From Platerodrilus igneus (lineage: Eukaryota > Arthropoda > Insecta > Coleoptera > Lycidae): a DNA stretch of 64,000 bases. The position numbers and the translations under genes were made by a program. A model generated the notes under the pieces. That model saw only the letters and a list, made by a program, of their open reading frames with translations, was not told where the DNA came from and did no database searches. Each line of letters begins with the position of its first letter. The first letter of the stretch is position 1. The stretch spans positions 879,501 to 943,500 of the forward strand of contig JARFIW010001186.1 in the NCBI GenBank assembly GCA_036346225.1, given 5' to 3'. Positions 1 to 64,000 of the stretch are shown in pieces.

Positions 1-380
1 TTAAAATGATAATAAATTTAATTTAGAAATTTTCCGATATTAAAATTTATGCTGAATATTAATTTTGAAATTTTAATGTATTGTGAATATTGATGTAAAT
101 AGAGTTGACGTTGATGTTTGTGGTAGGAATGTGTTTGTTTTTTTTATGTATGAGGATGAAAGCTGTCCAGAGGAGCAGCCGAGGCGATTAACGGAAGAAA
201 ATCAACAAACCAGGTAATTCAAGAGGTTTCACAGCATTCTTTGGCGACCCAAAAGTGAGGCTCGAGTTCCAAATAAATTTTTGTGATTTTATTCCAGGAA
301 ACTGGCGATCTGAGAGAGAGAGTTTCGGTGTGTGTATAAATTTAAGAGTATATTAGAGTATGTGAGAGTGATTAGAACGT
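1..380 (+). mobile_element. LTR-retrotransposon leader, right part
   Basis: Noncoding DNA leading into the gag-like frame at 381. Positions 40-165 closely match 28745-28875, so this is one family with several copies in the window. A likely splice acceptor (pyrimidine-rich tract, then CAG at 168-170) precedes AGGAGCAGCCGAGGCG, which recurs at 28877. A segment at 241-266 (TTGGCGACCC...GAGGCTCGAG) resembles a primer-binding site complementary to the 3' end of tRNA-Lys. The left end lies outside the window. No LTR boundary can be placed, so calling it leader rather than LTR rests on the PBS-like motif and the gag frame that follows. Confidence 0.55.
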
Positions 381-1031
381 ATGCAGAGAAAGGAGTGGTT
401 AAGGAGTCAAGGAGTGGAAATTGGAAGTGACGATAGTGCATTGTGTGAGAAAATTTCGAAAATGGAAGAAGCTGGAGGCAGTAGAGATCAGTCGAGGACG
501 GAATCAGGAGAAACAGGAAATGAGTTAATGATGAGAATGTTAGAGGAAATGCGATTAGCTAGGGAAGAATCGAATAGAGCGATGGAGGAGTCTAATAGAA
601 AATTAGAACAGCTAAGCGATGAATCGAATAGAGCTAGGGAAGAATCAAATAGAGCGAGGGAGGAGTCCAACCAAAAATTAGAGCAGATAAGCGGGAAAAT
701 TGAACAAAATACTAAAGAATTTACAGAATTTAAAGATAGTCTTACCGTGAAACTGGGGGAAGTAGAAAATAGGGTGGAACAAAATGAGCGTGATATTACA
801 GGTCTTCGACAGGAAATGGGACATTTAAGGTCCGAAGTACGCATTTTTTGTGAAGAAGAGATTAATATAAAAATGACTGAAGTGACAGACTCATGTAGGG
901 ATCAGTTAGGCAGGGTAGAACGCGAAGTTAGTAGTATCAAATACAACATGTCAAATTTAACGGGGGATGGTCCCAGATTTTCTACAGGTGGAGTATCATT
1001 GGACCAACACATGAAGTTTTATGGCGATTAA
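381..1031 (+). CDS. gag: Gag N-terminal coiled-coil fragment, Ty3/gypsy-like
   Basis: A 216-residue frame, very rich in E, K, R, S and N. Residues about 45-190 are heptad-like, with imperfect internal repeats of the EESNRAREESN type (about residues 60-105), which predicts a long coiled coil. It follows a leader with a PBS-like motif, and a similar coiled-coil frame follows the leader at 63230-63520, so it is most likely the start of gag in this element family. The last residues (KFYGD) look like the beginning of a capsid region. The frame stops because the DNA changes into a second leader copy at GGCGATTAAC, so capsid, zinc knuckle and pol are all missing. Assignment to gag is by position and resemblance, not by a catalytic motif. 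Confidence 0.55.
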   Translation: MQRKEWLRSQGVEIGSDDSALCEKISKMEEAGGSRDQSRTESGETGNELMMRMLEEMRLAREESNRAMEESNRKLEQLSDESNRAREESNRAREESNQKLEQISGKIEQNTKEFTEFKDSLTVKLGEVENRVEQNERDITGLRQEMGHLRSEVRIFCEEEINIKMTEVTDSCRDQLGRVEREVSSIKYNMSNLTGDGPRFSTGGVSLDQHMKFYGD

Positions 1032-1217
1032 CAGAAGAAAGTCAATGGACCAACACAGTTAAGGTAATGAATAGCTTTTTGTAGGATTCACAGCATTCTT
1101 GACATCCAATTCGTAGGGGCTCGATTCGAAAAGCGGAGTACCCGGATTTTGGTGGTATCACAGCATTCTTGGACGCCCAATTCGTGAGGCTCGATTTTAT
1201 ACAGGTGGAACACAGCA
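1015..1217 (+). mobile_element. Second leader copy fused to truncated gag
   Basis: From about 1022 the sequence matches the leader at 28890-29010 (GGCGATTAACAGAAGAAAG onward). It holds two PBS-like segments, at 1101-1126 and 1171-1195, each preceded by CACAGCATTCTT. It runs directly into a (TA)n tract. The junction with the gag frame has the shared word GGCGATTAAC, which points to a microhomology-mediated deletion or template switch. Confidence 0.55.
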
Positions 1218-1237
1218 ATATATATATATATATATAT
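1218..1237. repeat. (TA)n microsatellite
   Basis: About ten TA units. It separates the retrotransposon leader from a segment resembling a Penelope pseudo-LTR, the same arrangement as at 29012-29055. Confidence 0.9.
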
Positions 1238-1238
1238 G

Positions 1239-1480
1239 ATTTGTTTCTTGACCTTTTTTTACAATAATGAAAAATTCTTGGGCGTATGTCATATACTGAT
1301 AAATACATTAACTATTTTTTTCCTCCTTAATAAACATTACACGTTTCAGTTATAAAATTAACTTTAACCACAAGTTAAAATCTAAAAATACACAACTTTT
1401 TTGATAAATAATAAAATTGCAATTAACTTATGCGTTAAAATTTATAAATAGTTTGTAATGCGATGCATTACGTTGGACAT
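1239..1480 (-). mobile_element. Diverged PLE pseudo-LTR-like segment
   Basis: The words TTCTTGACCTTTT, TTCTTGGG and CGTTTC follow one another as in the better preserved segments at 29056-29255 and 34150-34345, and as there it follows a (TA)n tract. Similarity is patchy and no ribozyme core survives. It may be a related but different family. Confidence 0.35.
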
Positions 1481-2303
1481 AAATTAGAAGAAAACACATA
1501 GTACTTAATTTTGAATAGACTAATTTGTTATGCGAACACTCTGTAGAATCTTTATTTCATATAAAAAGGTGTTTAGAGACCAAGGCTTGTCATTAAATCC
1601 ATATTCTTATTCCAACTAAACTAAAAACCACAAATGTAAGCGTTTTATTTCTGCAAATACATAGAGAAACTTGATGAACGGGTTTTGAATTATTTTAAAA
1701 TCACATAAATGTAAACAAATCAATTATACCCCTCCAATTATATAGTAGAAGCATTTCATGCTCTTTTAAAAAGCTTTCAGAATTATGAAAGAAAACTCAT
1801 TAATATAAACTTCAAATATAAGTTTTTGTAGTTTTAATTGAATAAATTCCATGCAATGCGACATAGGTTTAATAGATATTGTTGCAACTATCATAAAGTA
1901 ACCACAAACTTATCTAAGCATTCAGAAATTGACAAAGCAGAATACATCCGTATAGGGTTACAAAAAAACGAGGTAACCTTTTATATATTGGACTACAATG
2001 TCTGCAATTATAAGGTTTCAGATCAAAAAAGTTACAGAATCTACATAAATTATATTATAACAGGGACTCCCTACGTGCTATTTGTCATAAACGCAATAGC
2101 AATATTGTGCAATAATATGAAAAACCCCGGACAAGGTAGAAAATAGGAGAGGAATTGAGAGAATAAAACCAATTGAGATTGAATCAGTAAGACACTCTTA
2201 TAGAAGTCAGTCACCTAAACACATCGAAAATATAGAGTAAGACAATAGAGGCGGAAGAGGTTCTTAATGCTAGATCCCCCCAGTAAGATTAATTTAAGGA
2301 GGA
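1481..2303. other. Unassigned; gypsy 3' polypurine tract at its end
   Basis: No recognisable protein. A frame at 1838-2146 has a hydrophobic stretch near its C-terminus (YVLFVINAIAIL) but matches no family I know. At 2296-2303 the purine run AAGGAGGA, then A and TGTTGG, has the form of a polypurine tract joined to the start of an LTR. The stretch may therefore be the decayed 3' end of an LTR element. Confidence 0.25.
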
Positions 2304-3384
2304 ATGTTGGGATAGGCAGTTTTATAGTACAGAGCTCTAAGAAAAAATGTAAGATAATTCCAAAATGGAATGGCGGCGATCCACATGTAATGTGAAATAC
2401 CTCTGTAAGCGGCACGGTATATTCAACGCATAAGTGCGGATTTAATGTCAGACGACCATTTTGAAACAAAGAGGTAAGAATCCCTTCATTAAATTGGAAC
2501 TGTGCACCTGATTTGGAGCCAGAGAGCTGCTGTGTTTGGACCTTTACTAAATGATTAGGAAAAATCCCGGTGGTGGCTGGAAATTTTGAAATTGAAAAGT
2601 GAGTACTTTGTGGAACGTTTAAAAAACAATATTATGAATTTTTAAATGTTAATTGTATATTTTGGTAATAAGTGAAAATAATTAATTCGCTAGACTAATT
2701 ACTAAATTGAGATGTGAGAGTCGTTAGTGAAGTTTATGGTTTTAAAAGTATTGAATGTAAAATATTTTGGAAAGAACAATGTTATAGTGTAAAGTTGGTA
2801 TTGGACTGCTTTATTGTTTAAGGAAAGACATTACCATTAGGAAAGCAAGAAAATACGGAGCTTAACAAGTATTGCTGCTGGATTAGATTAAGTTTTACTG
2901 TTAGGGTTTAGTTCAACATCACCTGGCCACATTGCAGATAAGTAACGGTATTGTGTGCAAACAAGAAAAAATAGCGTACGCAAAGAAAATAGCCCGCACC
3001 ACATACTGTAACAAAAAAAATGATCAAAAGAATGCCATGTTCACTAGGAAGTCACAGAGTGGGGTGGGTCACAAAAAAAAGAAAACCACAAGAAAAAATT
3101 TATTTACAAACTGTTAATAAAAAAACACGTTACAAAATAGAAAAGCAACCCACGAAGACAACAATATTTGTCACATATATCCCAAAGGATTTACACAGTA
3201 CTAAAATCTTCGCATAAATAAGTAATACCCTCCTCAGTCACCTCAAACTAATTTTTAACCTCAATTCTAGTATTCACATTAAACAGAAATTAACAAAAAA
3301 TATTTTATGGATTGCTCTATCACTTGTTTAATACAATTTCCTAAATGTTTTATATTCTCTTCCTTAAATTCAAAATATTCATCC

Positions 3385-3390
<6 letters not shown>
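2304..3390. other. Unassigned AT-rich DNA (possible old LTR)
   Basis: It follows the polypurine-like run, so the first few hundred bases could be an old LTR, but no second copy occurs in the window. Short frames at 2932-3217 are rich in lysine and look random. Nothing else is recognised. Confidence 0.2.
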
Positions 3391-3429
<39 letters not shown>

Positions 3430-3594
3430 TGGTTGAATAATAAGAGCTTATTGACCTATACAAATCGGGCTAATAGCCATTAACAAAACAATAGCTTTAT
3501 TACTTCACAAGGGGAGGAAACATCCACTGACCGGCCGGTTTCAGATTCCTTAAGCTTTTATTATTTTCATAAGAGTTTGTTTACAGATACATCT

Positions 3595-3631
<37 letters not shown>
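3391..3631 (-). mobile_element. Hammerhead-repeat fragment between two (TA)n tracts
   Basis: TA tracts occupy 3391-3424 and 3597-3631. Between them the DNA resembles the ~506-bp unit of 46-56 kb (CAAATCGGGCT, CATTAACAAAACA, GGGGAGGAAACATCCACTGACC) and then turns back with TTATTATTTTCATAAGAG, which is the inverse of the unit. On the minus strand the 3' half of the hammerhead remains (GAAACC...GGTCAGTGG). The CTGATGA box and stem II are lost, so it cannot self-cleave. It is a rearranged, partly inverted partial monomer. Confidence 0.7.
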
Positions 3632-3636
<5 letters not shown>

Positions 3637-3839
3637 TCCCAAAAGAATATTTACAAAAGTCAAAAATGCACATTTATGTAATCGTTCTGGTATAACGTAG
3701 TGTAAACAAAGTGTCAATTTGTATCTTATATAATATACTTTTAAGCAAATGTAAAATCTTAAAATCTAAATAACAGGTATATATATATATATTTTGTTTT
3801 CATTTCCCCACAATATTTCCAAAAAAATTTAACATCGTT
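3632..3839. other. Unassigned, with a short (TA)n at about 3778
   Basis: AT-rich spacer between the ribozyme-repeat fragment and the LINE relic. Nothing else recognised. Confidence 0.3.
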
Positions 3840-4630
3840 AAAGTGCTTTTTTAACTTTGTTAATATAGCATGCATGATCATTGATAATAACTTCTTTACA
3901 TAACCATCTATGGTTTGAGAATAATATATAGTCATGCATATTGTTTGTTTTCTTATAAATTTTACGAGCCCTTTCTTTATTTTGAGTTAACATAATTGTA
4001 TCTGGGCTAAACTATTTGGGAAATTAACTATGTTTAGTATTTTTTAAAGGGACAAAGTAGCTTATTGTATAGTTCAAAATTTCATAAAACAGTGTGCTAG
4101 ACACTTGTATTGTTGTGTTGTTAAATAAGGCTTTCCAATTTATACTATGAAGGAACTTATTTTGTAGATGTATATGGTGCATGCCTAAAGTTTAGATAAA
4201 GATAAGTCCGGTCATTAGTTGAAGTAGTACGCTGTAAAGGGATAAGTTGCAAGTAAGGTCGGATGATGAACGTCACATTTAATAAGAGAGTTATCAGCTG
4301 GACTAATAATAATAGCACTGTTTGGAAATATTAGATCAAGGATGGTATCATTTTGGTTTTTAATCATATTGAACTGAGTGAGCCCTAATGACTACATTTC
4401 ATCGCAAAAAATTGAGGACGAATTTAATAATATGCTCTCAGCAAAAGCACCTTCACATTCATCATGTTGTTCCAAGAAATATCGAGCAAATTATAATCTA
4501 CCAATATCAAGATTGAGATTCTTCATATTTGTTTGAAATGTATTCTATAGCTTCAGTATGGCCAGTATATAGCTGTGCATCACATTTAGGGGGAAAATAA
4601 CAACAAATGACTAAGTGGATATCTCCATAC
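3840..4630 (-). pseudogene. LINE endonuclease relic (CR1/Jockey-like)
   Basis: Conceptual translation of the minus strand, across frameshifts, gives pieces typical of the apurinic endonuclease of non-LTR retrotransposons. These include GAFAESILLNSSSIFCDEM and SLGLTQFNMIKNQND followed by TILDLIFPNS, which is the usual motif before the catalytic S-D-H part. Further downstream on that strand is a linker with repeated basic residues (NKERARKIYKK). At least one stop and several frameshifts interrupt it, and no reverse-transcriptase motif follows. The clade is uncertain. Confidence 0.55.
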
Positions 4631-4639
4631 CATATGCTA

Positions 4640-5006
4640 ACCCATATTTCCTCTCTAAATGTAATTATAGTACGATACAGAAGGAACTGTTATCAATCAT
4701 ATTGGCAACGAAATACCTTAGAGATTACCTAATACGGAGTAAAATTTAAAATAGTGAGACACTACAAACCTTTACAATGGTTATTTTCCCTTAAGAAAAC
4801 CAATACTAAATTAGTTAGATAGAGACTGAAACTTGAGGAATTTGATTACGACTTAATATATAAAAAATGTAAATTAAATACAAATGCAGACTCGCATTCT
4901 AAAGTTGAAATAAACCCTTTAACTGTTGAAATGAACAATAACAATTACATTTGTGTAAACCCCAGATTCTAATGATATTACGGATCAAGACACAGAAAAC
5001 CTACTT
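4640..5006 (+). pseudogene. Ty3/gypsy RNase H relic
   Basis: Broken translation shows NYSTIQKELLSIILATKYL, then KPLQWLFSLKKTNTKLVR, a stop, and RLKLEEFDYDLIYKK ending in NTNADSHSKVEIN. These follow the order of a gypsy-type RNase H and its link to integrase. Frames change at least twice. The relic is cut by the hAT-like element at 5007; its continuation after 9103 is too decayed to identify. Confidence 0.65.
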
Positions 5007-5019
5007 CAGGGTGTCTACT
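5007..5019 (+). repeat. hAT-like terminal inverted repeat, left
   Basis: CAGGGTGTCTACT, which pairs with 9091-9103 with one mismatch. Confidence 0.6.
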
Positions 5020-5032
5020 CGAACAACTGAAT

Positions 5033-5889
5033 AAGAATTCAGTAAGTTTGTTGTGGTTTGTTTAGCATTTTTCTTAATCTTTTTTGGGAAGTTTTCTAAA
5101 TCATCTTTATTTACGTTTCGATCCATGATCTAGGATCGTTAAAATAATAAAAACTTCAAGCTTGACATTTATGACATAAATTGAAGGTGACTTTGATTTA
5201 TTGATGTTCGATATATTTGGTTTGAGTACATTAGGTGAAAATTTTAAAGTTAAAAGAATGATTGCCTTCAATTTGTGTTGCGGCCTGGGACCGACTTTTT
5301 AGGTAGCCAATACGCTTAACGTGAAATCAGCTGATTAATTTTTATTGGTAATTTCAAATAAATTCAATAATTTGAGGTTTGGAAAACATTTTTTAATATT
5401 TTTCTATTTATATGGTTGAGAGGATGGTTATTAAAGAAGTGTGTGATTATGTTACCGTAAGGCTTAAGCAGGCTTAACGTAATCACACACTTCTTTAATA
5501 ACCATCCTCTCAACCATATAAATAGAAACATGTTAAAAAATGTTTTCCAAACCTCAAATTATTGAATTTATTTGAAATTACCCATAAAAATTAATCAGCT
5601 GATTTCACGTTAAGCATATTGGCTACCTAAAAAGTCGGTCCCAAGCCACAACACAAATTGAAGGCAATCATTCTTTTAACTTTAAAATTTTCACCTAATG
5701 TACTCAAACCAAATATATCAAACATCAATAAATCAAAGTCACCTTCAATTTATGTCATAAATGTCAAGCTTGAAGTTTTTATTATTTTGACAACGATCCT
5801 AGGTCATGGATCGAAACGTAAATAAAGATGATTTTAAAAACTATGAGTGGTTTACTTCCCAAAGAAGATTAAGGAAAAAGAATTCAGTA
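5033..5889. repeat. Long foldback with 12-bp target duplication
   Basis: Two arms of about 360 bp (about 5095-5453 and 5474-5832) are near-perfect inverted copies around an ~18-bp centre. AAGAATTCAGTA occurs on both sides (5033-5044 and 5878-5889), so the whole foldback entered as one insertion. Each arm has a hammerhead-like 3' part at its outer end, GGATCGAAACG, but the CTGATGA box is absent. The head-to-head structure and 12-bp duplication resemble the PLE composite at 38-43 kb, so a PLE-mobilised noncoding unit is plausible. Confidence 0.7.
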
Positions 5890-6048
5890 GTTTTTCTGTA
5901 CTTTCCAGTACTTTAATTAAAAAATTCAGTACTTTTTGTTGCATGAAAAATGGAAAATAAGCGTGATCAAAATATTCAAATATTTTAATTAGTTAAAAGT
6001 GAATATACCTACATATTCAAGAATAAAGTGCATAGAAAATATTTTTAT

Positions 6049-8110
6049 TTATGAACTCTTCAGTCTCTTTTTTAATTTTTCTAATTCAGCATCGATCTCT
6101 AGTTCTTCTTCCTTGCGCTTTTCTGTAACCTCAACTTTCTTTAACTCGAGTGTCTTGATATCAGCATGCAATTGTTGAACATCTCGCTTCTTAGTAAGTT
6201 TTTCATTATGCTTAACTTTTAATGCTTCTCGCCTTCTGCAAGATGCATTTTGAAACTCTAAAATCATCTTCTTAGAAATTGTAAATTCGGAAAGGAGTTT
6301 TATTTTAGCAGTTAAAATTTTGTCATAAACAAGTCATTGGGCAACTAGCAATTCATTTAAAGTGTTTTCTACAAGGCATTCTTTATTTATCGAAAAACCC
6401 CTTTCAACCGAAGCATTGCCATGAAACATGATTAAAATTTTTTTAATAAAATTTAAAAATACAAATTCTGATAAGCCACACTCTTTACACCATCTCTGTA
6501 ATTTTTTGGAAAAATGTTTTAGAAAAACTAAACAATCATTTATAAATTTAGCAATATCAGGTTCCTTCAAACCCTCCGCCTTACAAACAACAGATGCCCC
6601 AAAACCAATACTCACATTTGCAATTGACTTTAAGTTTGCAATTTTGGTTATATCAATTGTAATTAGTTTATTAGGGGTGTTGGCTTCATTTATAATTTTC
6701 ACTGTAATGAAACGACTTCCGATATTATGCAAAATAGTATACAATTCCTAATATAAAAATGGTGTTAGAGGATAGTCCGGTTGAAAAAATTTCAAAAACG
6801 GTTCAATTTCTACACAAATTGATTTAAGAAATCTAGCTAGTAAAAGTTTATCTGCTAAAAAACCTTTTATCTTTTAGATTGTTCTACTCTCAGAACACTT
6901 CTTTAAAACAATAGATTATTCAACATATACCCCTACAGGTTTTATAATTTCAATAGCTCTGGTAGAACCAGAAAAGACTGTATAGTTAGCAAGTCTTGAA
7001 GGAAATCTTTAAAAAGATAATAGAGTGATCGTAAAAAATCTTGCATTTCCCAACCCGTCTTTTTTCTGCTGTTTTGAATGCCCCATGAATCACATGTATT
7101 CCACAAGTTCCAGTAGAAAACAGTTCAGGATCCTCACTGCTTTCATCTTTTAAATATTTGCGCAAGTCTTCAAGCATTCTTAGATTAACATTAAGACCAT
7201 CCATCCCTACCTGTACAATTTTCTTCAGAGACAAGCCCAACAAAGTTATAGATTCAATCAATTTATTCATTAAATCAACAGCAGTTGCATGTTCAAGGAA
7301 TGTCGAATTTAGAAATCGTGTTTGTACAGCATCTGTTGCCTCATCCCAAAATCTGACAATTATGTCCATCTGACCAAGTTGGGATATTTTATTAAGACTT
7401 TCGTCGAATTACAAAGTATAAAATGTACACTCTTTTAATTGGTTAGAAAGTTACTTTTGGATATAAGGTCCTAGTCCATACGTTATAGAATAAGCTATTT
7501 TATCTTTATGAAGTTGTAAATTTTTTGCTATCACACTATCTGGAAACAGCAGGAAAAACATCGGTGACAGTTGCAAAACTTCTCTCTGAGGAATGTGTCA
7601 TACCTCTATGAATACACCATAAAATTTTTGCTATACTTACTTCTTGTATTTGTAAGTAGGTTAACTTTAATATATTACTAATACCAGAATACGCTGAACT
7701 ATCTTTTGTTAAGGAATTAGGTGCACTTGTACTTGCTACTACTTTATCACCATCAACAACGACAAGTCCTGTATTGGTATTTAAGTATTCAATACCCATG
7801 CTAATTATAGGCACTTTAAAAAGTGTACTTTGAGTCCCCATCAGTAAAGGTTGCACAATTTTCAAATGTTTTTATCTTTTGCGCATGTTTTAACACAATG
7901 TATACCACCTTGACTAACATCAAACTCCTTTCTGCACATATTACAAAGCATGCGAAATTTATCTTCACAGGCCGTAACCACAATCTACACTTCTCTAAAT
8001 CTCACCATAACGGATTAAACTGGCATTTACTGGGCATATTAATAAAAAAAAGCACTACGGTGCTAAATTTGTTTCAAAATATTAATAAAAACTCTCGCAA
8101 TTTAAATTAG
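6049..8110 (-). pseudogene. hAT-like transposase, broken
   Basis: Read on the minus strand from about 8077, the pieces come in one order. They are an N-terminal zinc-finger-like part (MPSKCQFNPLW), a region at 7865-7536, FDESLNKISQLGQMDIIVRF near 7400, a 7369-6986 frame (VQVGMDGLNVN, CGIHVIHGAFKT), and a C-terminal piece at 6744-6334 with FHGNASVERGFSINKECLVE. The last corresponds to the C-terminal dimerisation region of hAT-type transposases of the widespread HGNASVERGFS family. A basic coiled-coil tail follows at 6267-6049. Stops and frameshifts separate the blocks, so the protein is not made intact. The superfamily call rests on remembered family motifs; the family is solid, the superfamily name less so. 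Confidence 0.65.
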
Positions 8111-9090
8111 CAGCACATAATAAAATCACCGTCATCGTGTTGTAACTTGTATTACAAATAACAGTTGAGTCTGCTAAATTTAATCTTTTAATAAGTATAA
8201 TGAGGAAGGAAAAACAATAGCTTACTTCTTTAAAGTAAGTTAAAAAATGCAACTCTGAATGAATGGTCCAAAGATCCCGTTATGACTAATACAACTCACA
8301 ATAACAAGAAGGGATGTTTAAACTAAAAATGTAAAAAATCGTCGATTCAATCAACGGCAAAGCAGTTGAGTAATTGCGAAGTAGGAGGACGTGGAAAACT
8401 GTCAGAAATCCATTTTGTTGGCTAGTAAACTAAAATACGGATAAAAATTTTGAAATGATTATGTTTATCTTCTGCTAACAACTCTACAAATTTCACCACT
8501 GAACGACTTGCATTCGAAAGTAATTTAGAGGTTATCATGTTTCTTATTAACGTTTTTAATAAATTATAAAATGAATTGATGCACTCTTTCACCAATTCCT
8601 TTTAGACTTGTAAAGTGATGATACATCAATTATCAACCGAGATGTATTATTCAGATCAATACGTGCAGAAATAGACGGCCCTTGCTAGAGTGCCTAAAGG
8701 TCCAGCATTAAAGCACTTAAATAATTTAATTGAGAAGAGCGGATTTAGTCTGAAGAGAGATGTAATGTAATTTGTTTTCGATTATGAATGTATTTACGGC
8801 CGTTGTATCCGTTCAGGCAATTTTTAGTAGTAAAACATTTCTAACAATAACGTAATATCTGCACACTATTTTTGCATATATGTACCTATATATTTTTAGG
8901 CACTTTAGCAATCACAAAAGTTTTATTTTATACACAATAAAAGACTACAAAATAAAAGTCAGACTTTGTAATGTCTAAAAGCAGACGCTTAATTTCCGTA
9001 CATGAAGTATAAATTCCGCACTTTTTACGCATATCCGGACTTGCTCTACAAAATCAGCACTTTTTCAGTAGTTTCCGAATTTTCCGTACC
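8111..9090. other. Noncoding interior of the hAT-like element
   Basis: AT-rich, no frame of interest. The last ~100 bases carry AGTAGTTTCCGAATTTTCC-type words near the right terminal repeat. Confidence 0.35.
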
Positions 9091-9103
9091 AGTAGACACT
9101 CTG
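9091..9103 (-). repeat. hAT-like terminal inverted repeat, right
   Basis: AGTAGACACTCTG, complementary to 5007-5019 except for one base. Confidence 0.6.
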
Positions 9104-9350
9104 TCAATATTGAACTAAATCTCCTCAGCCAAGCTTATAAATGTCAGACACATGTAAAATGTCTGATGCCTAATACAAATTTAACTTACCACTTTGCTGA
9201 TTCATACAAAACACTTAAATTGCAATCAAAGTAATTCTACAATTTCATTGAACTTATTCTAGACTTACACAAAATGTTGATCATCCTCAACGGAGTATGC
9301 AACTGAACCATCAAAGTTTTACGTAGATTGAGTGAAAGTTACATAAAATA

Positions 9351-9634
9351 TGTAAAAGTATATGTTAAAGAATTGATCTATGACACTAAAATCGATAGTG
9401 TAATCTTCTAATGTAACCGTGAGTTGCAGTTATGTTACTATTAGTTCTAATCATCTGTCATTTATTTTATATAAATTTAAGTTAGGTTAATGCACTCTCT
9501 CGGTCTAATGGCGTACGGCGTGGTCACATTATATAGATGTAATATTGTATGTATATTATTAAAAACATTGAAGTCTGGAATAAATGTATAAAATAAAGTG
9601 TTATTACAACGACTTAGGTTTCCATTAATTAACA
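9351..9634 (+). repeat. Copia 5' LTR
   Basis: 284 bp, TG...CA ends. It contains TATATAA-like (about 9468) and AATAAA-like signals (about 9591). It differs from the 3' LTR at about 9394 (G against C) and about 9500 (C against T). Confidence 0.93.
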
Positions 9635-9648
9635 GGTTATGGGTCCAG
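9635..9648 (+). promoter_or_regulatory. Primer-binding site (initiator tRNA-Met half)
   Basis: GGTTATGGGTCCAG directly follows the LTR. It is complementary, bar one base, to the anticodon arm of initiator tRNA-Met, the internal priming site known for copia-type elements. Confidence 0.75.
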
Positions 9649-9712
9649 ATTGTTAGATGGTTATTATAAAAACAGATTAAAAAAGAGAAAATACAATACA
9701 ACTCTGTTCATC

Positions 9713-10471
9713 ATGGCCCAAGGAAATAAAACCCATTATAATATAGAATTATTATCTGGTGGTAATTATACGAATTGGAAGTTTAGGATGCAGTTGATTT
9801 TAGGAGAAAATGGAGTAAAAGAATTAACCAAGGAAGTAATTGTTTCGCGATTAGATGAAGAACAGAAAAATAAATTTGAAAAACAAAATAATAAAGCGAT
9901 GTCTTTGATAGTACAGTGTATTTCGGATACATACTTGGAATGCTTGCGTGAAAAAGATACTGCGTTTCAAATGTGGAAAGTCCTCGCGGAAAAATGTGAA
10001 AAGAAGGGACTACCAGGTCAATTATTTTTAAAAAGGAAGCTCCTGTCAATGTAGTTAAAAGAAGGGGAGTCGTTGCAGAAGTTTATGGTTGAATTTGAAG
10101 AAGTAGTTCAACAACTAAAAGCTACGGGAGTAGTTACTGATGAAAAAGACCTGATATGTAATTTACTATTAGCACTTCCTAAGTCGTATGAAATGGTGGT
10201 TACAATTATCGAAAATCTGCCTACCAATTCTTTAGATTTTGAATGCGTTAAAAATAAATTGCTAGCTGAAGAAGAAAAGAGACAAGTAGGAACGAAAAAT
10301 TATGAAACAACTAATCAGGCAGCTTTTAATATTGCAACCGGGTGCTATAGATGTGGTAAATCTGGACATTTTAAGCGGGAATGCAGGACTCGTCTACCAA
10401 ATACAAGATGGGGTTATCAAAACAACTATTCTAGGGGTTCCAGGAATTTTAGAGGAGAACAGAAGCAATAG
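9713..10471 (+). pseudogene. gag: Copia gag with one nonsense codon
   Basis: The likely start is ATG at 9713 (MAQGNKTHYNIELLSGGNY), because the copia-type Gag motif NYTNWKFRM follows at once; an earlier in-frame ATG at 9650 gives an atypical extension. A TAG at 10052-10054 breaks the frame and the same frame resumes directly after it. The second half ends in a CCHC zinc knuckle (CYRCGKSGHFKREC), which binds the element's RNA in the particle. The frame closes at 10471, while protease lies in another frame, so a further shift near 10440-10480 separates gag from pol. Copia normally has one continuous frame. Confidence 0.85.
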
Positions 10472-11528
10472 ATTTCAGGGAAATAGAAGAGATCATTACA
10501 GAGGTGGTTATAATGGAGAATCGAGTGTACATGGACAGAGAAATGTGAGTAACCTTTCCAAGCAAAAGTTTGAAAGTGGTGAGATGAGTGATTTATGTAA
10601 AACCGTTTCCGACATTTGTTTTATAACTGAGATAAATGCAAATAATGTTTGTAATTATGATAATAAAAACAACATCATAACATTTTATATAGATTCAGGA
10701 TGTACCGATCATTTAATAAATGACGAAAGTGTGTTTTCAGATATTATGATGTTAGATAATGCAATTAAAATAGGTATAGCAAAAAATAATGATTATTTTA
10801 TAGCCACAGGTGTAGGAAATATTAATGTAATTAGTAATGTAGGGGACAAGAAAATAAACTGTTGTATAAAAAATGCACTATATGTTCCTAGTTTAAGAAA
10901 AAATTTATTGTCTGTAAAGCGACTAGAGATGTCTGGTATTAAGATAGTGTTTGAAGACGGTTTGGTTAAATTAAGTAATGCATGTGGAATTGTTGGCATA
11001 AGAAAAAGAAATAATTTGTATGAAATAGATTTTGAGCTGTTAAAAATTGAATGTAATATGGTAAATAGTAGTAGGCAAGATTATTTACAGTGGCATCGTA
11101 GATTGGCACATCTAAATTTTGCAGGACTCAATGAATTAATAAATAAACACATGGTACAAGGCCTTGAAAATGTAAAAGTCTCAAATATTGAATTCTGTGT
11201 ACCTTGTACAGCTGGTAAAATGACACGGAATCCGTTTGTTATGAGATATAAAAGCAAAAAAATGTTAGAAATTGTTCACACTGATTTATGTGGACCAGTT
11301 ACACCCATTGCTTATGATGGATCCAAATATTTTGTAACGTTTACAGACGATTTTTCTAATTTTACATCTACATATTTATTGAAACATAAAAATGAAGTTT
11401 TTTCAAAATTTAAAGAATATTATTTTATGGTAAGGGCAATGTTTGGTTTTGGCATATCAAAACGTAGGTGCGATAATGGAGGCGAGTACGTTTCTAATCA
11501 GTTAAAAACCTTTTGTAAGGAGAATTGA
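10440..11528 (+). pseudogene. pol: Copia protease and integrase part of pol
   Basis: The open frame nominally runs from 10302, but before about 10440 it is the wrong frame over gag. Counted from 10302, the protease motif FYIDSGCTDHLI has its active Asp at residue 131. The GAG-pre-integrase zinc site has His 265 and 270 with Cys 299 and 302. The integrase catalytic region shows HTDLCGP (Asp 327) and CDNGGEY (Asp 391). A TGA at 11526-11528 interrupts integrase, and the same frame goes on after it (YTPEQNGKAERKNRTL, containing the catalytic Glu) until a G run near 11650. Confidence 0.9.
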
Positions 11529-12132
11529 GTTGTCTTAGATTATACTGTACCATATACCCCAGAACAAAATGGGAAAGCCGAAAGAAAAAATAGAACTTTA
11601 ACTGAACGAGCTAGGGCAATAATAAATGAGTCTAAGGTTCCAAAGAAACTTTGGGGGGGAAGCAATGTTTTATACAAATTATAGTATTAATCGTTGCCCC
11701 ACCGAATGTTTAAAAGGGGTTACACCCGCTGAACTCTGGTACAAACATAAACCAAATATAAGTAACTTGAAGATTTTTGGATGTGTAGCCTATAATCTTA
11801 TAAGAAAAGAAATGAGAGATATATTTGACTCAAAGACTGAAAGATGTGTCATGGTGGGATACACAAGTTCTGGTTACAGATTGTGGGATCCTGTGAAATG
11901 TAAAATAATAGTATCAAAGGATGTTAAATTTGATGAAAGTACATTTTATTTTCATAAAAATACTGTAGACGTTGTGCAAACGAATTTTGAATTAAATGGG
12001 GACGAATTAAAAGAAATTGAGCAAGGGGAGTTATATAAAGCAGGAGAAGTTAGTTTACAAGAAAGGGACGAGGGACATAAAAGTAATGACAATTATGGGA
12101 TAAATAAACGTAAAAAAAAAGGTACCATCTAA
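11529..12132 (+). pseudogene. pol: Copia integrase C-terminal part
   Basis: The catalytic Glu region (EQNGKAERKNR) lies at 11560-11600 in the upstream frame. A frame change at the TTGGGGGGGA run near 11651 moves to the frame that carries NRCPTECLKGVTPAELWY and FGCVAYNLI, typical of the copia integrase C-terminal part. The frame ends at 12132 after a run of nine A (12112-12120), another probable indel. The break points are homopolymers, so they could be sequencing errors. Confidence 0.8.
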
Positions 12133-12153
12133 ATATGATGATTATGAACTTTT

Positions 12154-13011
12154 ATGGCATTTGATGCAGAAGGTTTTGTGAGCAACGTTCCTCAAAACTA
12201 CAAAGAAGTAGAAAATAGGCCGGATAAAAGTATGTGGGAAAGTGCAACGAGTAGGGAATTAGAGTCGATAAATAAAAACAATACATGGAAAGTTGTAGCT
12301 AAACCTAAAAATAAAAACATTTTAGACACCAAATGGGTATATACACTTAAATCCACAGATGAATCGAAAGATACATATAAAGCAAGGTTAGTAGTTAGAG
12401 GATTTGCTCAACAAAAGTTAGATTACAGGGAGATTTTCTCGCCTGTAGCAAAAATGACAACTCTTAGGGTTTTCCTCAGCATCGGTAGTCAACGAGGTTT
12501 TCATTTTAGGCAACTAGATGTGAAAGCAGCCTTTTTAAACGCAAAATTAGATGAAGATATTTACATATATGCACCAGAGGGATTAAAAATAAATAACGGT
12601 TATGTATTAAAGCTAGAAAAATCATTATATGGGTTGAAACAATCCTCAAAATGTTGGAATACCAAAATAAATAGTTTTCTTATTTGCATAGGATTTACCC
12701 GCTCAGAAAATGACCATTGTCTTTATTTCTTGCATTTTGAAGGAGAGGAGATATATTTGCTTTTGTATGTCGATGACATTTTGTTAGCAGGATTAAATTT
12801 CCAAAAAATAAATGATATTATAGAAACTCTAATGAAAAAATTTGAAATACAAAATAAAGGGAAGCTTAAATTTTTTTTAGGCATTGAAATAAATTATGAT
12901 AAAGAATTACGTATTTTCAGATTAAACCAATCAAAATATATATCAAAAGTTTTAGAAAAGTTTGGAATGGAAGAATGTAAAAGTAGCGATACGCCAATTG
13001 AACAGAATTGA
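12154..13011 (+). CDS. pol: Copia reverse transcriptase
   Basis: 285 codons of RVT_2-type reverse transcriptase. Near the N-terminus is WESATSRELESI, then TKWVYTLK, YKARLVVRGF, the motif A region RQLDVKAAFLNAKL, KSLYGLKQSSKCWN, and the catalytic LLLYVDDILLAG (motif C). The frame closes at 13011 and the RNase H frame overlaps it by 4 bases, so one indel separates them. This is the best preserved part of the element. It would copy element RNA into cDNA inside virus-like particles. Confidence 0.92.
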   Translation: MAFDAEGFVSNVPQNYKEVENRPDKSMWESATSRELESINKNNTWKVVAKPKNKNILDTKWVYTLKSTDESKDTYKARLVVRGFAQQKLDYREIFSPVAKMTTLRVFLSIGSQRGFHFRQLDVKAAFLNAKLDEDIYIYAPEGLKINNGYVLKLEKSLYGLKQSSKCWNTKINSFLICIGFTRSENDHCLYFLHFEGEEIYLLLYVDDILLAGLNFQKINDIIETLMKKFEIQNKGKLKFFLGIEINYDKELRIFRLNQSKYISKVLEKFGMEECKSSDTPIEQN

Positions 13012-13621
13012 AATTACAAAACTTTAATGGAGATCTTACAAGAAAACCTTTTCGTCAGTTAGTAGGGTGCCTTATGTATTTAGTTCATAGCACTAGACCA
13101 GATATTTGTTTTGCGCTGAATTTTTTTGGTAGATATCAGGATAATGCAACCGATGAAATGTGGAATTATTTAAAAAGAATTTTAAGGTATTCGAAGAAAA
13201 CTTGTAATGTAGAACTGGAATTTATTACAAATAGGAATTTAGATTTAGTGTGTTATGTTGACGCTGATTGGGGCGGTGATGTATTAGATCGAAAATCGGT
13301 TACAGGTTTTTTATTTAAAGTGTTTGGAAACACTGTTCATTGGGTAACCAGAGAACAAAATTGTGTAGCGCTATCCACAACAGAAGCTGAGTTAGTGGCA
13401 TTATGCAGTTCTGTTGTCAATGGTTTATGGTTAAAAAAAACTACTGTTTGATTTTGATTTTAGCATAAGTAAAATAATATTTTTTGAGGATAATCAAGGG
13501 TGTATCGCTTTAGTTAGAAATCCAGGCAACAATAAAAGAGTAAAACATTTAGATTTAAGATTTAATTTTATATATGATCACTTGGAAAGGGTTGCAATCT
13601 ACTTCTTTTACAAAGTTGAAG
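13008..13621 (+). pseudogene. pol: Copia RNase H, frameshifted near its end
   Basis: RFRQLVG-type linker (PFRQLVGCLMYLVHSTRPDI), then the RNase H core with CYVDADWGGD and KSVTGFLFKV, and STTEAELVAL with the catalytic Glu. The frame closes at 13451, just after an A run (TTAAAAAAAACTACTG). The conserved tail EDNQGCIALVRNP and KHLDLRFNF follows in another frame to about 13621. Confidence 0.88.
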
Positions 13622-13657
13622 TATAGAATAGGTCTTAACGATTTTAGCGAAGGGGAG

Positions 13658-13941
13658 TGTAAAAGTATATGTTAAAGAATTGATCTATGACACTAAAATC
13701 CATAGTGTAATCTTCTAATGTAACCGTGAGTTGCAGTTATGTTACTATTAGTTCTAATCATCTGTCATTTATTTTATATAAATTTAAGTTAGGTTAATGC
13801 ACTCTCTTGGTCTAATGGCGTACGGCGTGGTCACATTATATAGATGTAATATTGTATGTATATTATTAAAAACATTGAAGTCTGGAATAAATGTATAAAA
13901 TAAAGTGTTATTACAACGACTTAGGTTTCCATTAATTAACA
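13658..13941 (+). repeat. Copia 3' LTR
   Basis: Direct copy of 9351-9634, preceded by the purine run GAAGGGGAG. Confidence 0.93.
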
Positions 13942-13946
13942 AAATA

Positions 13947-14102
13947 TACACGATTGTTTAAATCTAGTGCAATTTTTAGCAAACTTTAAATCCATTTTCT
14001 GTTAAACGAATACTGCATATTAGCCACTGTTTAAAAGCTAAGAAAAACAACTAATAGATTTTCATTTCATGTAAAATATGAGTTACATATTTACAGCTTT
14101 GA
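13947..14102. other. Unassigned AT-rich DNA
   Basis: Right flank of the copia insertion; nothing recognised. Confidence 0.3.
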
Positions 14103-14365
14103 ATTTACAACTAACCTTTTCCTACTTTGAGTTGAAAGTAACATAGACATTATGTGACCAAACTACTTTAGCAAACTGCTATAGAAGTTTTGCCCTACTT
14201 CAAATTGAAAGTAACAAGCATTAGTCGGCCGACTACTTTTAAAATTTACCACAAAATTTGATTTGCTTCAAGTTGAAAGTAACATAGTTTTTTAATAAGG
14301 CAGTCTACTTTTTAAATTGCCTGCCAAAACTTAACCTACTTTGAGTTCATTACTATTGGAGTAGT
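14103..14365. repeat. Decayed ~71-bp tandem repeat, about 3.5 copies
   Basis: CCTACTTTGAGTTGAAAGTAACA and variants start near 14121, 14193, 14263 and 14335, a spacing of about 71 bp. The spacers between these words have diverged. Confidence 0.6.
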
Positions 14366-14926
14366 TTAGCTGAAAAGATTCAGATGTGCACTGGAAAAGT
14401 TTTCTGTACATAAAGGTAAATATAAACTAGCATAACTTGCCTATAGGTGGATGTTCAATGTTTGTGTTGGCTTTGGACTTAATAGCAACCTTGCCTTAAA
14501 CTTGAAACAATTTGAAAAGTTTCACAATTTTGCAATCAGCTTATATAGCACAAAAATCAATAGAATACTACTGTTTTATTTACGTGAAAATTCATAAAAC
14601 TCATCAGAATTATTAATCTATTAGTTTTGAATAATGATGGTTTATAATGTTTTCATTTTTAAAATGCTAATGAAAATCATTTTTGATTTTCTTGGATTAA
14701 AAATGTTGGCATTACCTTCATAGCAGCTATCTTTATACGATCATAAAAAATTTTCCAATCTGAATCTTTTTAGTACAAATGCATTACTTATAGAACATTT
14801 AAATAATTATAAAAACAAAGTTTGTGCTCAATAAGATTATCCAAAAGCATCTGCAGAGTACATGATATTTAAACATTTCCATAATCAAAAAAGATACCAT
14901 TTGAAATTTATGCAAGCATCAAAAGT
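14366..14926. other. Unassigned AT-rich DNA
   Basis: No frame or repeat recognised. Since it lies directly upstream of the PolB relic it may be more of the same element, too decayed to read. Confidence 0.25.
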
Positions 14927-15490
14927 ATGTCAGAATTGTGCAATGCTCCAGTTATAGAAGCAAACACTATTTGTTATCAATATCATACATTCTTCAGTGT
15001 GGCTTGCTATTTCAAATGTGCGTATAATAAGGAATATTCAAAATTTCAGTTGTATCATGGAAATGATTGTATAGAACGGTTTGTTGTTCAATTGAAACTG
15101 CTTCTAAAAATAATTAATACAATTTTAAATAACCGTAAACCAATGAATTCTTTGATTGAAGAAGAGAGTCCACGTTTAAATTTGCATTTAAAGCACATTT
15201 CTACTAAACCTATCTGTTTAAATCATGTTAGAGTTCGTGATCTCATTCATTTTACTGGTCAATTTCAAAAAACAGCTGATCAGGAAAGCAACATCAATTA
15301 TCAAAACTCCGAATGAATTTATTGAACTGTGATTCTCACTTTATTGAAGAAAAGACCAAAATGTTTCTTTCGTAAAATAGATAAAACACACAAATTAATT
15401 TTAATCTATAGATTTATTTAGGATTATGGCATCTAGCATTGAGAGAGTATCTTCTTATTTAGATAATAATGAAAAATCCACTACCAGTAA
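14927..15490 (+). pseudogene. Polinton/Maverick-type DNA polymerase B relic
   Basis: A 129-residue open stretch followed by a broken one resembles the protein-primed family B polymerase of Polintons and related DNA viruses. YSKFQLYHGNDCIERFV matches the region before the zinc-ribbon-like insert. VRVRDLIHFTGQFQ matches the conserved 'VRDHxHxTGxxRG' block, with HFTG kept but the usual paired Cys and His mostly lost. After a stop at 15314-15316 the translation IDLFRIMASSIERVSSYLD (about 15410-15465) corresponds to the 'FIDSFRFM' block that follows the exonuclease part. Key residues are eroded, so it is inactive. A parvovirus-like or nudivirus-like origin is less likely than Polinton. Confidence 0.6.
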
Positions 15491-15599
15491 AAATTATAAC
15501 ACTGAAGACAATTTAGGTTACTTACATGTGCAGGTATTTATCACTACAACTACGTCAACTGCCCTTTTTATCGGTTCATCGATCGAGTAGTATGCAATT

Positions 15600-16653
15600 T
15601 AAATAGAACCTACTGCAAACTTTGATGACATTTTAGTACAATGTTCAATCTTAGCTGAATGTGAAAATTGACTTTGCATTGTACTCCAACATCCGTGGAA
15701 AAATAATCTACATCTGAACGAAAAGAAATATACATTTTTTAAACACAAATTGAATATCTGGATCACATAATCGGCAAATCTTCATAAATCAGAAAAAAGG
15801 TAAAAACACTAAATAAGCCGCACAACCCAAAAATTTGAAGATTTGGAAAAATTTTAGGCCTAATAAATTATTATTAAAGTTCATTCATAAAACTCAATGA
15901 TGTTATATCCAATAAACAGATGCTGAGGTTAAAATGTCATATTACAGTGGTCAAATGATTTGGGCGTGCATTTAATGATGTTATAAACAATTATACTAAG
16001 TAATAAAGTATTAACACTATATCAAAGATATCTGCTATTCGATTTAGCAACAGATACAAATCCAGTATGGCACATCTGCTATATTATCACGAATTTCAAG
16101 TTGGAATAGTACAGCCAATTGCTTTCATCTCCAGATCATTAACAAATGAGAATCAAAACATGCACAGCTTAATAAGAAGCATTGGCAGTGTATTGGGAGC
16201 CAAGAAATTGTTCTTTTGTATCCATGACTCCAAATTAAAATGTTTAGCAAATAACAAGCACTTCAACAAATTTCCAACCCGTTAAAGGAATTACCAACAA
16301 TTATAGCAATGAGAATGTCATGATATTCTGTTTTTATTACAGCTTTATTATAGAATTCAACATCAATAATCAATAAAACTCAAATGTCAATTATCTCTCG
16401 TGGAATATTATACAAATTGAACAAATATATGCAATTGATACATAAAAATGAAGACTTTAGAAAGCAAATGTGTATTTTGAAAGACACAGATCAAGGTATA
16501 GAGTCGTTAGTTTATAGTTTCAAGAATTATGCTGATCAAAATAAACTTCCAAGTAAAGTACCACTACATAAGCGGGAATCAGCAAGAGAAAACTGTCTAC
16601 ATATGCACATTGATTATACAACACTATATTTAAATACTATTTCTTTTAAATAA
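15600..16653 (+). pseudogene. Ty3/gypsy pol relic (RT end, RNase H, integrase start)
   Basis: Across many frameshifts the order is that of a gypsy polyprotein. FDDILVQCS marks the end of the RT catalytic loop, followed by NNLHLNEKKYTFF. A thumb and connection region with GLINYY lies near 15855, and LSNKVLTLYQR near 16010. RNase H follows with PIAFISRSLTNENQNMHSL at 16067-16285. The 16384-16653 frame holds the integrase zinc-finger tail (ADQNKLPSKVPLHKRES) and the first catalytic region (HIDYTTLYLNT). The Asp of HIDY is kept, but reading frames are broken at six or more places. It abuts the Polinton relic without a clear boundary. Confidence 0.7.
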
Positions 16654-17050
16654 TATATTAGCTAATTTATTTGATATATGTGTATATTGCACAAAACTTT
16701 TATTTAAATAACTAGTAAATAATGACCATTCTACTATCAAAAAATCATTATTGTTTATAATAATATATTGCTAAATACTTCATAATTTAAAGATATAAAA
16801 TATTGCAACAACATTATCCATAAAGAAATTAACAATTTTGGTATTGTAAAATTTATTATAAATAATCGATGATTGCTGAATGATTTATTTGTTTCTCTAT
16901 AATTTGTAAAAGTATATTAATATAACATAATATCCCTAGATATGTTATAAACTATTGTATAATAACGAGATGTATTTGATAAAATCAAGAATAAAGATGG
17001 CTGATAATAAACACAAAGTGTTAAATGATCTTATTAAAATATGTAGTTAC
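16654..17050. other. Unassigned AT-rich DNA
   Basis: No coding or repeat structure recognised between the gypsy relic and the BEL LTR. Confidence 0.3.
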
Positions 17051-17410
17051 TGTTAATTTGCATTTACAATCACACAAAGGAAATGGTAATTTAAAGGAAT
17101 GTATCACCTACCTTTCACTGGTTGTAGTTGTTGATTGTACTTGCACTGCTATCAAATAATTATGGACTGTATAATGTTCACTAATTGTTGCTAATTATTG
17201 ATCCTCGATGCACCGAACTAAATCACGAACCAAAGACAGTAGCGAGCACGAAATTGAATAGCGTCCACTCGTAGATTACCAACCCTTTTATGTTGCTGCA
17301 CTAAAGGTAGGGATGATGGAGGGGTTATATGTGTGGAATAGTTTAAGGAATTAAATTAATTGTGATTGGCATAATACAACTACAAACAAAATACTTATAA
17401 AGCCTTAACA
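17051..17410 (-). repeat. BEL 3' LTR
   Basis: 360 bp on the minus strand, starting TGTTAAGG at 17410 and ending AATTAACA at 17051. Its part nearest 17051 is repeated at 23261-23503. Confidence 0.88.
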
Positions 17411-17525
17411 TTCCGCCCACCAAAATAAGTATTAGAAACTTATTTTCTAAGTGCGTCTAAATGAACAAAAAAAAATATAACCGTAAATTTAAAAGTTAAC
17501 TTACCCTAATATACTAACTATAATA

Positions 17526-18563
17526 CTAAGTTGCCTCTGGAATGGGGAGAGGGCACAATTTTACCACGGGTCTTTTAAATAGTCCCTGGGATGTTGCCAC
17601 GGTAGCCTCACGACAAACTTTGTCCTTTCCATAATGCAACGTATGTATACGTCCCATTTTCCACTGTAATGGAGACACTTGAGTATCTTTAATCAACACC
17701 AACGTCCCCACCATTAACGAATAATTAGCAGAAAACCATTTGGTTTTCTGTTGAAGTGTGTGCAGGTACTCCAAATGCCACCGTTTCCAAAATGATTGCT
17801 GAATACGTTGAACCAGTTGCCAACGATTTAAAGAAGATAGTTTCAGATCCACGACATTAGGGTCGGGAATGACGGACACTGGTTCTACGTTCAGAAAATG
17901 ACCAGGACTCAAGAATGAAAAATCAGTGGGATCGTTACTCATTGGACATAAAGGTCTGAAGTTTAATATGGCTTCAATTTGAGCTAGAACGGTGTTAAAT
18001 TCTTCGTACGAGAGAATTGGTTCGCCTATCACCTTCTTGAGATGGGATTTTACAGATTTTATCCCAGCTTCCCACATTCCCCCAAAGTGAGGAGCCGACG
18101 GAGGATTAAAAACAAAGTGAATACCTTCCGTTTCAGATGACTGCTTCATATATTCGGTTAGTTCCCGAGATGCTCCGAAAAAATTTGTTCCACAGTCACT
18201 ATGAATTTGCAAGCATTTACCTCTGCGTGCTACAAACCGCCGTAAAGCTGCAATAAAGGCCTCTTTAGATAAGTTTGATGCCAACTCCAGATGTATCGCT
18301 TTTGTACTAAGACAAACAAATAAACAAACATAGGCTTTCAATGATTTGGCACCTCTAATACGATTCATGGTGATAAAAAAAGGTCCACCGTAGTCTACCC
18401 CAGTATGTAGAAACGCTCTACCGGCAGTAAGTCTAGCGGGGGGTAAGTCGCCCATAGGAGGGCATAGCGAAATGGGTTTTTGAGAAAAACATCGAATACA
18501 AGAGTTTAGGCACTGTTGAATAGCCCTTTTTGCAGACAGAATCCAAAAATTTTGTACTAACAA
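17526..18563 (-). CDS. pol: BEL integrase with C-terminal DUF5641-like domain
   Basis: 345 codons. CIRCFSQKP near residue 22 is the end of the zinc-finger region. The catalytic triad is visible: Asp 57 in HTGVDYGGPF, Asp 123 in IHSDCGTNFFGAS, and Glu 165 in GGMWEAGIKSVK. NRWQLVQRIQQSFWKRW near residue 268 and the following region match the C-terminal domain usual in BEL integrases (DUF5641). The frame ends just inside the 3' LTR and polypurine region. It overlaps the upstream piece (18557-18787) by 7 bases in another frame, so one indel separates them. It would insert the cDNA into the host chromosome. Confidence 0.93.
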   Translation of the reverse strand: MLVQNFWILSAKRAIQQCLNSCIRCFSQKPISLCPPMGDLPPARLTAGRAFLHTGVDYGGPFFITMNRIRGAKSLKAYVCLFVCLSTKAIHLELASNLSKEAFIAALRRFVARRGKCLQIHSDCGTNFFGASRELTEYMKQSSETEGIHFVFNPPSAPHFGGMWEAGIKSVKSHLKKVIGEPILSYEEFNTVLAQIEAILNFRPLCPMSNDPTDFSFLSPGHFLNVEPVSVIPDPNVVDLKLSSLNRWQLVQRIQQSFWKRWHLEYLHTLQQKTKWFSANYSLMVGTLVLIKDTQVSPLQWKMGRIHTLHYGKDKVCREATVATSQGLFKRPVVKLCPLPIPEAT

Positions 18564-18787
18564 AAATGAGTAGTTCTAAGTCCAGGGTGTAAATATTTCG
18601 TGTGGCAATCTCGAATAATGAGCTCTGTCACCCGATGTGACCGAGGAAATAGCAAAGGAAATTTTGTATCATAAGGTACGTCTGCATTTCGCAACCGGCC
18701 GCCCACCCTTAACAACCCATCACTGTCAAGAAAAGGACAGAGGTCAAAGTTGTTTATTACTAAGTTTTCCCTTTCGAATGATATCAA
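18557..18787 (-). pseudogene. pol: BEL linker and integrase zinc-finger piece
   Basis: 76 codons with DSDGLLRVGGRLRNADVP and HRVTELIIRDCHTKYLHPG, the conserved BEL stretch between RNase H and integrase; the latter supplies the His pair of the zinc finger. Both ends overlap neighbouring pieces in other frames, so the region carries two frameshifts. Confidence 0.88.
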
Positions 18788-19601
18788 TGTCCTGACTGAA
18801 AACTTGTTCTTGAACCCGTTTTATTAATAAATAAAGTGCATACTGTTCGGGAGAGACCAATAATTGTTCTAAGTTTCCAATATCCAAATTTGCACGAACT
18901 TTCAAGTTACGAATGAACTGACAAATATATACCAGAATCCTGCATATTTTTCGCAAATCTGAAAATTGAGTTACCATCGAGTCTACGAAATTATCTGCAA
19001 CGTGTATATTAAGGGATAAAGTTCTTTTTTCAATGTGCATCTGAGTGTGATCTGTAAGAGTTGGTTCCATATGAGCAGGCCAATTCTCTTTAGGTAATAG
19101 TAACCATGATGGAGCCGTCCACCACAAAGGATGATTAACAAGCTCAGCAGCTAATAATCCTCTTGATGCACAGTCAGCAGGATTATCCTGTAATTTAATA
19201 TGATGCCACGATGATGGAGCCACTCGTTCATGGATATGTGAGACACGATTGCTAATAAATGTCTTCCAATTATACGACGAAGATCGAATCCATGCTAATG
19301 CTATTGTGGAATCTGACCACGCAAATGTATTGTCCAATACAAAATTATCTCTATACGTATTTTGCACATACTCGACCAAGTTCGACAACAACACTGCACC
19401 ACACAATTCTAATCGAGGTAATGATATACGATTGGTTGGTGCGACCTTAGATTTGGCACAGACCAATGATACTTGGATGTTCCCTTTCTCATCAACACAG
19501 CCGAGATAAACTGCTGCTGCATATCCAGCTTCCGATGTATCACAAAATGCATGAATTTGTACAGTTTGATAGATCACAAAGAATCTGTCGAGGAATTTCA
19601 A
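18744..19601 (-). CDS. pol: BEL RNase H part of pol
   Basis: 285 codons. IHAFCDTSEAGYAAAVYL contains the first catalytic Asp. RISLPRLELCGAVLLSNLV holds the catalytic Glu, and FAWSDSTIALAWI the next Asp. DNPADCASRGLLAAEL is the BEL-specific block after RNase H. It removes RNA from the RNA-DNA hybrid during reverse transcription. A frameshift near 19605-19625 separates it from the reverse transcriptase. Confidence 0.92.
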   Translation of the reverse strand: MKFLDRFFVIYQTVQIHAFCDTSEAGYAAAVYLGCVDEKGNIQVSLVCAKSKVAPTNRISLPRLELCGAVLLSNLVEYVQNTYRDNFVLDNTFAWSDSTIALAWIRSSSYNWKTFISNRVSHIHERVAPSSWHHIKLQDNPADCASRGLLAAELVNHPLWWTAPSWLLLPKENWPAHMEPTLTDHTQMHIEKRTLSLNIHVADNFVDSMVTQFSDLRKICRILVYICQFIRNLKVRANLDIGNLEQLLVSPEQYALYLLIKRVQEQVFSQDIDIIRKGKLSNKQL

Positions 19602-19623
19602 TTTTCAATAACTCGGGTAATTC

Positions 19624-20133
19624 TTAAAGATACAGATTCCATTTTAAAACAATTTGTTGGGGAGGAAGTTCATCCCAACCAATTCCTAATATCCATACAG
19701 ATTGAATCAAATGTTTTGCGAAGAAGACCAATGGTGATAATAACCCCAGAGGATCAAAGATCCTTACAATTTCCGAAACCATATTCCTTTTGGTACAAGG
19801 CCGATCAACGATATTAAGATTGTAAAACAACATATCACTCAATGGTTGCCATTGCAGTCCTAAAATTTTTTGAGACGTATTGTTTACCTCTTCAAACAAA
19901 AATGCTTGCTGATACCAAACGGAATCAGGTAAATGGTCAATGACACTTGGCACGTTGCTATTCCACTTTCGCAACATAAAACCACCTGATTGGCAAATTT
20001 GGTTTAATTCATACACGAGTCGTTTACCATCCTCTATCGAACCACACCCTGTAATCAAATCATCCACGTACGTATCCGACGCTAAAATCTTGGAAGCAAT
20101 AGGAAAACGTAACGATTGACTTTTTGCAAGTTC
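19624..20133 (-). pseudogene. pol: BEL reverse transcriptase, C-terminal half
   Basis: Same frame as the large upstream piece, separated only by a TAA at 20134-20136. It contains SDTYVDDLITGCG, where YVDD supplies two catalytic Asp, GGFMLRKWNSN, and FDPLGLLSPLVFFAK, the typical BEL block. It ends in a frame change near 19620. The single nonsense codon would stop translation before the catalytic YVDD. Confidence 0.92.
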
Positions 20134-22764
20134 TTAAATTACACGCATGGCTAGAAATGGTGATGATGTGATGCCGTATGTAACAGTGTTTAGCTGATAA
20201 TCAATAACAGACTCCGAGGACTTAAATCTCCAAACTATACGTTGATAGTCTCGATGGCTAGTAGAAATAAGAATCTGTCTATACATTTGCTTAATGTCCG
20301 CAGTTAAAACTACAGAATGTAAACGAAAGTGTAATAACAACTCCATGATATCTTTTTGAAGAGGGGGGCCTGCGAGTAAATGATCATTTAAAGACCCTCC
20401 ACTTTGAGCGCTGGCTGAAGCATCAAATACGACACAAAGTTTTGTAGTTGTACTGTCTGGTTTGAACACAGAGTGATGTGGTATGTAATATACCGGCGAT
20501 AATGTAGACGATCGAGTTGAATCCGATAAAATGCGAGACATGCGACCATTATCGATATAATCCTGCATAAATTCTCTGTACGAATTATACAGTTGAGGAT
20601 TTATTTCCAAACGGCGTTCTAGTGAAAGAAATCTTTGAAGTGCTATTTCCCGAGAGCCAGCAAATAGCGGTTCAGGACCATTGAAAGGTAACAAAACAAT
20701 AAAACGACCGGTGTCATCCTGCTTGTGAGTGTCCACAAAATGCCTTTCACAAATTTCCGCATGAAGAGATAGTTTGTTAGAATCTGGAATATTTTCCAGT
20801 TCCCAAAATCGAGTAATGTTAGCATCTTCTACAAGTGCAGCTAATGATATACGAGATGTAACAGAAGAAAGAACCTTCTCTGTTAATATCCACCCAAAGG
20901 TAGTGTGAATTGCCACGGGTTCTTCTGGTGAACCAATGCGAGTTGCATTTAATAAAACACGCGCGAACAAATCTGCACCTAACAATAAATCGATATGGCT
21001 AGGTTGGTAGAAGTCCGAATCTGCTAAATCTAATCCGACTATGTGAGACCAACTATTTGGTGAGATCCTCGATGAAGGAAGGTTTCCACAAATGTCTGGT
21101 AAAACAAAACAATCAATGCTGTACTCTGGAACAGTTTTACCTTGAGGGCTAATTTTACACGATACTTGTCCATACGCATGGGAAGCAGACAGACCTAAGC
21201 CTTCAACCTTCATTGAAATATTCGATTTTCTTAAACCTAAGCGTCGACAACACTTATAAGTCATGAAATTTTCCATTGATGCACTATCTACAAGTGCTCT
21301 TACTGTCTGAACTTTACTAAACCCAACTGTAATTGAAATTCTTGCGGTGCCTAATAATGTCATTGTGTTGGACGATCTAGATGATAACAACATACTTGTA
21401 GTAGTGTTGCAGGTGGGTTCGGGAAGTTGATCTGTTGCCTGAGTGATTGCAGGTTTCTGAGCAACTGTAGGGTTTTCAAAGTGCAATAAAGTATGATGAC
21501 CCCTTGCACACTTTTTACAAACAAGTTTGGAAGAACAGCGTGTAACCATATGAGAGTTGCGAAGACAATTAATACATAAGTGTTTGTCTTTAACAAAGTT
21601 ATACCGGTCTTGTGGCGATTTATTCAAAAACCTTTCACATTGGTATAAGTTACGAGTACCACTGCAAAGACTGAATTTCTGAGTGAATGAAGTTGTTACG
21701 AATGACTTTCGAACTTGGGGTTTTGAATATTCAAAGGAACGTTTTGAAGGTACACTAGATGATATGGTTTGTTTAATGGACGTATTAAATTTGGACGGTG
21801 TATCAGAAACAACTATATTGCTAATTTCTAATGCCTTGCAATGTTTTTCTAGAAATAATTTTAATTGATCATAAGATGGAATGTCTGATGTATTTTCTAA
21901 CTCAAATGTTTTCAAAAGAATTGTGTCTACCTTTTTTGATAACAAATTAAACAATACGAAGTCAAGCAAATCAATCTTAGTTTGACGTAAGCTTGACAGA
22001 TTTTCCGTAAAGCAATTAAGCAATTCTCTTAAATCTGTATGTGAATTAGATTTTGCTTTTGGTGACGATTCTAAAGCATTCCAATCCGTGTTTGCAATTA
22101 AACGTTTTATATTAAACCTCTCCACAATAATTGAATAAGCTAGCATATAATTATTATTCGAAATTTGCAAATGTCTAATGAGTTCTCTAGACTTAAAATC
22201 CAACGCATCAATTAAAAAATAGAACTTTTCGATCGGTAGCAATTGATTATTTTCATGAACTAAATTATTAAAAAACTGAATAAACTCTTGGAAATGTTCT
22301 ATTTTTCCAGAAAAATTTTTCATTTCTATACGAGGGAGTCGAATGTTACTACACGAGTTAATGCCACTTATATTTTCAGTCAAGCCTTTTTCAGCAGTGG
22401 ATATATTATCAAATTGCGCTTTAATAATTTTAATGTTTAACAAAGACCTATCTATTTCAATTCTTAGTGTTGTAATTTCATTTAATAATTGCGAGTTATC
22501 CTCATCCAAGATGCACGTTTTATAAGCAGTATCTACATCGTTTTTGATATCAAAGGCGCTTTCAGCCATAATATTAACAGAAATACAATTGCCTTTAATA
22601 TGCTCCAATTTATATATCGCATCAGACATATCAGATAATCTATCGAGTGCCGCCTTTAAATCTACAATTAATCTATCTGATGAAATATGTGCCATCCTAA
22701 CGAACAAGGTTACTAATATGGATTTTATATTGATTTCAGCTACAAAAACCAAGGGTTTGTTCAC
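20134..22764 (-). CDS. gag-pol: BEL gag-protease and start of reverse transcriptase
   Basis: 876 codons. The N-terminal 300 residues are Gag-like with a DUF1759-type region (IRLPRIEMKNFSG, about residue 141 on). Two cysteine/histidine knuckles lie near residues 395-430 (CINCLRNSHMVTRC and CKKCARGHHTLLHF). The protease has ALVDSASMENFMT near residue 495, where BEL often has DSA or DSG. Reverse transcriptase begins near residue 750 with VYYIPHHSVFKP and KLCVVFDASA, then SLNDHLLAGPPLQ and the motif A region VVLTADIKQMYRQI. The frame stops at a TAA just before the YVDD block. Start: first ATG after the leader, with in-frame continuity. Confidence 0.92.
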   Translation of the reverse strand: MNKPLVFVAEINIKSILVTLFVRMAHISSDRLIVDLKAALDRLSDMSDAIYKLEHIKGNCISVNIMAESAFDIKNDVDTAYKTCILDEDNSQLLNEITTLRIEIDRSLLNIKIIKAQFDNISTAEKGLTENISGINSCSNIRLPRIEMKNFSGKIEHFQEFIQFFNNLVHENNQLLPIEKFYFLIDALDFKSRELIRHLQISNNNYMLAYSIIVERFNIKRLIANTDWNALESSPKAKSNSHTDLRELLNCFTENLSSLRQTKIDLLDFVLFNLLSKKVDTILLKTFELENTSDIPSYDQLKLFLEKHCKALEISNIVVSDTPSKFNTSIKQTISSSVPSKRSFEYSKPQVRKSFVTTSFTQKFSLCSGTRNLYQCERFLNKSPQDRYNFVKDKHLCINCLRNSHMVTRCSSKLVCKKCARGHHTLLHFENPTVAQKPAITQATDQLPEPTCNTTTSMLLSSRSSNTMTLLGTARISITVGFSKVQTVRALVDSASMENFMTYKCCRRLGLRKSNISMKVEGLGLSASHAYGQVSCKISPQGKTVPEYSIDCFVLPDICGNLPSSRISPNSWSHIVGLDLADSDFYQPSHIDLLLGADLFARVLLNATRIGSPEEPVAIHTTFGWILTEKVLSSVTSRISLAALVEDANITRFWELENIPDSNKLSLHAEICERHFVDTHKQDDTGRFIVLLPFNGPEPLFAGSREIALQRFLSLERRLEINPQLYNSYREFMQDYIDNGRMSRILSDSTRSSTLSPVYYIPHHSVFKPDSTTTKLCVVFDASASAQSGGSLNDHLLAGPPLQKDIMELLLHFRLHSVVLTADIKQMYRQILISTSHRDYQRIVWRFKSSESVIDYQLNTVTYGITSSPFLAMRVI

Positions 22765-23260
22765 CTAATAATAGGATATACCAAAGGTAGTGTTGAACTA
22801 CCTGTTAAGCAAGAATTTTCACTACAACGTGCCTAACGGGAGATTGCAAGTTTCAATATAACAATGAGCAAAGGGTTATGCTACCCGGTTTTACGAATAC
22901 CTGAATTCTCTAGCGAACTTGAATTACAAGTTTAAAGTAACTGTACTGCTTAAACACCTTTTTCTGACCACAAATTCTTACGCTAAACTATCCCTAAAAT
23001 TTACAAAGATTTGTCATTTTTTAAGGCTTTATAAGATTCTGTATCAGTACAAAATTTCAAATTTAATGCGAAATTGCATCTACTATAAGTTAGTTTACAC
23101 AATTGACTATGATACTAGTGGTGTGACTACACTTTTACTCTAAAATGCGGTCAACCCCTAATTTAAGCGAAGAGCAATTAACAATGTAGTTAAAATGAAT
23201 GCCAAAAATGCCAATAATAAACCAATTAATAAGCAAAATATTTGCTCAAAGGACCAAAAA
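22765..23260 (-). other. BEL leader (5' untranslated region)
   Basis: 496 bp between the 5' LTR and gag. Next to the LTR the minus strand reads TTTTTGGTCCTTTGAGC, where the primer-binding site must lie; I do not name the tRNA. A 74-codon frame on the plus strand (22919-23143) has no family features. Confidence 0.7.
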
Positions 23261-23503
23261 TGTTAATTTGCATTTACAATCACACAAAGGAAATGGTAAT
23301 TTAAAGGAATGTATCACCTACCTTTCACTGGTTGTAGTTGTTGATTGTACTTGCACTGCTATCAAATAATTATGGACTGTATAATGTTCACTAATTGTTG
23401 CTAATTATTGATGCTCGATGCACCGAACTAAATCACGAACCAAAGACAGTAGCGAGCACGAAATTGAATAGCGTCCACTCGTAGATTACCAACCCTTTTA
23501 TGT
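23261..23503 (-). repeat. BEL 5' LTR, truncated
   Basis: Identical to 17051-17293 except one base (G against C at about 23411). It ends abruptly at 23503 where the missing U3 part should begin. The flanking DNA (TCGGAAACGGCGGCATC) is unrelated. Confidence 0.88.
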
Positions 23504-26500
23504 CGGAAACGGCGGCATCCGCACATTTAAACGCACGCTCTATTAGTCAATTAACACCACGAAAGAATGCAGCTTTTTTAATAATTTGTATTTGTGTTTT
23601 AAATTCCTTCAAACATTGGTAAAGAATTGGAAAAAGAATTTTTTAAGTGGTTTCATAGAAAAATGGTGATAATGTTTTTTACAAACCGGAACTATTCTTT
23701 TAGTAATTTCACGAAGTGGAAGATCGTTTCTGCTTACGTTTCGAGCTTTGATATCATGCAAGTAGCAGCTCATTCTCAAGATGCCGAAGGTAAAACATTT
23801 TAAGTAATGCAGTTGAATCATTGCTAGTTACTGAATAATACCCACCGCGATGTTCAGCTCCAGTTAAATAATTGTATAATCATCACACCAAAAAAATCAA
23901 TTAGCGTATGCAAAAGCAAAAATTTCAGAATAAAACTATTCCAAGGGATTAAATTTGAGGTTTAAAATAAATTTAGCGAACATTTATTTTCCGACGCCCG
24001 CACCAACTAAATCAAGTTTTAAATAAACCGTTTTAACCTCTTGACTTACACAAGCGTATTCATAAGATATAAAAACTACCAACCTTTCTAGAATTAATAG
24101 AATTAAAGTTTTGTATTAAAAAAATGTCATCAAATTTTAAATCTAAACCACTTCTCGATCATGGAAAGCTTGTAACGTATTTTTTTATTCAGCTACTCTT
24201 TGCTTATTAATCTAAAATAATATCTCAATAAAATAAAAATATAATTTATAAATTTCTGAACACTAAAAATAATTCATAAAATTTACAATAGCATATGCGC
24301 TCCTTCGCTTTATAGGTCTAAGTCCTATAATAAGAATCGTCAAGTTGTCATTTCGGGTCACTTTTCTATCAGCGTCTGAACAGGTAAGCTGCTATCAGCG
24401 GCGTGGAAAAGTCAAGATGTTAGACAGGAACATGGCCTGTAATACGGTCCGCAAGAAGATATAATTGATTTAACCTTCGTGTCAGAATGTGGTTCTTGGC
24501 AGCGGTAGCGTGCAGATTTCATTTTGTGTTCCACCTGTAGCAGCTCAATAGATTCCTGCTGTCCGAAGAAATAGAGGTCCCCCGTCATTAAAACAGTTGG
24601 CATAATTAATTAAATAAATTTTATAAATGTTTTCCTCATAGTGCAATATCGTCAATATCGTATATATCGTACATGGTGCTGAAATGAAAATTTAGTTTGA
24701 GATTTGAAATACAAGAAAATTATAGGACGTATTTAATGAAGAATTGGTTTGGTTAAATAATGTTTTGTTCAGAAAATCTTTTATAGTTCCAGCGTTATAT
24801 TCATTCGTAATGATGTGTTTCCTGTTTTTGCATCACAGATGTTTATGGAATATTCCACATCTGATGTCATAAGTTCAATTTCTTTTGGTCGCACTGTACT
24901 TCGACATGTGAGTGATATTTAGTCCCTAATCCCAATTATAATTTTTTCAATGTTTTACGAAAGATGGAAGGTTGAAGTTTTACCTTGTTTTAGTTAACTT
25001 AAAAATTATTCAGAAAAAGAATGATTCCTTAATAAACTTGTAATCTTGCAAAATTTTAAAGATGGGTATGCAGTTTGCTTATCGTTGTTATTTCACAAAC
25101 AGATAGCGTTGACTACATTGAAAAAGTAGTTATTGACATATGATGTCAAAAATATCTAGCTATCCAATTTAAATATCACATGTTATTTTACGCTATTTCT
25201 AAAATATCTTTAGTAATTTTGAGGTCATGTAATTTGATTCTTAAACGTGATGAATTTTTTTTATACATATTAAGTAAAACTAACTCTATGTTGAAAGATG
25301 CAATTTTATAAGACGTTAAATAATTAAATTTAATTGTGAAGTCGATGTAGTACTACAGATGGCTAAAGATTAAAATATGTAATATAAATTATTAAGAAAG
25401 CTCAAACTTTATAGTAAATTTATTCAGAAATATTCAATTTAGAGATCTTTATGTTTTTTTTTTGAATACAGAACCATACTAATTTTCTGTTCTATAAACA
25501 TTTTAGTTGAAAAGATTATGATAAAACAAATCAAGTGAATTTAATTGAATAGAATCCATTTTTGCATAACTCTTTTATTATTAAAAATTCAAGTAAAATT
25601 TATAGGTCATTCATGAGCAAACATTGTGTCTAATGATAACAAATACCCTGGGTGTATACTTTTGGAACTTAAATTCTATTATATTATTTTTGGTGAATAT
25701 TTTTTTAAGAACATAAACGGTGTCCAAGTTGTGCATTTATTTGTTCACAGGTTAAACCGAGACATCTGTCAGACATCTGGTAATTGAGATTTTGGTAAGT
25801 GCTTTACAAGGGTGAAATTCAGGTTTTGTGGCTATATAAGCGGTGTAGATTTAAGGTTTCCGCATTCCCCTAATACAAGTACAGATAATTTTTGTAGGTT
25901 GTTGTATTGAAAAATACGGTGGCGCTCATTATCTACATTTTTGGTCAACAGACATCCCATGACCCAAGCTCATGATCTACCTAGAGCTAACACTCTACTA
26001 GCCGTTTATCTCTAAAGAGTTTTTCTTTTCCTCAAGCTGTTTTCCATCCAACTTTACCTTGGGCTTCCAATGTTAATAAGAAATTCTCGACCTTGTGATA
26101 TCAGGTAAGGGTTTTATAATATATGGTGGTCCAATTTGCTATCTGATATTCACGAAGAAATAATTTTGTGTGTACAAGCTATGAAAATAATTTAAAGTGA
26201 CATAATTACTCTTACTTCTTACATCCTGATATAATTTATAAAACATTGGGAATGCATACACATGTTTTAATTTAACAGCGCATCGGACACAAAGTAGAGT
26301 ATTATAATGCGTATGCAGCACTTTGAGAGACGATAGTATTATTATCATCAGAAAACGGTCGAGTATTGATGTTGTAAGTTTATTCACTCACCATCTGATA
26401 ATAATACTACTGGAACGTTTGAAGTTGCCAGGCAACAGAAAAACAAACGATTAAATGTAGAATGTCCAATTACTCATATCTTAGCTTCTCTTAAGGTATT

Positions 26501-26822
26501 AATTGTATGTTTCATCTGTTACTTCAAAGAGTTATTGACAACGTTGCAGGAAGCAAATGTGATATTAGATTTAATGTAAAATGAAAGGAAGTTATACGAC
26601 GGATGCAAAATTAAATGGCTTTGAAAGGACTCTACAATGATAGGAAAATACAAAATAGTGTATATCTATATATTTTACTATTTTACAATGCTTTTGTGAT
26701 TTTGGGCTTCTTCAAGAAATAAACAACAATATACTCCACATATGTAATGACCTATTTCTGCTATTTCTGGTGGACTCTAAAACGTATCAACTTTGTAAAA
26801 ACGCAGAATTGTTAGCAGGATG

Positions 26823-26829
<7 letters not shown>
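23504..26829. other. Unassigned region, possibly low-copy DNA
   Basis: No transposon protein recognised. Two minus-strand frames are slightly more protein-like than their surroundings: 23609-23821 (HDIKARNVSRNDLPLREITK) and 24412-24603 (GDLYFFGQQESIELLQ, in a GC-richer island at 24340-24600). I recognise neither, and no exon structure can be proved. The rest is AT-rich. This is the best place in the window to look for host sequence. Confidence 0.25.

Positions 26830-26866
<37 letters not shown>
26830..26866. repeat. (TA)n microsatellite
   Basis: About 18 TA units, with no recognised element on either side. Confidence 0.9.
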
Positions 26867-26867
<1 letters not shown>

Positions 26868-27439
26868 CTCATATTTAGACCAGGGTAGAAAATTAAATAA
26901 TCACATCAAATAATTTTAATCACCGTGTAGAAGCTTTGGGAAAAGGTACGCGTTATTAAAAAAACCGTGAAGCATAAAAATTCATTCGTTTTATTAAAAA
27001 TAAGAGATTTAAATTATTTATAAGACGCTTTATATAAAAGGAAGCAGTATTAGAAAACTCTACATGTAATTTAATTATTCCTAGTAAAGAAACAAAGAGA
27101 AATTATGTGCAAAATTTATATTAATTAACTCTATTTTAAGTAACCGGTATTAAACAAAATGTACTGATAATAATTGAATATTTAATTAGGATTCACTAAA
27201 AATTAAAGGGTATTATTTTAATTGGAGTTAATTGAACCGTTAGTAACAGACAATATCTATAAAAACTTGTAAAAACCCAATAAAATACCATGAAATAAAG
27301 CTCTGAGAATTAATATTATGTTTGAACACCTGCGTATTTTTAAAAGGCTCATTCTGCGTAAATGTTGCAGATAATTAATGGTTACAAAGAATCTTGGAGA
27401 AACCGTGGCTTAATATTCACGGGAAGGCGCGATACGGGG
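26867..27439. other. Unassigned AT-rich DNA
   Basis: Nothing recognised. Confidence 0.3.
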
Positions 27440-28372
27440 TTATTTAACCCAGATAGTCCACATGGACTGAAATAATCGATAATAAGGAATATCAATTTGC
27501 ACTAATAAGAACAGGGTAGATAGAGACAGATAATATGCGCAAGACCGAGGCACATATAGTAAAAGGCGTAAGTAGAGCAATGTCATAGGGTTGCGATTGG
27601 TTGAAAGTAAAAGGCAAAATTTGAGAAGTAAAAATAACATTTCTGTATAAAATTCAATTAGTTATTTCCAGACGTTGCGTGCCGTGTCGAAATTTCTGAG
27701 ATTTAACTGGGGCGAGTGCAAAATTCGTAAAAATCGCATGCCGGGCTGCGGAATGGGAACATAGCATGCGAAATTCTTTAGAATTGTCCGTTTTGAGGAC
27801 TCGACCGACAGACAGGCTAACCTCTATATATACCCAGGGGAATATGAACAAGCTCTCTTAGATTTTCGACTTGATTCAATGCGTTAAACAGTGCTTTTTA
27901 GTTTTCCGAGTTTGATAGAATAATTTAAACAGTTTGCTCGTATATTTTGGTGATTTAAAAAACAGTTTGTTCTTTACGTGCTACAATGAATGTACTTTAG
28001 TGCACTTAGAAAAGAAGATACAAGGTAATAAAGTTAGTATCACTGTACTAATTAGTAAAAATTTGCAACGACGAATGAATACACAAAAGTAGGCAGTTTT
28101 GGCGTATATTGGTGAAAGAAGCATGAATTTCTTTGCTATTTTTCGGGGGTGTTAATAATTAAATGGTTCATAAACATGACTGGATCCACAAAACAAGGTT
28201 CAGATATACACAGATGAGTTCCGGAAAAGCCCTGAAACAACTTTAGATGAATGGTGGTGGAGAAAATTTTAAAAGCGTTGAGAATCAGAAGCCGTAAATA
28301 TAACCCAGTTGGAATGGTGTGATTAACAAAAGGGACGATGTACATTGAAGCTACGAGTGCAGTAACCTTCAG
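27440..28372 (+). mobile_element. LTR-like promoter region and first leader exon
   Basis: Noncoding. A TATA box (CTATATATACCC) at about 27824-27832 is followed by a purine-rich start region. Similar arrangements occur near 30011, 60166 and 62127, always 0.4-1 kb upstream of PBS-like leaders. A donor-like CAG/GTAAAT at 28371-28378 precedes an AT-rich intron-like stretch. I could not define LTR ends. Confidence 0.4.
27824..27832 (+). promoter_or_regulatory. TATA box of an LTR-like region
   Basis: CTATATATACCC in an otherwise less AT-rich stretch, upstream of the leader at 28877. Confidence 0.4.
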
Positions 28373-28876
28373 GTAAATTATACTATTTTGTTCGAACTTT
28401 GATATTTTGGTGTGTGTTGAATAACTTTATAATTGATTTACTTAAAATGGACAGTAGTGAAATTGTACTAACAACAGAATTTTAATTTTAAGGTGACATT
28501 TTCTTGTTTAAGTAGAAAGGGGTATTTAGTATTTATGTTCTGGATTATGATGAAAATTTGGGTATGTCTTTGAGCTCAATTAGACGAACCTGGTTAATTA
28601 ATTAACGTAAAGGGTGGAAGATGCTCCTTTGTACTCAGACTCTGGTCTGCATATATTGTTATAGCAATTAGTAGGCATCCTACAAGGACTTTAATTCTGG
28701 ATGCACATTAAAATGATAAAGATTTAATCTTGAAAATTTCTGATACTGAAATTTATGCTGAATTTTAATTTTGAAATTTTAATGTATTGTGAATATTGAT
28801 GTAAATAGAGTTAACGTTGATGTTTGTGGTAGGAATGTGTTTGTTTTTTTTTGAATGAGGATGAAGGTTTAACTAG
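28373..28876 (+). other. Possible intron in the retrotransposon leader
   Basis: It starts GTAAATTA and ends ACTAG, just before AGGAGCAGCCGAGGCG. Positions 28745-28875 match 40-165. Splicing is inferred from the donor and acceptor shape and its recurrence in other leaders. Confidence 0.35.
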
Positions 28877-29011
28877 AGGAGCAGCCGAGGCGATTAACAG
28901 AAGAAAGTCAATGGACCAACACAGTTAAGGTAATGAATAGCTTTTTGTAGGATTCACAGCATTCCTGACGCCCAATTCGTGAGGCTCGATTCTAATACAG
29001 GGAAACACAGT
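28877..29011 (+). mobile_element. LTR-retrotransposon leader with PBS-like segment
   Basis: Matches 171-230 and 1022-1217. A tRNA-Lys-like primer segment (TGACGCCCAATTCGTGAGGC) lies at 28966-28985. It ends in a (TA)n tract with no gag following. Confidence 0.6.
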
Positions 29012-29012
29012 A

Positions 29013-29060
<48 letters not shown>

Positions 29061-29251
29061 TGATATTCTTAACCTTTTATTATGATAATATAAGAATTCT
29101 AATTTTTTCTTGGGTATTAAGGTCTAATGAACTATGTAAATTTTCAATAGGATGATTTATTTTTTATTAAACTCCAAACGTTTCGGCTGAACATATTAGC
29201 CTTTTTCAATGGATATTCATGTCTGAAAGTAGAATTACATAACTAACCAAA

Positions 29252-29282
<31 letters not shown>
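29012..29282 (-). mobile_element. Solo PLE pseudo-LTR between (TA)n tracts
   Basis: TA tracts at 29012-29055 and 29256-29282 enclose ~200 bp nearly identical to 34150-34345, the 5' pseudo-LTR of the minus-strand PLE. On the minus strand it holds a decayed hammerhead: GGCT...AGCCGAAACG fits stem II plus the GAAA box, but TTGAAAA stands where CTGATGA is required. Confidence 0.7.
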
Positions 29283-29284
<2 letters not shown>

Positions 29285-30548
29285 CTGTGATAAGGGGTTG
29301 TTTAAGGGTGTACTTTATAGTAAAAGTCGTTTAGGAATTAGAAATTATCATAGGAAGCAGAAAACTGAATTTATTTAGTAAAAAAATTGAGAAATGGAGA
29401 TAGTTTGTAAATAGTATGCAGTCAACACCCTGTATATAAAGTATAAGTAGTTTTAAGCGGCGCAAATAGACACACAAAGACGCATAGTTAGTGTAGAAAT
29501 AAGGAATACATGCATTAGGTAAATAGTAAATATTTAACACCCTGTAGATAGAGTTTTAGTTAATTTAGGTAAGGCAAATAAAGATATTTTTCAGTGGAAG
29601 CACGCGTATTTATAAGTAAACATAATAAAGTGTAATTAAACACGCACTCAAAAAAGTTCCAAACAATTAGGTTAATACGGAGATAAGAAATAGAGCTACG
29701 AGAAGCATAGTGTAAATGCGTACAAGTAGTTAATAATTGTGATAAAGAGAGGTGATTAAAAATTGCGTAAATAACAGGCAGATATGAAAATTAAAAGTCG
29801 AATTGCATCAGTTGTTTATGTACGACATGGAAAAGCAATTAGATTCGTCAAAACACCGCATGTTTGATAACAAGGCACCTGCGAGCAGGCCACAATTATT
29901 TGAAAGCAAATAATGTTACATCAGAAACTACTTTAAATGCAAAGATTTGATTGGTTAAAATTAGTGACGAGCGTGTAGACCATACCCACTGACGGAGTAG
30001 GAGATCAATGATATATTAACAGGGACAGTGATAACGAACTCAGTTTTCAACTCAACAAAGGGCGAGGTGCGCCACTCTGAAACAAAGTGTGATACGTAAT
30101 AATAATTTAAAGTGCAAATTGTATAAGTGCGACTAAGATGAAAATTATGATTGCCGATTAAACGTAAGTAGATTTTGGGAATTTATTTAAACTAAAACAT
30201 AATAATAATAGAGCTTTCAAGTTCGGGGAGAAGAATAATAATACAATTTCTAAGTCTGGGGAAATTGATGAGAATAAATTCTGAGAACAAGTAATAAATC
30301 GAAATGAGACGACAATAATTTGGGGTACATAAGTCTAAGTTTAATAATTGGTAGTTCAGAGGGTGATAACAATAATTTAAATGCAATGGTTCAAGCGTGT
30401 GAATAGACAATATTTCGAATGGGCATGTAATAATCCTGAATTGGGGAAAAATAATTTTTATTCAAATGGATGGTAGAATGCATGGAAAATATTAGCTGAT
30501 AATGAATGCGTCAGTTGCGAGAAGGAAATAGCGAAGAAAATAGACCAG
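29283..30548 (+). mobile_element. LTR-element 3' end and LTR-like DNA
   Basis: 29284-29440 resembles 61471-61628: both begin TGCTGTG after a (TA)n tract and share CAAC(A/G)CCCTGTATATAAA. A TATA-like ATATATTA lies at 30011-30018. A donor-like CAGGTTAG occurs at about 30546. No coding frame is present, so leader and 3' end are joined through (TA)n as in a non-autonomous element. Confidence 0.4.
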
Positions 30549-31183
30549 GTTAGATTTTTAGTTATAAGACATTATTTTTCTATTTTTTTATTTGAATTTT
30601 GAATTTGCTTAATATAAATGAATGTGAGGAAGTCAACAAAACAGAGAACTTGCATACGTATAAATGGCGTTATATGATAAAGAGGTTTTGAACGTTCCAC
30701 ACTTCTTTTATAAAAACAATAGGTTTTTTGGTGACTTTAGATTTGATTAACAAGTATATGATTTTTGATAAATGAGATTTACAACACTAATTAATTGAAA
30801 AGTGTATTTTAAATAATTTACAAAAACTGTACATAATATTTGTTTCATTATATAGAATCGAATTAACTTCATTTTATAATTTTAAATAAATGCTAGTCGA
30901 GGTCATAAGATAAAGTTAATGGGAGTGATTTGAAAATCTAAACAATAAAGGAGGAGCAATAAGTTGAATACGCCATTGATAACGAGTAAGGCGGTAACAT
31001 ATCAAATTTTGTTATTGGTCGACAAGGTCGGTTCAAGATAAAATCCAGTTAAGTTCCTGGAGGGAGTTCATAGCAATATTTATACGACAGCCCAACGTCC
31101 AAGATTGATAAATCCAGTTAATACATAGCAATATTTATATGTCGACCAAATGATGGGGCGCAAATAATTTAGGGATCATAGCA
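30549..31183 (+). mobile_element. Possible leader intron and degenerate leader
   Basis: An intron-like stretch to about 30950 precedes GAGGAGCAA, similar to the acceptor context of the other copies. 31060-31183 has two leader-like repeats (CATAGCAATATTTATA, with CAGCCCAACGTCC and GATGGGGCGC) and ends at ATATATAT. Confidence 0.35.
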
Positions 31184-31210
31184 ATATATATCATATTTTT
31201 GTTTGATGCA
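31184..31210 (+). repeat. 27-bp direct repeat, left copy
   Basis: Identical over 27 bases to 37301-37327. It is a possible target-site duplication around the 31.2-37.3 kb block. Confidence 0.6.
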
Positions 31211-31685
31211 AACAGTTTCTTACCTCAAATATAAGATTACCAATAATTAAGTTGCCTACACAATTATTTGGTTTCAATAATGTCAATCCATATCTTGCTA
31301 GGATTATATAAAAGTTTAAAATTTTTTTTATTTATGTGCACTATTTGGTTTGTATACATTGAATGATTCTTATATATTTTATTTTTATAGTACAGCTATA
31401 TGGCTGTTTGTCAAGTGCTAAAAAATTTTTTTTGTATTTATTTTTGCATTTTAATACTGGGTAATATTTAAATTTGTACACATCTAATTTCTAAACTATA
31501 AATTACTCTGTGTTAGTTAAGGTGTTGTATGATAACAAATGAATTGAAATATTTAATATCAGCATGTTTTAGTTTATCCTTATCAATTGCACTTTGAGTT
31601 AACATTATTTATAGGTATACTTTTATGTATGTATATTTTTCATACAGAATATATTAATTTGAACCTTATTCTAGTGGGGGTTTCC

Positions 31686-32134
31686 TTATTTTATGATATT
31701 GTGATATATTTTACTTAGATTTTGTACATCTGAGCGGTCATTAATAGCAGTGGGATGTTTTAATATATATATCATTTCTAGGTACTCTCTTTTTCTTTTA
31801 TTGTGTTCAATTTTTAAAATTTTTGTTTCGTTGTAATTAAATTTGTGTTTTTCATGGACTTCGTGTTTAGTTAAAGCTGTTTTATTTGTTTTATCATATT
31901 TGTGTCCGTTAAATCTGCTTTCAGGTATTGTATGCTTTGACCGATATAAACATGTTTGCAATTTACTTGGCATGATATCTTATATATTGTATGTGTTTTC
32001 TTATTTTGAGGTGTTTCATCTTTTAGCTTACTGTAGCATTTATTTATTAGATTGATTCCTTTATAGGCTATTTTAAGATTGTGTTTGTTTAGTAATTTTT
32101 GAAAATTTTCGGATAGGTTTGGTATATATGGCAT
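31686..32134 (-). pseudogene. PLE GIY-YIG endonuclease, frameshifted
   Basis: Two overlapping frames. The upstream one (32134-31871) carries YKISCQVNCKHVYIGQSIQYLKA, where Y-I and YIG give the GIY-YIG signature. The downstream one (31973-31686) continues with RFNGHKYDKTNKTALTKH, an H-x-H-K-F-type metal-site region (EVHEKHKFNYNETKIL), and the catalytic-region Glu (KREYLEMIYI). One frameshift near 31920-31935 separates them. The domain nicks DNA for target-primed copying. Confidence 0.85.
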
Positions 32135-32309
32135 GGTTATGTATTTTATGTTAGGATTGTTTATTTTTAAATTTTTTTATTTGGCTGTGATTATAATAGT
32201 TTATGATACGGTTTTTGAAAATATTGTTTATGAGACGTTGTGGATAATTATTTGCAATTAGAATGTTCTTAGCTTTTGTTATAGCTTCATGCCTGTATTC
32301 CGGATCTGA

Positions 32310-33629
32310 CTATTTTATAGCCCTATCAGCCAAGCCTATTATAACTGATTTGTTTTGCGTTAACAGATGTTGGGAGTTATAGTTTAAGTATCTACCTGAC
32401 CAAGTATCTTTAGTATGCCAACAAGGTCTAATTTTATTATGTATACGATGTAAGGTCATATCCAGAAAGTTTAATTTTTCATTTTTTTCCCTTTCAATTG
32501 TGAACTTTATTTTTTTGTTAAAATTATTAAATACATTTATTATGTGATTGCACTTGTCCTTTGGTATTACACATATGCAATCGTCCACATATCTTAGATA
32601 TAAAATTATTAGAAATGTAATTTGCTTTATACATTCTGTTTCAAGTTTCTCTAGTACTATTTGTGCTATAACACTGGACAGAGCCATGCCCATAGCACAA
32701 CCATCAATTTGCTGATAGAACTGGTTTTTAAATGTAAAATATGTGGAAGTTAGAACCGTTTTTACAGCATTACTAAAATCTTTTACGGGTATGTTAGTAT
32801 GTTTTTTTATTTCCGGCCATTTGTTATTGATTAATTTTATAGCATATTCAATAGGTATGTTTGTATAAAGTGACACGACATCAAGGGATATTAGAATATA
32901 ATCATCTGGAATAATAATATTTTTAATTTTTTCTTTGAATTCCCATGAGTCTTTTAAAAAGTACACATTTTTGCCTGTTATGTTGCTCAAAATGTCTTTT
33001 AATAAGATGGATAATTTGTTAAATGGGGATTGGATAGTTGATACGATAGGTCTCATTGGGATATTATCCTTATGTAGTTTTGGTAAACCATATAGTTTTG
33101 GTGGTATTGCATTATTTGTTATGAGGTTTTTACAGGTTTTGGGGGATATGTAACCTTTATTCTCCCATTCCTTGGCTAAGTCGTTATTTAATTTTTGTAA
33201 TTTACTTGTTGGGTTTTGTTTTATTTTTTGATATGTATGTTGGTCATCTAATAATTCATTGATTTTGTTTATGTAGGATTCATTTTCCATAATTACAGTT
33301 GTATTAGATTTGTCAGACATAAGTACTATGATATTTGGGTTTTCTTTTAAGTATTTCTCTGTTTTTTTAACATTTTTTATTAATATATCTTGGTTAACTT
33401 TTAATTTGTTTATTTGGGTGTTTTGATTATTACTAAAATTAGTAATTATGTTACATGCGGTAGCTCTGATTTCGTCACGTGTTTCTTTTGGTAATTCTAT
33501 TATGGCCGTTTCTAGACTTGCTATAACATCAGGGTAGGGTATTTCAGTTGTATTTGTATTGGGTATTGCGTAATTAGGTCCTAAGCTTAGGATTTCTGTT
33601 GCATAACTAGGTAACTCGTGTTGCGACAA
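32310..33629 (-). CDS. PLE reverse transcriptase, family 2
   Basis: 439 codons. An N-terminal part with VLMSDKSNTTVIMEN resembles the 'ADKGN' block of PLE proteins. KLHKDNIPMRPIVSTIQSPF follows at about residue 185. Motif A is LISLDVVSLYTNIP, with its Asp at about residue 249. QIDGCAMGMALSSVIAQIVL is motif B, and LRYVDDCICVI is motif C with two catalytic Asp. LNFLDMTLHR is the usual block after the thumb. The frame ends about 180 bp before the endonuclease, so a frameshift or decayed linker lies between. PLE reverse transcriptases are related to telomerase. Confidence 0.93.
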   Translation of the reverse strand: MSQHELPSYATEILSLGPNYAIPNTNTTEIPYPDVIASLETAIIELPKETRDEIRATACNIITNFSNNQNTQINKLKVNQDILIKNVKKTEKYLKENPNIIVLMSDKSNTTVIMENESYINKINELLDDQHTYQKIKQNPTSKLQKLNNDLAKEWENKGYISPKTCKNLITNNAIPPKLYGLPKLHKDNIPMRPIVSTIQSPFNKLSILLKDILSNITGKNVYFLKDSWEFKEKIKNIIIPDDYILISLDVVSLYTNIPIEYAIKLINNKWPEIKKHTNIPVKDFSNAVKTVLTSTYFTFKNQFYQQIDGCAMGMALSSVIAQIVLEKLETECIKQITFLIILYLRYVDDCICVIPKDKCNHIINVFNNFNKKIKFTIEREKNEKLNFLDMTLHRIHNKIRPCWHTKDTWSGRYLNYNSQHLLTQNKSVIIGLADRAIK

Positions 33630-34138
33630 GTTTTAATCCATTGGTTGTTGGTTTGTAATGCTGTGGGTTTTATCTTTTGCTTGTTAATAAGTATTTCTAT
33701 TTTCTTTTTGTTTCTTTCTTTAATTTTATTGAATATGGTCTCATATCTTGCTTTGAGTGTATTTTCAATTTTGTACCAGTCTTTTATTACAGGGATTATG
33801 TTTTTTAAATAATCTGTTATGTTATCTATTTTCTTTTCTAAAATTCTTATTTTTAATACGGTTTCCTTGATGAGTAAATTGATTGTGTTAAGCTTAAATC
33901 TATATACTACCTTATTGTGAAATTTCAATTTGAGGTTTACATCTGTAAAAATAAACTGTTTCAAATTGAGATTTAAAAATGTAGGAGTTAATTTTTCATG
34001 TTTGCCACGTAATAAGAAAATTCTTCTATTTTTCTGGTTGGCTAATTTGATAAAATTCTTCTTAATTCGGCTGAGTTGCAATGTAATGTCTATCTCATTT
34101 GTTGATATACAATGTTGTACTTGCATACTTTCACCCAT
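33587..34138 (-). CDS. PLE N-terminal frame, family 2
   Basis: 183 codons, basic and helical, overlapping the reverse-transcriptase frame by 43 bases. No catalytic motif; LSRIKKNFIKLANQKNRR near residue 20 and KLKFHNKVVYRFKLNTI suggest the N-terminal extension of PLE proteins. PLEs normally have one frame, so the overlap probably marks a frameshift. Confidence 0.7.
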   Translation of the reverse strand: MGESMQVQHCISTNEIDITLQLSRIKKNFIKLANQKNRRIFLLRGKHEKLTPTFLNLNLKQFIFTDVNLKLKFHNKVVYRFKLNTINLLIKETVLKIRILEKKIDNITDYLKNIIPVIKDWYKIENTLKARYETIFNKIKERNKKKIEILINKQKIKPTALQTNNQWIKTCRNTSYLVMQQKS

Positions 34139-34347
34139 GCTTATTGATATAAATGATGATATTCTTGACCTTTTATTATCATAATATAAGAATTCTAATT
34201 TTTTCTTGGGTATTAAGGTCTAATGAACTATGTAAATTTTCAATAGGATGATTTATTTTTTATTAAACTCCAAACGTTTCGGCTGAACATATTAGCCTTT
34301 TTCAATGGATATTCATGTCTGAAAGTAGAATTACATAACTAACCAAA

Positions 34348-34349
<2 letters not shown>
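34139..34349 (-). repeat. PLE family 2 pseudo-LTR with decayed hammerhead
   Basis: Near-identical to 29056-29255. Minus strand: ATTGAAAAAGGCTAATATG, then TTCAGCCGAAACGTTTGG. Stem II (GGC/GCC) and GAAA are kept. C3 and G8 of the CTGANGA box are changed and stem I does not pair, so self-cleavage is not expected. Confidence 0.6.

Positions 34350-34393
<44 letters not shown>
34350..34393. repeat. (TA)n microsatellite
   Basis: It separates the minus-strand PLE 2 from the plus-strand PLE 3 fragment. Confidence 0.95.
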
Positions 34394-34396
<3 letters not shown>

Positions 34397-34398
34397 AA

Positions 34399-34744
34399 TT
34401 CAAATGCTAAGTCCATTGGAAACTTTTTTACTAAACTAAAAGAAAAAACAAATAAAGCTTTATGTAGCAATTTAGTGTATAAAATTCAATGTGAATGCAA
34501 AGCTTCCTACGTAGGCCAAACCAAACAGTGGCTCCGAAATCGCATGACACAACACAAAAGTGATGCAAAATTAGGAAAAACTTCTTGTGCTCTTTCTATA
34601 CATTTATACAATACAAAACACAAAGTCAATTATGATAATGTAAAAATTTTAGATATAGAAAGCAATTACAAAAAGACTTTTCTTAGAATCATTTCATATA
34701 AACCAAGAACAAAATTCCATCAATCACAAAGAAGACATCAATAA
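34399..34744 (+). pseudogene. PLE GIY-YIG endonuclease fragment, family 3
   Basis: Open from the (TA)n boundary; the first ATG is at 34475, but the frame extends upstream with SIGNFFTKLKEKTNKALC. VYKIQCECKASYVGQTKQWL is the GIY-YIG region with the Cys pair seen in PLE endonucleases, followed by RNRMTQHKSDAKLGK and IHLYNTKHKVNYDNVKILDI. It stops at 34744. The protein has no reverse transcriptase upstream, so it is a dead 5'-truncated copy. Confidence 0.85.
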
Positions 34745-35189
34745 TTTACATACAGTTTACTCATACCTATACACTTTTAATTCAAAAAATATACTAACTA
34801 TAATGATATTGCTTACACACAGAATTCCATTTAATTTAAGTCAAAAGTCAACCTGTTTACTACACCTGTAAAATATATGATTTTAAAATCTAACTATTTT
34901 ATGCAACCCACCATACAAAAATTTTTTACAAATAAACCACATACTACTATTTAAATAAAAAATATAATCAAATAGTGTCATAATTTGTTGTTTGATGTCA
35001 TCCTTGATCCTACATTTTGTCAAATAAGTGAACTGACATTTCATTCAAAATTAATTTTAATTCTTAATCAGTAATATGACAAGCTTCCTTCTGTTACTTT
35101 TATTATGGGTGAATACATAAAATAATTTTATCAAGTAATAAGTCAGTTAATCATATATTACCTGTTATATGAATTACCTATTTATATAC

Positions 35190-35260
35190 TTTTTCTTGTA
35201 GATCGATGATTAAGGTGTAAATTATCACCGAAACGTACGATTTAATACAAATGATACACA
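35190..35260 (+). ncRNA. Hammerhead-like motif, degenerate
   Basis: UUGUA and UACAA can form stem I. GGUG/CACC can form stem II. GAAACGUACGAU fits GAAA plus stem III. The box that should read CUGAUGA reads UCGAUGA and is separated from stem II by UUAA, so it is probably inactive. Confidence 0.35.
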
Positions 35261-35355
35261 TTTAATGTTTTGTGTTTAATTTATGAGCGACTTTATCCCA
35301 AGAACCAAAAACAAAATCTTTTCTAATTTAACTACGCTCCAGGATTATCAAGAAC

Positions 35356-35359
<4 letters not shown>

Positions 35360-35405
<46 letters not shown>
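35360..35405. repeat. (TA)n microsatellite
   Basis: About 22 TA units between PLE 3 and the inverted-repeat element. Confidence 0.95.
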
Positions 35406-35408
<3 letters not shown>

Positions 35409-37301
35409 GGTGAGTTTTAGTGTGGCAACGGTCGATAACTCCGTTATTATAAAAGCTACGTAAACCAAATTTGGAGGCATATTAGGCATGCCTAAGGTGC
35501 ACATTTTAAAAATATTTGGAAGTATACAGGGTGTTTCATAATTCCAGGGCATATTAAACTTATATTTTTTTAAATGGAACACCCTATATATTATTACATT
35601 TTTGAAAAGCCCATAGAAAGAGCTTTAATATAATATCAAATTGTATCTGTCTATTCCTTTTAGTTTTTGAGATATTCAACTGTTTTTAGACAAAATGACC
35701 CCGATTAGATACATTGCCACTGCACTAATACACAACTTATGTTAATTTTCAAGATGCAGCAAATTTTACCATATACCATAGTATATTTGTAAATATCACT
35801 TTTTTGAAATTTTTTCCCAGTATACAGGGTGTGTCAGGTTTCGCAAAATGCAATTTTTAAAAATTTTTTAAATGGCTCTCTACCAATTTTATTGCTACAA
35901 TGGATAGTTCATTAAGTGTCCTTTCATTTTTGTTAAGCATTCCCCATACCTAAACCCATTACTTTCTGAGATATTTTTGATTTTCTTCAAATTTTATGAA
36001 TGTTTTTAATTTACATAACTAAAAATAACTTACTATTGGAGAATATTATAAAACAATTAATACATTTTGATTAACAATCAACTACACTTATCCAGTAACA
36101 ATTTTCACTAAAGATATAACAATCTACAATAATACGCTTTCAACAGAATTCTGCCAGATCAACAATATGCATTTTATAGAAAATGTTCAAGCAGGAAATT
36201 AGGCAGGTTTTGAAAAAAATTACAATTACAATCAAAATGTCATTTAGGCTTATTAATTGTAGTGTGTTGTCATTTAACACATTATCAGTTCTGTTTTAAG
36301 TGTAATCTTTGAAGGAGTTTTCTAAATGAATTTTACAGTGGAAGAACAAATAAATATGATTTGGGTATTGGGAGCAAGTTTAAAATATTTCCTACTTGCA
36401 TCAAGAATATACCAAGACAGATATCCTGTTAAATGACAACACACTACAATTAATAAACCTAAATGACACTTTACATGTAATAGTTATTTTTTTCAAAGCC
36501 TGCCTGATTTCCTGCTTGAACATTTTCTATAAAATGCATATTGTTGATCTGGCAGAATTCTGTTGATAGCGTATTATTGTAGGTTGTTATATCTTTAGTG
36601 AAAACTGTTATTGGATAAGTGTAGTTGATTGTGAATCAAAATGTATTAATTGTTTTATAATATTCTCCAATAGTAAGTTATTTTTAGTTATGTAAATTAA
36701 AAACATTCATAAAATTTGAAGAAAATCAAAAATATCTCAGAAAGTAATGGATTTAGGTATAGGGAATGCTTAACAAAAATGAAAGAACACTTAATGAACT
36801 ATCCATTGTAGCAATAAAATTGGTAGGGTGCCATTTAAAAAAAATTTTTAAATTGCATTTTGCGAAACCTGACACCCTGTATACTGGGAAAAAATTTCAA
36901 AAAAGTGATATTTACAAATATACTATGGTATATGGTAAAATTTTCTGCATCTTGAAAATTAACATAAGTTGTGTATTAGTGCAGTGGCAATGTATCTAAT
37001 CAGGGTCATTTTTTCTAAAAACAGTTGAATATCTCAAAAACTAAAAGGAATAGACAGATACAATTTGATATCAAATTAAAGCTCTTTTTATGTGCTTTTC
37101 AAAAATGTAATAATATATAGGGTGTTCCATTAAAAAAAAAATAAGTTTATTATGTCCTGGAATTATGAAACACCCTGTATGCTTCCAAATATTTTTAAAA
37201 TGTGCACTTTAGGCATGCCTAATATGCCTCCAAATTTGGTTTATGTAGCTTTTATAATAACGGAGTTATCGACTGTTGCCACACTAAAAACCCACCCTGT
37301 A
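35404..37301. mobile_element. DNA transposon remnant with ~0.9-kb inverted repeats
   Basis: The left arm (about 35404-36310) and right arm (about 36440-37301) are inverted copies at roughly 95% identity by eye. The outer ends read TACAGGGTG(A/G)GTTTTTAGTG, next to TA-rich flanks, consistent with a TA target duplication. The motif TATACAGGGTGT recurs inside both arms. The ~110-bp centre is not inverted and holds a short frame with a transposon-type helix-turn-helix start. All catalytic sequence is missing. Confidence 0.7.
36326..36436 (+). pseudogene. N-terminal HTH fragment of a transposon protein
   Basis: 36 codons in the centre of the inverted-repeat element. MNFTVEEQINMIWVLGASL followed by ASRIYQDRYPVK resembles the DUF4817-type helix-turn-helix start (…ARRLYQERYP…) common in insect DNA transposon proteins. 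The stop falls exactly where the right arm begins. What remains is the start codon region of an autonomous ancestor. Confidence 0.5.
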
Positions 37302-37327
37302 TATATATCATATTTTTGTTTGATGCA
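37301..37327 (+). repeat. 27-bp direct repeat, right copy
   Basis: Identical to 31184-31210. Confidence 0.6.
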
Positions 37328-37527
37328 GGCATGAAGCTACAATTACAATTTTGAAGCATTTTGTGTAATAAAATAAAAACATTTACTTGGTTTCAACAGT
37401 TATTAAGTTATCTTAATTGCAAATAGTGTTATTGTTTGTTATCTCACTAGCTGTGTGGATAATTAAAATAAATAAACCAGGACCGTATTTTAAATAATTT
37501 CCTTTTCTGATTACAGAAGTAGATTTA

Positions 37528-38124
37528 TTGTTTGAGATGCAGAACTGTAATAAATGTTCAGAAAAATCAGATAATTTATTTGATTGCGATCACTGCAGTA
37601 ATCATCTGTGTAAAGACTGTGCTCAGTTAACTGAGACAGAAATTAAATGTCTGAAGCTCAGTAAGCGAAAATTAATATTTCTATGTGATGGATGTGAGAT
37701 AGGTTTATTTAGAATTCCGGAATTTTTAAATAAATTAATTATTCTTGAACAAAAAATAGAATATTTACAGAAGAAGAATGAAGATCTTGAAAAACAAAAA
37801 AGTCCAATAGGTTGTCAAGAGGCAATAGCAGAAAAGATTGATAGGCAAAATAGATCACAAAATATTATAATACTAAATGTTCAAGAATCAAATGGTAATT
37901 CATACACTGAAAGAAACGCAGAGGATAAAACCACTGTTGGTAAATTACTTGGGAATTTTGATATCGATTTAGATAATATTAAAACCTTTAGACTGGGCAA
38001 ACGCATGGAAAACAAACAACAGCCACTTACCAATTACCAAATTAAAATGTGCGGATATTTGGAGATCAAACACCGAAACAACGGCAATATTATTTGGATG
38101 TTAAAAAGAAACTTAAAGAAATAA
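37528..38124 (+). CDS. LINE ORF1 protein with PHD-like zinc finger
   Basis: 198 codons. The N-terminal 60 residues hold a Cys/His-rich finger (C7-x2-C10, C20-x2-C23, H26-L-C28, C31, then CDGC near residue 55), like the PHD-type finger in ORF1 of CR1/Jockey-group LINEs. A coiled coil follows (about residues 66-95, ILEQKIEYLQKKNEDLEKQK). The C-terminal half contains IIILNVQESNG and DLDNIKTFRLGKR, which resembles the RNA-binding ORF1 core. It would coat LINE RNA. It ends about 110 bp before the PLE insertion. The clade (CR1, L2 or Daphne-like) is not certain. Confidence 0.75.
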   Translation: MFEMQNCNKCSEKSDNLFDCDHCSNHLCKDCAQLTETEIKCLKLSKRKLIFLCDGCEIGLFRIPEFLNKLIILEQKIEYLQKKNEDLEKQKSPIGCQEAIAEKIDRQNRSQNIIILNVQESNGNSYTERNAEDKTTVGKLLGNFDIDLDNIKTFRLGKRMENKQQPLTNYQIKMCGYLEIKHRNNGNIIWMLKRNLKK

Positions 38125-38223
38125 CTAACAATGGAGATACCTCAAAAACAATTAAATATATTAATAACAAACCAACAATTGTAAATAAAGATAGACATTC
38201 AAAAAACTAATTGGCAATTCGTC

Positions 38224-38235
38224 ATTAATACTCAA
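38224..38235 (+). repeat. 12-bp target-site duplication, left
   Basis: ATTAATACTCAA, repeated at 43274-43285 around the PLE composite. Confidence 0.85.
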
Positions 38236-38271
38236 ATAAAATTAAATAAAAACCCTTGACCACAAAAATAT

Positions 38272-38326
38272 TTAAATTACTAAATACGTATTTCGACCAC
38301 TATGTGGCCATCATCAGTAGAAAACC
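38272..38326 (-). ncRNA. Minimal hammerhead ribozyme, PLE copy A
   Basis: Minus strand: CTGATGA (38317-38311), stem II GGCCAC/GTGGTC, GAAA (38294-38291), then ATACGTAT as self-complementary stem III and TT cleavage site. The outer stem I is UUCUA/UAGUAA. All core residues are present. Confidence 0.75.
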
Positions 38327-38584
38327 TGTATAAAAAAAAAAAAAAAAAAAAAAGCTGTTCTGGTATACTTCAGAGGATATTCTCCTCACCACTTAAGCTG
38401 AAGTGAACCTTCCCAACATATAATTTAGTATATTGTTGCTTTAAACACTATCGAGGATATTCTCCTCACCCGCAGGCTGGTGTTCTCAACAACAAACAAG
38501 TGAATTGTGACATTATAACTTAAATCTACTTAATTTATACTAATTCTAAACCTACTGAAGCGGAACCAGTTTAATCTTGCTTTC
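38327..38584 (-). other. PLE 1 copy A 3' untranslated region
   Basis: A poly-T run on the minus strand (38332-38354), then two copies of a GTGAGGAGAATATCCTC-type segment. Matches 40080-40320 and 42890-43140. Confidence 0.75.
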
Positions 38585-38969
38585 TCATTGGTTGTCGACC
38601 AATAGGGAAAGCAAAGCAAATGACTCTATTGGCCCTTTATCGGTGTTTAAGAGGGGTCCTTTATGTTTAACAATTTTAATTGATTCATAGGCATTTAAGG
38701 AGGAAAATGTTGGTACCGCTTTTAACAATTTAACATTTTCTAGTTTAACGGGGTGGCTGGTTTCAAATATATGTTTGGCGACCTGAGACCTTTCATATTT
38801 ACCATACTTGAAGTGAGCAATATGTTCTTTAAATCTTGTTGTTATATTCCTCTTGGTCTGACCAATATATTTTTGAAAACACCCTGGCCCTGCACAACTA
38901 ATTTCATAAATCCCCGACTTTTGCAATTTTTCCCCCTTGTCTTTTGGATTACCTAGCAAATCTTTAATT
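38585..38969 (-). pseudogene. PLE GIY-YIG endonuclease, copy A
   Basis: 124 codons plus a truncated start. GIYEISCAGPGCFQKYIGQT is the GIY-YIG signature with the Cys pair. RNITTRFKEHIAHFKYGKY and VAKHIFETSHPVKLENVKLL follow, then the catalytic Glu region NAYESIKIVKH. The reverse transcriptase is missing: the copy is cut within the linker and joined to an (ATTAGT)n tract. Confidence 0.9.
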
Positions 38970-39017
38970 TTATTAGTATGTATTAGTATTAGTATTATTA
39001 GTATTAGTATTAGTATT
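38970..39017. repeat. (TATTAG)n at the inverted PLE junction
   Basis: About seven imperfect TATTAG units between copies A and B. Copy A's own sequence at this point (ACTAATACTAATAAAATTAA on its strand) supplies the seed word. Confidence 0.8.
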
Positions 39018-39567
39018 AGTGAAAGTATGAAGGCACAGCAATGGGAAATAGCTTATCACCTTTCATAGCAAATTTATTTATGTCTCGTTTTGAAACCGAG
39101 TTAAAAGAAAACTCCAAATACTTCCCAAGAATATGGTTAAGGTACGTGGATGATATTTTTGCAGTTTTTGACACTTCTAAATCAAATGTTGATGATTTTC
39201 TTAAAGAAATGAATTCAAAATTTCAAAGCATAAAATTTACGTATGAACTAGAGAATAATGGACAATTACCCTTTTTAGATACATTAGTAATTAGAAAGGG
39301 TAATAAATTAGAATTTGACATTTATAGAAAAGAAACCAATGTAAATCGCTTTATTTTGTCTTCCTCTAATCATAGCATACAACATAAGTTGGCTTCATTT
39401 AACTTTTTAATTAATAGATTATTGAATTTCCTTTAAATAAAAACAGATTTAATAAAGAATTTGCTCTTATTAAACAAATAGCGAATTACAATGGTTTCTC
39501 TTCTGATATTATACATAATATTTTTAGAAAGTGTAAAAATAGGATCAACATACGTAAATCAACGACT
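39018..39567 (+). pseudogene. PLE reverse transcriptase C-terminal part, copy B
   Basis: The copy starts at TGAAGGCACAGCAATGGGAA. The 39041-39436 frame has MGNSLSPFIANLFMSRFE (motif B), WLRYVDDIFAVFD (motif C), and LPFLDTLVIRKG. A frameshift at about 39425 breaks the linker before the endonuclease. Confidence 0.9.
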
Positions 39568-40077
39568 TTGCAATCAACCACCTCTAACGATAATGTTAAA
39601 TATGTTAAACTTCCGTTTCACAAAACCACAAAGGGTCTTGATAAAATATTCAAACAGTGTAATTTCAAAATTGCTTTCACTAATACTAATAAAATTAAAG
39701 ATTTTCTAGGTAATCCAAAAGACAAGGGGGAAAAATTGCAAAAGTCGAGGATTTATGAAATTAGTTGTGCAGGGCCAGGGTGTTTTCAAAAATATATTGG
39801 TCAGACCAAGAGGAATATAACAACAAGATTTAAAGAACATATTGCTCACTTCAAATATGGTAAATATGAAAGGTCTCAGGTCGCCAAACATATATTTGAA
39901 ACCAGCCACCCCGTTAAACTAGAAAATGTTAAATTGTTAAAAGCGGTACCAACATTTTCCTCCTTAAATGCCTATGAATCAATTAAAATTGTTAAACATA
40001 AAGGACCCCTCTTAAACACCGATAAAGGGCCAATAGAGTCATCTGCTTTGCTTTCCCTATTGGTCAACAACCAATGA
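39568..40077 (+). CDS. PLE GIY-YIG endonuclease, copy B
   Basis: 169 codons, the longest intact endonuclease frame in the window. LPFHKTTKGLDKIFKQCNFK is the usual linker. IYEISCAGPGCFQKYIGQTK is the GIY-YIG core, with RFKEH (the catalytic-region Arg) and the later NAYESIK (Glu). It is nearly identical to copies A and C. The enzyme would nick target DNA so that reverse transcription can start there. Confidence 0.9.
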   Translation: MQSTTSNDNVKYVKLPFHKTTKGLDKIFKQCNFKIAFTNTNKIKDFLGNPKDKGEKLQKSRIYEISCAGPGCFQKYIGQTKRNITTRFKEHIAHFKYGKYERSQVAKHIFETSHPVKLENVKLLKAVPTFSSLNAYESIKIVKHKGPLLNTDKGPIESSALLSLLVNNQ

Positions 40078-40315
40078 GAAAGCAAGATTAAACTGGTTCC
40101 GCTTCAGTAGGTTTAGAATTAGTATAAATTAAGTAGATTTAAGTTATAATGTCACAATTCACTTGTTTGTTGTTGAGAACACCAGCCTGCCGGTGAGGAG
40201 AATATCCTCGATAGTGTTTAAAGCAACAATATAGTAAATTATAGGTTGGGAAGGTTCACTTCAGCCTAAGTGGTGAGGATAATATCCTCTGAAGTGTACC
40301 AGAACAACAGCTTTT

Positions 40316-40359
<44 letters not shown>

Positions 40360-40360
40360 G
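40078..40360 (+). other. PLE 1 copy B 3' untranslated region with (TA)n
   Basis: GTGAGGA(G/T)AATATCCTC segments, then a T run and (TA)n at 40311-40356 just before the hammerhead. The T/TA length differs in all three copies. Confidence 0.75.
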
Positions 40361-40412
40361 TTTTCTACTTATGATGGCCACATAGTGGTCGAAATACGTA
40401 TTTAGTAATTTA
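40361..40412 (+). ncRNA. Hammerhead ribozyme, PLE copy B, core mutation
   Basis: Same structure as copy C, but the core reads CTTATGA at 40368-40374: G5 is replaced by T. G5 is invariant in hammerheads, so cleavage should be lost. Confidence 0.7.
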
Positions 40413-40456
40413 AATATTTTTGTGGTCAAGGGTTTTTATTTAATTTTATTTAAATC

Positions 40457-41083
40457 GTGCCACAGTGTTTCTATAGATTATTAACTATGACTTCCCGGTC
40501 TTCGGAACTTAATAGGTATCGGAGCTTAGCTCTTAAAATTAGTTTTGTAAAAGCAGATATTCGATTTCTAAAAAGTTGTAAAGCCCACAAAGTTTTTCCA
40601 AATTTCATTAACGTAAAAATCAGCAGTAATTGTAAACGTAGTAACGCAATAATCAATTTTGCAAAAGATAAATGGCTTAATTTGGAAATCAAATATCTGT
40701 ACAGTAAGCTTAGTAGATTGGAACTGGAAACGTATAAATCGCACCTAGCACTAACGTGCAATTTATCCGAGTCCGGTTTTCAGGAATGGAATAATTTCCA
40801 GAGATTTGTTTTTGAAGTCGACAATCATAAATTGTTAGACAAAATTAATAGTCAAAACACTAAGTTGAAGTTTCTTTTAAAGAAACACAATGTCAATGTA
40901 CCTCCTAAAAAACTGGAAATTACTTCACCTCAATTAGAGTCAATAGTTGTTAACGAATCGTCGAAAATCTTTAATAATGAAGAGTTGACTTTCCTTGATC
41001 GAGGCCTAAAATTTGGAGTAGATCATTTGAAAACTCCTTTGGAAGACATTATTGCTGGCATTGAAAATCCATTTCAAAATTAG
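40457..41083 (+). CDS. PLE N-terminal region, copy C
   Basis: 208 codons; the likely start is ATG at 40487 (MTSRSSELNRYRSLALKI), since the earlier ATG lies in the pseudo-LTR. It is basic and helical, with LLKKHNVNVPPKKLE and EELTFLDRGLKFGVD, the latter a typical N-terminal PLE block ('LLxxGLKF'). It ends at a frameshift near 41080. Confidence 0.85.
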   Translation: MPQCFYRLLTMTSRSSELNRYRSLALKISFVKADIRFLKSCKAHKVFPNFINVKISSNCKRSNAIINFAKDKWLNLEIKYLYSKLSRLELETYKSHLALTCNLSESGFQEWNNFQRFVFEVDNHKLLDKINSQNTKLKFLLKKHNVNVPPKKLEITSPQLESIVVNESSKIFNNEELTFLDRGLKFGVDHLKTPLEDIIAGIENPFQN

Positions 41084-41879
41084 ATGACAATTCAAAAACT
41101 TTATTAGAAACGCGTGCAAAATTCAACTTTCGAACAACTTACGCACTTGCGCAAGGAATGTCTCAGAACAAACAAGGAAAGATCATCTGATTATTAAAGA
41201 TTTACGACAAAAGAATTGTTATTATTTAAAGGCTGATAAGGGGAATAGGTTGGTTATTCTGGATAAACAAGACTATGTTGATAGAGTAGAGACTTTGCTG
41301 TCTGAGGGTCCTTACAGACCAATAGTCAAAAACGTAAAATGAAGTTCCTTTAAATAAAATGATTAAATCAACACAGTCTGTTTTGAAAGAATGTCCAAAC
41401 CTAATTTCGCCCACACTAAAATTAAAATTAACAATTTCAAATCCTGAAATGCCAAAACTTTACTGTTTACCAAAGATTCACAAAATAATAAATCGATGAG
41501 ACCAATAGTTTCAGGTATCAACTCACCGACTTACTATTTATCACGATGGCTGTCAAATGAATTTAAGAATTTAAAGTTTAATAGTTTGTCTGTACAAAAC
41601 TCTTTAGAGTTCATTAATAAAATTAAAAATATCACATTAGAAGAGAACGAAATCTTAATTTCATTTGATGTCAGTTCATTATTCCCTAGTGTTCCAATAC
41701 CACGTACTTTAACATATTTAAAGGATGTTCTTATAGATAGTGATATTGATGATGATAAAGTTGAGAACTATATCAAGCTTGTTTCGCATTGCATGTCCCA
41801 GAACTGTTTTCAATTCAACAACAAGTTGTATGAACAACATGAAGGCACAGCAATGGAAATAACTTATCACCTTTCATAG
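41084..41879 (+). pseudogene. PLE reverse transcriptase N-terminal half, copy C
   Basis: In changing frames: LKADKGNRLVILDKQDYVDR (41230-41290), then from 41496 MRPIVSGINSPTYYLSRWL, motif A LISFDVSSLFPSVP, and QHEGTAMEI, where one lost G against copy B (GGGAA to GGAA near 41855) shifts the frame at motif B. The breaks lie at short homopolymers. Confidence 0.88.
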
Positions 41880-42377
41880 CAAATTTATTTATGTCTCGTT
41901 TTGAAACCGAGTTAAAAGAAAACTCCAAATACTTCCCAAGAATATGGTTAAGGTACGTAGATGATATTTTTACAGTTTTTGACACTTCTAAATCAAATGT
42001 TGATGATTTTCTTAAAGAAATGAATTCAAAATTTCAAAGCATAAAATTTACGTATGAACTAGAGAATAATGGACAATTACCCTTTTTAGATACATTAGTA
42101 ATTAGAAAGGGTAATAAATTAGAATTTGACATTTATAGAAAAGAAACCAATGTAAATCGCTTTATTTTGTCTTCCTCTAATCATAGCATACAACATAAGT
42201 TGGCTTCATTTAACTTTTAATTAATAGATTATTGAATTTCCTTTAAATAAAAACAGATTTAATAAAGAATTTGCTCTTATTAAACAAATAGCGAATTACA
42301 ATGGTTTCTCTTCTGATATTATAGATAATATTTTTAGAAAGTGTAAAAATAGGATCAACATACGTAAATCAACGACT
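41880..42377 (+). pseudogene. PLE reverse transcriptase C-terminal half, copy C
   Basis: 41891-42220 carries WLRYVDDIFTVFD (motif C) and FLDTLVIRKGNK, nearly identical to copy B. The linker to about 42377 is out of frame. Confidence 0.88.
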
Positions 42378-42870
42378 TTGCAATCAACCACCTCTAACGA
42401 TAATGTTAAATATGTTAAACTTCCGTTTCACAAAACCACAAAGGGTCTTGATAAAATATTCAAACAGTGTAATTTCAAAATTGCTTTCACTAATACTAAT
42501 AAAATTAAAGATTTGCTAGGTAATCCAAAAGACAAGGGGGAAAAATTGCAAAAGTCGGGGATTTATGAAATTAGTTGTGCAGGGCCAGGGTGTTTTCAAA
42601 AAATATATTGGTCAGACCAAGAGGAATATAACAACAAGATTTAAAGAACATATTGCTCACTTCAAATATGGTAAATATGAAAGGTCTCAGGTCGCCAAAC
42701 ATATATTTGAAACCAGCCACCCGTTAAACTAGAAAATGTTAAATTGTTAAAAGCGGTACCAACATTTTCCTCCTTAAATGCCTATGAATCAATTAAAATT
42801 GTTAAACATAAAGGACCCTCTTAAACACCGATAAAGGGCCAATAGAGTCATCTGCTTTGCTTTCCTATTG
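42378..42870 (+). pseudogene. PLE GIY-YIG endonuclease, copy C, frameshifted
   Basis: Same protein as copy B up to CAGPGCFQK. One extra A (CAAAAAATATATTGG near 42600) shifts the frame at the YIG motif; the rest continues to about 42870 in other frames, with further single-base losses near 42722 and 42817. Confidence 0.88.
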
Positions 42871-43155
42871 GTCAACAACCAATGAGAAAGCAAGATTAAA
42901 CTGGTTCCGCTTCAGTAGGTTTAGAATTAGTATAAATTAAGTAGATTTAAGTTATAATGTCACAATTCACTTGTTTGTTGTTGAGAACACCAGCCTGCGG
43001 GTGAGGAGAATATCCTCGATAGTGTTTAAAGCAACAATATAGTAAATTATAGGTTGGGAAGGTTCACTTCAGCCTAAGTGGTGAGGAGAATATCCTCTGA
43101 AGTGTACCAGAACAACAGCTTTTTTTTTTTTTTTTTTTTATATATATATATACAG
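42871..43155 (+). other. PLE 1 copy C 3' untranslated region
   Basis: Matches 40078-40360, with a longer T run (43121-43139) and a short TA run. Confidence 0.75.
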
Positions 43156-43210
43156 GTTTTCTACTGATGATGGCCACATAGTGGTCGAAATACGTATTTA
43201 GTAATTTAAA
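43156..43210 (+). ncRNA. Minimal hammerhead ribozyme, PLE copy C
   Basis: CTGATGA at 43164-43170, stem II GGCCAC/GTGGTC with loop ATA, GAAA at 43187-43190, stem III ATACGTAT with no loop, cleavage expected after T43198. Stem I pairs A43163-T43199, T43162-A43200 and C43161-G43201, then a mismatch and two A-T pairs. A loop-free stem III implies action as a dimer, as reported for PLE hammerheads. Confidence 0.8.
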
Positions 43211-43273
43211 TATTTTTGTGGTCAAGGGTTTTTATTTAATTTTATTTAAATCGTGCCAGTGTTCCTATAGATT

Positions 43274-43285
43274 ATTAATACTCAA
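43274..43285 (+). repeat. 12-bp target-site duplication, right
   Basis: ATTAATACTCAA, as at 38224-38235. Confidence 0.85.
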
Positions 43286-43289
43286 TTCA

Positions 43290-44946
43290 CACATAATCTA
43301 CTTAAATGTTCAAAGTATAATGTCTAATCAGTATCAATTAATGGCTGATGCAATGTGTTATAATCCTATGATAGTGTTGTCATCGGAAACTAAAGTAACT
43401 AATAATGTGGAAGACAAAGAAATTGCAATTGATAATTATATCTCAGTAAGATGTGACTCTATGAGCTGGCATACTGGAGGGATGTTAATTTATATTCGTA
43501 AGGACAATGATTTTAAGCATACAAAGAATATGTATTGGAACCAAATTATTGGTGTAAAGCTGTGAAAGTGTTATTATTTGGGTCACTATGGATCATAGGA
43601 GTGTTATATCACTCCCCAAGTACAAGTGATGCAGTGTTTCTGAATAACTTTGAAGAATGGAGTGAAAACTTATTTAATACAAACCTACGATGTATTATAG
43701 CGGGAGATTTCAATTTAAATTATGAGAATAGGGGTAATTACTATGTAAAAAAGTTAAGTAATTTCATTAGGGTAAATAGTATACAGCAATTAATTACAGA
43801 GCCTACTAGAATTGTACAAAATAGTTCAACGTTAATTGACTATATCTTAACTAATGCTAAACAAGTCAGGGCTATTGTCCATCTGACACCAATAATAACT
43901 GATCACAATATTATATCAGTAACAATTACTAAAGAAAATAAACACTATAATACTAATAACCAAATAAGTCAATTCAAAAACCTAAATGATGCAGCCATTC
44001 ACCGAATAAACCTAAGACTTTTAAAATGTACGTGGAAATTTGACAACACAAATGTTGATATAATTCTGAATGATATACTAAATAATGTTACACATGCGTT
44101 AGACCATGAAGCTCCTATTCGAAGCAAATTTCAACCACATCACTGTTTAAAGTGGTATGACAATGAAGTGTGTGTCAAAGCTAAAGAAAGGGACTTTGCT
44201 TATAAAAAATTCAAGTTCGATAAATGTGCTGTAAACTGGAAAGATTATAAAACATGTAGAAATCAATTTGTTAATTTATTGAAGAGGAATGAAAAAGAAT
44301 TTTATGAAAAACAAATTGACAATAACAGAAGAGATAGCACTAAAATGTGGAAAATATTAAAAATGTTAATTAGTAATAAAGAAAATAATTGTGACATACA
44401 AAGAGTACAATTTAAAAATAATCGTAATAAAATCATTATGAGAGAACAAAAGAATATAGCTGAACATTTAAATGACTACTTTGTGAACAGCATTGAAGAT
44501 ATTGTAAGAAATATCCCAGACACTAATAATCTATATCGACTAAACCCATTGGGCAGCCACAATATCAAACTTACTGAATTTAAATTGTTAGCTTTACATG
44601 ATATAAAAAAAATTGTGGATAATCTACCTAACAAGTGTAACTGGTCAGATACAGTAAACACAAAAGTAATTAAGGCAACCTATTTAACAATGAAATTTTT
44701 AAAATTATCAATGGATTACTGCCAAGTTATTTTGATGAGTTTATTGTTTATGCCAACCAAATACATAACCACAAAACTAGGTCACAACGCAAATTACATG
44801 TTGCAAGGACCAAATTGAAAAAGACTATGAATTCAATATTCTTCAAAGTTCTGATTAAATATAATACTTTACCAAAAGATATTCGAGACCGTAATACATT
44901 GATATCTTTTAAATGGAAATTAATGAAAAAATTAAAACCTAACTAA
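43290..44946 (+). pseudogene. LINE ORF2: endonuclease, RT deleted
   Basis: The first piece (to 43565) has YLNVQSIMSNQYQLMAD, SSETKV and TGGMLIYIR, the N-terminal half of an apurinic endonuclease. After a frameshift near 43560 the second piece (to 44818) has IGVLYHSPSTSD, IIAGDFNLNYENRG with the catalytic Asp, STLIDYILTN, and PIITDHNIISVTI with the catalytic D-H. A charged linker follows (LKRNEKEFYEKQI). Where the reverse transcriptase should begin, the sequence jumps near 44690 to the C-terminal tail (KKTMNSIFFKVLIKYNTLP, ending at 44946). The RT is therefore missing by internal deletion and the copy cannot move itself. Confidence 0.82.
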
Positions 44947-45200
44947 AATGTAAGAACTATATAAAATAAACCAAATGACCTAAACTTGATAGGAGTAATT
45001 ATAATTTTCAAACTTCTAGTTAAGTAATAGTTGCTTTTACTGATACTTAATTTTTCTTTTTGGTCTTGAGTAACTTCTAAGTAATACTAAATGTATTTGT
45101 ATTTATATTTACTGAAATTAAGAAAGCATGTTCTTTTTATTTTCTATTCTAATGTATTGTAATATTAGGATTACCTACTTTAAATAAATATTATTATTAG

Positions 45201-45993
45201 CTGAAAAATAAGCTGATTTTATTTCAAGAATTAAAATTCAACTTTAATGCTGTATCAAATTTGGAACAAGGCTGTTTTTTTGGTTAGAAAATATGGTTCA
45301 AGCAAATGCTGTATCAAATCTGATTTTGAGGTTAGATGTCTGATGTACAATTAGAATGCTTGAGTTAAATTCTACAGACTGTTAGAATGAACTTCTTGAT
45401 GCATCGCTGATCTTGGTTGGTTCAACTTACACTATTTGGTAAGAACGTTCCACATTTTTCCTTTGTTTTTCTGTATTTTGAACTTACTAACTTAAATTTG
45501 CTTACACTGTAAATTAAATACAGGAAATAATTTTTATGTTAAAGTATAAATAACTTGTTATTTGTGCCATATGGTGTGATAAGAAAAGTTTGTGTATTCA
45601 ATTTGTACTATGTACTCATGATATAACTTGAAAGTTAAGATTAATTTTGAATGTAGTTTACAGTGATGACATTTTCAAATCATTTGTAATAATTTCAATT
45701 GTTAAGTTGGTCGAATTACTGCCAACGATAAAAAAATAATTATTTTATGTAGAATAATTCACAAAATATTTTAACATTAAATTTTCTAAATTATTAATTC
45801 TTGTTTGGTTCAAGAAACATCACTATTGATAATTTTATATAGACTATAGCTCCACCATTTGCTGTGTCTACAAGCAAAGCTAGTCGAGACATATTCATTG
45901 GGGCATTTGTTAATCAACACAAGGACAATTGGTAAGGTGTTTTGATAGGGTTTTGGGAATCAAATTCTGGTTGTGTATATAGGTCTAAACAAC

Positions 45994-45998
<5 letters not shown>
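45201..45998. other. Unassigned AT-rich DNA
   Basis: Between the LINE and the satellite. TTGGTTCAA-type words recur, but no clear repeat unit or frame is seen. Confidence 0.3.

Positions 45999-46031
<33 letters not shown>
45999..46031. repeat. (TA)n at the left end of the ribozyme array
   Basis: About 16 TA units directly joined to AAAACAAGTTATTTGCAG, the first bases of the satellite. Confidence 0.95.
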
Positions 46032-46035
<4 letters not shown>

Positions 46036-46200
46036 CAAGTTATTTGCAGTCCGCAATAAGAAAATGTATATAAAGTAAGATGTATCTGTAAACAAGCTCT
46101 TATGAAAATAATAAGAGCCATTGACAAATACAAATCGGGCTGGTAGTTATATAGCCATTAACAAAACATTAGCTTTATTAATTCATAGGGGAGGAAACAT

Positions 46201-46242
46201 CCACTGACCAATGGTTTCGGCTTGTTAGCCTCATCAGAGTGG
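46201..46242 (-). ncRNA. Hammerhead ribozyme, unit 1
   Basis: Minus strand: stem I CCACT/AGTGG, CTGATGA, stem II GGCT-AACA-AGCC, GAAA, stem III CC-ATT-GG, cleavage triplet GTC. All core residues are present. Confidence 0.9.
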
Positions 46243-46709
46243 ACTGTTCCCAAGAACCCTATGAAGTAATCGAAGCTATTATAATGATATAATTTCGAAA
46301 CAATCACTGTACTATGGCAAAAGTAAATAAAACCGCCATCAGGTGATAAAACACCAACACTACTAAAGTGTGGAAGTACAGAATTGAACCGAAACTACAT
46401 AATAAATTTTAAAAATGACTATAAAAGTACGTTGGGCCTTTGAGATTTGCGGAATCTTACAGCAAAATTTATTTGCTAACGTAACAAGCCTTCTCGTGGC
46501 GACACCCGGGTTCATGCCCCATAGGCAATTCAAATAAACAAAGACAAGTTATTTGCAGTCCGCAATAAGAAAATGTATATAAAGTAAGATGTATCTGTAA
46601 ACAAGCTCTTATGAAAATAATAAGAGCCATTGACAAATACAAATCGGGCTGGTAGTTATATAGCCATTAACAAAACATTAGCTTTATTAATTCATAGGGG
46701 AGGAAACAT

Positions 46710-46751
46710 CCACTGACCAATGGTTTTGGCTTGTTAGCCTCATCAGAGTGG
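46710..46751 (-). ncRNA. Hammerhead ribozyme, unit 2, G12 mutated
   Basis: GAAA box reads AAAA (plus strand TGGTTTTGG). G12 is the general base, so this unit should not cleave. Confidence 0.85.
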
Positions 46752-47217
46752 ACTGTTCCCAAGAACCCTATGAAGTAATCGAAGCTATTATAATGATATA
46801 ATTTCGAAACAATCACTGTACTATGGCAAAAGTAAATAAAACCGCCATCAGGTGATAAAACACCAACACTACTAAAGTGTGGAAGTACAGAATTGAACCG
46901 AAACTACATAATAAATATTAAAAATGACTATAAAAGTACGTTGGGCCTTTGAGATTTGTGGAATGTTACAGCAAAATTTATTTGCTAACGTAACAAACCT
47001 TCTCGTGGCGACACCCGGATTCATGCCCCATAGGCAATTCAAATAAACAAAGACAAGTTATTTGCAGTCCGCAATAAGAAAATGTATATAAAGTAAGATG
47101 TATCTGTAAACAAGCTCTTATGAAAATAATAAGAGCCATTGACAAATACAAATCGGGCTGGTAGTTATATAGCCATTAACAAAACATTAGCTTTATTAAT
47201 TCATAGGGAGGAAACAT

Positions 47218-47259
47218 CCACTGACCAATGGTTTCGGCTTGTTAGCCTCATCAGAGTGG
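47218..47259 (-). ncRNA. Hammerhead ribozyme, unit 3
   Basis: Intact core and stems as in unit 1. Confidence 0.9.
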
Positions 47260-47723
47260 ACTGTTCCCAAGAACCCTATGAAGTCAATCGAAGCTATTAT
47301 AATGATATAATTTCGAAACAATCACTGTACTATGGCAAAAGTAAATAAAACCGCCATCAGGTGATAAAACACCAACACTACTAAAGTGTGGAAGTACAGA
47401 ATTGAACCGAAACTACATAATAAATTTTAAAATGACTATAAAAGTACGTTGGGCCTTTGAGATTTGCGGAATGTTACAGCAAAATTTATTTGCTAACGTA
47501 ACAAACCTTCTCGTGGCGACACCGGGTTCATGCCCCATAGGCAATTCAAATAAACAAAGACAAGTTATTTGCAGTCCGCAATAAGAAAATGTATATAAAG
47601 TAAGATGTATCTGTAAACAAGCTCTTATGAAAATAATAAGAGCCATTGACAAATACAAATCGGGCTGGTAGTTATATAGCCATTAACAAAACATTAGCTT
47701 TATTAATTCATAGGAGGAAACAT

Positions 47724-47764
47724 CCACTGACCAATGGTTTCGCTTGTTAGCCTCATCAGAGTGG
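47724..47764 (-). ncRNA. Hammerhead ribozyme, unit 4, stem II base lost
   Basis: One G/C pair member of stem II is missing (plus strand TTTCGCTTG), which weakens stem II. It lies at the edge of a poorly resolved stretch and may be an assembly error. Confidence 0.75.
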
Positions 47765-47859
47765 ACTGTTCCCAAGAACCCTATGAAGTAATCGAAGCTA
47801 TTATAATGATATAATTTCGAAACAATCACTGTACTATGGCAAAAGAAATAAAACGCACA

Positions 47860-48190
47860 GGAAAAACAATCTAAAGTGAAAAATTGACCGAAACTAATAA
47901 TTTTAAAACTAAAAAAGTGGGCTTTGATTTCGGAATTAAGAAAATTTATTTGTAAGTAACAAACATCTCTGGAAACGGTTATCCCAAGGCAATTCAAATA
48001 AACAAAGCAAGTTATTTAGCCCAATAAAAAATGTATTAAAGAAGAATCTAAACAAGTTTTGAAATATAAGCCATTGAGATCCAAACGTGAAGTAATAAGC
48101 CATTAAATGATATAATTTGAAAAACATACTGGCAAAAGTAATAAACCGCCTAGGTATAAAACAACTCAAATGAAGTAGAATTAACCGAAA
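47860..48190 (-). repeat. Degraded unit with many single-base losses
   Basis: A unit-like order of words, with dozens of small deletions (for example GCAAGTTATTTAGCCC) between intact units. The pattern is unlike ordinary substitution decay and suggests a poor consensus. Confidence 0.7.
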
Positions 48191-48498
48191 CTACATAATA
48201 AATTTAAAAATGACTATAAAAACGTTGGGCCTTTGAGATTTGCGGAATGTTACAGCAAAATTTATTTGCTAACGTAACAAACCTTCTCGGCGACACGGGT
48301 TCATGCCCCATAGGCAATTCAAATAAACAAAGACAAGTTATTTGCAGTCCGCAATAAGAAAATGTATATAAAGTAAGATGTATCTGTAAACAAGCTCTTA
48401 TGAAAATAATAAGAGCCATTGACAAATACAAATCGGGCTGGTAGTTATATAGCCATTAACAAAACATTAGCTTTATTAATTCATAGGGGAGGAAACAT

Positions 48499-48540
48499 CC
48501 ACTGACCAATGGTTTCGGCTTGTTAGCCTCATCAGAGTGG
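48499..48540 (-). ncRNA. Hammerhead ribozyme
   Basis: Intact core and stems. Confidence 0.9.
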
Positions 48541-49004
48541 ACTGTTCCCAAGAACCCTATGAAGTAATCGAAGCTATTATAATGATATAATTTCGAAACA
48601 ATCACTGTACTATGGCAAAAGTAAATAAAACCGCCATCAGGTGATAAAACACCAACACTACTAAAGTGTGGAAGTACAGAATTGAACCGAAACTACATAA
48701 TAAATTTTAAAATGACTATAAAAGTACGTTGGGCCTTTGAGATTTGCGGAATGTTACAGCAAAATTTATTTGCTAACGTAACAAACCTTCTCGTGGCGAC
48801 ACCGGGTTCATGCCCCATAGGCAATTCAAATAAACAAAGACAAGTTATTTGCAGTCCGCAATAAGAAAATGTATATAAAGTAAGATGTATCTGTAAACAA
48901 GCTCTTATGAAAATAATAAGAGCCATTGACAAATACAAATCGGGCTGGTAGTTATATAGCCATTAACAAAACATTAGCTTTATTAATTCATAGGGAGGAA
49001 ACAT

Positions 49005-49046
49005 CCACTGACCAATGGTTTCGGCTTGTTAGCCTCATCAGAGTGG
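49005..49046 (-). ncRNA. Hammerhead ribozyme
   Basis: Intact core and stems. Confidence 0.9.
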
Positions 49047-49511
49047 ACTGTTCCCAAGAACCCTATGAAGTAATCGAAGCTATTATAATGATATAATTTC
49101 GAAACAATCACTGTACTATGGCAAAAGTAAATAAAACCGCCATCAGGTGATAAAACACCAACACTACTAAAGTGTGGAAGTACAGAATTGAACCGAAACT
49201 ACATAATAAATTTTAAAATGACTATAAAAGTACGTTGGGCCTTTGAGATTTGCGGAATGTTACAGCAAAATTTATTTGCTAACGTAACAAACCTTCTCGT
49301 GGCGACACCGGGTTCATGCCCCATAGGCAATTCAAATAAACAAAGACAAGTTATTTGCAGTCCGCAATAAGAAAATGTATATAAAGTAAGATGTATCTGT
49401 AAACAAGCTCTTATGAAAATAATAAGAGCCATTGACAAATACAAATCGGGCTGGTAGTTATATAGCCATTAACAAAACATTAGCTTTATTAATTCATAGG
49501 GGAGGAAACAT

Positions 49512-49553
49512 CCACTGACCAATGGTTTCGGCTTGTTAGCCTCATCAGAGTGG
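49512..49553 (-). ncRNA. Hammerhead ribozyme
   Basis: Intact core and stems. Confidence 0.9.
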
Positions 49554-49724
49554 ACTGTTCCCAAGAACCCTATGAAGTAATCGAAGCTATTATAATGATA
49601 TAATTTCGAAACAATCACTGTACTATGGCAAAAGTAAATAAAACCGCCATCAGGTGATAAAACACCAACACTACTAAAGTGTGGAAGTACAGAATTGAAC
49701 CGAAACTACATAATAAAATTAAAA

Positions 49725-50585
49725 ACAAAAATACTTGGCTTGAGTTGGAATTACAAAATTTATGTAACTAAAAATTCTGACAACGTTGCCCCTGAATTAA
49801 ATCTCAGATAAAAATTGACGATATCAAAAATAAAAATACCAAAAAAAAAATAATAAAAAAAAAAAACCCGATAAAAAAATTTCAAAAAAAAAAATAAAAA
49901 CTAAAAGGGTCTAAAATTTTATGGGAACCAGTTGTTCGTCCAACCAAATAATTAAAGAAAAAAAACCGAAACAAAGAATACAAAAATTTAAAAAATGGCT
50001 TTTGATAAATTTTAAAACTGCGGTCCCGATAAAAAAATTTCAAAAAAAAAAATAAAAACTAAAAGGGTCTAAAATTTTATGGGAACCAGTTGTTCGTCCA
50101 ACCAAATAATTAAAGAAAAAAAACCGAAACAAAGAATACAAAAATTTAAAAAATGGCTTTTGATAAATTTTAAAACTGCGGTCCCGATAAAAAAATTTCA
50201 AAAAAAAAAATAAAAACTAAAAGGGTCTAAAATTTTATGGGAACCAGTTGTTCGTCCAACCAAATAATTAAAGAAAAAAAACCGAAACAAAGAATACAAA
50301 AATTAAAAAATGGCTTTTGGATAAATTTTAAAACTGCGTCCCGATAAAAAAATTTCAAAAAAAAAAATAAAAACTAAAAGGGTCTAAAATTTTATGGGGA
50401 ACCAGTTGTTCGTCCAACCAAATAATTAAAGAAAAAAAACCGAAACAAAGAATACAAAAATTTAAAAAATGGCTTTTGATTAAATTTTAAAACTGCGGTC
50501 CCGATAAAAAAATTTCAAAAAAAAAAATAAAAACTAAAAGGGTCTAAAATTTTATGGGAACCAGTTGTTCGTCCAACCAAATAAT
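49725..50585. repeat. A-rich ~158-bp tandem repeat inside the array
   Basis: CCCGATAAAAAAATTTC recurs at 49867, 50025, 50183, 50340 and 50500. The unit also contains GGGAACCAGTTGTTCGTCC and many A runs. Bases 49725-49866 look like a scrambled satellite unit. The flanks return abruptly to normal satellite at 50587 (ATCGGGCTGG). Confidence 0.8.
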
Positions 50586-50651
50586 ATCGGGCTGGTAGTT
50601 ATATAGCCATTAACAAAACATTAGCTTTATTAATTCATAGGGAGGAAACAT

Positions 50652-50693
50652 CCACTGACCAATGGTTTCGGCTTGTTAGCCTCATCAGAGTGG
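50652..50693 (-). ncRNA. Hammerhead ribozyme
   Basis: Intact core and stems. Confidence 0.9.
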
Positions 50694-51160
50694 ACTGTTC
50701 CCAAGAACCCTATGAAGTAATCGAAGCTATTATAATGATATAATTTCGAAACAATCACTGTACTATGGCAAAAGTAAATAAAACCGCCATCAGGTGATAA
50801 AACACCAACACTACTAAAGTGTGGAAGTACAGAATTGAACCGAAACTACATAATAAATTTTAAAAATGACTATAAAAGTACGTTGGGCCTTTGAGATTTG
50901 CGGAATGTTACAGCAAAATTTATTTGCTAACGTAACAAACCTTCTCGTGGCGACACCCGGGTTCATGCCCCATAGGCAATTCAAATAAACAAAGACAAGT
51001 TATTTGCAGTCCGCAATAAGAAAATGTATATAAAGTAAGATGTATCTGTAAACAAGCTCTTATGAAAATAATAAGAGCCATTGACAAATACAAATCGGGC
51101 TGGTAGTTATATAGCCATTAACAAAACATTAGCTTTATTAATTCATAGGGGAGGAAACAT

Positions 51161-51202
51161 CCACTGACCAATGGTTTCGGCTTGTTAGCCTCATCAGAGT
51201 GG
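51161..51202 (-). ncRNA. Hammerhead ribozyme
   Basis: Intact core and stems. Confidence 0.9.
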
Positions 51203-51664
51203 ACTGTTCCCAAGAACCCTATGAAGTAATCGAAGCTATTATAATGATATAATTTCGAAACAATCACTGTACTATGGCAAAAGTAAATAAAACCGCCATC
51301 AGGTGATAAAACACCAACACTACTAAAGTGTGGAAGTACAGAATTGAACCGAAACTACATAATAAATTTTAAAATGACTATAAAAGTACGTTGGGCCTTT
51401 GAGATTTGCGAATTTACAGCAAAATTTATTTGCTAACGTAACAAACCTTCTCGTGGCGACACCGGGTTCATGCCCCATAGGCAATTCAAATAAACAAAGA
51501 CAAGTTATTTGCAGTCCGCAATAAGAAAATGTATATAAAGTAAGATGTATCTGTAAACAAGCTCTTATGAAAATAATAAGAGCCATTGACAAATACAAAT
51601 CGGGCTGGTAGTTATATAGCCATTAACAAAACATTAGCTTTATTAATTCATAGGGAGGAAACAT

Positions 51665-51706
51665 CCACTGACCAATGGTTTCGGCTTGTTAGCCTCATCA
51701 GAGTGG
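51665..51706 (-). ncRNA. Hammerhead ribozyme
   Basis: Intact core and stems. Confidence 0.9.
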
Positions 51707-52170
51707 ACTGTTCCCAAGAACCCTATGAAGTAATCGAAGCTATTATAATGATATAATTTCGAAACAATCACTGTACTATGGCAAAAGTAAATAAAACCGC
51801 CATCAGGTGATAAAACACCAACACTACTAAAGTGTGGAAGTACAGAATTGAACCGAAACTACATAATAAATTTTAAAATGACTATAAAAGTACGTTGGGC
51901 CTTTGAGATTTGCGGAATGTTACAGCAAAATTTATTTGCTAACGTAACAAACCTTCTCGTGGCGACACCGGGTTCATGCCCCATAGGCAATTCAAATAAA
52001 CAAAGACAAGTTATTTGCAGTCCGCAATAAGAAAATGTATATAAAGTAAGATGTATCTGTAAACAAGCTCTTATGAAAATAATAAGAGCCATTGACAAAT
52101 ACAAATCGGGCTGGTAGTTATATAGCCATTAACAAAACATTAGCTTTATTAATTCATAGGGAGGAAACAT

Positions 52171-52212
52171 CCACTGACCAATGGTTTCGGCTTGTTAGCC
52201 TCATCAGAGTGG
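52171..52212 (-). ncRNA. Hammerhead ribozyme
   Basis: Intact core and stems. Confidence 0.9.
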
Positions 52213-52674
52213 ACTGTTCCCAAGAACCCTATGAAGTAATCGAAGTATTATAATGATATAATTTCGAAACAATCACTGTACTATGGCAAAAGTAAATAAA
52301 ACCGCCATCAGGTGATAAAACACCAACACTACTAAAGTGTGGAAGTACAGAATTGAACCGAAACTACATAATAAATTTTAAAATGACTATAAAAGTACGT
52401 TGGGCCTTTGAGATTTGCGGAATGTTACAGCAAAATTTATTTGCTAACGTAACAAACCTTCTCGTGGCGACACCGGGTTCATGCCCCATAGGCAATTCAA
52501 ATAAACAAAGACAAGTTATTTGCAGTCCGCAATAAGAAAATGTATATAAAGTAAGATGTATCTGTAAACAAGCTCTTATGAAAATAATAAGAGCCATTGA
52601 CAAATACAAATCGGGCTGGTAGTTATATAGCCATTAACAAAACATTAGCTTTATTAATTCATAGGGAGAAACAT

Positions 52675-52716
52675 CCACTGACCAATGGTTTCGGCTTGTT
52701 AGCCTCATCAGAGTGG
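52675..52716 (-). ncRNA. Hammerhead ribozyme
   Basis: Intact core and stems. Confidence 0.9.
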
Positions 52717-53178
52717 ACTGTTCCCAAGAACCCTATGAAGTAATCGAAGCTATTATAATGATATAATTTCGAAACAATCACTGTACTATGGCAAAAGTAA
52801 ATAAAACCCATCAGGTGATAAAACACCAACACTACTAAAGTGTGGAAGTACAGAATTGAACCGAAACTACATAATAAATTTTAAAATGACTATAAAAGTA
52901 CGTTGGGCCTTTGAGATTTGCGAATGTTACAGCAAAATTTATTTGCTAACGTAACAAACCTTCTCGTGGCGACACCGGGTTCATGCCCCATAGGCAATTC
53001 AAATAAACAAAGACAAGTTATTTGCAGTCCGCAATAAGAAAATGTATATAAAGTAAGATGTATCTGTAAACAAGCTCTTATGAAAATAATAAGAGCCATT
53101 GACAAATACAAATCGGGCTGGTAGTTATATAGCCATTAACAAAACATTAGCTTTATTAATTCATAGGGGAGGAAACAT

Positions 53179-53220
53179 CCACTGACCAATGGTTTCGGCT
53201 TGTTAGCCTCATCAGAGTGG
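53179..53220 (-). ncRNA. Hammerhead ribozyme
   Basis: Intact core and stems. Confidence 0.9.
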
Positions 53221-53683
53221 ACTGTTCCCAAGAACCCTATGAAGTAATCGAAGCTATTATAATGATATAATTTCGAAACAATCACTGTACTATGGCAAAA
53301 GTAAATAAAACCGCCATCAGGTGATAAAACACCAACACTACTAAAGTGTGGAAGTACAGAATTGAACCGAAACTACATAATAAATTTTAAAATGACTATA
53401 AAAGTACGTTGGGCCTTTGAGATTTGCGGAATGTTACAGCAAAATTTATTTGCTAACGTAACAAACCTTCTCGTGGCGACACCGGGTTCATGCCCCATAG
53501 GCAATTCAAATAAACAAAGACAAGTTATTTGCAGTCCGCAATAAGAAAATGTATATAAAGTAAGATGTATCTGTAAACAAGCTCTTATGAAAATAATAAG
53601 AGCCATTGACAAATACAAATCGGGCTGGTAGTTATATAGCCATTAACAAAACATTAGCTTTATTAATTCATAGGGAGAAACAT

Positions 53684-53725
53684 CCACTGACCAATGGTTT
53701 CGGCTTGTTAGCCTCATCAGAGTGG
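53684..53725 (-). ncRNA. Hammerhead ribozyme
   Basis: Intact core and stems. Confidence 0.9.
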
Positions 53726-54146
53726 ACTGTTCCCAAGAACCCTATGAAGTAATCGAAGCTATTATAATGATATAATTTCGAAACAATCACTGTACTATGG
53801 CAAAAGTAAATAAAACCGCCATCAGGTGATAAAACACCAACACTACTAAAGTGTGGAAGTACAGAATTGAACCGAAACTACATAATAAATTTTAAAATGA
53901 CTATAAAAGTACGTTGGGCCTTTGAGATTTGCGGAATGTTACAGCAAAATTTATTTGCTAACGTAACAAACCTTCTCGTGGCGACACCGGGTTCATGCCC
54001 CATAGGCAATTCAAATAAACAAAGACAAGTTATTTGCAGTCCGCAATAAGAAAATGTATATAAAGTAAGATGTATCTGTAAACAAGCTCTTATGAAAATA
54101 ATAAGAGCCATTGACAAATACAAATCGGGCTGGTAGTTATATAGCC

Positions 54147-55959
54147 TCAACAACTTTTTAGTCTTTTATAAATTTATTATGGAGTTCGTTCAATCTGTAC
54201 TCCACATTTAGGTTTGGTTTTTACTCATCGATGGGTTTTTACTTTCCCATAGAACCCATGAGTTCGAAATTATAATTATAATTTCGATACATCATGGTCT
54301 TGGCAAAGTCAATAGTAAAACCGAACCATGTCAGGTGATTAAACCCAAATATAAAGATGTTTTGAAGGTAAAATTACACCTTGATTAAGCTCTATTATTT
54401 ATAAATTTTAAACATACTTAAAAGTACTTGGTCTTTGATTTGCGGATGTCAAAAATTTTTTGTAATAATCCTTGGGCGACACCCGGTTCAGCCCATAGGT
54501 TTTAATTAACAAAAAATTTTTGACATTCCGCAAATAAAGGCCAAATTATGTATTTTAAAATAAATGTATTCGGTAACAATCTGTATAAATATAGAGTTGT
54601 GTTTACAAATAATGGGCGGTTTATTATTGCCATTAAGTATTTTAAATTATCATTTATATTATTCATAGGGTTTGGAAACATCCACTCTAGATGGTGTTCA
54701 TAGCGAAACTCATGTCAGTGGATTGTTTCAATCCTATAATATAATTTCGAAACATCATGTTCTTGGAAAGTATAATAACAACCGCCATCATGTGATTTAT
54801 CAATGCCTATAATTATAAAGCTTGTGTTAAGTACATAACTTTAACCGATTTTCTATGGACTCATAATAAACTTGTTTAGAAATACTTTAAATCTTGGGCT
54901 TATTTGGATTACACAAAATTTTTGTACGTACAAACCTCCGTGCGACACGGTTGTTCTTGCCCAATAGCAATTTTCAAATCAAACAAAGCAAGTTTTTAGT
55001 CCATTAAAAATTTATTAAAGTAAGTGTATCTGTATCAACTTAAGTTTTGAAATAATAAGAGCGTTCATTGACAAATACAAATCGGGCTGGTAGTTAATAT
55101 AGCCATTACATACATTAGCTTTATTAATTCATAGGGTAGAACATCCATCTGTACTACCAACTTTAGTAGTTTCCTGCTTGATTATCATCTGAGTGGTTTT
55201 TTACTGTTGCCATAGAACCCAGCTGATTATTTGTAATCGAAGCTATTATATATTATAAAGTTGATTACAATCACTGTACTATGGAAAAGTATTATAGTAA
55301 AACCGAACCATTGTCATGGTGATTAACCTACCAGACACTATAAAGCTGTTGGAATGTACAATGAATTGACACCAGAAATGCTACTTATTATTTATAAATT
55401 TTCAAACATTACTATAAAAGTACGTTGGCTTTAGATTTGCGGAATGTTACACAAAATTTATTTGTAATCTAAAAACCTTCTGTGGCAGACACCGGGTTCA
55501 TGCCCCATAGGCATATTTTCAAATAAACAAAGACAAGTTATTTGACAGTCCGCAATCAAGGCCAACATTTATGTATTATAAATGTAAGATGTATTCTGTA
55601 AACAAGCTCTTATGAAAATAATAAGAGCCATGTGTTTACAAACAAATCGGGCTGGTTTAGTTATATAGCCTAACGTACTATAGCATTGTTTAAATATTCA
55701 TTATATAGTGATACTCAAGGTTCTGGACTCCACACTGAGTGTTGGCTTTTAGCCAATCATCTGAGTGGACGTTTCTCCCATGAACTTAATGAAAGTAAGT
55801 TTGTAATGCTATTAACTACACCGATTATATATTTCAATAGCTCTATTATTTTGCATAAGAGTAATTTTAACAGATCCATCTGTGACTTAATACATTTCTT
55901 TGCAGGACCAAATAACTTGAGCTTTGTTTGGAATTGTCCTAGGGCATGAACCGTTGCAA
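54147..55959. repeat. Garbled satellite DNA mixing both orientations
   Basis: Forward words (CAAATCGGGCTGG, AAACAAGCTCTTATG) alternate with inverse words (TTATAAATTTATTATG, CTTTGCCATAG-like) and with many indels. No intact hammerhead is seen. It lies exactly between the forward array and the inverted terminal unit, where a long-read consensus of an inverted repeat would fail. Confidence 0.7.
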
Positions 55960-56373
55960 AAGTAATGTTACGTTAGCAAATAAATTTTGCTGTAACATTC
56001 CGCAAATCTCAAAGGCCCAACGTACTTTTATAGTCATTTTTAAAATTTATTATGTAGTTTCGGTTCAATTCTGTACTTCCACACTTTAGTAGTGTTGGTG
56101 TTTTATCACCTGATGGCGGTTTTATTTACTTTGCCATAGTACAGTGATTGTTTCGAAATTATATCATTATAATAGCTCGATTACTTCATAGGGTTCTTGG
56201 GAACAGTCCACTCTGATGAGGCTAACAAGCCGAAACCATTGGTCAGTGGATGTTTCCTCCCCTATGAATTAATAAAGCTAATGTTTTGTTAATGGCTATA
56301 TAACTACCAGCCCGATTTGTATTTGTCAATGGCTCTTATTATTTTCATAAGAGCTTGTTTACAGATACATCTT

Positions 56374-56377
<4 letters not shown>
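55960..56377 (+). repeat. Inverted terminal satellite unit
   Basis: One clean unit (about 418 bp) in the opposite orientation to the array, from GTAATGTTACGTTAGC to CTTACTTTATATA. It stops at the unit's own TATATA word, where it joins (TA)n. Confidence 0.88.
56208..56249 (+). ncRNA. Hammerhead ribozyme, inverted unit
   Basis: CTGATGA at 56213-56219, stem II 56220-56231, GAAA at 56232-56235, stem III CC/GG, cleavage expected after C56244. Stem I CCACT/AGTGG can extend outward: TTCATAGGG upstream pairs with CCCTATGAA downstream. Confidence 0.9.

Positions 56378-56420
<43 letters not shown>
56378..56420. repeat. (TA)n at the right end of the ribozyme array
   Basis: About 20 TA units, mirroring the tract at the left end. 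Confidence 0.95.
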
Positions 56421-56422
<2 letters not shown>

Positions 56423-58274
56423 GCTCTTTTCCTTGCCTGGCTAGCTCAGTGGAAAATATGCTGTGGAATTTACAAAAATGAAATAAAACACAGAAATCTC
56501 AAGACACATCTATTAACAATATTTTCAACATTCAAAAACATGTTTCTTTTACAGACATTATCTAACTAATCTCTTATATACACAAATATAAATAACGTTT
56601 ATAAATACAATTTACAGCTTAAGTTTACACAGATAATTTACCTAATGGCTACTTATGTATTAAAATAATCTTCACCTAATCCTTTTTAATTATTTGCAAA
56701 CTCCTAAACATTTCATGTGTGAATCATACTGTTTACATTAATTTTTCTGAATAATTCAAATAATTTTTATTATTGCCATTACCCAGGTCAATGCAGTTGA
56801 TCAATGATGCTGTACAGAAAACTTTGTAAGGGTAAAAAACGCTTAGAGCTCTGACCTTAAAAATGCCGAAACAAACTATCCAAAATAATTTTATACACAA
56901 AATAAAAAGTTATTCTACCTTAGTCTACTTAATAATATACCAATCGGGTTTCTAGGTTTGAAACAAATTTTTACTTGCAATTTGAATCATCAAATTTTTC
57001 TTTCGACTACCGGTCTTCGTTTGTAATTACTATTTAAAATAGGGTCTCCATTGGAATTAACTGCATTCAAAATTTCCCGGTTCCATTTCACATTTTAATT
57101 AATTTTTCCATTCGTCAAAGTATACATAGTTGAGTGTACTTTTATTTTTAATAGATTAAAAAATTAATGGTTGTCTTCGTACCAAGATAATTTATATTGA
57201 AGATCATTTAATTTTCATTGTATTCTTCAAAATAATTATGCTTCATAACTTATGTTATATGTGGAAACACCCACAGAATGGATTACCAATCTTGAATGAA
57301 TTACAAATTACTCAAAACTTACATGTTGCAAGCCGTAAAATAAATGAATCAATGCTCCTCATTAAATTCCCCTTTATATAATAAAATTCTAAATACATCA
57401 GAGGTCTAGATCCTTTTAGGTCCTACTTCGAAACATTTGTCACTCGTCTGATGCAATAATCCACTGCGATTTCGCTTCCTTATCTGTTTTAATGAGCTGC
57501 CAGTATAATTTATGGCTATCGTAAAGCGTATTCTAATCTTTGTAATGCATTGAAACCTAGCCGTTATCTCTCTTCTACGACGTCATTACTATAATTAAAG
57601 CTATTAAAATCGTTTTTATCTATTTTTACAGCTTTACCGGTAGTATTACTTCTTTGAATCAGGCAGTTTATTCATTCATACAAGATAATTGGCTCGTTGA
57701 CGTATAAAATCGATGACTTTTTCGTATTATCTCAAAGAAAATACGTAAGTATAAATTCTTCTAGAATTGTTCTTAAATTAACTTCTTTAAAAAAGTACTT
57801 CATTCATAACAAAAATGCATTAACGCTCGTAATTAGTTATAATGCTTATATGGTATCCTTAAAGATTGATTTGCATTCTAGCAAAGTACGGATTTTAGTA
57901 TTCTTAAATGCATTCTATGGTAAATGCAATGAAAACTTGTTATTAAAAGGCATTTTCAGAATAGAATAATTATTTACACACGGATGAAAATAAAAACTTT
58001 TATTTTCATAGAGTGAAACTCTTAAGATACTTTTCTCACAGGAATTAACAATAACACATAGATTTGAATAAATGCTTATTGGGCTTCATTTTTAAATGGA
58101 TGTGTCCTTACCAGGGTGCTATTTTACATGGGAATTTATTTTTCTTGATGAAGGAATACGCTTACACGTTTATACAGGATAAAAATCAAATATTAGAAAA
58201 CTTCACTTTTCTGTTTGGGTGGGTTTTCTGACAGAAATTGGTGCTCTGACCTCTTGTAACTTCATTATCACATC
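56421..58274. other. Unassigned, possibly low-copy DNA
   Basis: A tRNA-like A-box word (CCTGGCTAGCTCAGTGG) lies at 56436-56452, but no B-box or cloverleaf follows. A 90-codon frame at 57697-57969 has no family features. Nothing else recognised. Confidence 0.25.
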
Positions 58275-58318
58275 AACACACACACACACACACATGCACA
58301 AACACACTCACCCACTCA
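58275..58318. repeat. (CA)n microsatellite
   Basis: About nine CA units, then imperfect CACA-rich DNA. Confidence 0.85.
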
Positions 58319-58324
58319 CATATG

Positions 58325-58480
58325 CTACTGATATTAAATTATCACGACATAAACCAAACAACCTGTCCGAGGTGTATGAAATAAAAGAAACATGCATTTA
58401 TATGGTGTTCTTGAGTTTCCTTGTCATACACCTCCAACAGGTTGTTTGGTTTATATTCCATGATATTTTTAAAATCAGTG
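58325..58480. other. Long imperfect hairpin (pre-miRNA or MITE-like)
   Basis: TAAACCAAACAACCTGT and GGTGTATGA on the left pair with TCATACACC and ACAGGTTGTTTGGTTTA on the right, a stem of about 30 bp with two mismatches around a ~45-nt loop. A weaker extension (ACTGAT...ATCAGT) makes it about 50 bp. I recognise no known microRNA. Confidence 0.45.
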
Positions 58481-58485
58481 AACTA

Positions 58486-59580
58486 TTATCTATCGGGCTT
58501 GTTGTAATTTATAAGTTATAATCTCAGATGTATTTTAATTTGTAAGTGCATTGTATGACTTGTATAGTTGTTAGTGCTCGTATTCAATTTTTTAAAAACT
58601 TTTTGTGTGTATATGTTCATCTAGAGTATTTTCAATGTTTTTCGTCAATTCTAACCCTATATTTTAAATTCTGTAAGTGACATTATATTGTGTCATTCTC
58701 AGAGGTAATTACATTCATTCATTTTTTAGTAGCCTGATAAAAATTTTAAATAGATTGAAAGCTTGGTAGAAAACAAATGAGTTTTATTACTTAGTTGATG
58801 ACCAAAAACCAGTTATTTATATATATTTCTGTAGTATTTGAATGTTAAACAGCTTTATTAACTCATTTGATAAATTTAGATAGTGATTCAGTATATAGAA
58901 ACAAACATCTACGATTAGAAACACTTTTCATATTCTTTTAGGGTAAAAATTAATAATTTTACTGAAAAATTTCAGTAAGTCAGAAGATAGTTTAGCATAA
59001 TTCTTTTAATGTAAACATTTTGAGGCACAGTATGTGTAATATAGCATTTCAAAGGTCATATTATAAACAAGAAACATGTTTAAATCGTAGTTCCTAAGTG
59101 TTGAGATATAATCAGTAGAAAGCTTTAACATTATCAATTTCATATTTAACTTTAGGATGTAATTATAGCAAGGAAAAATAGTGTCCCAGAACAATATATT
59201 ATTTGTTAAAGTGTAGCGTTTAGGTGTAAATAGTCAAAAGCTTTTTAGCTTCAATTTTAAGCGTTTAATTCTAAGTGGCTGTTACATTCTTTGTTAAACA
59301 TTTTATGGAAGGAGAAGTATATTTCAAGATAAACAAGCGCAACCATTGAAAGTTTTCTAACAATTTTAATAAGGAGCGTCGCTGGTTCCGAGTATCAGTA
59401 GTAGATAAGGCGACACAAATAACAGGCAATTCTAGGTAGGGTGGCAGGTGGTTCCAATTAAAAGGGATTGATTGTTTGTGGAGTGGGTAATATTTAGACT
59501 GTTACAATACAGATGCCAACACGGAACAAAATGGAGTTATTGGGTTTATGGTATGGATAGAAATAGGATAGTGATATCAC
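58486..59580. other. Unassigned AT-rich DNA
   Basis: Only short random-looking frames. Confidence 0.3.
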
Positions 59581-60642
59581 GTAATTAAGTGTTCGTTTAA
59601 CATGGGGAAAAAGAAAGTAAAAGATAGTAGATGGAGTATGGAAGATAGAAATACAACGTATTAACATAGACATAGTTGAGTGGGGAATTTTGTCGGTTAG
59701 AAATGCATGTTGTTAAAGATAAATAAAGAGGGATTATTTTGGACAGTATGAGTGGAAGAAAGAGAGACGGATCGTAGGGTTCGTTGAGCTTGGTGTTCAG
59801 ACAAGGTAGTGGAGTGAAAACAAATTGGTGGTTATACAAAGTAAGGGATAGGAGTTTGAGTACTTTTGTTAGAAGTAGACAGATATAGCAGTAGAGAAGT
59901 GTTTTCACGATAACTTTTGTCAGTAGGAGTTAGAATTCAATGAACTTAGTGTTGGTTGAGAAGCTAAACTTGTATTTTCAGAAAATATCGAGTCGGTTGA
60001 AAGATATACGTAGAATTTATTTGTGTGTATTGTACGATTTCTAAGATTTTGATGGCGATTAGTGTTTGGATATAAATTTATGAAAAAATTGAAAACGGTT
60101 GGAAGTTATTTGTGTGTATTGTACAAAATTTGAGGAATTGGCAAGCTTTAGGGGGACACAAAAGTGTATATAAACACCAGGAGTTTGTGGTAGAGCTCTC
60201 TCTGACCTTATACGCTCTTCGTGGTGAACCAGTTTACAGCTGCAAGTCAAGTTTATAATATACAACTGATACAAGTTGGTATTGAGTTGTGACAAGTAGT
60301 AAGTGAAGTAATTATAAATGCCTTAATGTGAAGTAAGAGTGAATAAGTAAGTACAGACTGCTTGAAATTATGTTGTTGTATGGAGGGTGCAAAGCATGCA
60401 CTTAAGATGGAGTAAAAGTCAGTGGTTGAACGATTTGGTTGTTTACCAATGTTAAATGAGATCAGTAGCATAATTGGGAGAGTTTGGATGCACCATCAAA
60501 CTGATACCTGTGAGGCTACAATAGCAGCGTGCAGTTACAGCTGGTGCAATCCAGATTGGGGACGTTCCTGAAGGTGCAGTCATTGATAAAATCAGCAGTT
60601 GTTGATGGAAGATAGCAGATTCATGTGCAATGATGAAATCCA
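59581..60642 (+). mobile_element. LTR-like promoter region and first leader exon
   Basis: Noncoding, G-rich on the plus strand. TTATTTGTGTGTATTGTAC occurs at 60017-60035 and 60106-60124, an 89-bp step. A TATA box (GTATATAAACACC) is at 60166-60174. A donor-like CAG/GTAACT lies at 60640-60648. LTR ends are not defined. Confidence 0.4.
60166..60174 (+). promoter_or_regulatory. TATA box of an LTR-like region
   Basis: GTATATAAACACC, followed about 30 bp on by a GAGCTCTCTCT start region. Confidence 0.45.
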
Positions 60643-61169
60643 GGTAACTGATGTTTGTTTAAATTGTTTTATGTATAACTGGTGTAATGACTTTTGTGCT
60701 TTATGGGCATTTTTCTATGAACTACATGGACTAAATTATTAAGAGTTGATGATTAAACGCTTTTGATAGATTAATTTACAAATTTTTATGTGGAAATTTA
60801 TGTATATAAAATTTTGATTTAAGATATTTGTCCTATTTGTTTATGTACAAAGTAAGAGGACTTTTTGATAACTTAATCTGTAGAAATTGGCACGAGTGGT
60901 TATGGTTACTATGATCTCGTATTAATCCAGGGGTATCATAAGGTTTATGGTAAAGCCCTGTTACTTTAAATGGGTAATAATTAATCTGGGTAATATGTGA
61001 GCTAGAAATGTATTATTTTGAAAAGGGAAAGTATGTAATATGACTGATGTGTGAACAAGGAGTTGGTGATGATGTATGGTGTATAATTCTATATGAATCT
61101 GAAAATAAATCTAGGTGAGTTACCGTAGCAGCGTTTTCTATTTGTAGAGTAGTTAGTTTTATTTTTCAG
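60643..61169 (+). other. Possible intron in the retrotransposon leader
   Basis: GTAACTGATG donor and TTTTATTTTTCAG acceptor, 527 bp. The next exon begins ACAGCAGAAGAGCAACCGTGG, related to AGGAGCAGCCGAGGCG in the other copies. Confidence 0.4.
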
Positions 61170-61434
61170 ACAGCAGAAGAGCAACCGTGGCATACTTCAG
61201 CAATCAGAGATTTCACAATAATAAGGGCTTCCCACAGGTAGAGTTGGTAGAATTAATAACGCCCAAAGGTGGGGCTCAAATTAATTAGGCTTTGGTTCCA
61301 AGTAGAGTATAGAGAATTTTGGCACCCAAGTTGTGGAGCATTTTAAATATAAGCTTCACCTTATCAGACAGAGAATTTGCAAAATTTTAACGCCCAAATG
61401 CGGGGCGTTTTGAATTTAGTAGTAGAGTTCAGAG

Positions 61435-61436
<2 letters not shown>
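61170..61436 (+). mobile_element. Leader with three PBS-like segments
   Basis: ACGCCCAAAGGTGGGGC (61259), GGCACCCAAGTTGTGGAGC (61321) and ACGCCCAAATGCGGGGC (61390) all resemble the complement of the tRNA-Lys 3' end, spaced about 65 bp. The leader ends in (TA)n without a gag. Confidence 0.55.

Positions 61437-61467
<31 letters not shown>
61437..61467. repeat. (TA)n microsatellite
   Basis: It joins leader and 3'-end DNA of a coding-free LTR element. Confidence 0.95.
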
Positions 61468-61472
<5 letters not shown>

Positions 61473-63219
61473 CTGTGTCAATAGGGTCATGTAGGGGTAG
61501 TAAGGACCAAGAGTATAGCGCACTCCACAAAAAGTACATAAAGGCTCAGAAAACCACATCGTTTTCTGAAGAAAACAAGAAATACGATGATTAGACTGGA
61601 AAGTAAATGACAACGCCCTGTATATAAATAATAATTGTAATTAATTTAGTTAATGAAAAATATTTTAAAGATTTATTTGAATAAAACAAATCCGCAAGTC
61701 GTTATATAACATAAATGCAAGCTGAAACGCGACACGCGTGGATAACGCATCATTATTACATCAAGAATCCTAATTAATACAAGCAGGTTTAATAATGCGT
61801 AGGATAGAAAACGCAGATAATTTAATACATACATTGTATTTAGTCTACGTGACTAGAGAATTAAAATCGACACCTGATTTATTGGAAACAAACAAAGCAA
61901 GTTAATTAAAAAAACAAAGTTTATTAAATTTACTTGAACAAACAACGGTTTAGTTATTTAGAAGTATGAAAATCCAAGCGGATCAATGCTATTAACTTGA
62001 AATCGTACGTGACAAGAGGAACGCGTTGATGTTAATATACACCAGAATACCATGGAATATCCGAAAACCTGGTATGCAAAGTTTATACAACAACGAACTT
62101 TGCGCTTGTCAATAGACAGACGGTGCATTTAAATACGACCAGATTTGTAAACAAATCAGTTCACCATGAAGTAAAGTATAGTTCACGTCTCTAAAGACCA
62201 AAATATACACGTTAAGTAAGTTATTATGAAGTGTGAAATAATTCCGCTGAATATGGAAAATTAATGGTTTGTCGTTTTACCCTTAAATAGAAAAACGTAA
62301 GTAGCTGAAAGTTGTTTTAATATAAATTCTAATTTTAACCTTAATAAAAAGGATTCTAAAAGAATCTCTAAAGAAACACTGAAGAATATCTAAAGAATTA
62401 CTGGAGTCGTCTATAAATAAGGAAACAAGTTTGAATAAATGCTGAAGCGCTTATTAATGGAACAAAAGAGGAAATGCAACATGCATTTACTTCAATGATT
62501 AATAGTGAAGAAGTTTAATGCAGTACGCTATTATATTGAAGGCGATACTATGAGGGATGCACACAACGGTTGGACCAGAGACTGATTTAAGCTGAAAAAC
62601 AACAGGTTAGCCAATCTGAATGTTTATTATTATTTTATATTATTTGTGGATATTTCATTGCACTTTGCTAAATTGAAAAACTTAAGATACAACAGTTAAT
62701 TAAATATTACAAATTTAAATACTTTAAAAATTGCTTTCATGATAATTTATGTGAGGGGTTGACAAGATTTAATTATGGGTATACGTTGTAAATTACGTAA
62801 ATAAATGAGGTTAAATGAACGTTCATAGACTTCAGTTAATAATTAATAATACTAGTGATTTAGCTGACTTTTTGATCATCTTTGGTTATAATAATTATTA
62901 AATTTATTGATTCAATTATTGGAAGAAAATTCCAGTTAAAGAATTTTAACCTTTTCATATGTTGTAAATATTTTTGAGAACATTATAATAATTTGTGCTT
63001 AATGGTGTTTTGGTTTAAAGATTAAAACAGGAAGGAAAGGTAGATGGTAGGTTTAAAGGCTTTGTTTGTCGTATTGTCGCAAGCTCCGTGTGTAATTCAA
63101 AAACTGAGCTAGCTGGCACAATTAAAATTATATATTAGAAATCAAAAATTGAGAAATTAAAAGTTTATACCTTTTAATTCATAAAAAGGGCACATAGGGG
63201 TATTGCCACAGTATCACAA
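61468..63219 (+). mobile_element. LTR-element 3' end, LTR-like DNA and leader
   Basis: 61471-61628 resembles 29284-29440. ATTTAAATA at 62127-62135 may be a TATA box. A donor-like CAGGTTAG is at about 62603; the acceptor is not clear. No coding frame. Confidence 0.4.
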
Positions 63220-63522
63220 CAAAGATATTTGGCGCCCAACGTGAAGGGCTGGATATAAATATAACACCAAAAAAAAGAGATTTAGCGACCCGAACGTGGG
63301 ACTCGACTAAAACATCTCATCACAAAAGAGAATTGCCGCGATAGCGCATGGCTGAACCAAAATATCATATCCAAGAGATCAATTGACGCACGAACGTAAA
63401 ACTGAACTAAAAATAAAATAGCGCATCACCGGGAGGTTAAATCAAAATAAATTAAGCAAAAAATTAAAAGCAAAGAAATCAAGGGCTTTATTTTTAAAAT
63501 AATTGTAGAGTAATAATTAAAA
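63220..63522 (+). mobile_element. Leader with repeated PBS-like segments
   Basis: TGGCGCCCAACGTG at 63230-63243 matches the complement of the tRNA-Lys(CUU) 3' end over 14 bases. Weaker versions follow at 63284 (AGCGACCCGAACGTGGGAC), 63331, 63384 (TGACGCACGAACGTAAAAC) and 63418, about 50 bp apart. Confidence 0.65.
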
Positions 63523-64000
63523 ATGGAAGCTGCAGGAAGAATGTTGAGTGAAGAACACCGGTCCCCCAAGATACAAGAATAATAGAAATGTTAATGGCAC
63601 TAAAAGACAAGATGGAAAAGAATGAACAGGCCATGAAAAACATGACGGAGAAGAATGAACAGGCCATGATAAATATCACAGAAAAGAATGAACAGGCCAT
63701 GATTAATATGACAGAGAGGAATGAGCAAATCGTGAAAAATATGCTAGAATTTGGGAAAAATTTGGATAAATTGGGGGAAGATTTAAGTTCCAGAATAGAT
63801 AAATTAAGTGATGATCTTAGGGAGACAAATCAGCGAATGGAAGAAATGAGTTTCCAAATCCAAAATAAAGTGTTAAATCTTATGGAAGATATTGACTGCG
63901 TAAGAGATGAAGTTATTAAAGTACGATCCATACAAGAGGCCAATGAAAGAGAAACAAATGGGAAAATTATGAATTTAGGGGAAAAAGTACAGAATACTGA
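63523..64000 (+). CDS. gag: Gag N-terminal coiled coil, cut by the window end
   Basis: An ATG at 63523 opens 19 codons and then meets TAA and TAG. From 63589 (ATG, MLMALKDKMEKNEQAM) another frame is open to the window edge, so one indel probably lies near 63550-63580. Three tandem repeats of a 12-13-residue unit (KNEQAM, about residues 11-45) are followed by a long E/K/N-rich coiled coil (RIDKLSDDLRETNQRMEEM). It resembles 381-1031 in composition, spacing after the leader and repeat style, so it is the gag start of a related element. Capsid and pol lie beyond the window. Confidence 0.6.

Follow-up and report, generated by a model that had tools for sequence, protein, structure and literature searches.

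A dispersed hammerhead-ribozyme element in the lycid beetle Platerodrilus igneus, probably mobilised by Penelope-like machinery

Is a 10-kb array of short, ribozyme-bearing tandem units in the genome of Platerodrilus igneus a local satellite, or the product of a mobile element? We addressed this question in a window of 64,000 nucleotides (contig JARFIW010001186.1, positions 879,501 to 943,500, forward strand), to which the coordinates below refer. The first-pass annotation of this DNA had described a unit of about 506 bp in an array of about 10 kb, and both were borne out: the unit, termed RZ1, is 504-510 bp long, typically ~506 bp, and the array spans 46.03-56.4 kb. The array is a single insertion (46032-56386) flanked by two (TA)n tracts that form its target site, at 45999-46031 on the left and at 56378-56420 on the right, the latter overlapping the last bases of RZ1, themselves TATATA. 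A long left arm runs head-to-tail with the ribozyme sense on the minus strand, and a short right arm (55764-56386, plus strand) has the opposite orientation. All unit coordinates refer to one reference unit (52176-52679, minus strand), in which u1 is the first nucleotide after the predicted cut and u504 the last. On this scale, the left outer or "tail" end (46030-46060, minus strand) runs into (TA)n at about u173-179, and the right outer or "no-tail" end (56350-56378, plus strand) at about u131-140. By eye, the array is degraded at about 47840-48200, 49716-50585 and 54145-55950. A small decayed RZ1 copy (3436-3608) lies between (AT)n at 3391-3424 and (TA)n at 3598-3631. The GC content of the array is 0.31-0.35 in 2-kb windows, that is, below 50%, and a search of the array for stop-to-stop ORFs of at least 130 aa found none; RZ1 carries no RT and GIY-YIG ORF.

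We then analysed the ribozyme. The sequence CTGATGAG occurs 16 times in the window, where shuffled sequence would give 0.83, and 15 of these occurrences fall inside the array (14 on the minus strand, one on the plus strand). A strict scan, requiring a CTGANGA core, GAAA, U-H and stems I, II and III of at least 4, 3 and 2 bp, respectively, recovered a perfect type I hammerhead in 13 of these 15 array copies and none in the window outside the array. Twelve are on the minus strand, at 46199-46244 (predicted cut between 46205 and 46206), 47216-47261, 48497-48542, 49003-49048, 49510-49555, 50650-50695, 51159-51204, 51663-51708, 52169-52214, 52673-52718, 53177-53222 and 53682-53727, and one is on the plus strand in the inverted arm at the right end (56206-56251). 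The two imperfect copies have AAAA in place of GAAA (46746) and a stem II short by one base (47759). The motif shows the type I features, namely the CUGANGA core, GAA, stem II, an A-U-closed stem III, H17 and an open stem I. The earlier claim of a complete minus-strand hammerhead in nearly every copy thus stands for the great majority, with the corrections that the last copy is inverted and that some stretches are degraded. The proposed extension of stem I also held, through TTCATAGGG/CCCTATGAA: the predicted fold of 111 nt of the minus strand (46170-46280) has an energy of -44.6 kcal/mol (z -5.84), and 0 of 200 shuffles did as well.

The Rfam search that the first-pass annotation had set as a test of the hammerhead went against it. 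No Rfam model scored above its gathering threshold in the window, no unit reached it, and the best relaxed match, to Hammerhead_3, reached 22 bits where the gathering score is 48.5. We weigh this result lightly because covariation with a second family provides direct evidence of a conserved structure, and we regard Rfam as a weak test for this hammerhead variant. This second family of the same genome, RZ2, is about 58% identical to RZ1, with units of mostly 509-519 bp. Between the two families the ribozyme core is kept, while six of ten stem pairs are altered on both sides and are thus double-compensated; the pairs were counted from the core outward, since aligning five ribozymes with MAFFT put the 3' side of stem I in the wrong place. 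This comparison of sequences supports conservation of the type I structure between RZ1 and RZ2.

The exact 30-nt ribozyme core occurs 1,288 times in the genome, and the first 100 of these occurrences occupy about 63 places. The 39 RZ1 loci that we examined are separate insertions within (TA)n tracts, with the ribozyme-sense 3' ends outward and the heads meeting centrally. At all 39 loci at least one scored end lay in (TA)n, a count to be read with the fact that the scoring itself demanded TA after the anchor; outside the array, TA tracts of at least 16 nt account for 0.64% of the window. One outer end lies near unit position 140 and the other near 175. Each of the 23 strictly two-ended copies among the 39 loci has one end of each kind, an outcome with a probability of about 1e-7 (0.5^23) if the ends were independent, and this two-end rule is kept at 27 of the 30 two-armed loci with both ends placed. 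The exceptions are L033 (second end at u93), L028 (u150) and the 3.4-kb copy (u97). At L037, a further piece in the opposite order follows the RZ1 copy. Any target-site duplication would be masked by the (TA)n on both sides, and uninterrupted (TA)n copies of a CAGCA...TGCTG host repeat, sought as empty sites, were absent among the matches listed. An exact 23-mer of RZ1 had no match in IMG/VR or in GTDB genomes, as expected for an animal element. From its distribution and ends, RZ1 is best described as a dispersed mobile element and not a local satellite. The original label of a retrozyme-like hammerhead satellite was therefore apt as to the type I hammerhead and the retrozyme-like nature, but "satellite" is a poor name, since the 39 loci are separate (TA)n insertions. 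The first-pass annotation did not mention that one arm is inverted, that TA tracts serve as the target or that the ends are fixed at two positions, nor did it draw the Penelope-like link discussed below.

RZ2 repeats this two-end pattern broadly, as judged from its listed copies. Among the 43 outer ends listed, 18 lie at v136-146 and 21 at v175-189, so that 39 fall in two clusters, with four others at v156-167; as far as listed, the 3' side faces outward. Four ends from two elements, read letter by letter, run into TA repeats. As exceptions, C848 pairs like-with-like, and C170 and C376 each have an intermediate end. An RZ2 array within L012 ends at v159 without TA.

Variants private to single insertions bear on the template. 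At positions covered by at least three units, 17 variants were fixed, six were present in all but one unit, seven were at middle frequency and 88 were confined to a single unit; when labels were shuffled 500 times, sites fixed in all of at least three units averaged 0.29 and never exceeded 2, as against the 17 observed. Of 15 tests of whether a variant fixed in one arm is present in every unit of the opposite arm, 14 were positive (12 of 13 unique), whereas 6.5% of units elsewhere carry such variants; of the variants seen in at least two units, 19 occurred in both arms and six in one arm only. In the window insertion, for example, the private variant u108 T>C occurs in a right-arm unit and in minus-strand units. 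L014 contains two variant types (4 of 9 units), and the arm-sharing test failed at L023. Since private variants are mostly common to all units and both arms, a single monomer would have templated each insertion, and this monomer would most simply be a circular RNA. Moreover, 51 of 58 arms exceed 180 nt and hence read through the cut site; together with the monomer shared by both arms, this points to circular templates. The arm heads are distributed non-uniformly, with 12 of 58 in u1-25 and 11 of 58 in u52-75 by our own count. Five of 58 lie no more than 5 nt from the cut site, where 1.2 would be expected; this excess might reflect the use of cut, linear RNAs as some of the templates.

The arrangement of RZ1 resembles that of Penelope-like elements (PLEs). 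The PLE reverse transcriptase starts at two adjacent internal sites, which yields a genomic "tail", at an AT-rich target with both strands extended, and the two adjacent starts have been described as a signature unique to PLEs (PMC11167929). As reported for Poseidon of Anolis (PMC11167929) and, in the description of Pen2a of Adineta vaga, for an inverted pLTR with a 31-bp tail in Pen2a_Av (PMC3846280), RZ1 has tail and no-tail start sites, an AT-rich target and head-to-head inverted ends. The hammerhead of the Anolis PLE likewise lies upstream of the start sites (PMC11167929). PLEs differ in encoding an RT and GIY-YIG protein, whereas RZ1 encodes nothing, and the RZ1 hammerhead, with three pairs in stem III, is more canonical than the minimal PLE form as characterised in PMC7761336. 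The start site of the Anolis PLE has no homology to the cut DNA (PMC11167929). The no-tail start of RZ1 (TTTATATA) matches the TA target, and annealing alone might therefore fix it.

The window contains its own positive control for the two-end rule. PLE-B (38234-43273, plus strand), a Penelope-like element with RT and GIY-YIG-like pieces that is not part of RZ1, has an inverted left piece with a no-tail end and a right end with a 26-nt tail, head-to-head and with the two ends 26 nt apart, between copies of a 12-bp target-site duplication, ATTAATACTCAA (38224-38235 and 43274-43285). When the RZ1 and RZ2 profiles were searched against the masked window and the fetched loci, PLEs included, no match was obtained, so that no partner PLE sharing the start-site region of RZ1 emerged from this sample, and short BLAST matches between RZ1 or RZ2 and PLE termini (E 0.01-0.55) were dismissed as chance. 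Three degenerate hammerhead motifs were read by eye in the window PLEs; a relaxed hammerhead scan outside the array returned a few chance-like rows and none of these three. For PLE-A, the best-scoring named relatives were from the beetles Coccinella and Sitophilus, followed by mosquitoes and a sawfly; further relatives came from the beetles Cylas, Callosobruchus and Pyrocoelia, and from ants. This ranking would tentatively suggest a beetle host.

We thus propose, with a probability of roughly 0.68, that RZ1 is an animal retrozyme without coding capacity and that PLE machinery mobilises it. A tandem copy would be transcribed on the ribozyme strand, and its hammerheads would cut the transcript to ~506-nt monomers that are then closed into circles. 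A Penelope-like RT/endonuclease, acting in trans, would open a (TA)n tract and begin copying the RNA from a pair of neighbouring start sites, at about 131-140 nt and at about 173-179 nt downstream of the ribozyme cut and thus some 40 nt apart. Priming would occur on both sides of the break, with one site for each, and synthesis would follow the same circle, in many cases for more than one turn; the two cDNA heads would then be joined, sometimes via short microhomology, to give a head-to-head insert of partial and whole units. The unit, the conserved ribozyme structure, the TA target, the outward 3' ends, the two fixed start sites used one each and the homogeneity of most inserts are features that the genome sequence shows directly, and to these we add by inference the transcription, cleavage, circularisation, enzyme identity and joining step. 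The specific idea that one circular RNA is reverse transcribed simultaneously from both sides of one DNA break, with a different start site on each ("two-site, one-circle" target-primed reverse transcription), is more tentative, and we would give it slightly less than an even chance. If true, it would account for the one-each pairing of tail and no-tail ends and for the variants common to both arms, as well as for head-to-head, single-tail PLE copies in general.

The closest competitor, which we consider unlikely, keeps the element and the PLE-type enzyme but takes as template a linear multimer transcribed from a homogeneous array. Multi-unit arms require nothing beyond such a multimer, and the Anolis PLE used unprocessed RNA in vitro, with ribozyme cleavage not needed (PMC11167929). 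However, a new mutation starts in one unit, and its fixation in all daughter units and both arms requires a single monomer; a multimer predicts mixed units, yet middle-frequency variants are few beside the fixed ones (7 versus 17). Less probable still is ordinary satellite DNA grown by unequal exchange, with the ribozyme as a relic. Some arms do contain at least a dozen units in tandem (L038 and the window insertion), and local amplification also yields homogeneity within an array, but RZ1 inserts are dispersed with fixed ends in (TA)n, share variants between opposite arms and maintain the ribozyme by compensatory change. Growth after insertion may nevertheless have lengthened the largest arrays, including that of the window.

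L1 twin priming yields head-to-head inverted inserts with microhomology, and RZ1 inserts resemble such products; a LINE-like endonuclease ORF (Exo_endo_phos) is also present in the window at 43517-44818. Mobilisation of RZ1 by LINE (non-LTR) machinery through ordinary twin priming, a process mentioned in the abstract of PMC2837659, is nonetheless as improbable as the satellite, because the target is (TA)n, none of the RZ1 ends listed has poly-A, two adjacent internal starts are described as unique to PLEs, and the two-end rule holds at 27 of 30 two-armed loci. The least probable explanation is that long-read misassembly made the inverted arms or the extra units. Inverted repeats are prone to misassembly, and deletion-type differences in the degraded units of the window suggest local consensus error; against this, many loci, on separate contigs and with junctions of their own, share the same ends and layout, and RZ2 repeats the arrangement.

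RZ1 resembles the metazoan non-LTR retrozymes (PMC7229834) as non-coding tandem repeats with type I hammerheads and a GC content below 50%. The units of 504-519 bp in RZ1 and RZ2 exceed the 150-450 bp given for that group in PMC7229834, the discussion of which also names circles of 150 to more than 1000 nt. The same account (Cervera and de la Pena 2020) names insects among the hosts, in its passage on them without detail, and terms PLEs "a strong candidate" for retrozyme mobilisation; the word "inverted" does not occur in its main text. Compared with those elements, the insertion anatomy of RZ1 is resolved: the inserts lie in (TA)n, their arms meet head-to-head, the start sites are fixed at two positions, and most insertions would derive from one monomer each. 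The pDo500 satellite of Dolichopoda cave crickets is an insect repeat of 463-505 bp in which each unit contains one hammerhead and the stems show compensatory changes (PMC2837043); its description, on which the likeness to RZ1 is drawn, is of satellite DNA, and insertion ends are not reported there. Plant LTR retrozymes (PMC4918200) are likewise non-autonomous, with a hammerhead and circular RNA, the circles being proposed in the case of RZ1, but they differ in their type III hammerhead, LTRs, PBS and PPT and 4-bp target-site duplications, and thus in their machinery, as set out in PMC7229834.

For the route by which animal retrozymes return into DNA, the accounts in PMC7229834 and PMC7761336 name PLEs as the likely helper but draw no connection from structure. 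A structural link between retrozymes and PLEs would be supplied by the ends of RZ1 and RZ2, and the shared variants offer genome-based evidence for an RNA monomer, most simply a circle, as the template of transposition. The pairing of one start site of each kind also bears on PLEs themselves, in which both primings may occur on one RNA molecule.

The retrozyme array lies in a genome of 2.71 Gb and is flanked by insect-like transposons, comprising a copia reverse transcriptase (RVT_2), a DUF1759 ORF that we read as BEL/Pao, and Penelope-like elements (PLEs) matching RVT_1 and GIY-YIG. The copia-type RT is enclosed by 284-bp direct repeats (9351-9634 and 13658-13941, 99.3% identical), the probable LTRs of a young copia element, and the DUF1759 ORF by 243-bp direct repeats (17051-17293 and 23261-23503, 99.6% identical), the probable LTRs of a young BEL/Pao element. 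The array itself spans 46.03-56.4 kb in units of 504-510 bp, is bordered on the left and right by (TA)n, and has its final ~620 bp in inverted orientation. CTGATGAG was found in 15 array copies, 14 minus and 1 plus, and 13 of the 15 carry a perfect type I hammerhead, which bears out the first-pass annotation of a ~506-bp tandem unit with a minus-strand hammerhead in nearly every copy. Three degraded stretches reflect decay or consensus error. Within the array, a 158-bp A-rich unit is repeated 4.5 times (49867-50585, 98% match), and this repeat may be a consensus artefact.

The hammerhead of this family, RZ1, has a stem I of 7 bp up to the first interruption, a stem II of 4 bp, and a stem III of two C-G pairs and an A-U pair, which we take to be A15.1-U16.1, closing an AUU loop; a further A-U pair of stem III from the scan was not counted, as it would give a one-base loop. 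The proposed check against the Rfam hammerhead models was negative, as no family reached the gathering score in the window. Stronger evidence for the ribozyme comes from comparison with a second family, RZ2 (L012:3762-6001, L047 and L048; units mostly 509-519 bp), first met adjoining an RZ1 copy in the genomic locus L012. The homology between the two families spans the entire unit, with an estimated ~58% of columns identical. Counted from the core outward, both families form 10 base pairs across stems I and II, of which 6 are changed on both sides and 4 unchanged; stem I has a seventh pair in RZ1 alone. Stem III of RZ2 is a palindromic ACUAGU and may need a dimer, a requirement described for minimal PLE hammerheads in PMC7761336. 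With 40 of 1,339 candidates scored, RZ2 has at least 187 matches, and among the matches listed it is more diverse than RZ1.

RZ1 is widely dispersed. Genome-wide, 1,288 exact matches to a 30-nt core were counted (670 + 618), against none for the reversed control, and 100 listed cores spread over ~63 places. Among these 100, the 57 rows with a close neighbour (<3 kb) gave 14 minus-minus, 13 minus-plus, 10 plus-plus and no plus-minus pairs, so that all 13 opposite neighbours stand head to head.

We then scored insertion ends, expressed as unit positions (u1, the first nucleotide after the predicted cut), in 39 loci, namely 38 best-match fetched regions and two window loci, with two contiguous regions merged; such sampling is biased to young, clean copies. 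As a result, two ends were scored in 23 loci, and in all 23 one lies at u131-140 (the no-tail end) and the other at u173-179 (the tail end), the former on the left in 13 and on the right in 10. A single kind of end was scored elsewhere (the 140 end in 11 loci, the 179 end in 4), L012 being composite. Hand reading showed that L016, L020, L023 and L012 are also mixed, and that the second end lies elsewhere in L028, L033 and the small copy at 3.4 kb in the window; eight loci have one arm alone, and L035 runs past its fetched stretch. Of the 39, then, 27 are mixed and none pairs like with like; 3 are odd, 8 have a single arm and 1 is open. In every one of the 39 loci, (TA)n is entered by one or more of the scored ends, the scoring itself having demanded TA repeats beyond the anchor. 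Where the inner ends, or heads, meet, they overlap by 3-14 nt at 8 of 29 junctions, by 1-2 nt at 12 and not at all at 9. The 29 elements have 58 arms, 51 of which are over 180 nt long and therefore continue across the predicted cut; 24 are over 684 nt, with spacers counted in the spans of L012 and L037. Some loci are not independent, because their (TA)n targets lie within common host repeats: CAGCA-(TA)n flanks L009, L017 and L021, CCCTGGTCTAAATATGAGTAA-(TA)n flanks L020, L038, L045 and L046, and L022 and L023 also have a common host repeat as flank. The 29 listed junctions outside the window all differ from one another.

RZ2 ends, taken from the match table alone, fall into similar places. 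Among the matches listed, 3' sides point outward, and the 43 outer ends lie at RZ2 unit positions v136-146 (18), v175-189 (21) and v156-167 (4). Nine elements have both ends listed, six mixed, two combining a no-tail with an intermediate end, and one (C848) like-with-like. TA repeats, one of them short, are entered at all four ends read in two elements; the L012 array ends at v159 without TA.

This anatomy recalls PLEs. In PMC11167929, PLE reverse transcription is described as beginning at two adjacent internal sites, which accounts for an optional 30-40-nt 'tail', with both strands of an AT-rich target cut and extended; likewise, PMC3846280 describes an Adineta PLE whose pLTR is inverted and which carries a 31-bp tail at one end. 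The window holds its own control, PLE-B (38234-43273; 38224-43285 including the duplication), a head-to-head insertion with a partial tandem copy, whose left piece is inverted and without tail, whose right end has a 26-nt tail, and whose target duplication is 12 bp (ATTAATACTCAA). A GAAA that we read as part of a degenerate hammerhead precedes the two PLE-B ends by 61 and 87 nt. Hammerhead-like motifs were also seen by eye in the 232-bp terminal repeats of PLE-A (GGCTAATATGTTCAGCCGAAACG; 29051-29282 and 34147-34378, 98% identical, each beside (TA)n, one looking like a solo copy) and near 35230 in PLE-C, a plus-strand fragment with a GIY-YIG match between two (TA)n tracts (34343-35405); none of the three eye-read motifs came up in a relaxed hammerhead scan. 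The motif stands ~117 nt (PLE-A) and ~119 nt (PLE-C) from (TA)n by eye estimate, and the ribozyme 131-140 and 173-179 nt from the RZ1 ends; therefore, an order of ribozyme, two start sites and AT-rich target may be common to PLEs and RZ1. A tblastn search placed PLE RT or GIY-YIG pieces no more than a few kb from the RZ1 insertions L013, L022, L039, L042 and L044. One difference is that the start site of the Anolis PLE has no homology with the DNA that is cut (PMC11167929), whereas the RZ1 no-tail start matches its TA target.

Variants in 190 units or fragments (identity ≥95%, ≥120 nt; u8-18, u129-141 and u172-181 excluded) bear on the template. Substitutions private to an insertion tend to occur in its every unit: 17 variant sites are fixed across every unit (three or more), whereas 500 element-label shuffles gave 0.29 on average; 88 variants are single-unit, 6 in all but one and 7 in between. 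Nineteen occur in both arms, and 6 in at least two units but confined to a single arm. When a variant was fixed in one arm, every unit of the opposite arm had it too in 14 of the 15 tests (12 of 13 with double-counted elements merged), against a background of 6.5% of units in other elements; the window's own variant u108 T>C is carried by 13/13 minus units and the inverted unit, and by 0/145 units elsewhere. On this fixation and sharing, most insertions appear to go back to a single monomer, for which self-cleaved, closed monomers would be the simplest template. The main rival is a linear multimer transcribed from an already homogeneous array. L014, with two unit types, and L023, whose arms differ, run counter to passage through one monomer. 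Of the 58 heads, 5 are no more than 5 nt away from the cut site where 1.2 are expected, so that some templates may be cut linear RNAs; heads cluster at u1-25 (12/58) and u52-75 (11/58) in the junction list, possibly reflecting RNA structure or ribozyme-cut 5' ends.

The titles and abstract beginnings listed by searches of the open-licence PMC literature yielded no report of such a pairing of one tail and one no-tail end for a retrozyme. Judged from its sequence, RZ1 is an animal retrozyme, and what is unusual about it among animal retrozymes is the anatomy of its insertions, which would tie a retrozyme to Penelope-type reverse transcription, the template being most likely a single RNA circle.
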